Shown here piece after piece: positions 1 to 64,000 of a DNA stretch of 64,000 bases. The first letter of the stretch is position 1. Each line of letters begins with the position of its first letter. The DNA comes from Sphingomonas sp. (GTDB taxonomy: Bacteria > Pseudomonadota > Alphaproteobacteria > Sphingomonadales > Sphingomonadaceae). The stretch spans positions 208,807-272,806 of the forward strand of contig NZ_JAIXHL010000003.1 of NCBI RefSeq assembly GCF_030145815.1. Reading direction: 5' to 3'. The position numbers and the translations under genes were made by a program. The notes under the pieces are model-generated. The model made no database searches and was not told the DNA's origin. It worked only from the letters and a program-made list of their open reading frames with translations.

Positions 1-134
1 TTTGGTTTATCTCTCAACTGAATCGGAATTTGCCCCAGATAGTCGCGACAGGCGGTTGACGCGAGGGGGGTAGCGGTCTAGCGGGCAGCGCTTAGCGACA
101 TCGCCGGAAAAACTGACAGGAGCGACCTTCTCTG
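1..134. other. 5' region before carA
   Basis: No coding region that I can support lies here. The stretch holds the leader of carA, including a purine-rich ACAGGAG-like segment about 15 bases before the carA ATG. I see no convincing -35/-10 pair. Confidence 0.4.
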
Positions 135-1295
135 ATGGCCGAAGCCACGCCTATTATCGTGCCTGAAGGAGCTACAGGCGTTCTGGTTCTCGCGAGCGGC
201 GAGGTCATCTGGGGCCGTGGATTCGGGGCCGAGGGCGCGGCGGCGGGGGAAGTCTGCTTCCACACCGCGATGACCGGATATCAGGAGATCATGACCGACC
301 CGTCGTTCGCGGGCCAGATGATCTGCTTTACCTTCCCGCATATCGGCAATGTCGGCGCGAACCCCGATGACGTGGAGGCGGACAATCCGCACGCGCTGGG
401 CATGATCGTGCGCGAGGATGTAACCGAGCCGAGCAATTTCCGCAGCGTCGAGCATCTCGACACGTGGATGAAGAAGCACAACCGCATCGGCCTGTCGGGG
501 ATCGACACCCGCGCGCTGACGCGGCGCATTCGCGGCAAGGGCGCGCCCAATGGGGTGATCGCGCATTCGGCTTCGGGTGAGTTCGATATTCCGGCGCTGG
601 TTGAACAGGCGAAGGCCTGGCCGGGGCTGGAGGGCATGGATCTGGCCATCACCGTCACCACCGAAACGCATTTCGGGTGGGAAGGCGGCGTTTGGCGGCT
701 GGGCTTTGGGTATGAGGTCGATGGCGATGGCGCGCGGCCGCATGTCGTGGCGATCGATTATGGATCGAAGCACAATATCTTCCGCAATCTGGTGAAGGCC
801 GGGGCGAAGGTGACGGTGCTGCCCGCAACCGCGACGGCGGAGCAGGTTCTGTCGTTCAACCCCGACGGCATCTTTCTGTCCAACGGACCGGGCGATCCCG
901 CCGCGACGGGCGAATATGCCGTGCCGGTGATCCGCGAATTGCTGGCGACGAAGAAGCCGCTGTTCGGTATCTGCCTGGGCCATCAGCTGCTGGCGCTGGC
1001 GGTGGGCGCGCAGACGACCAAGATGTTCCAGGGGCATCGCGGCGCGAACCACCCGGTCAAGCGGCTGAGCGACGGCGCGGTCGAGATCACGTCGATGAAC
1101 CACGGCTTTGCGGTCGAAAGCGCGACGCTGCCCGCAGGCGTGGTCGAGACGCATGTGTCGCTGTTCGACGGCAGCAATTGCGGGATCGAGATCGACGGCG
1201 GACGGGCGTTTTCGGTGCAGTACCACCCCGAGGCGTCGCCGGGGCCGCAGGATAGTTTCTATCTATTTGAGCGGTTTGTGGGGATGTTGCGGTGA
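135..1295 (+). CDS. carA: Carbamoyl-phosphate synthase small (glutaminase) subunit
   Basis: CarA hydrolyses glutamine and channels ammonia to CarB for carbamoyl phosphate, the precursor of arginine and pyrimidines. The 386-residue length is normal. The N-terminal CarA domain is followed by a class I glutamine amidotransferase domain with the nucleophile Cys280 in FGICLGHQL and the His364/Glu366 dyad in YHPEAS. The ATG at 135 is the natural start. The stop codon overlaps the GTG start of the next gene by four bases (GTGA), so translation is probably coupled. carB follows only after that extra gene, which is unusual for a carAB pair. Confidence 0.97.
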   Translation: MAEATPIIVPEGATGVLVLASGEVIWGRGFGAEGAAAGEVCFHTAMTGYQEIMTDPSFAGQMICFTFPHIGNVGANPDDVEADNPHALGMIVREDVTEPSNFRSVEHLDTWMKKHNRIGLSGIDTRALTRRIRGKGAPNGVIAHSASGEFDIPALVEQAKAWPGLEGMDLAITVTTETHFGWEGGVWRLGFGYEVDGDGARPHVVAIDYGSKHNIFRNLVKAGAKVTVLPATATAEQVLSFNPDGIFLSNGPGDPAATGEYAVPVIRELLATKKPLFGICLGHQLLALAVGAQTTKMFQGHRGANHPVKRLSDGAVEITSMNHGFAVESATLPAGVVETHVSLFDGSNCGIEIDGGRAFSVQYHPEASPGPQDSFYLFERFVGMLR

Positions 1296-1809
1296 AGTCG
1301 GGGCTTCAGCAGGGGCACGCAGATGGCCTTTGCGGCATCTATGCAATCCTGAACTTCCTATGCGATTGCGCCGAATGGAAGAGTGAGAAGCCAGACGACG
1401 CCCTGCGGTATGTGCTGGACGCCGTTCACAGCTTTGGCTGGCTCACCCCTTATACTCTGACTGCTGGTTTTGAAGCTTACCAGCTGCGGGCAATCCTGGA
1501 TCGGCTTTTCGACAACTATCGGATGGGCTTTCGGGCGGTGCCTTTGCAGGATGTTGTTCGTGGGCATCCGAAGCTGGCAGCTTATGAGTTGCTCAAGGCT
1601 CTACTCGACAAAGACTGCGCAGTGATTTGTGGACATGATTCCGCGCACTGGCTTCTGCTCAAAACGACAAAGGCGGGTCATGCGGTCTGGGACTCATCAA
1701 ATCCCGAAAAGCCTTCAAAAAAATTTGATGGGCGTCTGGCGGCATTCTCTCTGGAGAGTGGCGTCGTGATGGTTCCCACGTCAGCTCCTGTTGCAGAGAT
1801 TACACTCTA

Positions 1810-1810
<1 letters not shown>
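1292..1810 (+). CDS. Papain-fold (C39-like) protein between carA and carB
   Basis: I do not recognise a named family. The 172-residue protein has the layout of a papain-like cysteine peptidase: Gln7 six residues before Cys14 ([10 protein letters not shown]), His119 in [11 protein letters not shown] and Asp134/Asn137 in VWDSSN, which fit oxyanion Gln, nucleophile, base and orienting residue. There is no signal peptide or membrane segment. It starts with GTG inside the carA stop (GTGA) and its TAA shares one base with the carB ATG, so it is translated as part of the car operon. Its bases are visibly less GC-rich than carA and carB, which suggests later insertion. It could be a peptidase, an amidase or an inactive relative. 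Confidence 0.7.
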
Positions 1811-5142
<3,332 letters not shown>

Positions 5143-5225
5143 TCCCCCACAACGAAGGTTAGGGTGCGAGCGGGCCGATTGCGGCGCGCCGGGGGAAGGG
5201 GCTTTGACGAAGGACAAGTGCTGAA

Positions 5226-5702
5226 ATGGCGACGGTCGAGAAGATGCCGATGCTGGCGGAAGGCTATGAGAAGCTCAACGAGCAGCTCAAGGCGCTGAAA
5301 GCCGAGCGTCCGCTGATCGTGGACGCCATCGAGGAAGCGCGCGCGCACGGCGACCTGTCGGAAAACGCCGAATATCATGCGGCGAAAGAGCGGCAGGGTC
5401 AGGTCGAGGCGACGATCGCCGATATCGAGGACAAGCTGTCGCGTGCACAGATCATCGATCCGCGTGACCTGTCGGGCGACCGCATCGTGTTCGGCGCGAC
5501 GGTGACTTTGCTCGACGAGGACGACAAGACGGTGAAATACCAGATCGTCGGCCAGGCCGAAGCGGACGCGAAGACCGGGCGGATCAGCTACAACTCGCCG
5601 CTGGGCCGTGCGCTGATCGGCAAGAGCCTGGGCGATGAGGTCGAGGTGACCGTGCCAGCGGGGGACCGCTGGTATGAGGTCAGCAAGATCGAGTTTATCT
5701 GA
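5226..5702 (+). CDS. greA: Transcription elongation factor GreA
   Basis: GreA rescues backtracked RNA polymerase by stimulating cleavage of the nascent transcript through the secondary channel. The 158-residue length is standard. The N-terminal coiled coil ends in the acidic tip [16 protein letters not shown], whose Asp and Glu are the functional residues, and the C-terminal FKBP-like domain contains the [13 protein letters not shown] signature. It lies 83 bases after carB. A sphingomonad-type inverted repeat follows and probably ends the transcript. Confidence 0.97.
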
Positions 5703-5709
5703 CTGAATT

Positions 5710-5815
5710 CCCCTCCCGCTTGCGGGAGGGGCTAGGGGAGGGCATGTCGCTCTCCCATTGCCGGGGTGCCCGCTTGGACAGGCCCTCCCCCGACCCCTCC
5801 CGCGAGCGGGAGGGG
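5710..5815. repeat. Composite inverted repeat with two GC hairpins
   Basis: Two nearly identical hairpins, CCCCTCCCGC-NN-GCGGGAGGGG at 5710-5731 and 5794-5815, lie in a larger inverted repeat: 5710-5743 pairs with 5782-5815 at about 30 of 34 positions. The element sits between the convergent ends of greA and the DUF4170 gene, where it can act as a two-way terminator. Its modular build resembles REP/MITE-type repeats common in sphingomonad intergenic regions (the family assignment is inference). Confidence 0.75.
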
Positions 5816-5825
5816 AGATTCTGGT

Positions 5826-6044
5826 TCAGCCCTCTGCTTCGGGCTCCATCAGCCGGTGGAGGTGGACCACCACATATTTCATCTCGGCATCGTCGACCGT
5901 GCGCTGCGCGGCGCCGCGCCATGCCTTTTCGGCGCTGGCATAGTCGGGGAAGATGCCGACGACGTCGAGCTTGGTCGGATCCTGGAAATCGAGCGTCATC
6001 GGGTCCTTCACGCGACCGCCGAAGACGAGGTGCAGCTTGCTCAT
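5826..6044 (-). CDS. DUF4170-like small protein
   Basis: A 72-residue soluble protein of unknown function that starts SKLHLVFGGRVKDP and ends in an acidic tail. Size and opening resemble the DUF4170 family of alphaproteobacteria, which I name from memory and cannot verify. It is convergent with greA, with the composite inverted repeat between them. No catalytic motif is evident. Confidence 0.7.
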   Translation of the reverse strand: MSKLHLVFGGRVKDPMTLDFQDPTKLDVVGIFPDYASAEKAWRGAAQRTVDDAEMKYVVVHLHRLMEPEAEG

Positions 6045-6142
6045 AAATGCTCCCGGGGAATGAGATACCGGGACGCCTTAGCGCTGATGTTGCGCTGCAC
6101 TCAATACCGTGCCGCACCGTAACGGCGCGGCACGGCGAGATA

Positions 6143-6472
6143 TCATGCGTCGGTCTTGCTTGCAGCAGCTTCCTTGGCGGCGGTGAAGGCCGATCCGATG
6201 ATCTTCCCGATCTGTTCCTTGGCGGCGTCGCGCTGGGGCAGGATCGCATCGATCTCGGCCTTGCCGGCTTCGCGCGCGGCGGCGGCGGCGGCCGTGGCGC
6301 CCTCCGCGAGGCGCTTGCCGACGGGGGCCAGCAGGTCCTTTTCCTGTTGCGGACGCGGGATCAGCGCGCCGATCACAGCACCCAGCGCGACCCCGCCGGC
6401 GACGAGCGCGATCGGGTTTTTCGTGAGTGCTTCGACAGTGCTGGGCTTTTGCGCCTGGCGGGGAGTGGTCAT
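6143..6472 (-). CDS. Small membrane-anchored hypothetical protein, end of yqj-like operon
   Basis: The 109-residue protein has a short N-terminal part, one hydrophobic glycine-rich segment (ALVAGGVALGAVIGALIP, about residues 22-39) and an Ala/Glu/Lys-rich helical tail. I do not recognise a named family. The ATG overlaps the stop of the DUF3618-like gene by four bases (ATGA), so it is translationally coupled as the last of four genes. Its GxxxG-like hydrophobic segment resembles the membrane anchors of YqjD/ElaB proteins, which suggests a membrane-surface or envelope-stress role (inference). Confidence 0.75.
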   Translation of the reverse strand: MTTPRQAQKPSTVEALTKNPIALVAGGVALGAVIGALIPRPQQEKDLLAPVGKRLAEGATAAAAAAREAGKAEIDAILPQRDAAKEQIGKIIGSAFTAAKEAAASKTDA

Positions 6473-6828
6473 GTCGATGATCCTTTCTTCGGACGGGTCT
6501 TGGTCTGCGATTTGGAGGCGGTGCTGCGCTTGTTCAAACTCGCCTTGGCCGCAGCGGTTGCACCGCCGACCAGCAAGCGTGTGAGCGGGCGGCGCGCGAG
6601 GAAGAGCAGGGCAACTCCGGCGACGGTGGCCACCGTGCGCGGATTGGCGCGAACCGTGGCGACGGTGTCGCGCGCGACGCCGATCGCGACATTCTCGACC
6701 GCATCCTGCGCCAGCGCCATCGGATTGAGCTTGTCCTGCATCCGCCCGAGCGTGCCAAACAGGCGGGCGCGCGCATTGCGGCTGCGGGCTTCGGCTTCGG
6801 TGAGATCGGTGGGGAGCGCTTCGCTCAT
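6469..6828 (-). CDS. DUF3618-like membrane protein
   Basis: A 119-residue protein with a charged N-terminal helix containing [21 protein letters not shown], typical of DUF3618 proteins; a single hydrophobic stretch ([25 protein letters not shown], broken by arginines); and a Lys/Thr/Ser-rich C-terminus. It overlaps the genes on both sides by four bases, so the set is a tightly coupled operon. Function is unknown; relatives occur beside YqjD/YqjE-like genes. Confidence 0.75.
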
Positions 6829-7166
6829 GGCACGTTCCGGGGGCGGACGGCACGACGATAGCGGGCGAGTGCGGCGCGACCCGCCAAGGCTGCGGCACCG
6901 AGCGCGGTGACCACCACGATCAGCGTGGCCAAGGCAGGGCCGACATGCGGGGACAGGATCAGTACCAACCCGACGATCAGTGCAATTGCCGCCGAGTTCG
7001 CGAGCAGGAATACCAGCGCGCCCAGGACGAGCGCAGCACGTGCGTCGCTCAGCCGAGCGAGCGCCAGCGCCTTCCAATAGGCAATCTCGGCATCGGCAAA
7101 GGCGCGCGCATCGGCGACTGCCTGAGCCGCCAATGCGCCGATGCTGTCATCTTCCCGTTCGTCCAC
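6825..7166 (-). CDS. YqjE/holin-superfamily membrane protein
   Basis: The 113-residue protein has an acidic start (MDEREDDS), an amphipathic helix (about residues 12-45) and two membrane segments ([23 protein letters not shown] and [19 protein letters not shown]) separated by a short turn, then a basic tail. This matches the phage-holin-III-like/YqjE family, which in proteobacteria is a cellular membrane protein and not a lysis gene. No lysis cassette is nearby, and its partners are YqjD-like and DUF3618-like proteins. Confidence 0.75.
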
Positions 7167-7184
7167 TATGCCCCCCAGGCCATG

Positions 7185-7706
7185 TTACGCCTTGGTGCTG
7201 TCGTTGAGGTCACCCTTGTCGGCCAGGTCGCCAGCCGCATCGAGCCCCGACTTGAGCAGGCGCGCGAGGACGAAGCCGACACCGGCCGCGATGCCGACAG
7301 CGACCGCCGGGCTTTTTTTCACGAACTCGCGCGCGTCGTCGAGCAGGTCATCGACCTGTTTGCCCCGCAGCGATTCGGCAAGGCCGGAAATCTGGTCCGC
7401 GGCGGAGCGGGCGTATTGGCCATATTGCTCGCCAAGCTTTTCATCCACGGTTCCGGCGGCGTCGCGCATCATGTTCGAAAATTCGTCGAGAGCGCCGGTG
7501 GCCTTTTCCTTGCCCGTGTCGGCGAAGGAGCGGGCCTTGTCGCCGGCCTGACCGGCGAGCTTACCCGCCTCATCCCGGACGAACGCGCCAGCGCCGCGCT
7601 TGCCTTCTTCACCCGCAGTGCCGGTATTCTTGCTGGGCGGTGTCGCGACCAGTGCGTCGGTCGCGGGGTCCATGCTCTGGTCCTTGGGGAATGTTTCGTC
7701 AGCCAT
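7185..7706 (-). CDS. YqjD/ElaB (DUF883)-like membrane-anchored protein
   Basis: First gene of the four-gene minus-strand set. The 173-residue protein has a disordered N-terminus, a long Ala/Lys/Asp/Glu-rich amphipathic region with DUF883-type repeats (DKARSFADTGKEKATGALDE) and a C-terminal membrane helix (SPAVAVGIAAGVGFVLARLL, about residues 132-151). Escherichia coli YqjD and ElaB are tail-anchored and bind ribosomes in stationary phase; I infer a similar envelope or stress role. The ATG at 7706 is chosen because the open frame upstream of it runs into the leader of eno, which is divergent. Confidence 0.75.
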   Translation of the reverse strand: MADETFPKDQSMDPATDALVATPPSKNTGTAGEEGKRGAGAFVRDEAGKLAGQAGDKARSFADTGKEKATGALDEFSNMMRDAAGTVDEKLGEQYGQYARSAADQISGLAESLRGKQVDDLLDDAREFVKKSPAVAVGIAAGVGFVLARLLKSGLDAAGDLADKGDLNDSTKA

Positions 7707-7848
7707 CGCTCGAATCCCTTCTAATGGTTCGTCCAGACAACCATGGCGCGGCGCGAGGGTTCCGCGCCATCCGTGATTTGCCCAGCGGCGACGAACGGGA
7801 TAGAGGCCCGCGCGACACCGGCGCCGCCGGACTCTGGACCCAAGGTAG

Positions 7849-9138
<1,290 letters not shown>

Positions 9139-9169
9139 TCGCCGAATCGGTTTAGGCGAGATTAACCAG

Positions 9170-9481
9170 ATGAGCCGGTCCACTCCGTTCAATACGATCC
9201 TGCGTCGCGCCGGCCTGCCGGCTGTGGCGATCATTCTGATGGGCTTTTTTGCCTATTCGGCAGTGCTGGGTCCGAACGGAGTGCTGGTTTACGGCGACTA
9301 TAAGCGCCAGCTGGAGGTCAAAAAGGCCGAGCTGGCCAAGCTGGAGGCGCAGCGGGCACAGCTGCGTAACCGGGTGGCGCTGCTCAAGCAGAGCGGCGCC
9401 GATCCCGACATGGTCGATGAGCTGACCCGCAAGAAACTCAACGTCGTTCACCCCGACGAGGTCATCGTCACCCTCGACTGA
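9170..9481 (+). CDS. ftsB: Septum formation initiator FtsB/DivIC family
   Basis: A 103-residue bitopic protein with a short cytoplasmic N-terminus, one membrane helix (AGLPAVAIILMGFFAYSAVLG, about residues 14-34) and a periplasmic coiled coil (YKRQLEVKKAELAKLEAQRAQLRNRV). This is the architecture of FtsB, which joins FtsL and FtsQ in the divisome. The ATG at 9170 is preferred over an upstream in-frame start that would overlap eno. A hairpin directly after the gene probably ends the eno-ftsB transcript. Confidence 0.88.
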   Translation: MSRSTPFNTILRRAGLPAVAIILMGFFAYSAVLGPNGVLVYGDYKRQLEVKKAELAKLEAQRAQLRNRVALLKQSGADPDMVDELTRKKLNVVHPDEVIVTLD

Positions 9482-9505
9482 TCCCGCGATTTGGCGTGAT
9501 TTGAT

Positions 9506-9542
9506 CCCCCGGGGCGGCTATCGCGGTGCCCGGGGGGCTTTA
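9506..9542 (+). terminator. Rho-independent-like terminator after ftsB
   Basis: A perfect eight-base stem (CCCCCGGG at 9506-9513 and CCCGGGGG at 9529-9536) with a 15-base loop is followed by GCTTTAT. The T run is short, so strength is uncertain. The next start codon lies only six bases downstream of the stem, so the hairpin could also affect initiation of the acyltransferase. Confidence 0.65.
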
Positions 9543-10606
9543 TGAGAGCAGCGGTTCAACCGGGCGATCGGCTCGACTGGCTCGACTATGCGCGCTTCGC
9601 GTCCGCGCTGGTCGTGATGCTCTATCACTATCTGGTCGTGGGAACTGACCCGCGGATCGCGCCTGATGTTTCTGGGTTTGGGCTGGCTGCGGAAATCGCC
9701 AGCTATGGCCCGATCGCCGTATTCGCGTTCATGCTGATCAGCGGCATGGTGATCACCCAGGTGGCGCAGCAACAGGATGCAGCAACCTTTGCGGTGCATC
9801 GAATCGTGCGCGTCTATCCGCTTTATCTGTTCGCAATGATCCTGACTGCAAGCATCGGTTTGTTCGGACCGGAGCGGTTCCATACGACGTGGCGCGAGTT
9901 GCTGGCCAACCTGTTCATCAACGCGCCCCTGTTCGGGGAGCGCTATGTCATTGGCATCACCTGGACGCTGGTGCTGGAGGTGGCATTCTACATCGCGGTG
10001 TTCGGCGCGATTGTTTCGGGAATGATGCACCGGGTGCAGTATCTCGTCGCGGGATGGGTGATGCTGCTGTTCGCCGGACTCTTCCTGCCGTGGCGGTTGC
10101 CGCTGCTGAGTTGGGAATACGCCTTCATCGCTTCGGGCGCGGTGCTGGCACTGTGGTATCAGCGGCGGAACGCGCGGTTAAATCTGGCGCTGCTCGCCCT
10201 CTCGCTGGTTCCGGGGCTGGGATATGTTGTCCATACGGCGCGGGCGAGCGGATTTGACCCCTATATCGGAGTGGCGATCACACTGGGGATCGTCGGACTT
10301 TTTCTAGGGATGCGAGGCCGCAATCCGCGACTGCCCCATGCGCGGCGGATCGGGCTGATGACCTATTCGCTTTACCTGCTCCATTTTCGCATCGGGCTGA
10401 CCTTTTTCTTCTGGTGGATGACCGAGGTGAACAAATGGTGGGTGGTGATCGGCACCTGCATCTTCATGGTCGCGCTGAGCTTTCTGGTGGATGATGTGAT
10501 CGAGTTCCGCCTGCGCGGCCTGTGGAAGCAATGGGTGACGCGCATTGTCGTGGAGCCGATTGCCGCGCTCTACCGGCGCTTGCGGCCAGTGCCAGCCGAA
10601 CCGTAG
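9542..10606 (+). CDS. Acyltransferase 3 family membrane protein
   Basis: The 354-residue polytopic protein has about ten hydrophobic helices and the acyltransferase-3 opening RLDWLDYARFASALVVMLYHY, where Arg and the late His of the first helix are the family's conserved residues. Such enzymes (OafA/NodX type) O-acylate sugars of exopolysaccharide, LPS or membrane glycolipids using cytoplasmic acyl-CoA. The substrate cannot be told from sequence. It stands alone between ftsB and pdhA. Confidence 0.85.
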   Translation: MRAAVQPGDRLDWLDYARFASALVVMLYHYLVVGTDPRIAPDVSGFGLAAEIASYGPIAVFAFMLISGMVITQVAQQQDAATFAVHRIVRVYPLYLFAMILTASIGLFGPERFHTTWRELLANLFINAPLFGERYVIGITWTLVLEVAFYIAVFGAIVSGMMHRVQYLVAGWVMLLFAGLFLPWRLPLLSWEYAFIASGAVLALWYQRRNARLNLALLALSLVPGLGYVVHTARASGFDPYIGVAITLGIVGLFLGMRGRNPRLPHARRIGLMTYSLYLLHFRIGLTFFFWWMTEVNKWWVVIGTCIFMVALSFLVDDVIEFRLRGLWKQWVTRIVVEPIAALYRRLRPVPAEP

Positions 10607-10704
10607 CGTTAGATGCGTTCGATACTGCCGGCGCTTGCCATTGCGCCCGGTGCAATATCCGGCCTATAGGGCCGCTTCCATCTTTCCCCAGGATGAGGAT
10701 CATC

Positions 10705-11754
10705 GTGGCAAAATCCCCGGCCAAAGGCCGCATTATCGAACCAGCTCCGACCAACCGCGAGCGCCCAAACGAACCAAAACGGTACGAGGCCTCGAAGGAG
10801 GAGCTGCTCGAATTCTACCGCCAGATGCTGCTCATCCGCCGTTTCGAGGAAAAGGCGGGCCAGCTCTACGGCCTCGGCTTCATCGGCGGCTTCTGTCACC
10901 TGTATATCGGGCAGGAAGCGGTCGCAGTCGGCCTGCAGTCGGCACTGGATGGCGAGAAGGATTCGGTGATTACCGGCTATCGCGACCATGGCCACATGCT
11001 CGCATACGGCATCGATCCCAAGGAGATCATGGCTGAGCTGACCGGTCGCGCCGCGGGCATCAGCCGCGGCAAGGGCGGGTCGATGCACATGTTCTCGACC
11101 GAGAAGAAGTTCTACGGCGGCCACGGCATCGTCGGCGCGCAGGTCTCGCTCGGCGCCGGCCTTGCCTTTGCGCACAAGTATCGCGGTGACGGTGGCGTCG
11201 CCATGGCCTATTTCGGCGACGGTGCCGCGAACCAGGGTCAGGTCTATGAGACCTTCAACATGGCCGAGCTGTGGAAGCTTCCGATCATCTTCGTGATCGA
11301 GAACAATCAGTACGCCATGGGCACCAGCGTCAATCGCGCTTCGTCCGAGGACCAGCTGTACAAGCGTGGCGAGAGCTTCCGCATTCCGGGCATCCAGGTC
11401 GACGGCATGGACGTGCTGGCGTGCCGTGGTGCAGCCGAGGAAGCGCTGGCGTGGGTCCGTGCGGGCAAGGGGCCGATCATCCTGGAGATGAAGACCTATC
11501 GCTATCGCGGCCATTCGATGTCCGACCCGGCCAAATATCGCTCGCGCGACGAGGTTCAGTCGGTGCGCGAGAAGAGCGACCCGATCGAAGGCGTGAAGAA
11601 GGAACTCGAAGCGATCGGCGTCAAGGAAGACGAGCTGAAGGCGATCGAGGCCGAGATCCGCAAGGCGGTGAACGAGTCGGCCGACTTTGCCGAGCAGGCA
11701 CCCGAGCCGGATCCCGCCGAGCTGTATACCGACGTACTGGTGGAGACGTACTGA
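10705..11754 (+). CDS. pdhA: Pyruvate dehydrogenase E1 component, alpha subunit
   Basis: PdhA with PdhB forms the heterotetrameric E1 that decarboxylates pyruvate with thiamine diphosphate and acetylates lipoyl groups. The ThDP motif runs from [12 protein letters not shown] to IFVIENNQ, and the [15 protein letters not shown] phosphorylation-loop region is present. I favour the GTG at 10705 (349 residues, VAKSPAKG) because a GAGGA Shine-Dalgarno lies five bases upstream; an in-frame ATG at 10693 would give 353 residues. pdhB starts one base after the stop codon. Confidence 0.95.
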
Positions 11755-11755
11755 C

Positions 11756-13138
11756 ATGGCGATCGAGCTGAAAATGCCCGCGCTCTCGCCCACGATGGAA
11801 GAGGGAACCCTCGCCAAGTGGCTGGTGAAGGAAGGCGATACGATCAAGTCGGGCGACATCATCGCCGAGATCGAAACCGACAAGGCGACGATGGAATTCG
11901 AAGCCGTCGATGAAGGCACGCTGGCGCAGATCCTGGTGGCCGAAGGCACCGACGGCGTGAAGGTCGGCACCGTGATCGCGACGATCGCGGCCGAGGGCGA
12001 GGATGCTTCGGCTCCTGCGCCTGCCGCTGCTCCGGCACCTGCGCCGGAAGCGCCCAAGGCTTCGGAAGAGCCGAAAAAGGCTGATAGCGGCACCAAACAG
12101 CTTGCCAGCGACAAGGCGGCAAGCGTGGCCGATCCGGAGGTCCCGGCGGGCACCGAGATGGTCAAGACGACCGTCCGCGAAGCGCTGCGCGATGCGATGG
12201 CCGAGGAAATGCGCTCGGACGATCGCGTGTTCGTGATGGGCGAGGAAGTCGCGGAATATCAGGGCGCCTACAAGGTGACCCAGGGTCTGCTCGACGAGTT
12301 CGGCCCGCGCCGCGTGATTGACACGCCGATTACCGAGTACGGCTTTGCCGGCATCGGGTCGGGCGCGGCGATGGGCGGCCTCAAGCCGATCGTCGAGTTC
12401 ATGACGTTCAACTTCGCGATGCAGGCGATCGACCACATCATCAACTCGGCTGCGAAGACCAACTACATGTCCGGTGGCCAGATGCGCTGCCCGATCGTGT
12501 TCCGTGGGCCGAACGGCGCGGCGAGCCGCGTCGGCGCGCAGCACAGCCAGAACTACGGCCCGTGGTATGCCAGCGTTCCGGGCCTGATCGTGATCGCCCC
12601 GTACGATGCGGCGGACGCCAAGGGCCTGCTCAAGGCGGCGATCCGGTCGGAAGACCCGGTCGTGTTCCTCGAGAATGAGCTGATGTACGGGCGCAGCTTC
12701 GACGTTCCCAAGCTGGACGATTGGGTGCTGCCGATCGGCAAGGCGCGCATCGTCCGCGAGGGCAAGGACGTCACGCTGGTCAGCTATTCGATCGGCGTCG
12801 GCGTTGCGCTCGAAGCCGCGGAGAAGCTGGCGGGCGAGGGCATCGAGGCGGAGGTGATCGACCTGCGCACGCTGCGCCCGCTCGACACCGACACGGTGCT
12901 CAAGAGCCTGAAGAAGACCAACCGCATGGTGGTGGTCGAGGAAGGCTGGCCGGTCTGTTCGATCGCCTCGGAAATCATCGCGGTGTGCATGGAGCAGGGC
13001 TTCGACGATCTCGACGCCCCGGTGATCCGCGTGACCAACGAGGATGTGCCGCTGCCTTATGCCGCGAACCTTGAAAAGCTCGCGCTGATTACCGCCGACA
13101 AGGTGGTCGCCGGGGTGAAGAAGGTTACCTATCGCTGA
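11756..13138 (+). CDS. pdhB: Pyruvate dehydrogenase E1 beta subunit with N-terminal lipoyl domain
   Basis: The 460-residue protein is longer than plain PdhB because residues 1-80 form a lipoyl domain with the attachment lysine Lys43 in [10 protein letters not shown]. An Ala/Pro-rich linker (about 82-110) leads to the transketolase-like beta-subunit core with [15 protein letters not shown] and the C-terminal transketolase domain ([18 protein letters not shown]). The lipoyl-PdhB fusion is characteristic of alphaproteobacteria. It is cotranscribed with pdhA; the E2 and E3 genes are not in the window. Confidence 0.96.
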
Positions 13139-13145
13139 GACTTGG

Positions 13146-13172
13146 AGCCCCTCTCCTGACGGAGAGGGGCTT
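13146..13172. terminator. Terminator hairpin after pdhB
   Basis: AGCCCCTCTCC (13146-13156), loop TGAC and GGAGAGGGGCT (13161-13171) form a perfect 11-base stem. It sits between the convergent ends of pdhB and the TadE-like gene and could stop transcripts from both sides, although no long T tract follows. Confidence 0.75.
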
Positions 13173-13180
13173 AATCCCAT

Positions 13181-13852
13181 TCAGCAGGTCGACGCGGTTT
13201 CGCCGCTGACCTGGTGCACGCCATTGGTGCCGCCCACGGTATCGCGGCGATCGCGCACCATCATCGATGCTTCCTCACGGAAGCTCGTGTTGGGGGCAAG
13301 GGCCGCGCGGAACAGCGGCTGATATTCGTAATAGACTTCGACATACATGGTGACGCCATCGCTCGGTGCGGTCGCGAGGCGCCCGGTCTTGCCCATGCCA
13401 TTGAGGTTTGCGGTGCCCGCCGCGCCATAAGCAGACGCCTGCGATGTCTTGTTGCCGCGGCAGCGTTGCCAGCGGATGCGGTTCTTGCCGCTGTTGGCGG
13501 GATCTGGCTCAAGGCTCGAGATGATCACCCGACCGTTGCGGAACAGGTCCAGTTCCCCCGACTGGAGGCCGGCGCCGGTCAGCAGGTCGTTGATATCGGC
13601 TTCGCTGATCGTCTTTGCCTGAAGCTGGCTGCCCGACCCGATCCGCGCGGCGTTGTCGGCAAGGTGCAGCGCGATCTGGCTGATCCGCATCCGGCTGGTG
13701 ATGTAGCTGGTCAGCTCGGCCCCGACGAGGCTGAGCGTCAGCAGCAGCGGTAGCGACAGCGCGAATTCGAGCAGAGCAAGGCCGCCCTGGTCCCGCCCGA
13801 GCGTTCGCAGGTTGCGGCGCTGCCAGGAGAGGCGGGCGCTCACAGCAGACAC
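13181..13852 (-). CDS. TadE-like pilus-assembly/pseudopilin-type protein
   Basis: A 223-residue protein with a basic N-terminus and one hydrophobic segment carrying the TadE-type Glu (GGLALLEFALSLPLLLTLSLVG, about residues 23-44), followed by a periplasmic domain. This is the TadE/TadF architecture of Tad (Flp) pilus and adherence systems. It overlaps the gene upstream by 13 bases and is the last of three same-strand genes with this anchor. The secretion ATPase genes (tadA/B/C) are not in the window. Confidence 0.8.
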   Translation of the reverse strand: MSAVSARLSWQRRNLRTLGRDQGGLALLEFALSLPLLLTLSLVGAELTSYITSRMRISQIALHLADNAARIGSGSQLQAKTISEADINDLLTGAGLQSGELDLFRNGRVIISSLEPDPANSGKNRIRWQRCRGNKTSQASAYGAAGTANLNGMGKTGRLATAPSDGVTMYVEVYYEYQPLFRAALAPNTSFREEASMMVRDRRDTVGGTNGVHQVSGETASTC

Positions 13853-14610
13853 AGCCCTAGCAATCCGAGGCCACAGCTTGCCGTAGGGGTCGGGCTCGGC
13901 GTGGGGCTGGCCGAGCTGCTGGAGGTTGGCGTCGGAGACGGGGAACCGGTGTTCACCGGCGTCGGCGATGCCTCGATCGCAGCGGGGCAGTTGCGGACCT
14001 GGCTGCTGCCGTAGCTACCCTGATCGCCATAAGGCTGGTTGCGCAACACGGTCGACGCGGTGACTGTGGTCGTGCGCGACCCGCCGATCAGATTGTAGAG
14101 CGGGAAGACGCGTGGATAGCTGGCGGTGACGGTGTAGAGCGTCGCGTCCTTCGCGCCACCTTGCCCCGCATTGCCGCCGTCACGGTCCCAGGCGTTATTG
14201 CGGTTGGCGTCCTGATAGGGTTCGCTGCCGTCGCAGACGCCATTGCCGTTGGTGTCGGTCCAGGTTTCGGCACGGGCGGCCGAAGCCTCAGAGAAAGTGC
14301 GGTAATAGCGGCGGTTGATGGTGATCGTGGCGTTGTTCGCCAGCGCCTTGACCTGCGCTTTCACCTTCTCGTCCAGAGCATTCTGCGCCGACACTTCGCT
14401 AGCGCTTTCCAGCGTGGAGTCGCGCGCGGTTTTCTGCACCACGCCCTGCAGCGCTGCGCGGGTGTAGAGCGTATGGGCGACGTCGAACGCGCCCAGCAGC
14501 ACGAGCCCAAGGACGGGTGCCACCATCGCAAACTCGACGATGGTGGCACCCGACTCGTCGCGCCGGAGCGCGCCGGGGGCAAAGCGGCGGAGGGAGAATC
14601 GCCGCTTCAC
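13840..14610 (-). CDS. TadE-like protein with a calcium-loop-like insert and P/S/T-rich tail
   Basis: The 256-residue protein has the TadE anchor with Glu in ESGATIVEFAMVAPVLGLVL (about residues 19-38). Residues near 117-147 (DTNGNGVCDGSEPYQDANR and the following DRDGG) form Asp/Asn/Gly-rich loops like calcium-binding repeats of secreted proteins. The C-terminus is a low-complexity Pro/Ser/Thr tract ending in a Cys-containing hydrophobic stretch (CGLGLLGLCLL). The tail is unusual for TadE and might be a wall- or membrane-associated linker. It overlaps the upstream TadG-like gene by four bases. Confidence 0.78.
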   Translation of the reverse strand: MKRRFSLRRFAPGALRRDESGATIVEFAMVAPVLGLVLLGAFDVAHTLYTRAALQGVVQKTARDSTLESASEVSAQNALDEKVKAQVKALANNATITINRRYYRTFSEASAARAETWTDTNGNGVCDGSEPYQDANRNNAWDRDGGNAGQGGAKDATLYTVTASYPRVFPLYNLIGGSRTTTVTASTVLRNQPYGDQGSYGSSQVRNCPAAIEASPTPVNTGSPSPTPTSSSSASPTPSPTPTASCGLGLLGLCLL

Positions 14611-16649
14611 CGGGTAAGCCTCAACTGAGAGATCTGGTCCGCGATCGAGCGGAAGGTGTTTTGCAGGTCGGTCGCGTTACGCGCGGCGAAATAGCGGCCG
14701 GGCGTGGCGCAGCTTTGCATCATCCCCTCGATGGTCGTGCTCGACGCGCCGAACCAGATTACCCAAAGGGTAATGTTCTTGTTCTTGACCGCCGTGCAGA
14801 TCGCCTGGGTGCGGGCATTGACCTGCTGCGTGATCGTGCCGGTGGTCAGACAGCCCCCGGTGGGCGCGCTCGATGGGTCGGTCGTGCGGCGGTCGAGCCA
14901 CGGGAAGCCATAGGCCGCATAGTCGGTGTCGCCCGTGCAGGCCTCACCGTCGGTCATGAAGATCAGGTGGCGTTCGATCTCGCCGCCCTGCGAGGTGTAT
15001 TCATTCTCCGAGCGAAAGATCCCGGTCGGCGAAATGAAGCGCGCGCCCCACAACAGGCCGATGTCGTGATAGGTGTTGCCGTTAGGGGTAAGGCCATCGA
15101 CATAGGATTCGAAGGTCGAGGCGGTCGGCCACGACTGGAGCTTTTTCGCCTCTTCCGGGCAATAATAGGGGACATTGTTGTAATAGTCGGCCGTCGTAAG
15201 CGCTTCGTTCCGGTCGAGTTCCGACCAGTAATATTGCACGTCGCGCGCAAAGATCGCGCCGGGAAGGGCCGGTCCCCACAATGTGCTCGGGTCGCCCGAA
15301 TTCGGGACGAGATCGATGTCCAGATCCTTGGCCCCCGATGGGATCGGGCTGTAGCTGGATTGCGAGACCGTCTGGCGCTCTTCGATACAGCCGTCCCAGG
15401 TCAGGCTGCGCGCGGCACCCTGATAGCCGATCGGCAGGCTGACCGAATTGTTCCAGCTGGTGCCGTTCTTCAGGCCGCTGATATTGTGCGTGATCTGGGC
15501 ATAGCGCCAGCGGTTGAAGGTCTGGGTGGTCGTCTCGGTCCCGGTATCGGTGCGCGTCCAGTAACGCGTGACCACCACGTCACGGCTGCGCCGCTGAATG
15601 CGGCAGCGATCGTCACTGCTGCGATAGCTGGCCCGGTATTCGTAGCGCCAGCCGTCCTGCTGAGTTTCCCAAGTGGTGGTGCGTGGGTTCCCGCTTCCTT
15701 CCTGATAATTTTGGGTCGAGGGCGATCCGGTGTAGTTGATTTCACCGTCCGGCGGCACCTGGCTGCTGCACCAGCTGCTGGTGACGTCATAGGTCGTGCT
15801 GATCGTGCTCCAGCCGCTCGTGCTGCCCTGCTGAATGTTCGGGCTGCCGGTTTCGGTTGCGCTGCCCTGGCTCCACGTCGTCGAGGTCGACGTGGTGAAC
15901 TGCGCCTCGCGCGACTGGTAGGGCCAGCTATCGGCGATGAAGCTGGTCGGCAGCAGCTTTCCGACGTTGACGTTGGTCGCATAGGGCATGAAGCCAAAGC
16001 GGATCTGGACCGTGCTGCTGGTCCCGCCGGATGGCGCGCCGCCTGCGCAATTCTCCGCCGTGTCGAGCCGCGCGACGATTTCGTAGAAGCACTTCACCGC
16101 CGACTTGAGCGCTTGCATCTTGGTCTGGCTGTCGGTTGAAACCGCCTTGCTGCCCATCGACCCGGTCGTATCGAGCACGAACATCACGTCGGTGTTGGGC
16201 AGGCGCATTTCGGCGTCGCAGGTGACGCTGAGCGTTTCGGTCGTCTTGCCCAGCACGCGCATCAGCGTCATCGGCAGCGTGGCGCTGGCGGTGCCGGTGA
16301 CCTTGCCCGCGCTTTCGGTGAAGCTACGCGTGACCGAGGCTGCACCATAAGGGCTGGCCTGAATGTTCGCGTCAAAGAAGCGCTCGGCCGCAGTCCGCGC
16401 CGCATAGCTGTTGAACGCCCAGGTACCGCCGCCCATCTGCTTGCGCCCGGCGAGCGCGCCGGCGTCACAGGCATGTTGCAGGCGCGTCTTGACGATGTAC
16501 ATGCGGCTCAGATCGACACCGCCGCCGACCATGCCCGCCAGCGGGATCAGCGACGCGGCAATGATTGCAAGCGTGTTGCCGCGCTTGTCGCGCGCAAGTG
16601 CAGCCATGCTGCTGCGGGCGCTGGTCAGGACGGTTGAGCGCGACGGCAT
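14607..16649 (-). CDS. TadG-like protein with von Willebrand A domain
   Basis: The 680-residue protein has a TadG N-terminal anchor (RGNTLAIIAASLIPLAGMVGGGVDLSRMY) and a VWA domain with an intact MIDAS start, DVMFVLDTTGSMGS near residue 160. The middle is a large Ser/Thr/Trp-rich insertion that splits the VWA fold before the second metal-ligand region (HLIFMTDGEACTGD). It is the first gene of a coupled three-gene operon with two TadE-like proteins. A role in adhesion or assembly of surface Tad structures is inferred. Confidence 0.85.
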   Translation of the reverse strand: MPSRSTVLTSARSSMAALARDKRGNTLAIIAASLIPLAGMVGGGVDLSRMYIVKTRLQHACDAGALAGRKQMGGGTWAFNSYAARTAAERFFDANIQASPYGAASVTRSFTESAGKVTGTASATLPMTLMRVLGKTTETLSVTCDAEMRLPNTDVMFVLDTTGSMGSKAVSTDSQTKMQALKSAVKCFYEIVARLDTAENCAGGAPSGGTSSTVQIRFGFMPYATNVNVGKLLPTSFIADSWPYQSREAQFTTSTSTTWSQGSATETGSPNIQQGSTSGWSTISTTYDVTSSWCSSQVPPDGEINYTGSPSTQNYQEGSGNPRTTTWETQQDGWRYEYRASYRSSDDRCRIQRRSRDVVVTRYWTRTDTGTETTTQTFNRWRYAQITHNISGLKNGTSWNNSVSLPIGYQGAARSLTWDGCIEERQTVSQSSYSPIPSGAKDLDIDLVPNSGDPSTLWGPALPGAIFARDVQYYWSELDRNEALTTADYYNNVPYYCPEEAKKLQSWPTASTFESYVDGLTPNGNTYHDIGLLWGARFISPTGIFRSENEYTSQGGEIERHLIFMTDGEACTGDTDYAAYGFPWLDRRTTDPSSAPTGGCLTTGTITQQVNARTQAICTAVKNKNITLWVIWFGASSTTIEGMMQSCATPGRYFAARNATDLQNTFRSIADQISQLRLTR

Positions 16650-16740
16650 GCTATGGGATCCCCGGTTCCTGGATCCGCTATGCGCGAAATTGGGCTAACG
16701 GGGATTGAAGGCGCATGGTTAATGCTGGGGTTACCAATAT

Positions 16741-17403
16741 GTGGCGCGGAGCGGGCCGGTGATCGACGTCGAACGGCGGTTGGTGCTGACCTATATGCCG
16801 ACGCCTGAAGCGAGGGCGGCGCTGGCGGCGCTGTTCGCGCTGGACGACAAGCTCGCCGAGACACTGCGCACGACCAGCGAGCCGATGTTGGGGCAGATCC
16901 GGATGCAATGGTGGCAGGATGCGCTGGCGAAGCTCGACAGCGCGCCGCCGCCGCCCGAGCCGGTGTTGCAGGGCGTGGCGCGCGATGGCTTGCATGCCGG
17001 GGTCACCGGGGCGGCGGTGGGAGAGATCGTCGACGGCTGGCGCGTGTTGCTGGAGGCTGAGCTCGATGATGCGGCGCTGCGGGCGCATGGGGCGCGGGGG
17101 CGGGCGCTGTTTGCGCTGGCCGGGCGGGTCGCGGGGGCGGCTAAAACTGATCCGCTGGAGCTAGCGGGAGAGGGGTGGGCGCTGGCCGACCTTTCCGTGA
17201 AATTGAGCGATCCAGCCGAGGCTCTGGCGGCGCGCAGGATGGCGGATGCGGCACTGGCACAAGCCTGTTCGGCCCGGTGGAGCCGGAATGGGCGGGCGCT
17301 GGGGGCGATGGCGCAGCTCGCCCGGATGGATCTGGCAGGCGTGCCGGTCGGAGCGCCGAAGCGGACGCTTCGGGCATTGTGGCACCGGATTTCCGGACGC
17401 TGA
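16741..17403 (+). CDS. Squalene/phytoene synthase-family protein (NDUFAF6-like)
   Basis: The 220-residue protein has the trans-isoprenyl-diphosphate synthase-like motif LGQIRMQWWQDAL near residue 50 but lacks clear DxxxD substrate motifs and is shorter than real squalene synthases (about 280-300). It therefore resembles the NDUFAF6-like branch of unknown or assembly-factor function found beside trmFO in sphingomonads (from memory). It starts with GTG at 16741; a second in-frame GTG at 16759 is possible. It is divergent from the tadG-like gene. Confidence 0.7.
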   Translation: MARSGPVIDVERRLVLTYMPTPEARAALAALFALDDKLAETLRTTSEPMLGQIRMQWWQDALAKLDSAPPPPEPVLQGVARDGLHAGVTGAAVGEIVDGWRVLLEAELDDAALRAHGARGRALFALAGRVAGAAKTDPLELAGEGWALADLSVKLSDPAEALAARRMADAALAQACSARWSRNGRALGAMAQLARMDLAGVPVGAPKRTLRALWHRISGR

Positions 17404-17460
17404 GCGCTTGCTGCCGCTGGGGAAGGCGTTAGCCTGCTGCTGCGACGGGGGAGAGTCGGG

Positions 17461-17943
17461 ATGTGGCGGTATCTGGCAGGCGGGGTTGCGGCGTTGTTGA
17501 TGGCGGGAGCCGGGGTGTTCCTGTTTCAGAGCCGGGCGACCCCCGATCCGTTGCCGACACCGCCCCCGGCCCGAACTGCCCAGGCTGCGGCGGAACCGGA
17601 GGCTGAACTGGCCGAGGTTCCGCAAGCGCCGGACCGGACCCGGGAGGAAAAGCGGTTCGATCGCAACGACAAGGACAAGAACGGGCTGATCTCGCTCGCC
17701 GAACTGCAACAGCCGCGGCGCAAGGCCTTTGCCAAGCTGGACAAGAATGGCGACGGGCGGCTGTCGTTCGAGGAATGGACGGTGCGGACCAGCGACAAGT
17801 TTGCTGCCGCCGACAAGGACAAGTCGGGCACGCTGACCCGCGCCGAATTTGCCACCACCGCGCCGAAGCGTAAGCCCAAGACCACCCCGCGCTGCGATTG
17901 CCGGGCCGAGGTGGCCAAGGCGCTGGCCGAGGCGGAGGAGTAG
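17461..17943 (+). CDS. EF-hand domain protein, membrane-anchored or secreted
   Basis: A 160-residue protein with an N-terminal hydrophobic segment (YLAGGVAALLMAGAGVFLF), a Pro/Ala linker and three EF-hand-like calcium loops: DRNDKDKNGLIS, DKNGDGRLSFEE and DKDKSGTLTRAEF. The loops keep Asp at positions 1, 3 and 5 and Glu at 12 where complete. A short basic tail carries CDC. It lies 57 bases after the squalene-synthase-like gene, in the same direction, and is convergent with trmFO. Calcium sensing or binding in the envelope is likely. Confidence 0.82.
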   Translation: MWRYLAGGVAALLMAGAGVFLFQSRATPDPLPTPPPARTAQAAAEPEAELAEVPQAPDRTREEKRFDRNDKDKNGLISLAELQQPRRKAFAKLDKNGDGRLSFEEWTVRTSDKFAAADKDKSGTLTRAEFATTAPKRKPKTTPRCDCRAEVAKALAEAEE

Positions 17944-17944
17944 C

Positions 17945-19297
17945 TCAGGCCGCCTTTAGCCATTCCGCAAAGGCCGCGCGGGCGCGGGCGGTGTAGAGCA
18001 ATTTGCGGTCTGCCTTTTTGGTCCGACCCTCGATCGGGGGCATCAGGCCGAAATTGACGTTCATCGGCTGATAGGTCTCGACCTCCGCCCCGCCGGTGAT
18101 GTGGCCCAGCAGCGCGCCGAGCGCGGTTTCGACCGGGGGTGGCGTTAGGTCGCGGCCGAGAATTTCCGCCGCGGCAAAGCGGCCAGCGAGCAGGCCGATC
18201 GCGCTGCTTTCGACATAGCCCTCGCACCCCGTCACCTGTCCCGCGAAGCGGATATGCGGGCGGCTCTTCAGGCGCAGCGTCGGATCGAGCAGCTCGGGCG
18301 AGCGGATGAAGGTGTTGCGGTGGAGGCCGCCGAGCCGGGCGAATTCGGCATTTTCGAGGCCGGGGATGGTGCGGAACAAGCGGACCTGCTCGGCATATTT
18401 GAGCTTGGTCTGGAACCCGACCATGTTCCACAGTGTGCCGGTGGCGTTGTCCTGGCGCAGCTGGACCACGGCATAAGGCCAGCGGCCATTGGGGAATTCG
18501 TCGCACGCGGTGCGCGGATCGTCGAGCCCGACACCCTTCATCGGGCCGTAGCGCAGCGTATCGACGCCGCGCTCCGCCATCACCTCGATCGGCATGCAGC
18601 CTTCGAAATAGGGGACGTTTTCCCAGTCCTTGAACTCGGACTTCTCGCCATCGAGCAGGCCCTGGTGGAAGGCGAGATACTGGTCCTTGGTCATCGGGCA
18701 GTTGATGTAATCCTTGCCATTCCCGCCCGGGCCGACCTTGTCCCAGCGCGACTGGAACCATGCCTTGTCCATGTCGATGCTCTCGAAATGGACGATCGGG
18801 GCGATGGCGTCGAAGAAGGCGAGGGCGTCGCTGCCAGTCGCCGCGCCGATGCTGTCGGCAAGGCCCGGCGCGGTGAGCGGACCGGTGGCGACGATGGTCA
18901 GCCCCTCGGCCGGGAGCTGGTCGATGCGTTCGCGCACGATGGTGATGTTGGGATGCGCCTCAAGCGCGGCGGTGACGCCGGCGGAGAAATGGTCGCGGTC
19001 CACGGCGAGGGCGGAGCCGGCCGGCACCTTATGGGCATCGCCCTGCGCCATGATGAGTGAGCCAAGGTCCCGCATCTCCTGGTGCAGCAGGCCGACCGCG
19101 TTACGCTCGGCATCGTCGGAGCGGAAGCTGTTCGAACAGACCAGTTCGGCGAGGCCATCGGTGTGGTGCGCGGGGGTCATGGTTCCGCTGCCGCGCATTT
19201 CGGAGAGTTTGACGCGGATGCCGGCATTGGCGAGCTGCCACGCCGCTTCGGACCCGGCGAGGCCGCCGCCGATGATATGGACTTGATGGTTACTCAT
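17945..19297 (-). CDS. trmFO: Methylenetetrahydrofolate--tRNA-(uracil-5-)-methyltransferase TrmFO
   Basis: TrmFO makes m5U54 in the T-loop of tRNA using methylenetetrahydrofolate and FAD. The 450-residue protein has the FAD-binding motif [17 protein letters not shown] at the N-terminus, the conserved [12 protein letters not shown], and the C-terminal [16 protein letters not shown] with a catalytic cysteine. The ATG at 19297 (MSNHQVHI) is chosen over an upstream in-frame start six codons earlier because the FAD motif then begins at the usual distance. It ends two bases from the EF-hand gene, tail to tail. Confidence 0.96.
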
Positions 19298-19436
19298 AAT
19301 GGATAAAGCGGACACTGTCCTGAGCGGAAGCAGACAATAATGCGTGTTGTCGTGCGCGCGGTTGACACTTGTCCGGCGGTGCCGGACGCTTGGCCATGCC
19401 TTACGCCAGACAGGGGCTTGTAGGAAAGGGGATGGG

Positions 19437-20081
19437 ATGGGGTGGCTGTTCGGGGCGGCGGTGGTCGCTGGGGCGAGTTACTGCCTGGAGGCGTGGGGGC
19501 TGGTCGATCCGGGGGCGTGGGGGCCGGTGTGGAAGACGGGCGGCGTGGCGTTGCTGGCGATCTGGGCGACGACGCGGGCGCGGGGCGCGGACGGGTGGTT
19601 GCTGACGGGCGCGCTGGCACTGGGGGCGCTGGGTGATCTGTTGCTGGAGACGCATGGGCTGGTGGTCGGCGGCGCGGCATTTGCGGCGGGGCATGTGGTG
19701 GCGTGCGTGCTGTATCTGCGCAACCGGCGGGCGGAGCTGACGCCAAGCCAGAAGGCGTTCGGGTGGCTGCTCGCGCCGGCGACGATCGGGATTGCGGCGC
19801 TGTTTGCGGCACCCGGCGGCGGGGCGGTGCAGGCGGGGGCGTATTCGGCGTTTCTGGGCGTGATGGCGGCGCTGGCGTGGACCAGCCGGTTTCCGCGCTA
19901 TCGTGTCGGGCTGGGCGCGGTGTTGTTCGTGGTGTCGGACCTGCTGATCTTCTCGCGCTTTGGGCCGCTTGAGGGGTCGGTGGTGCCGGGGTTGCTGATC
20001 TGGCCGACTTACTTTGCGGCACAGGCTTTAATTGCTTGGGGGGTGAGTCAGGCGCTGTCGTCGGACCAGCTTGTGCCGTAG
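19437..20081 (+). CDS. YhhN-family (lysoplasmalogenase-like) membrane protein
   Basis: A 214-residue polytopic membrane protein of about seven or eight helices with the YhhN-type motifs [14 protein letters not shown] and [11 protein letters not shown], whose Asp residues in the membrane are conserved in the family. Eukaryotic TMEM86 relatives are lysoplasmalogenases; the bacterial substrate is uncertain. The ATG at 19437 has a GGAAAGGGG Shine-Dalgarno just upstream. Its 3' end overlaps the next minus-strand gene by 34 bases. Confidence 0.8.
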
Positions 20082-20470
20082 CGGACGATCGTCGCGCAAA
20101 TGGCGCCGGTCGAGATCAAGGCGAAGCCGATCGGCGTGGAGGGGGCGAAGTCGAGCGCCATCGCGCCAGCGGCTGTAGTCGCCCCGCCAATGAGCGCCCA
20201 TGATGCCGGATGCGCCAGTCCAGGGTTGCGCGCTGCGATCCACCCCATCGCGGTTCCGCCCAGCCACACCGGAATCACCGCCAACATCGACCCGAGCACG
20301 ATTGACGCCGCCATTATCGGCAGCATCACCGCACCATCGGCGGCGGCTGGAGGGAGTGCCATTGGTCGGGTTGCGTCGAGCGCTAGCGGCGCAAAACCTA
20401 AGCTCAACAGAAAGATCGGCCCGGCGGCGAGGGTGGCGATGAAACCACCGCGATAGAAGCGGACGTACAT
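20048..20470 (-). CDS. Hypothetical membrane protein
   Basis: A 140-residue protein with four predicted hydrophobic segments (starting GGFIATLAAGPIFLLSLGF) and short loops. I recognise no family. It overlaps the YhhN gene convergently and lies downstream of another minus-strand membrane-protein gene (20536-20910), with which it may be co-expressed under the GbsR-type regulator. Confidence 0.6.
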   Translation of the reverse strand: MYVRFYRGGFIATLAAGPIFLLSLGFAPLALDATRPMALPPAAADGAVMLPIMAASIVLGSMLAVIPVWLGGTAMGWIAARNPGLAHPASWALIGGATTAAGAMALDFAPSTPIGFALISTGAICATIVRYGTSWSDDSA

Positions 20471-20535
20471 TGATGTTCTCCAACAATGGTCTGGCGGGCC
20501 TACGGCGCATCCCTCGCGAGATGCGCCGCGCTCGG

Positions 20536-20910
20536 TCAGGCAATGGCCGGCCGGGCTTCGTGCGTGAGCCAGCTGTTCACCTTGCGGCCGAACTGAGCGA
20601 TCGCGCCCATGTTAAAGAAATGCATCGCGCCGAGCACGATCACCGCCAGGCCCACCTTGCTGCTGAGGAAGCGGATCGCTTCCGGAACGGTGGTCGGTTC
20701 GCTGCCGAGGCTGAGCGTCAAGGTGATGAAGCCGAGGTTGATCAGGTAGAAGCCGACAACCAGCAGATGGTTGGTCGAATTGGCCAGCGTCTCATTCTGG
20801 CCGAAGCACTGCATCAGGAACACGATGCCGTTGCGGCTCAGGGTCCGCGCGACCCAGATGGTCAGCGCGATGGTGATTGCGAGATAGAGCGCATAAACGG
20901 TCTCGATCAT
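20536..20910 (-). CDS. Hypothetical membrane protein, putative GbsR target
   Basis: The 124-residue protein has three hydrophobic segments (starting TVYALYLAITIALTIWVA; HLLVVGFYLINLGFITLTLSL; GLAVIVLGAMHFFNMGAI). I do not recognise the family. Its start lies 21 bases from a degenerate copy of the palindrome that precedes the regulator gene upstream, so it is probably repressed or controlled by that GbsR-type protein. Confidence 0.7.
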   Translation of the reverse strand: MIETVYALYLAITIALTIWVARTLSRNGIVFLMQCFGQNETLANSTNHLLVVGFYLINLGFITLTLSLGSEPTTVPEAIRFLSSKVGLAVIVLGAMHFFNMGAIAQFGRKVNSWLTHEARPAIA

Positions 20911-20930
20911 CGTACTTCTCCTTGCTGTTA

Positions 20931-20948
20931 TTTCTGTAAAATAAGAAA
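20931..20948. promoter_or_regulatory. Second GbsR-type operator, degenerate
   Basis: TTTCTGTAA followed by AATAAGAAA: the first nine bases are identical to the left half of the perfect palindrome at 21543-21560, and five of nine match in the right half. It lies 21 bases upstream of the membrane-protein start codon at 20910. Confidence 0.6.
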
Positions 20949-20986
20949 TTGATGGTTATGCGAATGTCGGGTGAGCAAAGCGATGT

Positions 20987-21535
20987 TCAGTCCTTCTTGG
21001 AAGCCCCCGGAATAAACCGCGCCACTTTGCCGCCCAGCTTCATCAGCGTGACCAGTGTCGGCTTGGGCAGGACGCGGACCTGGTCGTACCAGCCGCCGAG
21101 TGTGCCGATGAATTCGTGCATCCGCGTGACGCGCTCGCGGACCTGGGGCGGGGCGCTCTGGTCGGCGGCGAGGCGCTGGGCGAGTTCGCCGAGGAGGTGG
21201 ACGGTGGGGTCGATCTCGCGCCGTTTGCGCTCGGCGACGATGCGCATGAGCATGTCCCACAGGTCGGTTTCGGCGACGAAATGGTCGCGGCGATCCCCCT
21301 CGACATGCACGCGGCGGACGATGCTGTAGCCCTGCAGCTCCTTGAGCCCGGTCGAGACGTTGGAGCGGGCGAGGCCGAGCGTCTCGACGATCTCGTCGGC
21401 ATGCAGCGGGCGGTCGGCGAGGTAGAGCAGCGCGTGGATCTGCGCGACGGAGCGGTTGACGCCCCAATGCGTTCCCATCTCGCCCCAGTGGAGGATGAAG
21501 GCCTTGGCGTCGGGATGCTCTGCGAAACGGGTCAT
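20987..21535 (-). CDS. GbsR/MarR-family transcriptional regulator
   Basis: A 182-residue DNA-binding protein with a winged helix: the N-terminal GEMGTHWGVNRSVAQIHALL motif is typical of the GbsR branch of MarR proteins, followed by the recognition region LGLARSNVSTGLKELQ (about residues 54-69). The C-terminal half is helical and probably dimerises. GbsR proteins respond to osmoprotectants or quaternary amines in Bacillus; the ligand here is unknown. A perfect 18-base palindrome lies eight bases upstream of the start, pointing to autoregulation. Confidence 0.85.
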   Translation of the reverse strand: MTRFAEHPDAKAFILHWGEMGTHWGVNRSVAQIHALLYLADRPLHADEIVETLGLARSNVSTGLKELQGYSIVRRVHVEGDRRDHFVAETDLWDMLMRIVAERKRREIDPTVHLLGELAQRLAADQSAPPQVRERVTRMHEFIGTLGGWYDQVRVLPKPTLVTLMKLGGKVARFIPGASKKD

Positions 21536-21542
21536 GATGTAA

Positions 21543-21560
21543 TTTCTGTAATTACAGAAA
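21543..21560. promoter_or_regulatory. Perfect palindromic operator upstream of gbsR-like gene
   Basis: TTTCTGTAATTACAGAAA is a perfect 18-base palindrome located 8-25 bases before the regulator start at 21535, in the promoter or leader. A degenerate copy occurs at 20931-20948 before the next gene of the same strand. The pair fits the operator of the adjacent winged-helix regulator. Confidence 0.75.
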
Positions 21561-21695
21561 ATGATGGAGTCAATGGCTAGGTCGCGTAGGACGCGAATTC
21601 AGCCGCTGGCCCATGAGGGACCTGTCAATGCAAGCGACACCGGATATGATCTTCAAACGGTGCCGAGTTGTCGGCGGCCAACGGGGAGGTCTGCA

Positions 21696-22331
21696 ATGTC
21701 CTATCAACTGAACATCACTTTTGATGAGGAGGCGCTGCAGCGCGTCTATGCTAAGGGGCAGGCGGTGACCCTAGCCCGGATTGCCGATTCCACGCCGCCG
21801 TCGTCGACGACCATCGCATGGTTGATGAACGCGCCCTTCAACAACAACGTGATCAGTTGGGACGAGGCGTATCAGATCTATGTCAACAACAGCACGCTGC
21901 TGAAACCCGGTGCCAGTATCCATCTGCTCGGTGTTACGCCGGGCAAGTTGGGTGGCCGATATAGCTTTGCCGACGGCGCATTTGCCGTCGATCCTGCGGG
22001 CGCCAACCCTGAGGGATTTGAGTTGCGCAATGAACAGGACGGTCCCGTCGTCCTGGGGCTGGCGTTGAAGGCGCGCGTCAATGGCACCGACGCGCTGGCC
22101 GCGACGAGCGCGTTCGAACTGCGCGGCGGCGAGGCGCGGAATGTGTCCCCGGGGACTATGCTGGCGATTTTTCTTGCGACCTATCTGGACGACGGGACGG
22201 TGCTCCGGATGATCCCGACCGATGCATTGAAGCTGGACCTGAGCGCGCAGGGGCCGATGATCACAATCGCCTATAACACCGCCACTGATCAGTTCGAACA
22301 GTTACCCTCTGCACGCTCTGCTGATGCTTGA
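21696..22331 (+). CDS. Hypothetical soluble protein
   Basis: A 211-residue protein without signal peptide or membrane segment. It starts MSYQLNITFDEEALQRVYAKG and has several beta-rich Gly/Asn-containing repeats (WLMNAPFNNNVISWDEAYQIY; GKLGGRYSFADGAFAVDP). I do not recognise a family and assign no function. The ATG at 21696 has an excellent GGGGAGGT Shine-Dalgarno, better than the longer frame from 21561. It is divergent from the gbsR-like gene, whose palindrome lies about 140 bases upstream. Confidence 0.7.
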   Translation: MSYQLNITFDEEALQRVYAKGQAVTLARIADSTPPSSTTIAWLMNAPFNNNVISWDEAYQIYVNNSTLLKPGASIHLLGVTPGKLGGRYSFADGAFAVDPAGANPEGFELRNEQDGPVVLGLALKARVNGTDALAATSAFELRGGEARNVSPGTMLAIFLATYLDDGTVLRMIPTDALKLDLSAQGPMITIAYNTATDQFEQLPSARSADA

Positions 22332-22385
22332 TCTCCCTGCATTTGGGATGGTGGTCGGTCGCGAGGTGGCCCCTATATAATCGCG

Positions 22386-22745
22386 ATGCGCATCCGCCCG
22401 CTCTCGCCCTCGTCCCGCGTCGAAGAGGTTCACGCCGAGTTTCAGCGTGAGGTGCTCGCCGAGAAGGCCGCCACGCTCGGCCGGGCGGGGCGGGTGCTCG
22501 AGGCGGCGCTGGCGGCGCTGCGTGACGCCGGGCCGGACGCGGATCGCGTCGTGCTGGTGCAGGCGGCGGCAGATGCGGCGCACCGGTACCTGATCCAGCG
22601 CGAGGTGTGCGGTATCCACGGGCTAGGTGCACCGTTGGATGACTTTGCGGTGCCGGGTGAAGTGCGGGTACGGATCGGGGCGCGGCCTCAGCCGGCGACC
22701 GGCAATGCGACCGAGCCGTCTTCGCTGCGTTCCAGCGGCGAATAG
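22386..22745 (+). CDS. Hypothetical helical protein (possibly DUF6665)
   Basis: The 119-residue protein is mostly amphipathic helix (EFQREVLAEKAATLGRAGRVL) with a conserved-looking YLIQREVCGIHGL segment near residue 68. It resembles the small DUF6665-type proteins I remember from alphaproteobacteria, but this is a weak assignment. The last 58 bases overlap the DUF952 gene on the other strand, so the C-terminal 19 residues are less certain. Confidence 0.6.
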   Translation: MRIRPLSPSSRVEEVHAEFQREVLAEKAATLGRAGRVLEAALAALRDAGPDADRVVLVQAAADAAHRYLIQREVCGIHGLGAPLDDFAVPGEVRVRIGARPQPATGNATEPSSLRSSGE

Positions 22746-23035
22746 GCGATCACGGTTTCCAGCGTCAGCGTGCCGTAGAGGTGCGGGAACTCCGCACCGC
22801 CGCGTGAGACTTCCCAGCGGATCGCGTCGCCAAGCGCCTCCAGATCGACTGCCGCAACCCACAGGTCCGGCTGATCGGCGAAGTGCTTGTCGACGGTCTC
22901 GGTCAGCTGGGCAGCGGTGGAGAGGTGGATATAGCCGTCCTGGATGTCGATCGGTGCGCCTTCGAAACTGCCCGCTTCAAGGTCGGCCATCTGGGGGGAA
23001 GTGAGCACCTTGTAGGCGGTGGAGGGGCGGGTCAT
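22688..23035 (-). CDS. DUF952 domain protein
   Basis: The 115-residue protein matches DUF952 by its motifs YKVLTSPQM, GYIHLSTAAQLTETV, WEVSRGGAEFPHLYG and the final hydrophobic strand. DUF952 proteins resemble ADP-ribosyltransferase-fold enzymes, but the function is unknown. Its start overlaps the gyrA stop by four bases, so it is probably translated from the gyrA transcript. Confidence 0.85.
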   Translation of the reverse strand: MTRPSTAYKVLTSPQMADLEAGSFEGAPIDIQDGYIHLSTAAQLTETVDKHFADQPDLWVAAVDLEALGDAIRWEVSRGGAEFPHLYGTLTLETVIAYSPLERSEDGSVALPVAG

Positions 23036-25782
23036 TCCCCGCCCTCCGGCCCGGCGGCTAGGTCGTCGCCGGGGGTGGCATCGGGCAGAGCGGCGGTTTC
23101 GGTTTCGCCGTCGGCCAGGTTGACCTCGGCGTCCTCGTCGCTTTCCTCGATCCGGGCTGCCGAAACGACATGCTCGTTCTGTGCGACGTGGAACAGGCGC
23201 ACGCCGGCCGACCCACGCCCGATGACGCGCAGCGAGCCGAGCGGCAGGCGGATCATCTTGGCCTGATCGGTGACGAGCATCAGCTGGTCCGACTGGGTCG
23301 CCGGGAAGCTGGCCAGCACCGGGCCGTTGCGGGCAATGTTGTCGATATTGGTAATGCCCTGACCGCCGCGACCGGTGCGGCGATATTCATAGGCCGAGCT
23401 GAGCTTGCCATAGCCGTTGGCGCAGATGGTCAGGATGAACTGCTCCGCCGCACGCAGCTCCTCGAACCGCTCGGGCGACAGGTCGGGCTCGCCTTCCTTC
23501 TCCGCCTTCCACGGGGCGAAGCGCAGATAGGCCTCGCGCTCTTCGGCGGTGGTGCCGACGCGGTGGAGGATCGACAGTGAGATGACCTGATCGTCGCCGA
23601 GCAGGCGCATGCCGCGCACACCGGTCGAATTGCGGCTCTGGAACTCACGCACTTCGTCGCCGGCGAAGCGGATCGCCTTGCCCGCGCGGCTGGCGAGCAG
23701 GACGTCGTCGCCCTCGTCGAGCAGGGCGACGCCGATCAGGCGGTCATCCTCATCCTCGCCCTCGAACTTCATCGCGATCTTGCCGTTGCTGGGCACGTTG
23801 GTGAACGCGTCCATGCTGTTGCGGCGGACATTGCCCTTGGCGGTCGCGAACATGACGTGGAGCTTGCCCCACTCGCTCTCATCCTCAGGCAAAGGGAGGA
23901 CGGTCGAGATGGTTTCGCCGGCTGCGAGCGGCAGCAGGTTGATCATCGGGCGGCCGCGCGTGGCGGGGCCGCCTTCGGGCAGCTTCCACACTTTCATGCG
24001 ATAGACGCGGCCGAGGGTGGAGAAGAACAGCACCGGGGTATGGGTCGAGGTGACGAACAGTTCGGTGATCGCGTCCTCGTCCTTGGTCGCCATGCCGGCG
24101 CGGCCCTTGCCCCCGCGTGCCTGGGCGCGGAAGGCGTCGAGCGGGGTGCGCTTGATATAGCCCTGCATGGTCACGGTGACGACCATGTCCTCCCGCTCGA
24201 TCAGGTCTTCGTCCTCGATGCCGTCGGCGGCGGCGGCGATTTCGGTGCGGCGCGGAGTGGCGTAGAGGTCACGGACGGCGACCAGCTCCTCACGCAGCAC
24301 TTCGTAGAGCTTCGCGCGGTTGGCGAGGATTTCGAGCAGCTCGGCGATCGAATCGGCGAGTTCCTTGAGTTCGTCACCGATTTCGTCGCGGCCGAGCGCG
24401 GTCAGGCGGTGCAGGCGCAGGTCGAGGATCGCGCGGACCTGAACGTCCGACAGGCGATAGGTGTCGCCCGAAACCTCGGTCTCGACCGCTTCGACGAGGC
24501 GGATATATGGCGCGATCTCGGCGATCGGCCAGTCGCGCATCAGCAGCGATTCGCGCGCCGCAGCGGGGCTGGACGAGCCGCGGATGATGCGGACGACTTC
24601 ATCGAGATTGGTGACCGCGATGACCAGGCCGAGCAAGATGTGCGCACGGTCGCGCGCCTTGGCGAGTTCGAACTTCGAGCGGCGGGTGATCACCTGCTCG
24701 CGGAACTTGACGAACGCCTCGATGATGTCGCGCAGGTTGAGCAGTTCGGGGCGACCGCCGCGGATCGCGAGCATGTTCGCCGGGAAGCTCTGCTGCGCCG
24801 GGGTGTTGCGCCAGATCTGGTTGAGCACGACTTCGGGGGTCGCATCGCGCTTGAGGTCGATGACGATGCGCACGCCTTCGCGGCTCGACTCGTCACGGAT
24901 GTCGCTGATCCCCTCGACCCGCTTTTCCTTGGCGGCTTCGGCGATCTTTTCGACCAGGGCGTTCTTGCCCTGCTGATACGGGATTTCGGTGAGGACGATC
25001 GAGCGGCGCTCACCGCGCTGTTCGGTGATGTAGCGGCTGCGCACGATGATCGAGCCGCGGCCCGACTGGTACGCGCTGCGGCAGCCCGAACGGCCGAGAA
25101 TCTGCGCGCCGGTCGGGAAGTCCGGACCGGGGACGATCTCCATCAGCTCTTCGATCGTGATCGCGCCATTGTCGATGTACGCGAGGCAGGCGTCGACCAC
25201 TTCGCCGAGATTATGCGGCGGGATGTTGGTGGCCATGCCGACCGCGATGCCGCCCGCGCCGTTGACGAGCAGGTTGGGGTAGCGGGCGGGCAGGACGGTC
25301 GGCTCGCTTTCGGAGCCGTCATAATTGTCCTGGAAGTCGACCGTGTCCTTGTCGATATCGTCGAGCAGCGACATCGCGACCTTGGCCAGGCGCGCTTCGG
25401 TGTAGCGCATCGCGGCGGGCGGATCGGGGTCCATCGAGCCGAAATTGCCCTGGCCGTCGATCAGCGGCACCCGCATCGCCCAGTCCTGGGCCATGCGCGC
25501 CATCGCGTCATAGATCGAGCTGTCGCCGTGCGGGTGATATTTACCCATCACGTCACCGACCAGGCGGGCAGACTTGCGATAGGCGCGGCCGGGGAGGTAG
25601 CCGCCCTCCTGCGCCGCATAGAGGATGCGGCGATGGACCGGCTTCAGACCGTCGCGAACGTCAGGAAGCGCGCGCGCCACGATCACGCTCATCGCGTAAT
25701 CGAGGTAGCTGGTCTTCATCTCGTCGACGATCGAGATGGGGGTGATATCGGAAGGGTCCGCGAGGACGGTCTCGTCGGTCAA
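23032..25782 (-). CDS. gyrA: DNA gyrase subunit A
   Basis: GyrA breaks and rejoins DNA in the gyrase A2B2 complex. The 916 residues include the N-terminal breakage-reunion domain ([20 protein letters not shown]), the active-site Tyr in [10 protein letters not shown], the [14 protein letters not shown] quinolone-determining region and a C-terminal beta-pinwheel with the GyrA-box-like [10 protein letters not shown]. The positions equal to Ser83 and Asp87 of Escherichia coli are Ser and Asp, the quinolone-sensitive state. It is divergent from the TPR gene, with a 263-base promoter region between. Confidence 0.98.
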
Positions 25783-25861
25783 GTTGCGATGCTTTCGATG
25801 GGTTGTGTCAGTGTTGTGACCGCTCTAGCCGTCCCGTGACCACCTGCCAAGCCCGCGCACC

Positions 25862-25879
25862 CGCGTGCGCGCGCACGCG
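25862..25879. repeat. Perfect 18-base CG palindrome
   Basis: CGCGTGCGCGCGCACGCG is a perfect palindrome in the divergent spacer between gyrA and the TPR gene. It could be a regulator site or a structure-forming element; no matching second copy was noticed. Confidence 0.5.
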
Positions 25880-26045
25880 AGGACTGGCGGCAGGGCGTCT
25901 CATTTCGGGAGCCCGCGCATTCAAAATGCGTTCAGCAGACGGGTGCGAAAGCGCGAACCGCGATACACCGCCTTGACCGGGCGGGACGGATTACTAGAGC
26001 GGGTCGAGTCAACCGCTACGCACAGATGCGTGAGGAGAGTTCCGG

Positions 26046-27311
26046 ATGAAGTCTGTTTCCAAGGCTGCGCTTGCCGCGGCGGTTCTGCTGGCCGTGCCCT
26101 TTGCCGCGTCGGCACCCGCCGTCGCACAGAAAAAGCAGAAGGAAGAGGCGCCCAAGTACAAGCTGAGCGACGCCTTCCGCAAGTCGGCGACCGAGATCGA
26201 GGCGCTGATCAAAGCCAAGGACTATCAGGGCGCGGCGGGCAAGCTGGATGCGCTGGAGGCGCTGGCGACCAATGACGACGAGAAGTTCTTCGTCGCCAAT
26301 TTCCGCCTGACCACCTCGGCGAACCTGAAGGACAATCCGACCACCATCCGCGCGCTCGACGCGCTGATCGCCAATCCGAAGAGCGATCCGGCGAATCTGG
26401 GTCAGTATTATTTTTTCCGCGGCGACATCACGCAGGGCATGAAGAAGCCGGCTGAGGCAATCCCGTTCCTGCTGAAGGCGCGTGAGCTGGGCTATGCGCC
26501 CAACGGTGCCAACCTCAACCTGCTGATCGCACAGGCACAGTTTGATGCCGGGCAGCTGGAAGCAGCGGTGAGCAGCATCGACGCCGCGATCAAGGTCGAG
26601 GAAGCGGCTGGCCGCAAGGCGCCGGTGGCATGGTACCGCATCGCGGTCGACCGCCTGTATCGCGGCGGCAAGAAGGCAGCGGCGAGCGAGTGGCTGGGGC
26701 GTCAGATGGCGGCCCACCCGAGCGCCGAGGGCTGGCGCGCGACGCTGCTGATCTACATGGAGCAGACCCGCGAAAAGGGTGTGCCGATGGACGCCGACCT
26801 GCAGCTCGACGTGCTCCGCCTGATGCGCGCGGCAAAGGCGATGGGCGGCGAGTTCGACTATCAGGAATATGCCGATCTGGCGCAGCGCCGCGGCCTTCCG
26901 TGGGAAGCGAAGGCAGTGATCGAGGAAGGTCGCGCGGCAGGCAAGATCCAGGCGACCAACGTGGCGATCAACGAGCTGTATCGCTCGGCAGTGGTGCGCG
27001 AAAAGGCCGAAGGGTCGCTGAGCGCCGAGGAAAAGACCGCCACTGCCGCAGCCAATGGCACGGCGGCGAAGAATGTCGCTGACGCCTATCTGGGCAGCCG
27101 CAACTTCACCAAGGCGGTCGAACTCTATCGCGTCGCGCTGCAAAAGGGTGGGGTGGACGCCAATCTGGTCAACACCCGCCTGGGCATCGCGCTGGCAATG
27201 CTGGGCCAGAAGGACGAAGCCAAGGCAGCGTTCGGGGCGGTGACCGCGCCGCCGCGTAATGAGATCGCCCGCTTCTGGACGACCTGGCTCGATCAGGCTC
27301 CGGCGGCCTGA
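26046..27311 (+). CDS. Secreted TPR-repeat protein
   Basis: The 421-residue protein begins with a Sec signal peptide (SKAALAAAVLLAVPFAASAPAVAQ, cleavage after AQ likely) and consists mainly of tetratricopeptide-like helical pairs (for example LGQYYFFRGDITQGMKKPAEA, and NVADAYLGSRNFTKAVELYR near the end). There is no lipobox. TPR proteins of this type scaffold complexes in the periplasm. A strong terminator follows. Confidence 0.8.
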   Translation: MKSVSKAALAAAVLLAVPFAASAPAVAQKKQKEEAPKYKLSDAFRKSATEIEALIKAKDYQGAAGKLDALEALATNDDEKFFVANFRLTTSANLKDNPTTIRALDALIANPKSDPANLGQYYFFRGDITQGMKKPAEAIPFLLKARELGYAPNGANLNLLIAQAQFDAGQLEAAVSSIDAAIKVEEAAGRKAPVAWYRIAVDRLYRGGKKAAASEWLGRQMAAHPSAEGWRATLLIYMEQTREKGVPMDADLQLDVLRLMRAAKAMGGEFDYQEYADLAQRRGLPWEAKAVIEEGRAAGKIQATNVAINELYRSAVVREKAEGSLSAEEKTATAAANGTAAKNVADAYLGSRNFTKAVELYRVALQKGGVDANLVNTRLGIALAMLGQKDEAKAAFGAVTAPPRNEIARFWTTWLDQAPAA

Positions 27312-27334
27312 TTTCACGCTTACACCGAACCATG

Positions 27335-27362
27335 AGGGGCGGCCGCAGTGCCGCCCCTTTTT
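27335..27362 (+). terminator. Rho-independent terminator after the TPR gene
   Basis: GGGGCGGC (27336-27343), loop CGCAGT, GCCGCCCC (27350-27357), then TTTTT. This is a textbook stem with a poly-T tail. It lies between the convergent TPR and lrp genes. Confidence 0.9.
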
Positions 27363-27365
27363 GAT

Positions 27366-27827
27366 TCAGTCGACCGGTACGCCCGGCTGCGATTTCGACG
27401 TGCGGATGGTGAGCGACGTGCGGACGTGCGCGACATTGGGCGCGGTGGTCAGGCGGGTCGTGAGGAATTGCTGGAAGCTGCTGAGGTCGCGTGCGACGAT
27501 CTTCAGGATGAAGTCGATATCGCCGTTGAGCATATAGCATTCGCGAATCTCGGGGATCGCGGCCACATGCGCCTCGAACGCCTCAAGATCGGATTCGGCC
27601 TGGCTTTTGAGGCTGACCATGGCAAAGACGGTGATCGTATAGCCCAACCAATTGGGGTCGAGATCGGCGTGGTAGCCGCGGATCGCGCCCTTTTCTTCCA
27701 GCGCGCGGACCCGGCGCAGGCATGGTGGGGCGGTCAGCCCGACGCGATCGGCCAGTTCGACATTGGTCATCCGCCCGTCATTCTGCAGATGTGCCATGAT
27801 CTGACGGTCGATATCGTCGAAAGCCAT
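27366..27827 (-). CDS. Lrp/AsnC-family transcriptional regulator
   Basis: A 153-residue regulator: N-terminal helix-turn-helix (DIDRQIMAHLQNDGRMTNVELADRVGL, recognition helix APPCLRRVRALEEKG) and a C-terminal RAM ligand-binding domain (about residues 65-150) with the Gly-rich dimer loop MLNGDIDFILKIV. The ATG at 27827 gives the usual Lrp length and leaves the AT-rich spacer free. Target genes and ligand are unknown. It is divergent from the histidine-kinase-like gene. Confidence 0.92.
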   Translation of the reverse strand: MAFDDIDRQIMAHLQNDGRMTNVELADRVGLTAPPCLRRVRALEEKGAIRGYHADLDPNWLGYTITVFAMVSLKSQAESDLEAFEAHVAAIPEIRECYMLNGDIDFILKIVARDLSSFQQFLTTRLTTAPNVAHVRTSLTIRTSKSQPGVPVD

Positions 27828-28018
27828 TGATAATTCCCCTGCGCCACATGATTCGGTCGCACTGCGCGGGTTAGACATAATATAATTACTTGCAAGCGCA
27901 ATTGTCCCACTATGCGACGGCACGCTTTCGGGACGAATTCTCCTGTTTCCACGGGGGCTTCGCGCGGGTTAAGGAATCCTTACCGGCCGATTTCCGGCCC
28001 GACTGGGCAGACCGTTTT

Positions 28019-30271
28019 TTGCGTTACGACGACACCCTGGAGACCGTTCTGGCCGGCGATGTTTCGACATCGTTCGGTAAGGCGTCGGCGTGGCGTCAGC
28101 TGGTCGACCTGATCGGTCGGCGCCGGATAGCGGCGGATGCGCGCGCGTTCAACCTGCTGCGCAGGATTCGCGACGATGTGCCGATCGGCGTGCGGGCGGC
28201 GAGCGCCCGTGCGCTGGAACATGGCAACCCGCCCGCGCCGCTGGTCGCCCTGTGCGCGCTCGACCATATTTCGGTCGCCGCGCCGCTGTTGCGGACGGCG
28301 CGGATGACGTCGGGGGAGTGGGTCGAGCTGTTGCCGCGCCTGTCTGCGGCGGCGCGATCGGTGCTCCGCGCCCGCCGCGACCTCCCGCCGGGAATCGAGC
28401 GCGCGCTGGAGACGTTCGGGCCGGTCGATTTCGTGGTGACGGGGACAGTTGCGGAACCGGAAGTACTGGCACCGCACGAGCCGAATGCGGCGGCGTCCGA
28501 CGCGGATCCTTTGGCAATGGTCGAACCTGACGCGGAACCTGTCGCCGAGAGCGATGCCGGACCGGGGGCGCTGCAGCCGTTGGCGGTCGAGCTCGATCCC
28601 GTCGCGGTAGATATGATCGCTGCCCCCGAGCCGGGCGCGGAATTCGACGCCGACCCGGTGGGTGTCGTTGAGCCGCTCACGCCCGTCGTGGTGGATGCGG
28701 AACCCGCGCCGGTTGCTGATGCTCCGCTCGCTGCGGTCGATCTGCCGATCGAGCCGGTCGCAGCCGTCGAAGGTTCGGACGCCGCTGCCATCGCGAGCGG
28801 CGGATCGGTGCTGGATGCGGTGGCGCGGGTCGAATCGCGGGTGCGGATGCGGTTGCGTCCCGTGCTCGAACCGGTCGAGCCGCCGCAGGCCGCCGAAGTG
28901 CCCGCCAACACGCTGCCCTTCGTCTCGGTCGGCGCGGCGGCGCTGGCGATCCCTGTGGTGGCCCGTGCGCTGGAGGGTGAGGGGCAAAGCGAGCCGACCC
29001 CCGAGTCCGAGCCGACCCAAAGCGGGACCGACGCCGAACCGTCCGTCGCATTGCCCCTTGCTGCCGAGTCCAGCGACGGGCACGGCTCGCACATGGATGA
29101 CGTTTTCATTCTGGGTAGCGCGCAAGGCGATACGATTGCGCCGGACACGCCGCACGACGAACCGGCGGGGCCGTTCGAGATCGCCGAGGTCGTCGCGCGG
29201 ATCGACGCCTTTTACACGTTGCAGCAGGAGCGCGCCGCACACGCGCCGCAACCGTTGCGCGTCGACGGATTCCGCTTCGAGACCGACGAGCAGGGCGTGA
29301 TCCGCTGGGTCGAGGGCGTGTCGCGCGCGCCGCTGATCGGCCTGTCGCTGGAGCTCAATGCGTCGGACGGCGCTTCGCGCGCCGATGGCGTTGCGGCAGG
29401 AGCGCTGCGTCAGCGCGCCGTGTTCAGCGATGCGCGGCTGATCGTAGTTGGCGGATCGGATGCGGCCGGCGAGTGGCGGATTTCGGGTGCGCCGGCGTTT
29501 GACCGCGCGACCGGGCGCTTCTCGGGCTATCGCGGCACTGCGCGCCGCCCGCGGCGGGAGGAAAGCGCGGTGCCTTCGACGCCGCCGCCATCCAGCCCAG
29601 CGGCGGATTCGCTGCGCCAGTTGATGCACGAGCTGCGCACGCCGACCAACGCGATTGCCGGCTTTGCCGAGATGATCGAGCGCGAGATGCTCGGCGATGC
29701 GCCGCCAGTCTATCGCGAACGCGCGGGGACGATCCGAATGCACGCGCGCGCGCTGCTCGCGGCGATCGACGATCTGGATATCGCGGCGCGGATCGAGGCA
29801 TCGGCGCTGACGCTCGGTTCGAGCGAGGTGACCTTACGGCCGTTGCTGTCGCGGATCGCCGACGATCTGGCGGCGCTGGCGGAGCTGCGTGGGGCCTGGA
29901 TCGCGCTGCCGATCGACGACCCCGTGGTGCGCGGCGATTCGCGCGCGATCGAGCGGATGCTGTCGCGCCTGCTCGCCACCCTGTTGTCCGCCGCGCGCGA
30001 TGGCGAACGGGTCGGGATCGCGATTGAGGAGGTTGGCGGGCTGGTAGCGATCGCATTCGACCGGCCCGACGCGTTGGCGGCGTATGAGGGCGACGCGCTG
30101 TTCAACCTCGATGACGAGGATGAAGACGCGGCGCTGCTCGGCACAGGCTTTGCGCTGCGGCTGGTGCGCAACATCGCGCGCGAGCTGGGCGGAAGCCTGA
30201 CGGTCACCGACGACGCGATCACCGTCGAGCTTGCCGCGATGGTAACCAAGTCTTTGGAACAGGCGCGCTAA
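28019..30271 (+). CDS. Soluble histidine-kinase-like protein with degenerate ATPase boxes
   Basis: About 750 residues without a membrane helix. The N-terminal 150 residues are helical. A long low-complexity Ala/Pro/Val/Glu/Asp tract (roughly residues 150-390) follows, then a conserved DGFRFETDEQG sensory-like domain and a HisKA phosphoacceptor, QLMHELRTPTNAIAGF, with His at about residue 537. The ATPase domain keeps a G2-like GTGFALRLVRNIARELGG but lacks the N-box Asn (SRLLATLLSAA) and the DxGxG G1 box, so kinase activity is doubtful. The start is uncertain: only TTG codons (27890, 27899, 28019) are available in frame. I prefer 28019 because translation then begins at RYDDTLETVLAGD. Confidence 0.75.
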   Translation: MRYDDTLETVLAGDVSTSFGKASAWRQLVDLIGRRRIAADARAFNLLRRIRDDVPIGVRAASARALEHGNPPAPLVALCALDHISVAAPLLRTARMTSGEWVELLPRLSAAARSVLRARRDLPPGIERALETFGPVDFVVTGTVAEPEVLAPHEPNAAASDADPLAMVEPDAEPVAESDAGPGALQPLAVELDPVAVDMIAAPEPGAEFDADPVGVVEPLTPVVVDAEPAPVADAPLAAVDLPIEPVAAVEGSDAAAIASGGSVLDAVARVESRVRMRLRPVLEPVEPPQAAEVPANTLPFVSVGAAALAIPVVARALEGEGQSEPTPESEPTQSGTDAEPSVALPLAAESSDGHGSHMDDVFILGSAQGDTIAPDTPHDEPAGPFEIAEVVARIDAFYTLQQERAAHAPQPLRVDGFRFETDEQGVIRWVEGVSRAPLIGLSLELNASDGASRADGVAAGALRQRAVFSDARLIVVGGSDAAGEWRISGAPAFDRATGRFSGYRGTARRPRREESAVPSTPPPSSPAADSLRQLMHELRTPTNAIAGFAEMIEREMLGDAPPVYRERAGTIRMHARALLAAIDDLDIAARIEASALTLGSSEVTLRPLLSRIADDLAALAELRGAWIALPIDDPVVRGDSRAIERMLSRLLATLLSAARDGERVGIAIEEVGGLVAIAFDRPDALAAYEGDALFNLDDEDEDAALLGTGFALRLVRNIARELGGSLTVTDDAITVELAAMVTKSLEQAR

Positions 30272-30281
30272 ACCAGCGCCT

Positions 30282-31322
30282 GTGAAGAACGCAGCGCAAT
30301 CCCAGCCCGAACCGGGCGGCTATCGGCCGCCTGCACCGCCAGCCGACGCTGCCGTGCTGTGGCCGGACAGCTTCGGCACGCGCTTTGCGGTGTTCGTTGA
30401 CACCGAGGAAGAGTTCGACTGGTCGCAGCCACTGGCGCGCGAAAACCGGGGGACGCGGGCGATGGATGCCTTGCCCGGCATCCATAAGCTGTTCGCCGAT
30501 CATGGCGTTCCGGCGACCTATATGATCGACGATCCGATCGTCCGCTGTGCGCGCTCGGTCGATATTCTGAAAGAAATCATCGCGGATGGCGGCTCCGCGA
30601 TCGGGTCGCAGCTCCACCCCTGGGTCAACCCGCCGCATGACGAGACGGTGAGCCCGCGCAACAGCTTCCTCGGCAATCTTCCGCGCGCGTTGCAGGGGGC
30701 AAAGATCGCAGCGCTGACGGACGGGATTGCCGACGCGTTCGGGCGGCGGCCGTTGATGATGCGCACCGGGCGCTATGGCCTTGGCCCCGACACGCTCGGC
30801 CTGCTGGCGGCGGCGGGGTATCGCGTCGATACCTCGATGCGGTCGGGTTATAGCTATGCCGTGGAGGGCGGGCCGGATTATCGCGCGATCCCCAACCACG
30901 CCTTTGCGACGGGTGAGGGCGATCTGATCGAGATTCCGCTGACCACTATTTACACCGGCGCGTTGCGGCGCGGCGGGATCGGGTTGCATGAGGCGCTGGG
31001 CCGGGTGCCGCGCGGGCGGGGCATTGCGTCACGGCTCAAGCTTTCCTCCCGCGTCGCGCTGACGCCGGAAGACATGCCGATCGCGCTGGCGCTCGACGCG
31101 ATTCGGGTGGCGGCGGCCGATGGGGTGCGGTTGCTGATGTTCTCCTACCATTCGCCATCGGCGGCGCCGGGCTACACGCCCTATGTCCGCGATGCGGCGG
31201 AGCTGGCCGGATTTCGGCGCTGGTGGGAGCGGGCGTTTGCCCTGCTGGACAAGCTTGGGATCGCACCGGCCTCGCACGATCAGATTCTCGCGGCGCTTGC
31301 GGGGGCGAGCGATCGCCCGTAA
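30282..31322 (+). CDS. Polysaccharide deacetylase-like protein
   Basis: The 346-residue protein has a NodB-type deacetylase fold without signal peptide: metal-binding Asp in AVFVDTEEEFDW, the H-x3-H-type region IGSQLHPWVNPPHDE, and the conserved RTGRYGLGPDTLGLL and LMFSYHSPS (catalytic-base region) motifs. Such proteins deacetylate N-acetylglucosamine-containing polymers; sphingomonad versions resemble WalW-type proteins. It starts with GTG ten bases after the histidine-kinase-like gene, so the two may be cotranscribed. Confidence 0.82.
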   Translation: MKNAAQSQPEPGGYRPPAPPADAAVLWPDSFGTRFAVFVDTEEEFDWSQPLARENRGTRAMDALPGIHKLFADHGVPATYMIDDPIVRCARSVDILKEIIADGGSAIGSQLHPWVNPPHDETVSPRNSFLGNLPRALQGAKIAALTDGIADAFGRRPLMMRTGRYGLGPDTLGLLAAAGYRVDTSMRSGYSYAVEGGPDYRAIPNHAFATGEGDLIEIPLTTIYTGALRRGGIGLHEALGRVPRGRGIASRLKLSSRVALTPEDMPIALALDAIRVAAADGVRLLMFSYHSPSAAPGYTPYVRDAAELAGFRRWWERAFALLDKLGIAPASHDQILAALAGASDRP

Positions 31323-31341
31323 TCGGCGGGTCGCGCTGGCG

Positions 31342-31418
31342 GGGCCTGTAGCTCAATTGGTTAGAGCTGGCCGCTCATAACGGCTAGGTTGCGGGTTCAA
31401 GTCCTGCCGGGCCCACCA
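31342..31418 (+). tRNA. tRNA-Ile2 (CAU anticodon, lysidine-modified)
   Basis: A complete 77-base cloverleaf: acceptor GGGCCTG pairs with CGGGCCC, then A73 and an encoded CCA end. The anticodon loop CTCATAA carries CAT at 31376-31378. The C4-G69 and C5-G68 pairs in the acceptor stem are known TilS identity elements of the Ile2 isoacceptor. The gene therefore reads AUA after lysidine formation and is not elongator Met (identity by inference). Confidence 0.85.
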
Positions 31419-31464
31419 GCGCATTGCCTTTAGGGTCAGACCTGTATAGGCGACCCGCTCGCGT

Positions 31465-31543
<79 letters not shown>

Positions 31544-31679
31544 ACCGCGAAAGCGTCGGACTTGCTGCACTGGCCGCTCCCGCGAACGCGCGCTATCACC
31601 GCCGCCACATCCAGTTGGGGGCATGATGGCACGGGCACCGAAGGCGGCGAATGGCGGGGATTTGGGGTTTGAGGCATAG

Positions 31680-32036
31680 TTGTTCGCGGCGGCGGACAAG
31701 CTGCGCGGCAATACTCTGGCCAGTCAGTATCGTCGCCCGGCTCGGCGAACAAAGCGAGTGGTGACGACGGCGTTGGGGAAATACACCCCTTCCTTCCGCC
31801 AGCCGGTCGATGTTCGGGGTTTTGAGGCCGGGCTTGAGGAACCCCATCGTGTCATGGCGCAGGTCGTCGACCAGCACGAAGACGATGTTCATTGGATTGC
31901 CCTCACGCGCGCGGGCCGGCGGGGTCTGATCCTTACCAAGGCGCGGTGCGGGCTGGTTGCTCGCCTATGCCGCGGTGGCCAGCAGGACACCCACCGCAAA
32001 GGCGGCGGTGCAAAGCGTGGCGCGCGGGCGGGTCAT
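31680..32036 (-). pseudogene. Truncated, frameshifted sulfatase remnant
   Basis: The start at 32036 overlaps the FGE stop (ATGA) and encodes a signal peptide (MTRPRATLCTAAFAVG...), then an in-frame TAG at 31965-31967. The same frame continues through ASNQPAPRLGKD to the sulfatase opening NIVFVLVDDLRHDTMG. Two compensating one-base indels flank a shifted segment before the active-site motif CSPSRATILTGQ, where Cys is the formylglycine precursor. Homology ends near 31680, so most of a sulfatase of about 500 residues is gone. It is the target of the FGE gene beside it and is not functional. Confidence 0.8.
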
Positions 32037-33001
32037 GATGGCATGTCCTCCTGATTGTCTCGGATGATGCAACGAAAGCCGATATGGCTGGTCGAGCTGT
32101 CCACCGACTGCGGGTGGCGTGCGGCTGGCCGATAGCGCTGGCAGTAATTGGGGGCGCAAAGATGCGATCCGCCCTTGATCACCTTGCGGCCGATCGGGAC
32201 GTGCGGGGTGCAGGGATCGAGGCTTCCGCGCTCGCTGCCGCCGCGCGGGTTGGACGGCACGCAACAACTACCGGCAGGCTTCTGTTCGGGCTGGTGCAGC
32301 GCATACCAGTCCGCAGTCCATTCCCAGACATTGCCGATCATGTCGAACAGGCCATAGCCATTGGGCGGGTAGGTGCCGACCGGGGAGGTGCGCAGAAACC
32401 CGTCGGTCAGCAGGTTCTGATGCGGAAACGCGCCCTGCCAGAAATTGGCCAGCATCGCGCCCTGTGGCGCCAGTTCGTCGCCCCAGGCATAGTCGCTGCG
32501 ATCAAGCCCGCCGCGCGCGGCAAATTCCCACTCGGCCTCGGTCGGCAGCGCCTTGCCCGCCCAGTCGGCATAGGCCTGTGCGTCCTCATAGGCGATATGC
32601 ACGACGGGATGGTCCCACAAATCGTCCAGCGTGCTGTCCGGGCCGTGCGGATGGCGCCAGTCGGTGCCGAAGCTGAATTCCCACCAGCGCGCAAAATCGC
32701 GCAGGTCGACCGGGCCGCGCGTCGGCATGAACAGGAGCGAGCCGGGCTTGGCGAGTTCGGGGGGCATGCCGGGATAATCGGCCGGGTCCGGCGCGATTTC
32801 GGCGAGCGTGCGGTGCCCCGTCGCGTCCACGAACCTGGCGAAATCGCGGTTGGTGACGGGCGTCTCGTCGATCCAGAAGCCATCGACCCGCACCTGCCGG
32901 ACGGGCTGTTCCTCAGGGTAAAATCGGTCCGATCCCATGGCGAAGACGCCGCCCGGAATATGCCGCATGGCTTCGGTCGATGGGGCGCTGATCTCATTCA
33001 T
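32033..33001 (-). CDS. Formylglycine-generating enzyme (SUMF1 family)
   Basis: FGE oxidises the active-site Cys of sulfatases to formylglycine. The 322-residue protein has the FGE-sulfatase fold signatures (IPGGVFAMGS, LPTEAEWEFAARGG, GNVWEWTADWY) and ends with KGGSHLCAPNYCQRYRPAAR, where Cys282 and Cys287 have the spacing of the copper-binding pair Cys336/Cys341 of human FGE. The ATG at 33001 is preferred over a TTG nine codons upstream. Its only visible partner, the coupled sulfatase, is a pseudogene. Confidence 0.88.
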   Translation of the reverse strand: MNEISAPSTEAMRHIPGGVFAMGSDRFYPEEQPVRQVRVDGFWIDETPVTNRDFARFVDATGHRTLAEIAPDPADYPGMPPELAKPGSLLFMPTRGPVDLRDFARWWEFSFGTDWRHPHGPDSTLDDLWDHPVVHIAYEDAQAYADWAGKALPTEAEWEFAARGGLDRSDYAWGDELAPQGAMLANFWQGAFPHQNLLTDGFLRTSPVGTYPPNGYGLFDMIGNVWEWTADWYALHQPEQKPAGSCCVPSNPRGGSERGSLDPCTPHVPIGRKVIKGGSHLCAPNYCQRYRPAARHPQSVDSSTSHIGFRCIIRDNQEDMPS

Positions 33002-33327
33002 CGCAGGCTGGTCCGCTGTTGGTCGCAACGGTCATGCGCTGCTGAGGCGGACCTTATCACCGCAGCTGCTCCAGTCCGCAAAGGGGGATCGACGGGGCTG
33101 TCACCGATGAAGCCGTTTATCATGCGGATGCCACCAAAGCTGATCGTTTATTGCGATGTAGCGTCACCTATCGAAGCTTCGGCGATAGTCGCCCGCGTTG
33201 GGAGGCGCGATCGATAGGCCCCCAGCTTGGACGCCATAGTGGATGTCATAATGTGGAGCGCATGGTAGAGACGTGCGCACGTCCTTGCGCGGTGTCGCTG
33301 GCGGGAAGGCGCGTAACTGGAAGGTCC
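33002..33327. other. Divergent spacer between FGE and the RiPP cluster
   Basis: I see no gene or RNA here that I can support. The in-frame extension of the next gene to 33151 looks non-coding (Arg/Ser/Gly-rich). Promoters for the FGE gene and the RiPP genes must lie here, but I cannot point to clear boxes. Confidence 0.5.
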
Positions 33328-34542
33328 ATGATGTTCGCGGTCGCAGCGCAATCCCGGGTGGATGACGAAGTGCCCCTCCCCGGATTCGCGCCAGAGTTGC
33401 GGTTCGTCGTTGCGGCGGCGCGATTGGCGAGTGGCGGTGCGGCAGGGCCCACGCTGGACCGAGCTGGCGCCCAGGTACGCAATTGGGACATCGTGCATCG
33501 CGGGCTTGCGCATCATGGTCTGGTCGGTCTTGCCGTTCCCGGGCTGTTGCGCACGCGCGCGGTGCCGGCGGCGATGGCGGCGCTGTTGACGTCGGAGCAT
33601 GGCGCGCATGTCGTGGGCGTAATGCACCGGATGCGTGAGCTGGTGCGGATCGGGCGCGCGCTCGATGCGGCGGGAATCCGGCATCTGTTCATCAAGGGCA
33701 TTGCGCTGTCGGTTCAGCTGCATGCCGACCCACTTGTGCGGGGCGGGCGGGACATCGATGTGATGATCGAGCGATCGCGCCTCCGGGATGCCGAGCAAAT
33801 TCTGCGCGACTTGGACTATGAGCTGCCGATCCATGCGACCCCCGCCGATCCGGACGTAACCGAACCCGCCAAGGAAAGCGGTTGGGTGCATCGGGAGAGC
33901 CGCATCCTCGTCGAGCTGCACGATCGGTTGTGCGATAATCATGCGCTGTTGCCGTGGGATTTCGCGACATTGTGGGCGGAGCGCGAAACCGTGACGATCG
34001 GCGGGATGGCGGTGCCGACGATGGCGCGGCGGCGGCTGCCCGTCTATCTCGCGGTGCATGGCATTCGGCATGGCTGGCAGCGGATGTTGTGGCTGGTCGA
34101 TCTGGCGGCGGTGCTCGACACATCTGAAACCTGGGACGTTGCCCTCGACGATGCCGCCGCGCAGGGGCTGGAGGGCATGATGCTGCATGTCGGCTGGGCG
34201 CTGCATCACTGGCTCGGTCGGCCGGTGCCAGCCGAGATATCGGCGCGCGGGCGGCGGCGGGTCGATGTGCGGTTGCTCAACTGGCTGGTCGCACGGTTTC
34301 AGCACGGACCGGACTGGTATGAGACGCTGCCGCGCAATTCGGTGCGGCGCTTCATCGCCGGAAGCGTGTGGAGTCGGGCGATCACCTATATGATGAAGCC
34401 GTCCGGCGGGTTTTGGCGGCGTCAGCTCGCCTTCGATCTCAGCTCGCCGCAAGACCGCGCCGCATTCGCGCTACCCGATCGGCTGAACTGGCTTTATCCG
34501 CTGATCCGCCCGTTCGGCTGGGCGATCCGCCGCCTGCGTTGA
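33328..34542 (+). CDS. RiPP-cluster nucleotidyltransferase-fold protein
   Basis: The 404-residue protein belongs to the NTP_transf_5-type nucleotidyltransferases: FIKGIALSVQL (Lys123-Gly124) is followed by the metal motif GGRDIDVMIERS (Asp142, Asp144), and the C-terminal half is helical. Members beside peptide-modification genes may transfer nucleotides to peptide side chains. Starts at 33328 or 33331 both follow the Shine-Dalgarno GGAAGG. It is the first gene of the plus-strand arm and lies 16 bases before the HPr-kinase-like gene. The substrate is inferred from context. Confidence 0.8.
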   Translation: MMFAVAAQSRVDDEVPLPGFAPELRFVVAAARLASGGAAGPTLDRAGAQVRNWDIVHRGLAHHGLVGLAVPGLLRTRAVPAAMAALLTSEHGAHVVGVMHRMRELVRIGRALDAAGIRHLFIKGIALSVQLHADPLVRGGRDIDVMIERSRLRDAEQILRDLDYELPIHATPADPDVTEPAKESGWVHRESRILVELHDRLCDNHALLPWDFATLWAERETVTIGGMAVPTMARRRLPVYLAVHGIRHGWQRMLWLVDLAAVLDTSETWDVALDDAAAQGLEGMMLHVGWALHHWLGRPVPAEISARGRRRVDVRLLNWLVARFQHGPDWYETLPRNSVRRFIAGSVWSRAITYMMKPSGGFWRRQLAFDLSSPQDRAAFALPDRLNWLYPLIRPFGWAIRRLR

Positions 34543-34558
34543 TAAGCTTCGGAGCATC

Positions 34559-35536
34559 GTGACCCATTTCTACAGCTTTGGCGGCCTTCGGATCCGCTCC
34601 GCCATCGAACTCCCGAGCCTGGTCCTGGCCGACCCGGCGGATACGGGCTGGGCGGGTGAACTCGACCTGCGGGTCGAGGTCGGCGCCCCGGTCGAGCACG
34701 CCGAGGTCAGCTATGAATGGCGCAACGGGTATCGCATGCGGATCGGCGAGAGGGATGGACGCTGGCTGATCCGGTCGCGGTTCGAGGGGAGTTTCCTGAT
34801 CGACCGCGATGGGCGCGCCATGACCCTGATCGTCGACGCCTTGCCGCCCACAGTGGCAGCGATCGAGATCCTGTTGCGCCGCGTGCTGACGCGCGTGCCG
34901 ATGCTGCAGGGCGCGATTGCGATCCATGCCGCGTCGCTGGTGCAGGATGGCGGTGGCATGCTCTTGATCGGGCGATCGGGCGCAGGGAAATCGACGCTGT
35001 GCGCTGCGCTGACCGTGCGCGATCGCTGGCAGATCCTGGGCGACGATACCGCATTGCTGTGGCATCCCGACGCGCCGATGCTGGGGGCAGGGGCGAAGAG
35101 CGTGTGCCTGTGGCCGGATTCGCGCGACGGATTGGCGTTCGCCCCGAACATGGCGGTGCCGCTGGCCAGCGCGACAGGGAAGGGGCGGTCGCCGGTCGCG
35201 GCTGGTGATCCGCCGCCGTTGACGCCGCTGCGCGCACTCGTCTTCCTCGACCGCCGCGACACTGTTTCCGAGCCGCATCTGGAGCCGCTGGACATTGCCG
35301 AGTCGATGGCGCTGATCGTGCCACAGATCATCCATTTCAACCCGAGCGGCACAAGCGTCGCGGAGCGCATCCATGCCGTGTCCGGGCTGCGCAGCGTCTT
35401 GCAGGCGCGCCCGGCAGTTCGATTGGTGTATCCCAGCGATTATGCGGCATTGCCCAAGGTTGCAGCGATGCTCCGCAGGTTCCTGTCCGAGGTCGCGATT
35501 GCTTCGGCGCAGCAGTCAGCTAACGATGTCGCATGA
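34559..35536 (+). CDS. HPr-kinase/phosphorylase-like protein of the RiPP cluster
   Basis: The 325-residue protein has a Walker A loop GRSGAGKSTL at residues 138-147 and a GDDTALL acidic motif at 161-167, as in the HPr kinase/PEPCK-like fold. There is no HPr operon context. HPr-kinase homologues in lasso-peptide clusters (paeninodin type) phosphorylate the C-terminal Ser of the precursor, so it is probably a peptide kinase (family knowledge plus inference). It starts with GTG and overlaps the methyltransferase start by four bases. Confidence 0.82.
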   Translation: MTHFYSFGGLRIRSAIELPSLVLADPADTGWAGELDLRVEVGAPVEHAEVSYEWRNGYRMRIGERDGRWLIRSRFEGSFLIDRDGRAMTLIVDALPPTVAAIEILLRRVLTRVPMLQGAIAIHAASLVQDGGGMLLIGRSGAGKSTLCAALTVRDRWQILGDDTALLWHPDAPMLGAGAKSVCLWPDSRDGLAFAPNMAVPLASATGKGRSPVAAGDPPPLTPLRALVFLDRRDTVSEPHLEPLDIAESMALIVPQIIHFNPSGTSVAERIHAVSGLRSVLQARPAVRLVYPSDYAALPKVAAMLRRFLSEVAIASAQQSANDVA

Positions 35537-36588
35537 CCAACCGTATCGCGCAGCTCACCGCCTTGTTGCCCAAGGTGTCCGACGATCCCCGTGCGCTGAT
35601 CGCGATTGCGCGCCAGATGATCGCAGCCGGCGACCGGCCGCGCGCCGTTGCGCTGGCGGAACAGGTCCATGCGATGACCGGCGGCCGCGGCGAGGCCGGG
35701 GTGACCGCCGCCGAGATTTTGAGCGACGGCGTGTTCAGCTGGCACTTCGTCATTCCCCGCGACCGCGCGCGCAACGATGCGTATGAGCAGGCGTTGCTCC
35801 GCGCCATCCGACCCGGATGCCGCGTGCTGGAGATTGGGACCGGCACCGGGTTGCTGGCGATGATGGCGGCCCGTGCGGGCGCGACGGTTGTGACGTGCGA
35901 GGCCGACGCCGCCATCGCCTCGGCGGCACGCGATGTGATCGCAGCGAACGGCTATTCCGACCGCGTGACCGTGGTGAGCAAGCATTCGACGGACCTTGAT
36001 CCAACCCGCGACATGGGTGGGCTGGCCGACATTCTGGTGTCGGAGATCGTCAGCAACGACCTGCTGAGCGAAGGCGTTCTTGGCGCGCATGAGGATGCAG
36101 TTGCCCGGCTGCTTGCCCCCGATGGCGTGGTCATCCCCCCGCGCGGCACGATCCGCGTTGCGCTCGCCCGCGATCTGCGCGACCGCGCGCCGCGCCTCGG
36201 CGAAGCGAGCGGGTTCGATCTCAGCGCGTTCAACCGCCTCGCCGCGCCCAACGAGTTGGTCCGCGTCGGCATGGATCAGGTCGCGCTGTGCAGCGCGCCG
36301 GTCGATCTGTTCAGCTTCGACTTCGCTACCGCCGATCCACGCAAGCCCGAGCGCCGCGAACTCGACATTCCCTCACTCGGGGGGCGGATCGATGGTATCG
36401 TCCAGTGGATCGCATTGGAGATGGATGCCGTTGGGCGCTACGAGAATCGCCCGGAATCGGGGACGGCGTCTTGTTGGGGGGCGCTGCTGTGGCGGTTTCC
36501 CGAACCAGTCGATACGGAAAAGAGCGATACCGTCACGGTCGGCGGCGCACATGAGCGCGATCGTGTTCGGCTATGGGTATCGGATTGA
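35533..36588 (+). CDS. PRMT-like SAM-dependent methyltransferase of the RiPP cluster
   Basis: The 351-residue protein has SAM motif I VLEIGTGTGLLAMMAA (residues 98-113) and a protein-arginine-methyltransferase-type double-Glu loop, SEIVSNDLLSEG (Glu171 and Glu180, nine apart as in PRMT1). The C-terminal part is beta-rich like the PRMT barrel. It likely methylates a peptide, and both precursors have a single core Arg39. It overlaps the kinase gene by four bases (ATGA) and ends 50 bases before precursor 1. Confidence 0.82.
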   Translation: MTNRIAQLTALLPKVSDDPRALIAIARQMIAAGDRPRAVALAEQVHAMTGGRGEAGVTAAEILSDGVFSWHFVIPRDRARNDAYEQALLRAIRPGCRVLEIGTGTGLLAMMAARAGATVVTCEADAAIASAARDVIAANGYSDRVTVVSKHSTDLDPTRDMGGLADILVSEIVSNDLLSEGVLGAHEDAVARLLAPDGVVIPPRGTIRVALARDLRDRAPRLGEASGFDLSAFNRLAAPNELVRVGMDQVALCSAPVDLFSFDFATADPRKPERRELDIPSLGGRIDGIVQWIALEMDAVGRYENRPESGTASCWGALLWRFPEPVDTEKSDTVTVGGAHERDRVRLWVSD

Positions 36589-36638
36589 TTCCTGCTCGCT
36601 TGGGTGATAGTCTTAGCCCTCAATAAAAGGTGGGCATC

Positions 36639-36785
36639 ATGGATCAGCTTCCGCAGAACGAGCATACCGTCGCCCCGACGGAGGCCGAGGAATGGGTGAA
36701 GCCCGAGATCGCCAGCTTCCTTCCCGCAAAGGCAGCCGAGGGCATCGCCTATCGTCCGACCGACGGCCTCAGCAACCTGACCTGA
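36639..36785 (+). CDS. RiPP precursor peptide 1 (48 residues)
   Basis: A 48-residue precursor. Residues 1-17 form an acidic, variable leader start. Residues 18-48 (EWVKPEIASFLPAKAAEG then IAYRPTDGLSNLT) are almost identical to precursor 2. W19-V-K-P22-E-I24 resembles the YxxPxL leader motif bound by PqqD-type RREs. A core starting at Gly35 places Asp42 at position 8, which would allow a Gly1-Asp8 macrolactam with a six-residue tail. The Shine-Dalgarno AAAGGTGGG precedes the ATG. The absence of Cys makes a lanthipeptide unlikely. The exact core boundary is inference. Confidence 0.85.
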   Translation: MDQLPQNEHTVAPTEAEEWVKPEIASFLPAKAAEGIAYRPTDGLSNLT

Positions 36786-36843
36786 ACATGTTTCTGTTGT
36801 CCCTGGCGGATGACGAGCGTGAAACCCGACGCGGAGAATTATA

Positions 36844-36993
36844 ATGACCGAGCAGACGCCTCAGCCGCAGGAAATCGCATCCGAAGTGCGCGGTGAATGG
36901 GTAAAGCCCGAGATCGCCAGCTTCCTTCCTGCAAAGGCAGCCGAGGGTATTTCCTATCGCCCGACCGACGGCCTCAGCAACCTGACGCCCTGA
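36844..36993 (+). CDS. RiPP precursor peptide 2 (49 residues)
   Basis: A tandem paralogue of precursor 1, 58 bases downstream. Residues 18-48 differ only at A37S, plus an extra C-terminal Pro49. At DNA level the 31 shared codons carry seven base changes, six of them silent, so the peptide sequence is under selection. Residues 1-17 differ from precursor 1 except for the initiator Met. Shine-Dalgarno GGAG lies upstream. The core candidate is GISYRPTDGLSNLTP (residues 35-49). Confidence 0.85.
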   Translation: MTEQTPQPQEIASEVRGEWVKPEIASFLPAKAAEGISYRPTDGLSNLTP

Positions 36994-37052
36994 TCCAGGC
37001 GGCTTCCCCGTGCTCGATCGGCGCGGGGTCACCGGGATGATCCGTTGACTGA

Positions 37053-37913
37053 ATGTACCGCGTGATGACGGAGTCGGCTGGTCGCGCATCCTTGGTTGCG
37101 CCCTATGATCTGGCCTCGGCTGCTCATGACTATCCCATATGGGAGGGCCTGCCACGCCGGACGGTGTTGCTGTGCACCCACCCCCGATCGGGCAGCACCT
37201 TGCTCGGCGAAGCGCTCTACTTCGCGGGCGGGCTGGGCTGCCCGCTGGAATATTTCCATGCCGGCTTTCGCCCGTCCTTTGCGCGCCGCTGGGACGCGCC
37301 CAACTACGACAGCCTCAGCACGGCGGTGCGTCGGCATCGCACCACGTCCGACGGAACGATGGGGGTCAAGCTGTTCTGGCGTGACATTGAAGAAATCGCG
37401 CGGGACGCAGACCCCGAACTTGAGCGCTTCGCCAATATACCGCCATCCGATGTTCCCGCCGATTATTATGCAGCGCTGGCAGGTCATGTCGCGCGGCTGT
37501 TCCCCAACCCCAGCTTCATCCACCTATGGCGCGAGGACAAGTTGCGCCAGGCAGTCTCGGCGGTGCTCGCGGTCGAGACCGGACGCTGGCGATCGATCCC
37601 CGGTACGACGCAGGAGACGGCCCCTGCGACCGCGCCGTTCGATATCGAGCGGATCGAGCGCATCATGGGCTATTCGGATTTCTGTCACGGCCATTTCCGC
37701 AACCTGTTTGCAGCGATGGGTGTGACTCCGCACCGCCTGACCTATGAGGCGCTGACCGCCGATTATGCCGCGACGGTGCGCGCGCTGCTGCGCCATCTGG
37801 GCAGCACTGCCGATCCACAGACGCCGCGGATGCGACGCCAGGCGGATAGCGCGAGCGAGGCGATGGTGCTGCGCTATCTGCGCGAGCGGGCGATGCCGGT
37901 GCGGCGCGCCTAA
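37053..37913 (+). CDS. Stf0-type sulfotransferase of the RiPP cluster
   Basis: The 286-residue protein has the 5'-phosphosulfate-binding loop CTHPRSGSTLLGEAL (residues 41-55) typical of PAPS-dependent Stf0 sulfotransferases. The likely acceptor is a Tyr or Ser/Thr of the precursor; both cores have Tyr38. A second in-frame ATG exists four codons in. It lies 59 bases after precursor 2, and its TAA shares a base with the next ATG (TAATG). Confidence 0.83.
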   Translation: MYRVMTESAGRASLVAPYDLASAAHDYPIWEGLPRRTVLLCTHPRSGSTLLGEALYFAGGLGCPLEYFHAGFRPSFARRWDAPNYDSLSTAVRRHRTTSDGTMGVKLFWRDIEEIARDADPELERFANIPPSDVPADYYAALAGHVARLFPNPSFIHLWREDKLRQAVSAVLAVETGRWRSIPGTTQETAPATAPFDIERIERIMGYSDFCHGHFRNLFAAMGVTPHRLTYEALTADYAATVRALLRHLGSTADPQTPRMRRQADSASEAMVLRYLRERAMPVRRA

Positions 37914-38512
37914 TGGCTGCCCCGATCCTTCCATATCTGCGCTTCGACGCGTTTCTGGACGCGCCGACGCGTGCCGCGCTGCTCGATTGGACGCTGGCAA
38001 ATTCCGCGCGGTTCGTGCCCGCGCAGCTGATCCGTGGCGTGGTCAATCCCGATGTCCGCCGGTCACTGACGCTGCGCGACCTCGGCCCGCTGGCGGCGGT
38101 GCTCGATACCCGGCTACGCGAAGCGGCGCCGCACTGGTCGGCTAAGCTACGCGCGACGCCCTTCGTTACGAGCGAGGTGGAGTTGGAGTTAGCCGCGCAT
38201 AATGATGGCGCGCATTTCACGCTCCACACCGACACCTATGCAAGCAATCAGGTTGCACGGGGCGATCGGATGCTGAGCGCAGTCTATTATTTCCACCGCC
38301 AGCCGCGCGGGTTCGACGGGGGTGCGCTGCGCCTGCATCGTCTTGGTGCCAAGGCCGGTGACCCCGGGCTCGACATCGCGCCGGACGACAACAGCCTGGT
38401 CGTCTTCCCCTCCTGGGGGCCGCATGAGGTGATGCCGGTGCGCTGCCCGTCGGGCGACTTTGCGGATTCGCGGTTCGCCGTGAATTGCTGGATCTATCGC
38501 GCCCGGCTCTAG
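37913..38512 (+). CDS. 2-oxoglutarate/Fe(II)-dependent oxygenase of the RiPP cluster
   Basis: The 199-residue protein has a double-stranded beta-helix facial triad HxD...H: His105 and Asp107 in LHTDTY, His171 in WGPHEVMPV, and Arg187 in DSRFAVNCW as the 2-oxoglutarate anchor. It resembles the prolyl-4-hydroxylase branch. It may hydroxylate a residue of the peptide core (for example the Pro or the Asp ring residue), which is inference. It is coupled to the sulfotransferase gene by TAATG and overlaps the convergent PqqD gene by four bases. Confidence 0.85.
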   Translation: MAAPILPYLRFDAFLDAPTRAALLDWTLANSARFVPAQLIRGVVNPDVRRSLTLRDLGPLAAVLDTRLREAAPHWSAKLRATPFVTSEVELELAAHNDGAHFTLHTDTYASNQVARGDRMLSAVYYFHRQPRGFDGGALRLHRLGAKAGDPGLDIAPDDNSLVVFPSWGPHEVMPVRCPSGDFADSRFAVNCWIYRARL

Positions 38513-38802
38513 GCTGCGATTTCCAGCACGCCGCGTTCGATCAGGTCCGCGACAAACTCGGTTACATCGCTGCGGCAGGTTTCGGCATCGACCTTGTAGC
38601 TGGCCGCCATGTGGTCGGTCAGTGCGCCCAGCGTGTGCGGCTCCTCGACGAACGCCCAGATCTTGGCGGCGGTGCGGTTGAGCTGAAAGAAATAGCCCGA
38701 ATCGATGTCGAGCAGGATCGCGTCATCGGCAACATCCGCGCCGACCACCGCCGCCTTGCGTCGCAGGATCGTCGTCGCGTCGATTGTCACCGCCTGCACC
38801 AT
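38509..38802 (-). CDS. PqqD-like leader-binding protein 1
   Basis: A 97-residue RRE protein of the PqqD family: beta strands (VADDAILLDIDSGYFFQLN) and a helix (RTAAKIWAFVEE), ending in a helical region. PqqD binds precursor leaders and hands them to modifying enzymes. It is the last gene of the minus-strand set pqqD2-asnB-like-pqqD1, ten bases after the cyclase gene. Which of the two PqqD copies binds which enzyme cannot be told. Confidence 0.85.
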   Translation of the reverse strand: MVQAVTIDATTILRRKAAVVGADVADDAILLDIDSGYFFQLNRTAAKIWAFVEEPHTLGALTDHMAASYKVDAETCRSDVTEFVADLIERGVLEIAA

Positions 38803-38812
38803 GTCGTCACCC

Positions 38813-40717
38813 TTACGCTTTCAGCCCGAACGCATGCTCCAGCCACATGTCGGTGGCAAGCGTGAACCAGACCGGCCCCCATGCGCCGTCGGGGATCGGT
38901 CCTTGTCCACCGGCTTGCCGCCACGCCTCAAACGGTGCGTGCATCGCCGCGATCTTTTCCGGCACGATCCAGCCGAGCTTGACCGCAGTCAGTTCATGCA
39001 CCGGCTTTTGCCGGAGCAATTCGCCGATTGCATCGACCTGATGCGACACGAAATAGGATTTGGTGCGGCGCTGACGAATCTTCTCGGGCAATGTCCCCTT
39101 CATCGCCTCGCGCAGCAGGAATTTGCGCGTGTTGAACTTGCGCAGATGCTCGCCGCCCGCACCCATGAAGAAGTCGGTCAGCCGCCGGTCGTGCAGCGGA
39201 TGGCGCACCTCGACACCGTGATTCTCGGCAAAAGCGAGCACGCTGTCGATCATCGTGTAGCGCCGCCCGAGCGAAAAGACGCTGTAGCGCGACTGCTGGT
39301 CCATGCCGCGCAGGCCGGCGCGCGCGATCTTCTGGTGCCAGCGATCGACCAGCCCGATCCGCTCCATCCACTCGGGCCGCACCCAGTCGGGCCGGTCGAG
39401 GCGGAAGTCGAGATGCGGGGTCAGCAGCGCCTCGCGATGCTTGCGGCTGATGATCGGCATGAGGGTGCTATGCAGCGTCCGCCGCGCCTGAACATGCCAG
39501 GGCGAGTTGGGCCACAGCTCCGCGCCATGGCGGAACAGCTTGCCCCAGCGCCCGGCCATGAAGCGGTCGGGCCAGTGCGCCAGCGATCCATTGAGCCAAT
39601 CGTCGCCGCCCTCGCCGGTCCACAGCACGCGCCGCCCGTCGGACTGGAGCGCCTTGAGCACCCCGCCCATCGAATCGAGCACGTTGGGCCGCACCGGCAG
39701 CTGGTAGGAATCGGCGCACCATTGCCGCGCGACATCGGGATCGAATCGCCGCGCGCCGACGACCTCGGCGGTGATGCCGAGATGATCTTCGACCGCGCTG
39801 CTCCATTCGGTCTCGTCATGCGGCTCACCGGGAAAGCGCGCGGAGATCGCGCCGACCTGATGGTCGAGCTTGCCGGCGCGGAACAGCTCGGTCGAGCGGC
39901 AAACGATCGACGAGGAATCGAGCCCGCCCGACAGCTGCGCCGTCACCGGCCCGACGCTGCGGCTGGTTGCGATCAGCGACTGGTCGAACAGATGGTTGAA
40001 CCGCTCGATATGGTCTTCGAGCGACCGGTCGGACAGATCCTCGAACGGCCCACCATGCCATGCCCAGCGCGATATCTTGCCGTTCTCGAATGCAATTGCG
40101 CCACCCTGTGGCACGCGCTCGATTCCCGCCCAGAGTGTGTCGGTCTCAGTCACGAAGCGCGCCGACAGATATTCGGCGATTGCGCCTTCGTTGAGCTTGC
40201 GCTCGAACCCCAGCCCCAGGATCAGCGCGCGCGGCTCGCTCGCAAAGCCGAAGGTGGTGCCGTCAAACGCCCACAGAAACGGCCGCCAGCCCATTGGCGA
40301 GCGGAACAACTCGATCCGGCGCTTGCGCGGCTCCCACGCGGCGATCGCATAATCGCCCGCCAGCCGATGGACGAAATTGCGCCCCTCGCGCTCGAACAGC
40401 TTGAGCGCGATCAGCCCATCCGGGGCGTCGGCCAGTCGTTCGCCATCGGTTCCGAACAGCGCGAGAAGCTCGCCACGATTGTCGAGCCGGCCGTCGAGTA
40501 GCAGCGCAATCTGGGACTCTGCGCCGATAAAGGGCTGGGTCTCGCCGCGCGCTTGCGGCGTCGTCGCATGGGCGAAGCGGACAAAGCCTGCGTGGTCGTC
40601 ATGCCAGCTCTGGACCCCGTCTAATCCCCGGCTGAACGTCGATCCGGCGACCCGGTCCAGTAGTTCCTGCCCGATCGGTCGACCGTCGGTGAAGACGGCA
40701 CCGGCAATCCCGCTCAT
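38813..40717 (-). CDS. Asparagine-synthetase-like cyclase with mutated glutaminase
   Basis: A 634-residue AsnB/LasC-like protein. The glutaminase half begins MSGIAGAVF: Ser2 replaces the nucleophile Cys2 of AsnB, so glutamine hydrolysis is impossible. The synthetase half keeps the ATP-binding PP-loop QLSGGLDSSSIVC (near residue 260). Lasso-peptide cyclases share exactly this combination and form an isopeptide ring by adenylating Asp/Glu. It is flanked at 9-10 bases on both sides by PqqD genes. Macrolactam formation on the precursors is the leading inference. Confidence 0.85.
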   Translation of the reverse strand: MSGIAGAVFTDGRPIGQELLDRVAGSTFSRGLDGVQSWHDDHAGFVRFAHATTPQARGETQPFIGAESQIALLLDGRLDNRGELLALFGTDGERLADAPDGLIALKLFEREGRNFVHRLAGDYAIAAWEPRKRRIELFRSPMGWRPFLWAFDGTTFGFASEPRALILGLGFERKLNEGAIAEYLSARFVTETDTLWAGIERVPQGGAIAFENGKISRWAWHGGPFEDLSDRSLEDHIERFNHLFDQSLIATSRSVGPVTAQLSGGLDSSSIVCRSTELFRAGKLDHQVGAISARFPGEPHDETEWSSAVEDHLGITAEVVGARRFDPDVARQWCADSYQLPVRPNVLDSMGGVLKALQSDGRRVLWTGEGGDDWLNGSLAHWPDRFMAGRWGKLFRHGAELWPNSPWHVQARRTLHSTLMPIISRKHREALLTPHLDFRLDRPDWVRPEWMERIGLVDRWHQKIARAGLRGMDQQSRYSVFSLGRRYTMIDSVLAFAENHGVEVRHPLHDRRLTDFFMGAGGEHLRKFNTRKFLLREAMKGTLPEKIRQRRTKSYFVSHQVDAIGELLRQKPVHELTAVKLGWIVPEKIAAMHAPFEAWRQAGGQGPIPDGAWGPVWFTLATDMWLEHAFGLKA

Positions 40718-40726
40718 GCCACAGCC

Positions 40727-40984
40727 TTACGCATCGATCAGCAGCCCAAGCTGGAGCGCGTCGGTGATGAATGCATCGACATCGGCCCGGATCGCATCGA
40801 CGGCAATGCCATGCCGCGCCGCCAGGTCCGTCGCAATCTGCGCGACTGGTGTTTCCGCCGCGATGGCAGTCCAGATCGCCGCCGCCGACGGGTTCAACAC
40901 ATGATATTGACCGTCGCGCGCATCGTAAATGGCGAGTTCGCCCGCGACGGGGGGCCAGGACAGTTCGGAAGCGGGTCGGATCAT
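40727..40984 (-). CDS. PqqD-like leader-binding protein 2
   Basis: The 85-residue PqqD-family protein ELAIYDARDGQYHVLNPSAAAIW shares the fold of pqqD1 but not close sequence. The ATG at 40984 is preferred over a longer frame. It is nine bases upstream of the asparagine-synthetase-like gene, so it is probably the first gene of that operon and may serve a different enzyme from PqqD1. Confidence 0.82.
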   Translation of the reverse strand: MIRPASELSWPPVAGELAIYDARDGQYHVLNPSAAAIWTAIAAETPVAQIATDLAARHGIAVDAIRADVDAFITDALQLGLLIDA

Positions 40985-41079
40985 GCGACTTGCTCGCACG
41001 ACTAAGCCGCCCGCTTCAAGTGCTTCCGCTACAGAGCCGACTGAGTCACAGTTTGGTCTGGCAGGGAGGTGCAACGGAC

Positions 41080-42389
41080 ATGGCGAGAGGTGAAGACGGC
41101 CCGACCGACCTGTGCCTGGCGGTTCCGCCCTTCGCATCGGTCAGCTTTCCCCAGCTCGGCCCCGCCGTGCTCAAGGCGGCGTGTGCGCAACGCGGGATCG
41201 CGACCCGGATCATCCATGGCAACCTCGCACTCGTCGCACGGATCGGGCTCGATGCCTATGAGGCGGTCGAAGGGACGGCGATGCGCGCGATGGTGGCCGA
41301 CCATCTCTTCCGCGACTATGCCTATCCCCCTGAAATCGTCGCAGAGCTGCCCGCGCCGCCGCCGCTGACCGCCGATGACCAGCGCGTGTTCGACGCTGCC
41401 GCGCCCGCAATCGAACCGATGATCGCCGTGCGCGTCACCTGCCCGGCTATGTCGAGAAGGCCGATGAGCTGAAGGCAAAGGGCGTGGACGAGATCAACAT
41501 CATGCCGCGCTCCTATCTGACCGAGCTGCTCCCCGATCTTGCCGAGCGCGAGCCGAAGTTGAGCCTGTTCTACGAAGTGAAATCGAACCTGACCCGTGCC
41601 GAGGTCGAGACGATGGCGCGCGGCGGCGTCGCGATGATCCAGCCGGGGATCGAATCTTTATCGACTCCGGTGCTCAAGCTGATGCGCAAGGGCGTGTCGG
41701 CGCACCAGAATATCGCGCTGCTGCGTGACTGTGCGGCGACGAAGATCGGTGTCATCTGGAACATTATCTATGGCTTTCCGGGCGAAGCCGCCGCCGATTA
41801 CGCGGCGATGGCAAAGCTGATTCCGTTGCTCTCCCATCTCGACGCGCCCAATGGGCCGCACCGCATCGTCATCGACCGGTTCAGCCCGCTGTATCGCGGG
41901 CATGATGCCAATGGCATCGGCGCGGTCACGCCCGTGCCCGGCTATCGGTCGCTCTACCCACGCTCGATCGACCCCGCCGACATCGCCTATCATTTCGAGG
42001 GCGACTATGCGACCGAACTGCTCGACGATCCCGCGTTGCTCGGCCGACTGAACGCTGCAGTCGCGGCGTGGCGCACGATCGCGCGCGGCACGCCGCCTCC
42101 CGTGCTAGAGCTGTTCGAGCGGGATGGTGTTGCAGTCGTGCTCGACACCCGCCCCGTGGCGTTGCGCCCGATGACCCCGCTTACCCCGGGGCAGCGCGAC
42201 CTGCTCATCGCGCTCGACCGGCCCCGCACGCGCGACGCCATCGCGCCGGACCAGTGCGCCGACGCCGACTGGCTGGTCAGCCGTGGGTTCGTGATCGACT
42301 ATGAGGACAGATTGGTCGGCATCGTCGTCCGTCCGGCCCAGGGCGCGGTCGCGCAGCCCGTCCGTCAGGCATCGGGCGCGTTCGCATAG
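41080..42389 (+). pseudogene. Broken B12-binding radical SAM maturase (copy 1)
   Basis: The N-terminal piece (41080 to about 41428) matches the B12-binding domain of the intact copy (LCLxVPPFAxVxxP...RG). The C-terminal piece (about 41496-42389) matches its radical SAM half from NIMPRSYLTELLPDL onward. About 190 codons, including the CX7CX2C cluster motif, are missing and replaced by a 66-base peroxiredoxin-like scar that also shifts frame; the N-terminal frame stops at 41472. It cannot bind a [4Fe-4S] cluster. A GGGAGGT Shine-Dalgarno still precedes the N-terminal ATG. It ends tail to tail with the intact copy, overlapping by 25 bases. Confidence 0.85.
41430..41495 (+). other. Peroxiredoxin-derived scar in the broken radical SAM gene
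   Basis: The frame that runs into the C-terminal radical SAM piece reads A-RHLPGYVEKADELKAKG-VDEI, which matches the segment after the peroxidatic Cys of Prx5-type peroxiredoxins (HLPGFxExAxALKAKGV). It is only about 22 codons long and has no upstream peroxiredoxin sequence, so it looks like filler DNA captured at a deletion junction. Confidence 0.7.
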
Positions 42390-44149
42390 GCGGGTGGCTC
42401 GGTTATGTCTTGAGCCTGACGCGTGACGATGCTCAGCAATAGCCCTTCATGTGCAAGGATGTAGTGGCGCGCGATCAGCTCGGCGATCACTGCGGGGTCC
42501 ACATCGAGATCATCTGCCGCGTGCGGGCGCTCCAGTAAGCGCAACGCTCTGTTCCATTCGGGGGGCAGCGAAATCTGCGCTTGTGTCGCAATGCGGCGCG
42601 TGTCGATCACGACCGGCGCTCCGTCCGCACCCACGATCCGCAGCTGTGGGCTCGCACCGATCGCCCATTGCAAGCGCCATAGGCCGATCGCGCGGCCCAT
42701 AGCGAGGCGGGTGTCGGCATCGTTGATCAGCGCGGTCGTGTAGTTTCCGCGGAAATGATAGGCGATGGCATCCAGCCGCGCGTGGCGCGGAAACAGCCCG
42801 CGATAGGCGGCAATCGGCGCGATCCCGGCAATTCCGAATGCCTCGGGCGTATTATGATAGGGGCTGAATCGATCGACGATCAGCGGACTGAAATCATTGG
42901 GCGGCTCAAGATGTTCGAGCGCCGGGATCAACGCAGCGACGGGGGCGTAATGCTCCACCTGCTCGCCTGGAAAGCCGTAGAGATAGTTCCACACCACTCC
43001 GATCCCGAGCGAGCGGCAATCGCGGAGCAGGGCGATGTTCTGATGCGCTGACACGCCCTTGCGCATCAGCTTCAGAACCGGTGACGATAGCGACTCGATG
43101 CCGGGCTGAATCTTTTCGATGCCGGCGCGCGCCATCAGCGCCAGCTGGTCGTATTTCAGGTTCGCCTTCACCTCGTAGAACAAGGTGGGTGGCTCTCCCC
43201 GCGCCGCCAGCGCCGGGAGCAGATCGGTCAGATAGCGCAGCGGCATGATGTTGTCGGCAACGGCAAATCGACCGATGCTCCACTTTGCCTCAAGCCCGTC
43301 CAGCTCCGCCAGTGCGGTCGCGCCGGGCTTTTCGCGGAACATCATGGTCGCGCCGTTGAGCCCGCAAAAGGTGCAGTGATTCTTCGCGCCCCACCAGCAC
43401 CCGCGTGACAGTTCGACCGGCAGTGCTTCGGGCAGTGATGCAGGAAGCGCGTCGCCCAGACGATCCAGATCGGCGAAATAGTCGCTGAAATCGGGTGCGG
43501 GGCTGCATCGCATATCGGTCAGCGGTGGGCAGTGGACGATGCGCGGCAGATCGGCGCCAGGGTCTGCCAGCAGGTGCGCGCAGAAATCGGGAAAGGCGAT
43601 GTCCGCCTCCCCCGAGAAGAAATGATCGATCCACGGGAAGATGTCGGCCAGCGCCTCGCCCATTGGCGACGCAGCGTTCGGACCACCGAGCACAATCCGG
43701 GTGTCGGGTGCTTCGTCCTTTATCCGCTGCGCGATCGCCGATGCGGCCAGGGTCTGCTGAAAGCTGGAGGTGATGCCGACGATACGGGGCGCGAGCGATC
43801 GGATGCGCGTGCACACATCGTCGAGCAGTGGGGCAATGGCCGGAGCCACCGCGTCGTGGGTCGACCGAAGCCGGGGCGGCCACGCGGTCGGGGCATCGAA
43901 AGCAACAGCCGGATCGGCACGATAGGCGTGGGGAAGGAACAACCGCTCGCCCAGCAGTGAAGCGACATTGCTCGTTGCAATCTCGCCATAGCAGCCATGC
44001 CCGACGCGTGCGGCAAGCATGAGGTTGGCATGCACCACGGTCACCCGCAGCCCGCGCGCGCGGCACGCCGCAGCGAGGATCGCGACCCCCAATGTCGGCG
44101 TCTCGACCTGTGCGAAGGGTGGCACGACGAGGCACAGGTCGATCGACAT
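42365..44149 (-). CDS. B12-binding radical SAM RiPP maturase (intact copy)
   Basis: The 594-residue protein has an N-terminal cobalamin-binding-like domain (DLCLVVPPFAQVETPTLG, residues 4-21; LGGPNAASPMG near 154-164) and a radical SAM domain with SRGCWWGAKNHCTFCGLNG, Cys251, Cys259 and Cys262 (CX7CX2C), the spacing of RiPP-maturation B12 radical SAM enzymes (rSAM_ocin-type). Expected chemistry is C-methylation or related modification of the precursor. The ATG at 44149 is preferred over a TTG at 44185. It overlaps the broken copy by 25 bases at the 3' end. Confidence 0.85.
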   Translation of the reverse strand: MSIDLCLVVPPFAQVETPTLGVAILAAACRARGLRVTVVHANLMLAARVGHGCYGEIATSNVASLLGERLFLPHAYRADPAVAFDAPTAWPPRLRSTHDAVAPAIAPLLDDVCTRIRSLAPRIVGITSSFQQTLAASAIAQRIKDEAPDTRIVLGGPNAASPMGEALADIFPWIDHFFSGEADIAFPDFCAHLLADPGADLPRIVHCPPLTDMRCSPAPDFSDYFADLDRLGDALPASLPEALPVELSRGCWWGAKNHCTFCGLNGATMMFREKPGATALAELDGLEAKWSIGRFAVADNIMPLRYLTDLLPALAARGEPPTLFYEVKANLKYDQLALMARAGIEKIQPGIESLSSPVLKLMRKGVSAHQNIALLRDCRSLGIGVVWNYLYGFPGEQVEHYAPVAALIPALEHLEPPNDFSPLIVDRFSPYHNTPEAFGIAGIAPIAAYRGLFPRHARLDAIAYHFRGNYTTALINDADTRLAMGRAIGLWRLQWAIGASPQLRIVGADGAPVVIDTRRIATQAQISLPPEWNRALRLLERPHAADDLDVDPAVIAELIARHYILAHEGLLLSIVTRQAQDITEPPAYANAPDA

Positions 44150-44239
44150 CGTTGCGGCTAAAGCCGGTCTGGCGATCGTGAACAACCGCGTCGGCGGTTC
44201 AGGAGATGCTGCTGGTTGGTCCCCGCCACTCGCATGATG

Positions 44240-45418
44240 CTAAGTCTTCCGGCTCAACTCGCGCATGGCATCGTCCAGCCCCGCCAGCGTCAGCGGGTAC
44301 ATGCGGTCGTTCATCAGCTCGCGCATGATCCGCACCGATTGCGAATAGCCCCATTGCTCCTCGGGGATCGGATTGAGCCAGACGGTTGCGGGATAAGTGT
44401 TGGTCACCCGCTGCATCCATGCAGCGCCCGCCTCTTCATTGAAGTGCTCGACCGATCCGCCGGGGTGGCTGATTTCATAGGGTGACATTGATGCGTCCCC
44501 GACGAAGATCACCTTATAATCATGGCCGAATTTGTGGAGCACGTCCCACGTGGGAGTTCGCTCCTGAAAGCGGCGGCGATTGTCCTTCCAAACGCCTTCG
44601 TAGAGGCAATTGTGAAAGTAGAAGAATTCGAGATTCTTGAACTCGGCGGTCGCGGCGCTGAACAATTCCTCGCACAGCTTGACCCACGGGTCCATCGATC
44701 CGCCGACGTCGAGGAAGAGCAGCAATTTGACCGCATTGTGCCGCTCGGGCCGCATGCGGATGTCGAGCCAGCCCTGCCGCGCGGTGCCGTCGATCGTCCC
44801 CTCGATATCCAGTTCGTCCGCCGCGCCTTCGCGGGCAAAGCGGCGCAGGCGGCGCATCGCAACCTTGATGTTGCGGGTGCCCAGTTCGCGCGTCGAGTCG
44901 AGGTTCTTGAACTCGCGGCCTTCCCAGACCTTCAGCGCGCGCTTGTGGACGCTCTCGCCGCCGATGCGCACGCCTTCGGGGTTATATCCCGAATTGCCAT
45001 AGGGGGAGGTGCCGCCGGTCCCGACCCATTTGTTGCCGCCCTGATGGCGTTCATGCTGCTCCTCGAGCCGTTTCTTGAGCGTCTCCATAATCTCTTCCCA
45101 CGAGCCGAGCGACTTGATCGCCTCCATCTCCTCGGGGGTCAGATATTTCTCGGCGATCGCCTTGAGCCAGTCCTCCGGTATCTCTGCGGTCTGGACGCCA
45201 TAGGTCGAGGCGATGCCCTTGAAGACCTTCGCGAACACCTGGTCGAAGCGGTCGAGCAGGCCTTCGTCCTTCACGAAGGTCGCGCGGGCGAGATAGTAGA
45301 AGGCTTCGGGCGTGCGATCGATCACGTCGCGGTCGAGCGCTTCGAGGAGCACGAGATGCTCCTTCATGCTGGCGGGGATGCCTGCGGCGCGGAGCTCATC
45401 GACGAAGGAGAAGAACAT
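44240..45418 (-). CDS. CoxE-like VWA domain protein
   Basis: The 392-residue protein has a CoxE/VWA domain. The MIDAS motif is present as LFLDVGGSMD (about residues 234-243), where Ser of DxSxS is replaced by Gly. The N-terminal half is helical with the charged EEIMETLKKRLEEQHERHQ segment. CoxE-like proteins usually work with a MoxR AAA+ ATPase in metalloenzyme or substrate insertion; no MoxR gene is in the window. The start at 45418 is chosen because the longer frame upstream is Arg-rich and unlike protein. Confidence 0.85.
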   Translation of the reverse strand: MFFSFVDELRAAGIPASMKEHLVLLEALDRDVIDRTPEAFYYLARATFVKDEGLLDRFDQVFAKVFKGIASTYGVQTAEIPEDWLKAIAEKYLTPEEMEAIKSLGSWEEIMETLKKRLEEQHERHQGGNKWVGTGGTSPYGNSGYNPEGVRIGGESVHKRALKVWEGREFKNLDSTRELGTRNIKVAMRRLRRFAREGAADELDIEGTIDGTARQGWLDIRMRPERHNAVKLLLFLDVGGSMDPWVKLCEELFSAATAEFKNLEFFYFHNCLYEGVWKDNRRRFQERTPTWDVLHKFGHDYKVIFVGDASMSPYEISHPGGSVEHFNEEAGAAWMQRVTNTYPATVWLNPIPEEQWGYSQSVRIMRELMNDRMYPLTLAGLDDAMRELSRKT

Positions 45419-45456
45419 GGGGGGAGTGTGGCGCGGGCAAACGCGCGCGTCCAGCC

Positions 45457-46035
45457 TCAGCGCGCGTAGGCGTCGATCAGCGATCCGACATAGTCGGGGC
45501 GTTCGCCGGTCAGCTCGCGGGCGGGGCGGGCGCGTGCGATCTTGGCGCCGCCGACGGGGCGGCCATAGATGAAGCCGTGGACGGGGTAGGAGCGCCCGCC
45601 GAGCCCGCCATTGTCGCGATACCAGACCTTCACTTGCGTCCAGTCGCCATCGGGGGAGACGTCGAACAGGGTGACGTCCTGTTCCACCTGACCGCGCTTG
45701 CCGCCGATGCGCGACCAGTTGGCGTGGGTGACCATGATCGTGCGCGGTTCGATCACCCGGCTGACGACCGCGACATGGCCGAGCTGCAGCGATTCCGATT
45801 TCGCGAAGGCCACGACCGCGCCGACCTCCGGCGTCTGTCCGCGCTGATATCTGCTCGCGGCCTGGCTCCACCAGGTCCAGGCATCGCCCCAGATCTGGAT
45901 GCCCGACGCGGCGCGCGCAAACGGCACGCATTCACCGACATAATTGAGGATCGATGCCGAAGCGGGCGCCGCGACCAGTGCCGCGGCGCCAAGGATCGAC
46001 AGCATGATCCGGCGGGGGGTCCGGTTCGACTGCAT
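45457..46035 (-). CDS. Secreted CHAP-domain amidase/endopeptidase
   Basis: The 192-residue protein has a signal peptide (RRIMLSILGAAALVAAPASAS) and a CHAP domain with the catalytic Cys36 in YVGECVPFAR and His87 in QLGHVAVVSR, followed by an Asn/His-containing THANWSR region. CHAP enzymes cut peptidoglycan cross-links or act in wall remodelling. It lies on the strand opposite guaA. A longer frame from 46197 is less likely because the signal peptide would be displaced. Confidence 0.85.
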   Translation of the reverse strand: MQSNRTPRRIMLSILGAAALVAAPASASILNYVGECVPFARAASGIQIWGDAWTWWSQAASRYQRGQTPEVGAVVAFAKSESLQLGHVAVVSRVIEPRTIMVTHANWSRIGGKRGQVEQDVTLFDVSPDGDWTQVKVWYRDNGGLGGRSYPVHGFIYGRPVGGAKIARARPARELTGERPDYVGSLIDAYAR

Positions 46036-46190
46036 ATGGGAAGGATAGCTGCGCCGCGCTTCCGAATGCTTTGCCGGTGCGGTTAAGGGGGCGGTGACCA
46101 TGTCGGCACGCGGAATCCGCTGGCGCCGAATTGGTTCCCCCGGTGGGGCGATGCCTTTACACCCGCCGCGTCGCTGCCTATCGGCTCGCC

Positions 46191-47747
46191 ATGACACAGC
46201 CCGGCGAATCCATCCTCATCGTCGATTTCGGCAGCCAGGTGACCCAGCTGATCGCGCGCCGCGTGCGCGAAGCGGGCGTCTATAGCGAAATCGCCCCGTT
46301 CACTGCCGCCGCAGAGGCGTTCGACCGGATGAAGCCCGGTGGCGTCATCCTGTCGGGCTCGCCCGCTTCGGTGCTGGAAGACGGATCGCCGCGCGTTCCC
46401 GACGCGATCTTCGACAGCGGCATTCCGGTGCTGGGCATCTGTTACGGCCAGCAGGTGATGATGCACCAGCTGGGCGGGCGCGTGCAGCTGGGCGACAGCG
46501 GCGAGTTCGGCCGGGCCTTCATCGACATTGCCGATGGCTGCGCACTGTTCAACGGACTGTGGAGCGAAGGCGAAACGCATCAGGTGTGGATGAGCCATGG
46601 CGACAAGGTCACCGACCTTGCCCCCGGCTTCCGCCCGGTTGCGGCCAGCCCGGGCGCGCCGTTCGCGGTGATCGCCGACGACAGCCGCCGTTACTATGCG
46701 ATGCAGTTCCACCCCGAGGTGGTCCACACGCCGGATGGCGGCAAGCTGCTGGCCAATTTCGTGCGGCATGTCTGCGGGCTCAAGGGCGACTGGACGATGG
46801 CGGAATTCCGCCAGACCAAGATCGCGGAAATCCGCAAGCAGGTCGGCAGCGGCAAGGTCATTTGCGGCCTGTCGGGCGGGGTCGACAGCGCGGTAGCTGC
46901 GGTACTGATTCACGAAGCGATCGGCGAGCAGCTGACCTGCGTGTTCGTCGACCACGGGCTGATGCGCAGCGGCGAGGCCGATCAGGTCGTGTCGCTGTTC
47001 CGCGGCCATTACAATATCCCGCTCGTGCATGTGAACGCGGAGACGCTGTTCATGAACGGCCTCGCCGGTGTTACCGACCCGGAGGCGAAGCGGAAATTCA
47101 TCGGCAAGACCTTCATCGATGTCTTTGAAGCCGAAGCGAAAAAGATCGGCGGCGCGGAGTTCCTGGCGCAGGGGACGCTCTATCCCGACGTGATCGAGAG
47201 TGTGAGCTTCACCGGCGGTCCGTCGGTGACGATCAAGAGCCACCACAATGTCGGCGGCTTGCCCGAACGCATGAACATGCAGCTGGTCGAACCGCTGCGC
47301 GAGCTGTTCAAGGACGAGGTCCGCGCGCTCGGTCGCGAGCTCGGGTTGCCCGACGTGTTCGTCGGTCGCCACCCGTTCCCCGGACCCGGCCTCGCCATCC
47401 GCATTCCGGGCGAAGTGACCAAGGAACGCTGCGACATCCTGCGCAAGGCGGACGCGGTGTATCTCGAGGAAATCCGCAACGCCGGCTTGTACGACGCGAT
47501 CTGGCAGGCGTTCGCGGTGCTGTTGCCGGTCAAGACCGTCGGCGTGATGGGCGACGGGCGCACCTATGACAGTGTGTGCGGCCTGCGCGCGGTGACCAGC
47601 ACCGACGGCATGACCGCCGATGTCTATCCGTTCGACGCCAGCTTCCTGACCCGCGTTGCCACGCGGATCGTCAACGAGGTGAAGGGCGTCAATCGCGTCG
47701 TGTATGACTACACCTCAAAGCCGCCGGGGACGATCGAGTGGGAATGA
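46191..47747 (+). CDS. guaA: GMP synthase (glutamine-hydrolysing)
   Basis: GuaA converts XMP to GMP. The 518 residues include the class I glutaminase with Cys84 in GICYGQQ and His in QFHPEV, the PP-loop [12 protein letters not shown] and the dimer domain ending PPGTIEWE. The ATG at 46191 ([16 protein letters not shown]) is the natural start. The gene ends at the junction of an integrated element whose integrase begins 293 bases downstream; the 3' end of guaA is a known integration site for genomic islands. Confidence 0.98.
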
Positions 47748-47750
47748 TTT
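47727..47750 (+). other. Putative attachment site (attL) at the guaA 3' end
   Basis: The end of guaA (GACGATCGAGTGGGAATGA and flanks) is the expected core attachment site for guaA-specific integrases. The second copy should lie at the far end of the island, outside the window; I found no second copy here. Confidence 0.5.
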
Positions 47751-47872
47751 TCGCCCCTCCAGAGGGGTCCGAGAGTGCGCAATACTACGACGTAAAGCAC
47801 TGAAATTAAACACTTCTCATTCATTGACATTCAACGACAATCGGTGGGCAGCGTTCGAAATTCGCGGCCGTG

Positions 47873-48017
47873 CTGACGGTATCGCCTGCTCTTGCCATCC
47901 TGAAAATCGCTCGTTACCGTCAGGGTCACAACAGCCACTGACGGTAAATTTTTCTTGCTAACAATCGGAAAAGCCTGTGCTTTTTCGAGTTGGAGAGGTG
48001 CGTTTCGGGCTGACGGT
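47873..48017. repeat. Four CTGACGGT repeats before the integrase
   Basis: CTGACGGT occurs at 47873-47880, 47938-47945 and 48010-48017 and inverted at 47916-47923, all within 145 bases between the guaA end and the integrase start. Such short spaced repeats are typical of arm-type binding sites of tyrosine recombinases (inference). They would also overlap the promoter of the integrase. Confidence 0.65.
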
Positions 48018-48040
48018 CAAAATGAAAGGAGTATGTGTCC

Positions 48041-49297
48041 ATGCTGACTGATGCAGCCCTTAAAAGCCTGAAACCCAAAGACAAACCCTACAAGGTCACC
48101 GATCGAGACGGCATGTATGTCCGGGTCGGGACGAACGGCGCGATTTCATTCCGCTACGATTACCGGATGCACGGCAGGCGCGAGACAGTAACATTCGGGA
48201 AATACTGCAATTCCGGTCTCTCACTTGCGCGTGCTCGTGAGAAATGCATCGATGCAAAGCGGATGATCCAGGAAGGCCTGTCTCCCGCAATTGAGAAGCA
48301 GCGGGACAAGCGCAGGATCAAGGAAGCGAAGAGCTTCGGCGAGTTCGGCGAGAAGTGGTTGACCGCCGGGCCTATGGCCGACAGCACCCGGGCAATGCGC
48401 CGCTCGATCTTCGAGCGCGAGTTAGTGCCGCACTGGCGCAACCGCCTGCTGAGCGAGATCACACCCGGCGATTTACGCGCGCATTGTCTCGCAATCGTTG
48501 ACCGGGGTGCGCCTGCGACCGCGATCCATGTCCGCGACATCGTAAAACAGATATATGGGTTCGCTATCCTTCATGGCGAGAAGATTGCCAATCCGGCCGA
48601 TGAGGTCGGCCCCTCGTCGATCGCCACGTTTATTCCCAAGGATCGGTCGCTGTCACCGAGTGAGATACGGGTGCTCTTCCGCTGCATCGAAAAGGTCGCG
48701 ACGCTTCCGACTATCCGGCTCGGCATGAAATTCTATCTGTTGTCGATGGTCCGCAAAAGTGAGCTGCAGGATGCCGTGTGGGACGAAGTAGATTTCGAGA
48801 ACGCGGTCTGGTCCATCCCCAAAGAGCGGATGAAGCGGTCCAAGGCGCACAACGTCTACCTCTCGCAGCAAATGCTCGACATTCTGATCGCGTTGAAGAC
48901 CTGCGCCGGCAATTCGCGTTACCTGCTGCCATCCCGCTATGATGCCGACGCGCCGATGTCTCGGGCCACATTCAACCGGGTCACCTATTCGGTGGTCGAG
49001 CAGGCTCGGAAGGACGGTCTGCCACTCGAACCCTTCACGGTGCACGATCTCCGCCGGACCGGCTCGACTCTGCTCAACGAACTCGGCTTCAACAGCGACT
49101 GGATCGAGAAGTGCTTGGCGCACGAGGATGGTCGATCCTCGCGCGGTGTCTATAACAAGGCAGAGTATGAGATGCAGCGCCGACACATGATGCAGGAATG
49201 GTCAAACACCGTAGATGCTTGGATCGCCGGGCAGAAATACGCTCCTGCTGTTCTGCCGCCGTCTTCGCCTATGCTCGAACTCGATCCGAGTCTCTGA
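48041..49297 (+). CDS. P4-type tyrosine recombinase/integrase
   Basis: The 418-residue protein has an N-terminal Arm-DNA-binding domain (DUF4102-like: LTDAALKSLKPKDKPYKVTD), a central SAM-like core-binding domain (about residues 90-195) and a catalytic domain with Arg in SMVRKSELQDAVW, HDLRR (His-x2-Arg) and the nucleophile Tyr in SRGVYNKAEY. The ATG at 48041 is preferred because GGAG lies nine bases upstream; the GTG at 48035 would be only three bases away. It sits directly beyond guaA. Confidence 0.93.
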   Translation: MLTDAALKSLKPKDKPYKVTDRDGMYVRVGTNGAISFRYDYRMHGRRETVTFGKYCNSGLSLARAREKCIDAKRMIQEGLSPAIEKQRDKRRIKEAKSFGEFGEKWLTAGPMADSTRAMRRSIFERELVPHWRNRLLSEITPGDLRAHCLAIVDRGAPATAIHVRDIVKQIYGFAILHGEKIANPADEVGPSSIATFIPKDRSLSPSEIRVLFRCIEKVATLPTIRLGMKFYLLSMVRKSELQDAVWDEVDFENAVWSIPKERMKRSKAHNVYLSQQMLDILIALKTCAGNSRYLLPSRYDADAPMSRATFNRVTYSVVEQARKDGLPLEPFTVHDLRRTGSTLLNELGFNSDWIEKCLAHEDGRSSRGVYNKAEYEMQRRHMMQEWSNTVDAWIAGQKYAPAVLPPSSPMLELDPSL

Positions 49298-49547
49298 CCG
49301 GACGGGAGCGGCGATCACGCACATCGACCTGCTTGCCACGCTCGATGGGTCGGCATCGTCGTGACGCCAACCAATCTTCGACTTCGGAGAGGTCCCAAAC
49401 TACGCAGCGCGGCGATAACGCAAAACGCCGCGGAAACTCCCCGCGCTGCTCCATGCCGAAAATCGTGCTGTCGGCGAGTGGCACCATTTCTTTCAGCTGA
49501 TGGCGCCGGATGGTGCGAGTAAAGCCATGATCGCTGCCTTTATTCAT
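49269..49547 (-). CDS. AlpA-like excisionase/regulator
   Basis: The 92-residue protein has an AlpA-type MerR-like helix-turn-helix: LKEMVPLADSTIFGMEQRGEFPRRFAL followed by VVWDLSEVEDWLASRR. AlpA proteins regulate or direct excision of integrated elements. It is tail-to-tail with the integrase and overlaps its last 29 bases. The basic C-terminal tail is less certain. Confidence 0.8.
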   Translation of the reverse strand: MNKGSDHGFTRTIRRHQLKEMVPLADSTIFGMEQRGEFPRRFALSPRCVVWDLSEVEDWLASRRCRPIERGKQVDVRDRRSRPVRDSDRVRA

Positions 49548-50027
49548 TTCACCTGTCCTTTGGCCCCGACGCTATTGCGATTGAAAGCGAATGTAGCGGA
49601 GTATTGAAAGGACTTTCACTAGTGAGAGAGTGTTGGCGTAAAATCGGTAGTGGGCGGGAGGTTTTGCAAAATCGCTTTAGGACCGCAGCGGTCATGGCAG
49701 GCCGGTGATGTACTACGTCACCGAGGAGTCCCACCATGACCAGGAGTGAAGTTAAGCCGTCGATCGCCGCTGTCAAAGAGCTGATGGCGCAGGAAGCTGC
49801 GCGAGATCGTGCGCAGTGTCGTCCAGGCGGTGCTCGAAGACAAGATAGACGGTGACAGCGAGATGTCAGCTAGACTCGGTATGCAACTGGAAAATGTTCG
49901 CGGCGCTGTGTTGGCCGGACGGGGGAGCTTTTGAAAAGGCTTGATCTGTTCGGGTGCCACATCGGGCGGACATTTGACCGACATTTGTTGCCATACTCCG
50001 GTGACCTCGCTCAGAAGAGAACCATCG
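49548..50027. other. Spacer between AlpA-like gene and acnD
   Basis: No intact gene lies here. It holds a decayed transposase-like N-terminus (49736-49860) and an imperfect palindrome (GGTGATGTACTACGTCACC near 49703). The AT-rich part 49560-49660 probably contains promoter or leader sequence for the AlpA-like gene. Confidence 0.55.
49736..49860 (+). pseudogene. IS256-like transposase N-terminal remnant
   Basis: The start MTRSEVKPSIAAVKELMAQ, then after a one-base shift LREIVRSVVQAVLEDKIDGD, resembles the N-terminus of IS256-family transposases (from memory). Everything beyond about 42 codons is missing and the frame is broken, so it is a dead fragment beside the integration end. Confidence 0.45.
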
Positions 50028-52652
50028 ATGAATACTGCGTTTCGTAAGCCGCTTCCGGGCACCGACCTTCAGTTCTTTGACACGCGAGCGGCTGTCGATG
50101 CGTTGAGTCCTGGGGCTTACGAAAAGTTGCCCTATGTCGCGCGAATCCTGGCCGAACAGCTGGTCCGTCGGTGCGACCCCGCGATGCTTGACGACGCGCT
50201 GATGCAAATAATCGAGCGCAAGCGCGACCTCGACTTCCCGTGGTATCCGGCGCGCGTCGTCTGCCACGACATTCTGGGTCAGACAGCGCTGGTCGATCTC
50301 GCTGGGCTTCGCGACGCAATCGCCGATGAAGGCGGCGACCCCGCCAAGGTCAATCCGGTAGTTCCGACGCAGCTCATCGTCGATCACAGCTTGGCGGTCG
50401 AGCACGGTGGTTTCGACCCCGACGCCTTCGCCAAGAACCGGGCGATTGAAGACCGGCGCAACGAGGATCGGTTCCATTTCATCGAGTGGGCGCGGCGCGC
50501 CTTCGAAAATGTCGATGTGATCCCGGCCGGTAACGGCATCATGCACCAGATCAATCTCGAAAAACTGTCGCCTGTCGTCCAGGTGCGGGGCGGAGTGGCG
50601 TTCCCTGACACCTGCGTGGGGACGGACAGTCATACCCCGCATATCGACGCGCTGGGCGTCATCGCGGTCGGTGTGGGCGGTCTCGAAGCCGAGACTGTGA
50701 TGCTTGGCCGGGCGTCGATGATGCGACTGCCCGACATCGTCGGGGTGCGACTCGACGGTCGCAGACAGCCGGGCATCACCGCAACCGACATTGCTCTCGC
50801 CTTGACCGAGTTCCTTCGCAAAGAGCGGGTGGTTGGCGCCTGGCTTGAGTTCTTTGGCGAGGGTGCCGCGAGCCTGCCGATTGGTGACCGCGCCACAATT
50901 TCGAACATGTGCCCAGAATATGGGGCAACCGCGGCGATGTTTTCGATCGACGAGCAAACCGTCGATTACCTGCTCCTGACCGGGCGCACGGGCGATCAGG
51001 TAGCGCTGGTCGAAAAGTATGCGCGCACGACGGGGCTCTGGTCGGATGCGCTGAGCGCGGCCGAGTACGAGCGCGTTCTCACGTTTGACCTGTCGAGCGT
51101 GGGCCAGAACATGGCCGGGCCGTCCAATCCCCATGCACGGCTGCCGACGGCCGAACTTGCGCAGCGCGGCATCGCGGTCGGGCTGGATAATGCAATCGCC
51201 GAAATCAGCGAAGGTCTTCTCCCCGATGGGGCAGTGATCATCGCCGCGATCACCAGCTGCACCAATACATCGAACCCGCGTAACGTGGTCGCGGCAGGCT
51301 TGCTCGCGAAAAATGCCAACGCACTCGGGCTGTCGCGCAAGTCGTGGGTCAAGACGTCGTTCGCCCCTGGGTCAAAGGTGGCGCGGCTCTACCTCGAAGA
51401 GTCGGGGCTGCTGCCTGAACTGGAAGCGCTCGGGTTCGGCATCGTCGGCTATGCCTGCACGACCTGCAACGGCATGTCAGGCGCGCTGGATCCGAAGATC
51501 CAGCAGGAAATCATCGACCGTGATCTCTATGCGACAGCGGTCCTTTCCGGAAACCGCAACTTCGATGGCCGAATCCACCCCTATGCCAAGCAGGCTTTCC
51601 TCGCCTCGCCGCCCCTAGTTGTCGCCTATTCGCTGGCCGGCACCATTCGGTTCGACATCGAAAAGGACGTGTTCGGGGTCGTCGACGGCCGCGAAATCCG
51701 CCTGAAAGACCTGTGGCCTTCTGACGAAGAGATCGACGCGATCGTCACCGCTTCGGTCAACCCGCAACAGTTCCACGAAGTTTACGAGCCTATGCTTAGC
51801 GCCCATCGGGGCGCGGAGGAGAGTGCGAAGCCGCTCTACGACTGGCGTCCGCAATCGACCTATATTCGCCGTCCACCCTATTGGGATACCAGCGGCATCG
51901 GCGCGCTTGCGGCGAACCCACGTCGGCTGAAGGGTATGCGACCTTTGGCCGTCCTGCCCGACAACATCACGACCGATCACCTCTCGCCATCGAACGCAAT
52001 TCTAGCGAATTCGGCGGCAGGCGAATACCTTGCCCGGATGGGGCTGCCCGAAGAGGATTTCAATTCCTACGCGACCCATCGCGGCGATCACCTGACCGCG
52101 ATGCGGGCGACCTTCGCCAACCCGCAGCTGGTCAACGAGATGGCGGTGGTCGACGGCGAAGTGCGCAAGGGATCGCTGACCCGGCTGATGCCCGACGGCA
52201 ACCTTGTCCGGATGTGGGAGGCGATGGAGGCCTATCAGAAGCGCGGTCAACCGCTGATCATTGTCGCCGGCAAGGACTACGGCCAGGGATCGTCGCGCGA
52301 CTGGGCGGCGAAGGGCGTTCGGCTTGCGGGCGTCGAGGTCGTTCTTGCTGAGGGCTTCGAGCGCATTCATCGCACGAACCTCGTCGGCATGGGCGTTCTA
52401 CCGCTCGAATTTCTGCCTGGCTCGACTCGCTTGACTTTCGGTCTCGACGGGACAGAGACCTTTGACATCGCTGGCGAGCCGGCCGCGGGCGCGCTGGTGA
52501 CCGTGGTCGTCCATCGTGCCGATGAAAGCATCATCGAAATTCCGGCCAAGTGCCGGATCGATACGGCCGAGGAGGTCTCCATCTACCAGGCCGGCGGGGT
52601 TCTCCAGCGCTTCGCCGAGGATTTCCTGTCCGAACAGCCGGAGGCGGCGTGA
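50028..52652 (+). CDS. acnD: Fe/S-dependent 2-methylcitrate dehydratase-type aconitase AcnD
   Basis: The 874-residue aconitase-superfamily protein has cluster cysteines in ITSCTNTS and YACTTCNG and the C-terminal swivel domain (DYGQGSSRDWAAKG, with catalytic Ser/Arg region). The direct coupling to prpF (TGATG) identifies it as AcnD, the dehydratase of the methylcitrate pathway that works with PrpF, rather than housekeeping AcnA. The ATG at 50028 is chosen because the upstream extension (Cys/His/Gly-rich) is not homologous-looking. Confidence 0.88.
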   Translation: MNTAFRKPLPGTDLQFFDTRAAVDALSPGAYEKLPYVARILAEQLVRRCDPAMLDDALMQIIERKRDLDFPWYPARVVCHDILGQTALVDLAGLRDAIADEGGDPAKVNPVVPTQLIVDHSLAVEHGGFDPDAFAKNRAIEDRRNEDRFHFIEWARRAFENVDVIPAGNGIMHQINLEKLSPVVQVRGGVAFPDTCVGTDSHTPHIDALGVIAVGVGGLEAETVMLGRASMMRLPDIVGVRLDGRRQPGITATDIALALTEFLRKERVVGAWLEFFGEGAASLPIGDRATISNMCPEYGATAAMFSIDEQTVDYLLLTGRTGDQVALVEKYARTTGLWSDALSAAEYERVLTFDLSSVGQNMAGPSNPHARLPTAELAQRGIAVGLDNAIAEISEGLLPDGAVIIAAITSCTNTSNPRNVVAAGLLAKNANALGLSRKSWVKTSFAPGSKVARLYLEESGLLPELEALGFGIVGYACTTCNGMSGALDPKIQQEIIDRDLYATAVLSGNRNFDGRIHPYAKQAFLASPPLVVAYSLAGTIRFDIEKDVFGVVDGREIRLKDLWPSDEEIDAIVTASVNPQQFHEVYEPMLSAHRGAEESAKPLYDWRPQSTYIRRPPYWDTSGIGALAANPRRLKGMRPLAVLPDNITTDHLSPSNAILANSAAGEYLARMGLPEEDFNSYATHRGDHLTAMRATFANPQLVNEMAVVDGEVRKGSLTRLMPDGNLVRMWEAMEAYQKRGQPLIIVAGKDYGQGSSRDWAAKGVRLAGVEVVLAEGFERIHRTNLVGMGVLPLEFLPGSTRLTFGLDGTETFDIAGEPAAGALVTVVVHRADESIIEIPAKCRIDTAEEVSIYQAGGVLQRFAEDFLSEQPEAA

Positions 52653-53857
52653 TGGCTGGGGGTGGTCAAGTCGGCATCCCGGCCACATACATGCGGGGCG
52701 GGACCAGCAAGGGGGTTTTCTTCCGGCTGGAGGATCTGCCGGAGCGATGCGCCGTGCCCGGTCCCGCGCGGGACAGGCTGTTGCAGCGGATCATCGGCAG
52801 CCCCGATCCTTATGGCGCCCAGATCGACGGGATGGGCGGCGCGACCTCCAGTACCAGCAAATGCGTAATCATTTCGCCGAGCGCCGACGCCGAACACGAT
52901 GTGGATTACCTATTCGGCCAGGTTTCGATCGATTCTCCGTTGGTCGACTGGTCAGGAAACTGCGGCAATCTCTCGGCCGCGGCCGGGGCTTTCGCGATCC
53001 ATGCGGGCTATGTGAATGCTGCGGAACGGGCGGAAGGCGGCGTATGCACCGTGCGGCTCTGGCAAGCCAATATCGGCAAGACGATCATCGCGCATGTTCC
53101 GGTTGACGGTGGGCTGGTCCAGGAGACCGGAGATTTCGAACTGGATGGGGTGACGTTCCCGGCAGCGGAGATCGTCCTCGAAATGATCGATCCGGTCGAG
53201 GATAATGGCGAAGCTGACGCTGGCGGCATGTTCCCGACGGGCAATCTCATCGACGAGCTGGAAGTCCCTGCTGATCTGGTCCTTGCCGGTAAACTCAACG
53301 CGACGCTGATCAACGCTGGCATTCCGACGATCTTTGTCGACGCGCGCGATATCGGTTATCGAGGCACCGAACTTCGAGAAGCGATCAACGGCGATGCCGC
53401 CGCGCTGCGCCGGTTCGAAGCGCTCCGCGCGATCGGCGCGGTCAAGATGGGCCTGTTCCAGTCGGTCGAAGAAGCCGCCACGCGTCAACACACACCTAAG
53501 ATCGCGTTCGTCGCACCGCCCTGCGACTATGTTTCATCGAGCGGAAAGCGGGTTTCTTCCGCGGACATCGACTTGCTAGTCCGAGCCATGTCGATGGGCA
53601 AACTGCATCACGCGATGATGGGCACAGCGGCGGTCGCAATTGCGGCGGCTGCGGCAGTGCCGGGGACGCTGGTCAACATGGCCGCCGGAGGCGGTGAAAG
53701 AGAAATTGTGCGCTTTGGTCATCCGTCGGGGACGCTGCGGGTCGGTGCGGTTGCACAGCAGGACGCCGACGGCTGGTCGGTCGCGAAAGCGACCATGAGC
53801 CGGAGTGCCAGAATTCTGATGCAGGGGACGGTCTACATCCCCGCTAACTCGTTCTAA
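52652..53857 (+). CDS. prpF: AcnD-associated isomerase PrpF
   Basis: PrpF is a diaminopimelate-epimerase-fold protein that isomerises 2-methylaconitate (cis/trans) so that AcnD-derived product can continue in the cycle. The 401-residue sequence has typical motifs ATYMRGGTSKGVFFR and DWSGNCGNLSAA, and a Ser/Lys-containing SAGG-like C-terminal half (LVNMAAGGGEREIVRFGHPSG). Its start overlaps the acnD stop by one base, and prpB follows 23 bases downstream. Confidence 0.93.
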   Translation: MAGGGQVGIPATYMRGGTSKGVFFRLEDLPERCAVPGPARDRLLQRIIGSPDPYGAQIDGMGGATSSTSKCVIISPSADAEHDVDYLFGQVSIDSPLVDWSGNCGNLSAAAGAFAIHAGYVNAAERAEGGVCTVRLWQANIGKTIIAHVPVDGGLVQETGDFELDGVTFPAAEIVLEMIDPVEDNGEADAGGMFPTGNLIDELEVPADLVLAGKLNATLINAGIPTIFVDARDIGYRGTELREAINGDAAALRRFEALRAIGAVKMGLFQSVEEAATRQHTPKIAFVAPPCDYVSSSGKRVSSADIDLLVRAMSMGKLHHAMMGTAAVAIAAAAAVPGTLVNMAAGGGEREIVRFGHPSGTLRVGAVAQQDADGWSVAKATMSRSARILMQGTVYIPANSF

Positions 53858-53880
53858 CTCGATTTCTTGAAGGGTTTCCC

Positions 53881-54807
53881 ATGCCATATTTGATCGCCAA
53901 CCAGTTGCCCGAAATCAGCGCCGGAAAGCGCTTTCGCGCGGCGCTCGCTCGTCCCGGAATCTACTGCCTGCCCGGTGCCCACAATGGTCAAGCGGCCATC
54001 CAGGCCAAGCAGGCCGGGTTCGACGGCTTATATCTCTCCGGCGCAGCCATGACCGCGTCGATGGGATTACCCGATCTCGGGATCATCACGGTTGATGAAG
54101 TCACTTTCTTCATCCGCCAGATCGCCCGGTCGTCGGGCCTGCCGCTATTGGTCGATGGCGATACCGGTTACGGTGAAGCGCTTAACGTGATGCACATGGT
54201 TCGCGCATTTGAGGAAGCCGGTGCTGGCGCGGTCCATCTCGAGGATCAAATTCTGCCGAAGAAGTGCGGCCACTTGAATGGCAAGTCGCTGGTTCCCGCC
54301 ACCGACATGGCTGCGAAAGTCGCCGCTGCGAAGAAGGCAAGCCGCGATATCGTCATCGTCGCCCGCACCGATGCGGCGGGCGTGGAAGGCTTCGACGCCG
54401 CCGTGGAGCGCGCAAAGCTATACGTTCAGTCAGGCGCGGACGCGATCTTCCCTGAGGCGCTCAACACCCGCGAAATGTTCGAGAAGTTCGCCCGCAAGCT
54501 GGACGGGGTGCCGTTGCTCGCGAACATGACCGAGTTCGGGAAGACACCATTCTTCACCGCCGAGCAGTTCGAGGAGATGGGCTACAAGATGGTCATCTGG
54601 CCGGTTTCTAGCCTCCGGGTCGCGAACAAGGCGCAGGCGAGGCTCTATGCCGCGATCGCGCAGGATGGCGGCACCCACAACATGGTCGCAGAAATGCAGA
54701 CCCGGGCCGAGCTCTACGATGTCATCGGCCTGCATGATTACGAGGAACTGGATGCCTCGATCGTCAAGACGATCGTCCCTCAGCCCGTTTCGCCGACTGG
54801 CACGTAA
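53881..54807 (+). CDS. prpB: 2-methylisocitrate lyase-type PEP-mutase family protein
   Basis: PrpB cleaves 2-methylisocitrate to pyruvate and succinate. The 308 residues form the isocitrate lyase/PEP mutase barrel with LLVDGDTGYG, the LEDQ segment and the active-site loop PKKCGHLNGK. The operon acnD-prpF-prpB is tight, but no prpC (2-methylcitrate synthase) is in the window. An isocitrate-lyase-like activity on a related tricarboxylate cannot be excluded. Confidence 0.9.
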   Translation: MPYLIANQLPEISAGKRFRAALARPGIYCLPGAHNGQAAIQAKQAGFDGLYLSGAAMTASMGLPDLGIITVDEVTFFIRQIARSSGLPLLVDGDTGYGEALNVMHMVRAFEEAGAGAVHLEDQILPKKCGHLNGKSLVPATDMAAKVAAAKKASRDIVIVARTDAAGVEGFDAAVERAKLYVQSGADAIFPEALNTREMFEKFARKLDGVPLLANMTEFGKTPFFTAEQFEEMGYKMVIWPVSSLRVANKAQARLYAAIAQDGGTHNMVAEMQTRAELYDVIGLHDYEELDASIVKTIVPQPVSPTGT

Positions 54808-54846
54808 TGCCAGGCTGCCATTGCATGGACTCGCAAAGGGCAGCCA

Positions 54847-55968
54847 TCAGTTCGGACGATCGCGCTTTCCGGCCTGGATCGCCGCATCCCATTTGGCGAG
54901 GAACTGCTGGCGAGTCAGCTGATCCTGCAGAACCAGCAGCGCCGGCCCGACTCTGATCGCACGTTCATTGGTATTCGCCAGACTGAGATGCTCCGGTGCG
55001 GGCACGTCCCGACGCACCGATTTCAACTGGTGGTTGGCCAACTGGGCTTGCCCGGCCTGGGAGAGGATGAAGTCGAGGAACACCTTCGCCGCCGCGGGAT
55101 GCCGCGCGGTTGAAGGGATGATCGCGATGCGTGATGAAACGAGCGTATAGTCCTTCGGCGTGATAATTTTCAGCCGCGGATCTCGCGTGGCTGCGTCGGC
55201 TGCGTACGAACCGAGAATATTGTAGCCGAACGCGGCCCGGCCTGATGAGATCTCTTCGATCAGGACATCGGCGGTGCGGTAATATTTGGCATTGTTGGCA
55301 CCAAGACCGCGAACGGTCCGCCAAACGCTGGGGCTGGCCAGTTCGTCCTGGTACAGGACCAGGTATCCGAACGCAGAGACAGTCGGGTCATAGCTCACCA
55401 CCTTGTTCTTCATGATGGTGGTATTCTCGAGCATGTTTCGAAACGCGATATGACTGTCAGGAATCTCGGTCGGGTGCAGGAGGGTGCGGTTTGCCAGAAA
55501 AACCACAGGCTCGGCGGTCACACCCCAGGCCTGGTCTTTCCAATTCGCCCAAGGAGCCAGGTATGTGCGTTCGGGCGACTCATAAGAGAGAGCATAGCCA
55601 TCGTTGACGAGCTTCATCTGCGTATCCATCGCGGAGCTGAAGACGAAATCGGCTGAGTGCTTTCCGGACTTAACGTCTGCGATGAAATTGCGATAGAGAT
55701 CGGCGGTCTCCATCTCGTGGTACTCGATTTTGACCATTGGAAACTTCGTTGCGAACAGGCGAAGCGCGTCACCGATTCGCTCGTTGTCGGTGCTCGACCA
55801 GATAACGATCCTGCCTTCATTCTCTGCGGCGTCGATTAGCGACTGGTATCCGCTGGGGTAATAGCTTGGGACTTGGCTAATAGGCGGACTTTCGGTGCAA
55901 TTGGACACGGAAAGCAGCAGGCCGAGGCACATCATTGATTCGATAATGAGCCGGCGACTGCCTTGCAT
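54847..55968 (-). CDS. Extracellular solute-binding protein (lipoprotein-like)
   Basis: A 373-residue ABC-type periplasmic binding protein: an N-terminal hydrophobic segment with a lipobox-like SVSNC near residue 25, then EGRIVIWSSTDNERIGDAL and a two-lobe fold with conserved SGRAAFGYNILGSYA. The start at 55968 is uncertain because the only good purine run is too close to it. No ABC permease or ATPase is nearby, so it may be a sensor partner for the neighbouring two-component system and not a transport subunit. Confidence 0.75.
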   Translation of the reverse strand: MQGSRRLIIESMMCLGLLLSVSNCTESPPISQVPSYYPSGYQSLIDAAENEGRIVIWSSTDNERIGDALRLFATKFPMVKIEYHEMETADLYRNFIADVKSGKHSADFVFSSAMDTQMKLVNDGYALSYESPERTYLAPWANWKDQAWGVTAEPVVFLANRTLLHPTEIPDSHIAFRNMLENTTIMKNKVVSYDPTVSAFGYLVLYQDELASPSVWRTVRGLGANNAKYYRTADVLIEEISSGRAAFGYNILGSYAADAATRDPRLKIITPKDYTLVSSRIAIIPSTARHPAAAKVFLDFILSQAGQAQLANHQLKSVRRDVPAPEHLSLANTNERAIRVGPALLVLQDQLTRQQFLAKWDAAIQAGKRDRPN

Positions 55969-56398
55969 ACCTCCCCCGAAGCACCTCGATCTTGATCTCA
56001 AGGCTTCGGTTCGCTCCTACCGGCATAATTTCCCTGCTGCCAGCAAACTCTTTGGTTCGCGGCATCTGGCTCAGGGACAAAGGACGACACACTTCCATCC
56101 GACAGTTTGATGAAAGCTTCTCGCGGTAGCATCGGGGAATCAAATTGTGGAAGGGAATGCCTGCTGTAAAGTCAGCGATAACCAGTTGATCGTCTTTCTA
56201 ATTCGGCACAACAAATCGTATAGCCAGCCGAGAACACCCGGTGGGGCGGCGGCAATCGTTGCGAAGCTCAGTGCGACTCCTCTGGAGACTTGCAGACGAG
56301 CCTGGAAATTTTTGCGTTGGGCGACGGCGCCCAGCAAGTGAAACAATATTTGCGGCTCACGTGGGTAGTTGAACCCTGGGCCGAAGGGAGAGTTCGGT
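55969..56398. other. Divergent spacer before citMHS
   Basis: Small open frames on both strands (one of 64 codons on the plus strand at 56147-56341) lack family motifs and I do not support them. The region between the binding-protein start and the transporter start should hold both promoters. An AAGGGAG Shine-Dalgarno ends the spacer. Confidence 0.45.
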
Positions 56399-57733
56399 AT
56401 GCTGTCGCTGATCGCATATGCGATGGTTGCAACATTCATGACGCTGATCATGACGAAGCGCATGGCCGCGATGGTTGCGCTCGTCATCATCCCGATCGTC
56501 TTCGCCTTGTTTGCGTCTGCGGTGGTCGGCAACTTCGGCCTCGCAGATTTGGGGCCGATGATGCTCGATGGGGTCAAGGAACTGGCGCCAACCGGCGTCA
56601 TGCTCATCTTCGCCATTCTCTACTTTGGGCTGATGATCGACGTTGGTTTGTTCGATCCGATGGTCGCCGCAATCGTCAAAATCGTTCACGGTGATCCGGT
56701 CAGGATACTCGTCGGAACCGCAATCCTGGCCTTGACGGTGTCGCTCGATGGCGACGGCACCACGACTTACATGATCACCACGGCGGCGATGCTTCCGCTC
56801 TATCGCCACATGAAGCTCGATGTCAGGATGCTGGCTTGCATTGTCGTGATGTCTGGCGCGGTCATGAACGTCCTTCCTTGGGGCGGGCCAACCGCGCGGG
56901 TAATGGGCACTTTGCGGCTGGATGCTGCCGATGTATTCGTTCCGCTGATCCCTGCGATGGCAGCGACGGCGGCATGGGTGATATTCGTAGCCTATCGCTT
57001 CGGGTGCAAGGAACGTGACCGCCTCGCCTTGCTTCCCGCCGATGCGATCGACGAAAATGCAAGCGCTCAGGAAATCATCGCCGAAAGCGATAGCGACTAC
57101 CTCGAAACGCGGCGGCCCAAACTGTTCGTGTTCAACCTGGTCCTGACGCTCGGATTGCTGGTCTCGCTGATCTCTGGCGCGTTTCCCTCGGCGGTTCTCT
57201 TCATCGTGTTTTTCGCCATCGCGCTTTCCGTGAATTTCCCGAATCTGGAGCAGCAACGCCAACGCGTTTCCGATCATGCCGGTAATGCCCTGTCCGTGGC
57301 GGGGCTTGTGTTTGCGGCAGGGATATTCACCGGAATTCTGTCCGGCACGAAGATGGTCGATGCGATGTCGGCCTCAGTGATCGCGGCTATTCCTGAAGCT
57401 TGGGGACCCTACATGGGACCGATCACCGGCGCGATTAGCGCGCCGTTCACTTTTTTCATTTCGAATGACGCCTTCTACTTCGGAATGCTCCCGATTCTCG
57501 CTGAGGCAGGAAGCCACTATGGGCTGACGGCCGCTGAAATCGGGCGGGCTTCGCTCATCGGGCAGCAGATCCATCTGCTAAGTCCATTGGTGCCGTCGAG
57601 CTATCTCCTCGCCGGCTTTGTCGGCGTCGATTTCGGCGAGTTCCAGCGTTTCACGCTGAAGTGGGCCTGCGGTTCGTTTCTCGTGTTTTTCGCCGCGACC
57701 TTTCTTTTCGGGATCGTCCCCTTCGTCTCATAA
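56399..57733 (+). CDS. CitMHS-family citrate/tricarboxylate transporter
   Basis: The 444-residue polytopic protein has about 11-12 membrane segments and family motifs (GLMIDVGLFDPMVA; LTVSLDGDGTTTYMITTAAM; NVLPWGGPTARV; FFISNDAFYFGMLPIL) of the CitM divalent-metal/citrate symporter group. It likely carries citrate or a related tricarboxylate into the cytoplasm with metal or proton. The ATG at 56399 follows an AAGGGAG Shine-Dalgarno. The two-component genes are convergent to it. Confidence 0.88.
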   Translation: MLSLIAYAMVATFMTLIMTKRMAAMVALVIIPIVFALFASAVVGNFGLADLGPMMLDGVKELAPTGVMLIFAILYFGLMIDVGLFDPMVAAIVKIVHGDPVRILVGTAILALTVSLDGDGTTTYMITTAAMLPLYRHMKLDVRMLACIVVMSGAVMNVLPWGGPTARVMGTLRLDAADVFVPLIPAMAATAAWVIFVAYRFGCKERDRLALLPADAIDENASAQEIIAESDSDYLETRRPKLFVFNLVLTLGLLVSLISGAFPSAVLFIVFFAIALSVNFPNLEQQRQRVSDHAGNALSVAGLVFAAGIFTGILSGTKMVDAMSASVIAAIPEAWGPYMGPITGAISAPFTFFISNDAFYFGMLPILAEAGSHYGLTAAEIGRASLIGQQIHLLSPLVPSSYLLAGFVGVDFGEFQRFTLKWACGSFLVFFAATFLFGIVPFVS

Positions 57734-57767
57734 TCGAGGCACGAAATATGTGATTGCGTGCTCAGGT

Positions 57768-59192
57768 TTAGCGAGAGCCGCGTTCACCGAAGATTATCTC
57801 GACCCTAAGCCCGCGACCGCTTTTGGCCGTAGCCAGCGAGAGCTCGCCGCCAATCGCCTCGGCCAGTCCCGCGGCGATGTTGAGGCCGAGCCCGCTCCCG
57901 GAACTTTCGCTCGCTTTACCGACCCGACCAAAGCGAACCATCGCGCGGGCTCGGTCCTTCTTCGGAATGCCGGGGCCGTCATCTTCGACTATGAGGGTAG
58001 GACGGCCATTGATCAGCGCGGCGCTGACCTCCACCTTGGATCCCCGACCGGCATACAGAATCGCATTGTCGACCAGGTTTCCGACGAGCTCGACGGCGAT
58101 AGCTTTATTGACCTTTGCAAACACTTTACCAGAGGATCCAGCAATCGAAAGCTCGACATCGGCTCGGATCGCCGGAAGCGCAAAATCGGACACTACCGCC
58201 TCGGCGATTGAATGGAGGTCGAGGCGCGTCAACTCCACCGTAGTGGGCGCAGCGGCGTCGGCGCGCGCCAGAGCCAGGAGCTGGACCAGCAGATTGCTCA
58301 GCCTTTCGCTTGCCTGATCGATATCCTGGATTGCGGCGGCAGCGTCGGGACTCCGAGGATCGACGCGGCGGTAGTTTGTCAGATGCGTCCGGATGACTGT
58401 CAGGGGAGTGCGTAATTGATGCGACGCGTCCGCGGTAAAACGCCTGATTCCGACGATCGCGGCATCGAGGCGAAGCAGGATGCTGTTGAAACTCTTAACC
58501 AGACTATGAAGTTCGACGGGCACGGCCTCAAGCGGAAGCGGTGCCAGATCGGCAGCGGCGCGGCTGTCCATATCATTGCGCAGCGCGTCGAGCGGACGCA
58601 GACCCCACCGCACGGCGATGGTGATGAACGCTGCGGCAAGTGCGATCAGCGTGAATTCCAGCACCAGCAGCCCCGTGAGCATCTGGTACGAGACCCGCTC
58701 GCGGGCATCGAGCGTTTCGGCGACCTGGATCACCACAGGGGAGTCGATCTGGGGGAGGCTACGCCCCTCAGCGACGATGCGGATCGGGCGGTCGAGATAC
58801 GTTCCGTTGCCGAAAATCACCTGGGTATCGCCGAGGTTGGTGGGCGTGATCGAGGGCAGGTCGTCGTAGCCGCTCAATACCTTACCGCGATGGGTCACGC
58901 TGTAGAACACGTTGTCGCGCGCGTTGTTCTCCATCATGCCAAAGATCGCAGGCGAGAGCTCGAGCTGGATCTTGCCGTCGACGACCGTCAGCGAGTCGGC
59001 GATTGCGCGCGAAGCGGCCGCTAGAATGCGGTCGTTGACGCCCTCGACCATCTCCTCGATCCACCAGGCGCCGCCAAATCCGAGGACGATTGCAGCAAGG
59101 ATCATAGGTGCGGCGAGGGCCAGGAGAAGTCGCGCTGTCAGCGAGCGCGGGACGTTCGCCAGCCTGGACCGAGTTCTGATCCCCCCCGTCAT
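57768..59192 (-). CDS. TctE-like sensor histidine kinase
   Basis: The 474-residue membrane sensor has an N-terminal membrane helix (SLTARLLLALAAPMILAAIVLG), a periplasmic two-component sensor domain of the TctE type (about residues 45-175), a second membrane helix (MLTGLLVLEFTLIALAAAFI), HAMP-like linker, the phosphoacceptor FTADASHQLRTPLTVI, and an HATPase domain with N-box NLVDNAILYA, G1 VEDDGPGIP and G2 GSGLGLNIAAGLAEA. It overlaps the response-regulator gene by four bases. Tricarboxylate sensing is inferred. Confidence 0.9.
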   Translation of the reverse strand: MTGGIRTRSRLANVPRSLTARLLLALAAPMILAAIVLGFGGAWWIEEMVEGVNDRILAAASRAIADSLTVVDGKIQLELSPAIFGMMENNARDNVFYSVTHRGKVLSGYDDLPSITPTNLGDTQVIFGNGTYLDRPIRIVAEGRSLPQIDSPVVIQVAETLDARERVSYQMLTGLLVLEFTLIALAAAFITIAVRWGLRPLDALRNDMDSRAAADLAPLPLEAVPVELHSLVKSFNSILLRLDAAIVGIRRFTADASHQLRTPLTVIRTHLTNYRRVDPRSPDAAAAIQDIDQASERLSNLLVQLLALARADAAAPTTVELTRLDLHSIAEAVVSDFALPAIRADVELSIAGSSGKVFAKVNKAIAVELVGNLVDNAILYAGRGSKVEVSAALINGRPTLIVEDDGPGIPKKDRARAMVRFGRVGKASESSGSGLGLNIAAGLAEAIGGELSLATAKSGRGLRVEIIFGERGSR

Positions 59193-59860
59193 TCGTTAGG
59201 GTCGAGGACGTAGCCCAAGCCGCGGATCGCGCGGATAGTCGGACCGTCGGGTTCAAGCTTCTTGCGCAGGCGAGCGACATACACTTCAAGCGCATTCGGC
59301 GCGACAGCTTCGTCATAGCCGAACACTTCGGAATTCAGTCGCTCCTTCGGAACGACTTTGCCGACCTTCAGGGCGAGACGCTCGAGCACTGCCCATTCGC
59401 GGCGACGCAGTTCCACTGAACGACCAGAGATGTGAACCTGACGGCTCGCATAATCGATCTCCATTTTGCCGACGACGACGGTCGAAGACGCTTCTCCGCT
59501 CGACCTTCGGACCAATGCGCGCAGCCGAGCCTCGAGTTCGACCGGTTCGAAAGGCTTGAGCAGATAATCATCGCCGCCGGCGTCGAGCCCCGTGACGCGA
59601 TCTTCGATTGCATCGCGCGCGGTGAGAATGAGCACGGGCGTTGCATTCTTCTCTCGCCGCAGCGTCCGCAGAACATCGAGGCCCGACATATCGGGCAAAC
59701 CAAGGTCCAGAACGATGGCTGCAAACGGCTCGGTCTGCGCCATCATCAAACCCGTTTCACCATCCTGAATCCAGTCGATGGTGTGACCACTCCCGCGCAG
59801 CAGAGCGCAAACGCCTCGCCCAAGGGCGGGGTCGTCTTCAATCAGAAGAATTCGGGCCAT
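59189..59860 (-). CDS. TctD-like OmpR-family response regulator
   Basis: The 223-residue regulator has a receiver domain with Asp52 (VLDLGLPDMSG) and a winged-helix DNA-binding domain ending in VYVARLRKKLEPDGPTIRAIRG. The ATG at 59860 (MARILLIEDD) is the family's usual start; a longer frame adds ten residues. It probably controls citMHS, the prp genes or the TonB receptor near it (inference from neighbourhood). Confidence 0.92.
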   Translation of the reverse strand: MARILLIEDDPALGRGVCALLRGSGHTIDWIQDGETGLMMAQTEPFAAIVLDLGLPDMSGLDVLRTLRREKNATPVLILTARDAIEDRVTGLDAGGDDYLLKPFEPVELEARLRALVRRSSGEASSTVVVGKMEIDYASRQVHISGRSVELRRREWAVLERLALKVGKVVPKERLNSEVFGYDEAVAPNALEVYVARLRKKLEPDGPTIRAIRGLGYVLDPNE

Positions 59861-59948
59861 CTGGCACGCTGAATGAAGCATGTTGCACAAATCACATCTT
59901 GGCGCTGGAGCGCCGCAAAGACAATGGCTTTCGGGTCAGCCATCTTGA

Positions 59949-60197
59949 TTACGCCGCAAGCTTTCTCAGCACATAGTGAAGGATTCCACCATGCATGAAG
60001 TATTCGGCTTCATTTGCTGTATCGAGCCGACAAAGTGCTGAGAAGCTGAAGGTGGACCCGTCGTCGCAGGTGACTGCGCCGGGAAGGTCGCTCTCCTCGG
60101 GTTCTGCTGCTTGCTTGACCAAGTCGTAGGCGTATTCCTTGTTTGCGACCTGAAGGGTGCTGCGCGCACCAAGCGTGTCTATTCCGACCTGAGTCAT
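59949..60197 (-). pseudogene. Aconitase A remnant with large internal deletion
   Basis: An 82-codon open frame. Residues 1-30 (MTQVGIDTLGARSTLQVANK and on) match the N-terminus of aconitase AcnA. The last about 50 residues (SALCRLDTANEAEYFMHGG, then ILHYVLRKLAA) match its C-terminus. About 800 residues of the enzyme between, with all cluster cysteines, are absent, so no aconitase activity is possible. Since it remains in one open frame, a deletion is the likely origin. It lies between the response regulator and the TonB receptor. Confidence 0.7.
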
Positions 60198-60474
60198 CGG
60201 CGTGTCTCCTGATTCTAAGGGATCCGCCGACCGAGCGCTTCGCGAACGCAGCTGGGTCGGGTTGTCGGGCATTTCGGATGCGCGCGAAACCCAAGTGCGT
60301 CAAGCGAAGATGTCGGGAATTGGCGAAGATTATAGCCGTATTTGCAATGTTAAGGCGATGGAATCGGTCGATTCCCCTGCGACAGTTAGGTGAAAGGTTC
60401 GCTTGCTACTTCCTGCTCAGAAAGCCGAATTCGCGATTCGGCCAAGAAGATCGACACATCAAAGGAGAGGGGAA

Positions 60475-63400
60475 ATGAAGTCACTCAAGTTGCGAGTCGC
60501 AAACGGACCGTCGAGCATTGCGATTCTCGCGGCCACGCTGGCCGTTTCCCACCCCACGCTTGCGTCGGCCCAAGACGCCGACCCAGCCCAGGAAGATGCC
60601 CAAGCAACCGAAGAAGAGTCCCAGCCTGCGGGCGAGATCGTCGTCACGGGCTCACTGATCACGCGTCGCGACAATACTTCATCGAGCCCAATCTCGACCG
60701 TCGGTGCCGACGTGCTGGCGCAATCCAGTTCGGTATCGCTCGACAAGGCGATCGGCCAGTTGCCGCAGTTCTCCGGCGCGCAGGGCGCAGCGGAAGTCGG
60801 CGACTCCCAGGGCACGATCGGCTTTGCCGGAGGCCAGTCCTACAGCGACTTGCGCGGGCTTGGCCCGAACCGTTCGCTCGTTCTCCTCGACGGTCGCCGG
60901 ATGATGTCGTCGGCCCCTGATGGCGCGATTGACCTCAATACCATTCCTTCGGCGCTGATCGGCTCGGTCGAAGTGATCACCGGGGGTGCTTCCTCGACCT
61001 ACGGTTCGGATGCCGTCGCCGGCGTCGTCAACTTCAAGCTGCGCACCGACCTCGAAGGCCTCGAGCTGTCCGCCAAGGGTAGCCTCGCAGAAGAAGGCGA
61101 CGGCCGCCAGATTGGGCTGAGCGCCGCTTTTGGCGGGAAGTTTTCCGACGACCGCGGACGCTTCGTCTTCGCAGTCGAATATGCCGACCGCAACGCCGTC
61201 GCTGGTCGCGATCGTCCCTTCTTTGCGGGCATCCGTAACGTCGCCCGCCCGCCCGAAGGCGTGATCATCGCGGGCAACTATGGCGGCGGCGCGCCGACCA
61301 TCGCGGCGGTCAATGCCGTCCTCGCCGGCTACCCTGGCACCACGCCGATTGCCGGTACTGGAGCCTATAACGGTGGCATCGGCATCAATGGCGACGGAAC
61401 GCTGTTCACCAGCATCGCTGGCACCAACTGCGTCCAGAACTATCGCGGCCTGAACGGTAACACCCCTGGCCTCGCGATCAGCCCCAACTGCCGTCAGGTG
61501 CAGGTCTCGCTGGGCCAGTATTTTGCTGTCCAGGTCCCGCTGACGCGTTACAATGCCTTCGGCAAAGTGTCTTACGACATCAGCGACGACATCACCGCCT
61601 ACGCCCAGTTCAACTATCTGAACTCCGAAGCGCTTAGCCAGACCGGTCCTGCCAATACCCGTCCCGCCGTGCCGCTGCTCGTTCCGCAGAACAATCCGTT
61701 CGTGACAGGCAATCCGGCGCTGCAGCAAGTGCTGGCATCGATCGCTCCGACTCCGACAGGCAACATCATCGTCTCGAAGCTGCTCAAGGATCTGGGCAAC
61801 CGCGTCGAGCCGTTCAAGTATAATGTCTGGCAGGCTGTGCTCGGGTTCAATGGCAACATTCCGGGCACCGATCTCAAGTGGAACCTCTACGGATCGTACG
61901 GCAAGTCGCAGTTCATCAATGATATGTACGGCGAGGGCAGCCTTTCGGCGATCAACAGCGTGCTCAACGGAACCGCGAACTATCGCGGTCCGGCTGGCAC
62001 CTGCATCGGCTATGCTTGGAACCCGTTTGGCCTCACCCCGATGAGCGCGGGCTGCAAGGAGTATGTGAGCCGCGTCAATCACAGCACCAACGATCAGACT
62101 CAGAAGATCGTCGAAGCGACCATTCAGGGTCCCTTGTTCACCTTGCCTGCCGGTGACCTGAGCTTCGCGCTGGGCGCCGATTACCGCGAGACGTCGTTCA
62201 ACTATGTTCCCGACTCGCTGCTGCGGACCAATGACTCGATCGCTTACGGCTTTGTCAGCCCGGCGTCGGGCCAGCAGAAGGTCAAGGAAGTCTTTGCCGA
62301 ATTGCTGGTGCCGATCCTGCGGGACAAGACCTTCTTCCAGGAACTGACGCTGGGTGGCGGCTACCGCTACTCCGACTACGATCAGTTCGGTGGGCAGCAC
62401 ACCTACAAGGCTGACTTGACTTGGCGCCCGGTCGATCCGCTGCTGGTTCGCGGCAGCTACTCGGTCGCCATCCGCGCGCCCAGCCTCGGCAACTTGTTCG
62501 GTCCGACCTCGACCGGGGCATTCCCGATCGGCACCGGTCCCAACGCGGGTGATCCCTGCGCGGCTGGCAGCGTTTATCGGACTGGATCGGCCGCAAGCCA
62601 GGTTCAGACCCTGTGTATAGCACAAGGCGTTCCCTCGGCGATCTACCCAACCTATTCTTACGGCAGCAACGCGGCCCCGGGAACCGACGGCAGCAATCCG
62701 AACCTGACGCCGGAACGCGCGAAGACCTATTCGTTCGGTGCCGTGCTGACCCCGCGTTTCGACAGCAGCCTATTCAGCCGGGTGGCCTTGTCGGTCGACT
62801 ACTATCACATCGAGATCAAGGACGCGATCGGATCGCTTCAACTCTCGGACATCTTGCCACGCTGCTTCAACTCGGACGGCGTCAGCAACCCAACCTACTC
62901 GCTCAACAATCCCTATTGCGACCGCATCACCCGCGATCCCCTCACCGGGCAAATCTCGGACGGACGCCAGGGTCTGTTCAATTTCGCAACCTACACGGTT
63001 TCGGGTATCGACGCCCAGCTCAGCTGGAAGTTCGGACTCGATGCGCTGGGGATGTCGGAGAACGCGGGCAGCCTCGAGCTGCGCTCGTCTGCTTCCTACC
63101 TGATTGACTACACGGTCGCAGGCCTGCTCGGTTCGCCGACCCGCAACTACACGGGTACCGCTGGCTTCGGCAGTGTCGGTGGCGGGGTCTCCCATCCCAA
63201 GTGGAAAATCAACACCAGCTTGACCTACGAGCGGGACAACTTCAACGCGACCCTCGCTTGGCGGCATATTTCGCCGATGATCCACTCGGATCTACTCGCG
63301 AACCCCGCTTCGACCACGCCCGGTGTGGGAGCGTACAATTATCTCGACTTCCACGCGGAATTCGACGTGAACGATCGCTTCATTTTCGGGTTCGGTGTGA

Positions 63401-63516
63401 CCAACCTCACCGACAAAACGCCTCCGTTCATCAGCGCGACCCCGCTGACCACGGATGCGGCAACTTACGACGTGATCGGCCGGACCTTCCAGGCTTCGAT
63501 CAAAATGAAGTTCTGA
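60475..63516 (+). CDS. TonB-dependent outer-membrane receptor
   Basis: A 1013-residue receptor with signal peptide (ending TLASAQ), TonB-box/plug start GEIVVTGSLITRRDN, a plug domain (about residues 50-170: LRGLGPNRSLVLLDGRRM and VEVITGGASSTYGSDAVAG) and a 22-strand-type barrel ending in the usual terminal Phe (QASIKMKF). The ATG at 60475 has a strong AAAGGAGAGGGG Shine-Dalgarno. Receptors of this class import large or scarce substrates; a tricarboxylate or metal-chelate ligand is inferred from the neighbours. Confidence 0.92.
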   Translation: MKSLKLRVANGPSSIAILAATLAVSHPTLASAQDADPAQEDAQATEEESQPAGEIVVTGSLITRRDNTSSSPISTVGADVLAQSSSVSLDKAIGQLPQFSGAQGAAEVGDSQGTIGFAGGQSYSDLRGLGPNRSLVLLDGRRMMSSAPDGAIDLNTIPSALIGSVEVITGGASSTYGSDAVAGVVNFKLRTDLEGLELSAKGSLAEEGDGRQIGLSAAFGGKFSDDRGRFVFAVEYADRNAVAGRDRPFFAGIRNVARPPEGVIIAGNYGGGAPTIAAVNAVLAGYPGTTPIAGTGAYNGGIGINGDGTLFTSIAGTNCVQNYRGLNGNTPGLAISPNCRQVQVSLGQYFAVQVPLTRYNAFGKVSYDISDDITAYAQFNYLNSEALSQTGPANTRPAVPLLVPQNNPFVTGNPALQQVLASIAPTPTGNIIVSKLLKDLGNRVEPFKYNVWQAVLGFNGNIPGTDLKWNLYGSYGKSQFINDMYGEGSLSAINSVLNGTANYRGPAGTCIGYAWNPFGLTPMSAGCKEYVSRVNHSTNDQTQKIVEATIQGPLFTLPAGDLSFALGADYRETSFNYVPDSLLRTNDSIAYGFVSPASGQQKVKEVFAELLVPILRDKTFFQELTLGGGYRYSDYDQFGGQHTYKADLTWRPVDPLLVRGSYSVAIRAPSLGNLFGPTSTGAFPIGTGPNAGDPCAAGSVYRTGSAASQVQTLCIAQGVPSAIYPTYSYGSNAAPGTDGSNPNLTPERAKTYSFGAVLTPRFDSSLFSRVALSVDYYHIEIKDAIGSLQLSDILPRCFNSDGVSNPTYSLNNPYCDRITRDPLTGQISDGRQGLFNFATYTVSGIDAQLSWKFGLDALGMSENAGSLELRSSASYLIDYTVAGLLGSPTRNYTGTAGFGSVGGGVSHPKWKINTSLTYERDNFNATLAWRHISPMIHSDLLANPASTTPGVGAYNYLDFHAEFDVNDRFIFGFGVTNLTDKTPPFISATPLTTDAATYDVIGRTFQASIKMKF

Positions 63517-63562
63517 TCAATCTGGTCAGCGGTCGTCGCCGACTATCCCGAACACCACGTCA

Positions 63563-63958
63563 GTGGCAATCGAGATACGGCAATTGAGATACGCGGTGGC
63601 GACCGCTGACACCCAGAGCTTTTCTCGCGCGGCGGCATTGCTCAATGTGAAGCAGATCACCCTGAGCCGGAGAGTGCACCAGCTCGAAGAGCAGCTCGGC
63701 GTGAAGCTGTTTGAGCGTTCGACGCGCGGTGCTGAAATCACGGAAAACGGTCGGCCCTTCATCGAGCAGGCCCGTCGCATCATCACCGACGTCGATAATC
63801 TGCAGACGACTGCCCGAAATGTCAGCTACGGCCTGCGAGGCCGCATTGCGGTTGGTTACTGCTCTCCGATTATCAGCCCGTTGACGAAGTCGGGTCCGTC
63901 TGATTCAGAGAGAGTATTGAAGGACGAGATAGGCTGCAGCGATGGCGATGAGGCGTGA
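63563..63958 (+). pseudogene. LysR-family regulator truncated by an insertion
   Basis: The start (GTG at 63563) encodes an intact LysR helix-turn-helix (IRQLRYAVATADTQSFSRAA; LLNVKQITLSRRVHQLEEQLG) and the first part of the linker (GLRGRIAVGYCSPI). Homology stops at about 63880, after which the frame reads foreign sequence up to a stop at 63958. The effector-binding domain of about 200 residues is missing, so the gene is truncated, most likely by the mobile element whose start follows. Confidence 0.75.
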
Positions 63959-64000
63959 TGGGGATGTTCAGCCGGATCTGATCGTGTCCTGGTCGGATGT
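63942..64000 (+). mobile_element. 5' end of a possible transposase gene (runs off the window)
   Basis: ATG at 63942 opens MAMRRDGDVQPDLIVSWSDV up to the window end, an opening that looks like the start of a transposase. I cannot name the family. It begins just past the point where the LysR coding sequence breaks, which fits insertion of an IS there. Confidence 0.4.

Follow-up and report, generated by a model that had tools for sequence, protein, structure and literature searches.

The window, by which we mean the whole 64,000-nucleotide stretch of Sphingomonas DNA analysed here, carries at 33328-44149 a set of genes best explained, with a probability of roughly 70%, as encoding two precursors of a 14-15-residue lasso-type peptide that would be tailored on the linear precursor, with the leader peptidase B2 supplied in trans. 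All the components listed for this region by a first-pass annotation were found there by reading of the open reading frames and by Pfam/NCBIfam profile matches (Table 1). There is good support for its claim of a macrocyclic RiPP with several tailoring steps, but the lasso class had not been recognised. We predict a lasso-type RiPP cluster from sequence and keep the class provisional, because a threaded topology would need purified product.

In the proposed pathway one or both PqqD-like proteins would bind the leader at W(-16)xxP(-13)x[IVL](-11) and hand the precursor to the tailoring enzymes. On the linear precursor, Arg5 may be methylated by the PRMT7-like enzyme, Pro6 hydroxylated by the prolyl-hydroxylase-like enzyme, the C-terminal Thr14 phosphorylated and extended by the HPr-type kinase and the NTP_transf_5 protein together, Tyr4 or a Ser/Thr sulfated by Stf0, and some carbon C-methylated by the B12 radical SAM enzyme. 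A remotely encoded B2 peptidase would then cleave after Glu(-1), and the Asn-synthetase-like enzyme would adenylate Asp8 and close the ring, probably by joining Gly1 to Asp8 through an amide.

Table 1. Genes of the predicted cluster, with coordinates in the window
Feature	Coordinates	Strand	Evidence and remarks
NTP_transf_5 nucleotidyltransferase-like protein (NTP5)	33328..34542	+	PF14907 1.6e-41; GGRDID motif; dN/dS 0.18 vs R647
HPr-kinase-like peptide kinase (HprK)	34559..35536	+	TIGR04352 6.9e-11, below cut-off; GTG start
PRMT7-like methyltransferase (PRMT)	35533..36588	+	PDB PRMT7 6.1e-31; SEIVSNDLLSE loop; predicted ring-Arg methylation
Precursor A1	36639..36785	+	48 aa; predicted core GIAYRPTDGLSNLT; dN/dS 0.08 vs R647
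Precursor A2	36844..36993	+	49 aa; predicted core GISYRPTDGLSNLTP; homologue in G172, 3.0e-12
Stf0-type sulfotransferase	37053..37913	+	PF09037 1e-28; RSGST motif
2OG-Fe(II) oxygenase, prolyl-4-hydroxylase-like (2OG)	37913..38512	+	PF13640 8.1e-18; predicted Pro6 hydroxylation
PqqD-like recognition protein 1	38509..38802	-	PF05402 2.8e-18; NF033536 (lasso PqqD) 6.8e-15, below cut-off
Asn-synthetase-like macrolactam synthetase (lasso C-like cyclase)	38813..40717	-	NF033535 5.1e-68, below cut-off
PqqD-like recognition protein 2	40727..40984	-	PF05402 3.5e-15; profile scan used start 40987, ATG read at 40984
Broken B12 radical SAM gene	41080..42389	+	C-terminal piece TIGR03975 2.2e-79, below cut-off
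Intact divergent B12 radical SAM C-methyltransferase-like protein	42365..44149	-	TIGR03975 3.3e-161, above cut-off; CWWGAKNHCTFC

Precursors, cyclase and the supply of B2

Precursors A1 and A2 are near-identical, the duplication having left the core nearly intact. One half of the refuting condition set by the first-pass annotation was that their homologues be absent elsewhere; we found 385 homologous proteins. The family combines the leader motif WxxPx[IVL] with a core of 14-15 residues that follows the pattern G1-I-S-Y-R5-P6-T-D8-G-I-S-N-L-T14. Residue counts were made on 119 in-register sequences among 120 listed of the 385, the other 265 being left out; P0071 (leader WVKPEM, core unchanged) was dropped from the 120 and P0046, two residues shorter, was retained although out of register. 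It may be noted that the register was set via a [WYF]xxP search, so that the leader Pro is given by the search itself. Among these 119 of the 120 listed, the leader Trp and [IVL](-11) are each present in 119 cases, G1 and D8 at the ring-forming positions in 116 and 118, R5 in 107 and P6 in 92, and the core length is 14 or 15 in 118. The Thr(-2) usual in lasso leaders is present in only 4 of the 119, with Ala(-2) in 113. This replacement and the lack of a leader peptidase in the cluster are its two unusual traits.

The lasso class was assigned from the leader motif, the distance between Gly1 and Asp8, the cyclase, and the presence of B2 inside the clusters of some relatives. In lasso systems residue 1 is mostly Gly with Asp/Glu at positions 7-9, and a PqqD-like B1 goes together with a WxxPxI/YxxPxL leader motif; the family has G1, D8 and the Trp motif, and the cluster has two PqqD-like proteins. 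The closest NCBIfam model to the cyclase is the lasso cyclase NF033535; it is an Asn-synthetase-like synthetase (C) with an SGGLDSS motif, in which Ser2 (invariant in 10 of 10 aligned) replaces the glutaminase Cys2. The matches of cyclase, HprK and PqqD all fall under the NCBIfam cut-offs. Distant relatives in the same register (L027 and L028) keep Thr(-2), Gly1 and Asp8, and their precursors adjoin HprK and cyclase, in L028 additionally B2. Similar cores with B2 inside the cluster are found in L025 (GISYRPSDGLSNLTA) and L026 (GISYRIGDGISNLT).

Our comparison set holds 25 distinct loci, with a precursor found in 24 and none found near L104. L099 and L020 are one place and count as a single locus, L014 (genome G239) was left out of the counts (weak precursor match, 0.00893, and no cyclase match), and L018, L021, L106 and L143 lie close to contig ends. 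B2 is in the cluster in 5 of the 25 loci, and the remaining 20 are without it in the fetched stretch. In the window, Pfam/NCBIfam profiles found no B2 leader peptidase among the cluster genes and no transporter among the proteins scanned; the first-pass annotation had overlooked both absences, as well as the broken second radical SAM gene. Elsewhere in the same genome there are five PF13471 (B2-like) matches. A solitary orphan B2 was rejected, since all five adjoin an Asn-synthase-like ORF of their own (L056-L060) and none is thus a bare orphan. The B2 serving the cluster, if any, is putatively one of these five remote candidates.

Across the genus, a B2 profile match was obtained in 15 of 15 cyclase-positive against 50 of 280 cyclase-negative genomes, with a profile built of mostly stand-alone proteins, 8 of its 11 rows coming from cyclase-positive genus genomes. 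The seven other cyclase-positive genomes (G413, G507, G577, G579, G155, G630 and G636) matched too, the G155 protein being 97.5% identical to a row of the profile. The three genus clusters with a precursor in whose fetched stretch HprK, NTP5 and B2 are all missing (L101, L103, L106) share their genomes with a second locus that has all three genes (L102, L143, L142). Also, G630 and G636 have an NTP5-B2-HprK-PqqD cassette, with no cyclase or precursor seen, which complements a cluster without NTP5, HprK and B2. The first ten literature matches contained nothing relevant on a split or trans-acting B2. We tentatively consider a split, mix-and-match lasso pathway in sphingomonads, whereby B2, and in some genomes the kinase and nucleotidyltransferase, would come from separate NTP5-B2-HprK-PqqD cassettes or a sister cluster. 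Jointly with it, and as tentatively, the product might be the first lasso peptide to carry a methylarginine made by a PRMT, a ring hydroxyproline, a sulfate and a modified C-terminus, its phospho-nucleotidyl or phospho-glycosyl end perhaps being the steric stopper that replaces bulky side chains. If leader removal is indeed separable from the cluster, mining rules demanding a nearby B2 would miss such clusters.

The 20 loci without B2 in the fetched stretch, together with Ala(-2) and a 6-residue tail (G-L-S-N-L-T) without bulky plugs, which is short for a threaded product, would also suit an unthreaded macrolactam RiPP, with just a branched ring or an amide of some other kind, in which an unrelated protease cuts after Glu(-1). 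We hold this to be rather unlikely, as similar cores accompany in-cluster B2 in L025 and L026, relatives keep Thr(-2)/Gly1/Asp8, the window's cyclase is nearest to the lasso model, and none of the ten cluster proteins scanned with Pfam/NCBIfam profiles matched a protease family.

Tailoring enzymes and their predicted residues

The methyltransferase has a SAM motif and the SEIVSNDLLSE loop, which we take to be the paired-Glu loop and which every aligned PRMT copy retains; its best PDB match is PRMT7, and arginine activity is predicted from these sequence features. All 11 loci whose ring contains an Arg have PRMT, and none of the 13 whose ring lacks one does (24 loci with a precursor), related loci being non-independent samples in these residue-gene counts. 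Pro6 is found in 10 of 10 loci having the 2OG gene among the 25; 2OG is absent from three loci with Pro6 (L021, L022, L107) and from L106, whose ring Pro is at position 4. The two traits are separated by L103 (Lys5 and Pro6, with 2OG and without PRMT) and L105 (Arg6 and no Pro, with PRMT and without 2OG). L026 has Arg5, Ile6 and PRMT, its 2OG being a different protein from the window's type. Such natural residue-gene swaps point to the target residues in advance. Matched against PDB, the oxygenase profile gave 4iw3 (1.3e-7, named only as a putative uncharacterized protein) and 6t8m (7.4e-6, prolyl 4-hydroxylase subunit alpha).

The first-pass annotation had also named, as grounds against it, tailoring genes that occur together in genomes without any such precursor; on this point, a PRMT-like gene does occur away from the cyclase (58 against 15 of 295 genus genomes, PRMT-like match at 1e-20 and cyclase match at 1e-60). 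A second lasso-like family (L165, L166, L169), seen among 15 PRMT neighbourhoods that were the author's choice from 73 places, carries PRMT too; its core has Arg in L166, whereas the L169 core, GKYATVTEF..., is without Arg. The L169 case and the frequency of PRMT-like proteins outside such loci are what one would expect if the methyltransferase acted on a residue other than the ring Arg, the co-occurrence with Arg5 reflecting shared ancestry. We find this unlikely given the absence of PRMT with 2OG kept at Lys5 in L103, the retention of PRMT with Arg at 6 in L105, the PRMT7 match and the loop shared by all aligned copies. If methylation of the ring Arg is true, peptidyl-Arg methylation by a PRMT-like enzyme, with ring Pro hydroxylation, would join lasso chemistry.

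The kinase has a GxSGAGKS P-loop, of which SGAGKST (S140-T146) does not vary among the 11 aligned sequences, save for the neighbours of the first two letters. Its profile gave mostly chance P-loop matches in PDB, with Hpr(Ser) kinase 3tqf at 0.004. As in phosphorylated and phosphoglycosylated lasso peptides, an HPr-type kinase with a P-loop is accompanied by a C-terminal Ser/Thr, position 14 being T/S/C in 118 and T/S in 110 of the 119 in-register sequences among the 120 listed. Cys14 in 8 of the 119 and an extra residue after position 14 in 49 speak against simple C-terminal phosphorylation. Tyr4 as the sole Stf0 target was rejected because Stf0 is also present beside cores without Tyr (L021-L023, L102, L106-L108). 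L103, the only Phe4 locus, is without Stf0, as it is without HprK and NTP5.

Gene order, upkeep and the radical SAM genes

The order NTP5-HprK-PRMT-precursor-Stf0-2OG-PqqD-cyclase-PqqD recurs in L016-L019, so that five loci including the window share these nine genes in order, and the same genes are present rearranged (NTP5 inverted, single PqqD) in L020 and L097. Therefore the set was not assembled by chance. Sphingomonas R647 has two clusters (L016 and L017). Between the window and R647 (L016), dN/dS was 0.08-0.18 for all nine genes compared, the precursor among them, and this purifying selection reveals that the cluster is maintained. By tblastn at 1e-8 or 1e-5, none of the 25 fetched stretches matched the flanking proteins (30282-31322, 32033-33028, 44240-45931 and 46131-47747), while the cyclase, as positive control at 1e-5, matched all 25; hence the clusters occupy different genomic places. 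A plasmid location was rejected, the cyclase being unmatched at 1e-40 among 72,556 plasmid records.

Of the two radical SAM genes, only the intact copy shows the TIGR03975 match above cut-off (score 537.8 against 281.85) and the Cys cluster of a B12 radical SAM RiPP enzyme. It stands at 45-50% to the cluster orthologues and has no PDB match at 0.001. The broken gene is the orthologue of the R647 copy, with its pieces in two reading frames and about 500 bases lost internally, the cysteine-motif stretch included; this orthologue is reduced to remnants in L016 and stop-interrupted in L101. Although this breakage in three loci and the missing B2 would agree with a decaying lasso cluster that has lost B2 and its native radical SAM enzyme and no longer makes the product, such decay is very improbable in view of the dN/dS values against L016, itself without in-cluster B2, the order kept in five loci and the duplicated precursor with its nearly intact core.

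Comparison with known systems

Paeninodin/pseudomycoidin-type systems, which make phosphorylated and phosphoglycosylated lasso peptides, have a PqqD-type B1. As far as the accessible parts of the sources go, these systems (PadeK, PsmK/PsmN) share with the window the HPr-type kinase, the nucleotidyltransferase-type protein, the cyclase and a C-terminal hydroxyl residue, with a sulfotransferase gene noted near some clusters; the kinase and nucleotidyltransferase act there on the C-terminal Ser of the lasso peptide (PMC8498205, PMC9266682). B2 and a D transporter belong to their clusters (PMC8498205, PMC9266682). The cluster in the window has no B2 and two PqqD, and compared with what those texts describe it adds genes for a PRMT-like protein, a prolyl-hydroxylase-like protein and a B12 radical SAM enzyme. 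The first-pass annotation knew of no system with the whole set, and none was found among the open-access literature matches listed. Its word "undescribed" holds for the combination; that lasso genes can have kinase, nucleotidyltransferase and sulfotransferase genes as neighbours is already published in the portion seen of PMC8498205.

The bsf clusters (BsfA/B1/B2/K), by the available part of PMC10368454, share the Gly1-Asp8 ring assignment, the kinase and a YxxPxL-like motif, and were reported in Sphingomonadales too. Their Ile/Val(-2) is an exception to Thr(-2), in contrast to Ala(-2) in 113 of our 119 (among 120 listed); the window's leader motif is one residue nearer to the core, B2 lies outside its cluster, and the bsf phosphorylated residue is Ser3, unlike the predicted Thr14 (PMC10368454). 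In the sections seen of PMC8498205/PMC9266682, the 2OG hydroxylase CanE of canucin A likewise acts on a linear lasso precursor, but on a C-terminal Asp and not a Pro, and citrulassin has a remotely encoded tailoring enzyme (PAD), that remote gene being a deiminase and not a leader peptidase. With PRMT7 (PDB 4c4a, 3wst, 4m36) the 4c4a match of the methyltransferase (6.1e-31) covers two stretches, the better being query residues 77-302; unlike these entries, the window form is bacterial, has 351 residues and lies in a RiPP cluster, where its predicted substrate would be a precursor peptide. Among TIGR03975 RiPP C-methyltransferases, the window copy is one that adjoins a lasso-type cyclase.

Contents, spread and precursors of the cluster

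All eleven features that the first-pass annotation had listed were found in 33328-44149, together with a twelfth that was absent from it, a broken B12 radical SAM gene. This gene consists of two readable pieces with 73-74% identity to the intact orthologue of Sphingomonas sp. R647 (locus L017), which belongs to the same genus as the 4.66 Mb draft genome of the window, and is without about 500 bases, the cysteine-motif stretch being among the lost part. The intact copy shares only 45-50% identity with the orthologues of the cluster and therefore seems to be either a second copy that has diverged or a later arrival. By tblastn, the formylglycine-generating-enzyme-like protein was not matched in any other fetched locus. 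Membrane acyltransferases (Acyl_transf_3) adjoin four clusters, which suggests optional O-acylation.

Coordinates of the features in the window and in other fetched loci
Feature	Sequence	Coordinates	Strand	Remark
tRNA-Met and tRNA-Pro genes	window	31342-31541		~1.8 kb ahead of cluster
Formylglycine-generating-enzyme-like protein	window	32033-33028	-	PF03781 3.1e-80; just upstream of cluster
Broken B12 radical SAM gene	window	41080-42389	+	
Intact radical SAM gene	window	42365-44149	-	
GMP-synthase-like gene	window	46131-47747		~2 kb from end of cluster
NTP5-B2-HprK-PqqD cassette	L142	7070-10190		precedes same two ORFs as L143 cassette
NTP5-B2-HprK-PqqD cassette	L143	2-3171		precedes same two ORFs as L142 cassette
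Island with B2	L057 (genome of window)	9219-14784		
Island with B2	L061 (R647)	4096-9710		
Acyl_transf_3 gene	L019	6658-7761		
Acyl_transf_3 gene	L025	14149-15261		
Acyl_transf_3 gene	L026	10909-12798		
Acyl_transf_3 gene	L103	6697-7848		

At 1e-60 the cyclase was matched in 4 of 397 family genomes and, at 22 places, in 15 of 295 genus genomes. A separate search of plasmid records gave 0 matches. The genus places, with one Roseiarcaceae (L024), one Novosphingobium (L025) and one other family genome (L028), make up 25 distinct loci. The order of nine genes is identical in the window and L016-L019; in L020 and L097 the set is rearranged with a single PqqD. Between the window and R647 (L016), dN/dS is 0.178 for the nucleotidyltransferase NTP5, 0.152 for the HPr-kinase-like HprK, 0.116 for the PRMT-like methyltransferase, 0.081 for the precursor, 0.165 for the sulfotransferase Stf0, 0.140 for the 2OG oxygenase, 0.105 for PqqD1, 0.095 for the cyclase and 0.137 for PqqD2.

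The N-terminal leaders of precursors A1 (48 aa) and A2 (49 aa) are different, and both proteins contain WVKPEIASFLPAKAAEGI(A/S)YRPTDGLSNLT. A profile from 15 relatives selected 385 proteins out of 991 candidates, and a [WYF]xxP search placed 119 of 120 listed homologues in one register. In the register set by this search, Trp(-16) occurs in 119 of 119, and the core residues are G1 in 116, Y4 in 113, R5 in 107, P6 in 92 and D8 in 118 of these listed homologues; 118 of them have a core of 14 or 15 residues. At position -2, the last but one of the leader, 113 of the 119 carry Ala and 4 carry Thr.

Tailoring genes and core residues

Gene content of the 25 loci was scored with profiles from the window proteins. 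PRMT is present in 11 (window, L016-L020, L025, L026, L097, L101, L105), all of which have a ring Arg, at position 5 in ten and at position 6 in L105. It is absent from 13 precursor-bearing loci, 0 of 13 having a core Arg, and from L104, near which no precursor was found. Among PDB entries, PRMT7 matches the methyltransferase best (6.1e-31), and the SE-x8-E loop is conserved across every aligned copy. A second lasso-like family (L165, L166, L169) carries PRMT along with a kinase, PqqD and cyclase; no B2 leader peptidase match was found in these stretches. Its cores are GKYRTVTEF... in L166 and GKYATVTEF... in L169, the latter without Arg (longer forms GKYRTVTEFTSTTGPAS and GKYATVTEFTTTTGPGS, respectively). 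This L169 core and the PRMT-like genes in 58 of 295 genus genomes count against an arginine-only reading of PRMT. L166 additionally carries a Sulfotransfer_1 protein. In 5 of 15 fetched PRMT neighbourhoods from genus genomes (L168, L170, L171, L173, L176) the PRMT-like gene adjoins a relative of the window gene that we take to be a GMP synthase; PRMT-like genes so placed are possibly a housekeeping relative.

The 2OG oxygenase occurs in 10 loci and Pro6 in all 10 of them. L026 (Ile6) and L105 (no Pro) keep PRMT and are without this oxygenase, L026 having a different 2OG protein; L103 (Lys5-Pro6) has the oxygenase and no PRMT. The exceptions are Pro6 without this oxygenase in L021, L022 and L107, and Pro4 without it in L106. 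The profile matches 4iw3 (1.3e-7), named only as a putative uncharacterized protein, and 6t8m, a prolyl 4-hydroxylase (7.4e-6).

Of the 25 loci, 20 have HprK, 13 have NTP5 and 18 have Stf0. Published accounts describe HPr-type kinases that phosphorylate the C-terminal Ser of lasso peptides, with PsmN placing a hexose on that phosphate (PMC8498205, PMC9266682), and BsfK, whose target is Ser3 and not the C-terminal Ser (PMC10368454). Since A1 of the window has Ala3, Thr14 would be a better guess for the kinase target than position 3. Among the 119 listed homologues 8 end in Cys14 and 49 have one more residue past position 14, which does not simply fit C-terminal phosphorylation.

Candidate leader peptidases outside the cluster

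No PF13471 (B2) match was found on the contig of the window; the genome has it in five places, all on other contigs. B2 lies within the cluster in L025, L026, L028, L102 and L108, of which L025 and L026 have a similar core. At a threshold of 1e-12, a B2 profile from 11 proteins, mostly stand-alone, matched 65 of 295 genus genomes, namely 15 of 15 cyclase-positive and 50 of 280 cyclase-negative ones, a co-occurrence that is partly circular because 8 of the 11 profile rows come from cyclase-positive genus genomes. The seven cyclase-positive genomes that contributed no row also match; in G155, the matching protein shares 97.5% identity with one of the rows. As background, the public model finds PF13471 in some form in 187 of 397 family genomes.

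HprK, NTP5 and B2 are absent within the fetched stretches of L101, L103 and L106, and the same genomes hold L102, L143 and L142, respectively. L102 is a more complete cluster that has all three genes, and the L142 and L143 cassettes come from two Sphingomonas genomes. No cyclase match or precursor was found in L142, scanned over the whole contig, or in L143, which begins at a contig end. The complementarity of L101, L103 and L106 with L102, L142 and L143 is the best argument for leader processing in trans. In the genome of the window, each of the five B2 genes adjoins an Asn-synthase-like ORF and none is isolated; therefore the cluster would need to borrow B2 from another system. Against the cyclase profile of the cluster these ORFs score 77 (L056), 56 (L057), 40 (L058) and 31 bits (L059), and that of L060 matches the lasso cyclase model NF033535 at 3.4e-80. 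The L057 and L061 islands hold B2, PqqD, two weakly kinase-like genes, an Asn-synthase-like gene and a TPR-2OG oxygenase (read in L061), and small proteins near them resemble phage-tail-collar proteins.

Comparison with known lasso systems

It may be noted that the distant relatives L027 and L028 share the register, with ...DTEG or ...DTRG, Thr(-2), Gly1, Asp8 and Ser at 14, which is the ordinary lasso pattern. Other relatives have Ser(-2) (L024), Ala(-2) (L098), or Ala1 or Asn1 (L021-L023). The cluster is provisionally filed under lasso, because it contains no B2 and the threading of its product is a prediction. Among the open-access papers listed by the searches, no lasso paper was found that unites sulfotransferase, PRMT, prolyl hydroxylase and radical SAM. 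The Ile(-2) lassos of PMC10368454 were assigned by the same logic as the window family, namely YxxPxL, Gly1 and Asp8, and Ile/Val(-2) is reported there from Sphingomonadales, with no mention of Ala(-2) in the excerpted account. The individual parts are of known kinds; the way they are combined, together with Ala(-2) and a B2 probably split off from the cluster, would make this a new form of lasso system.
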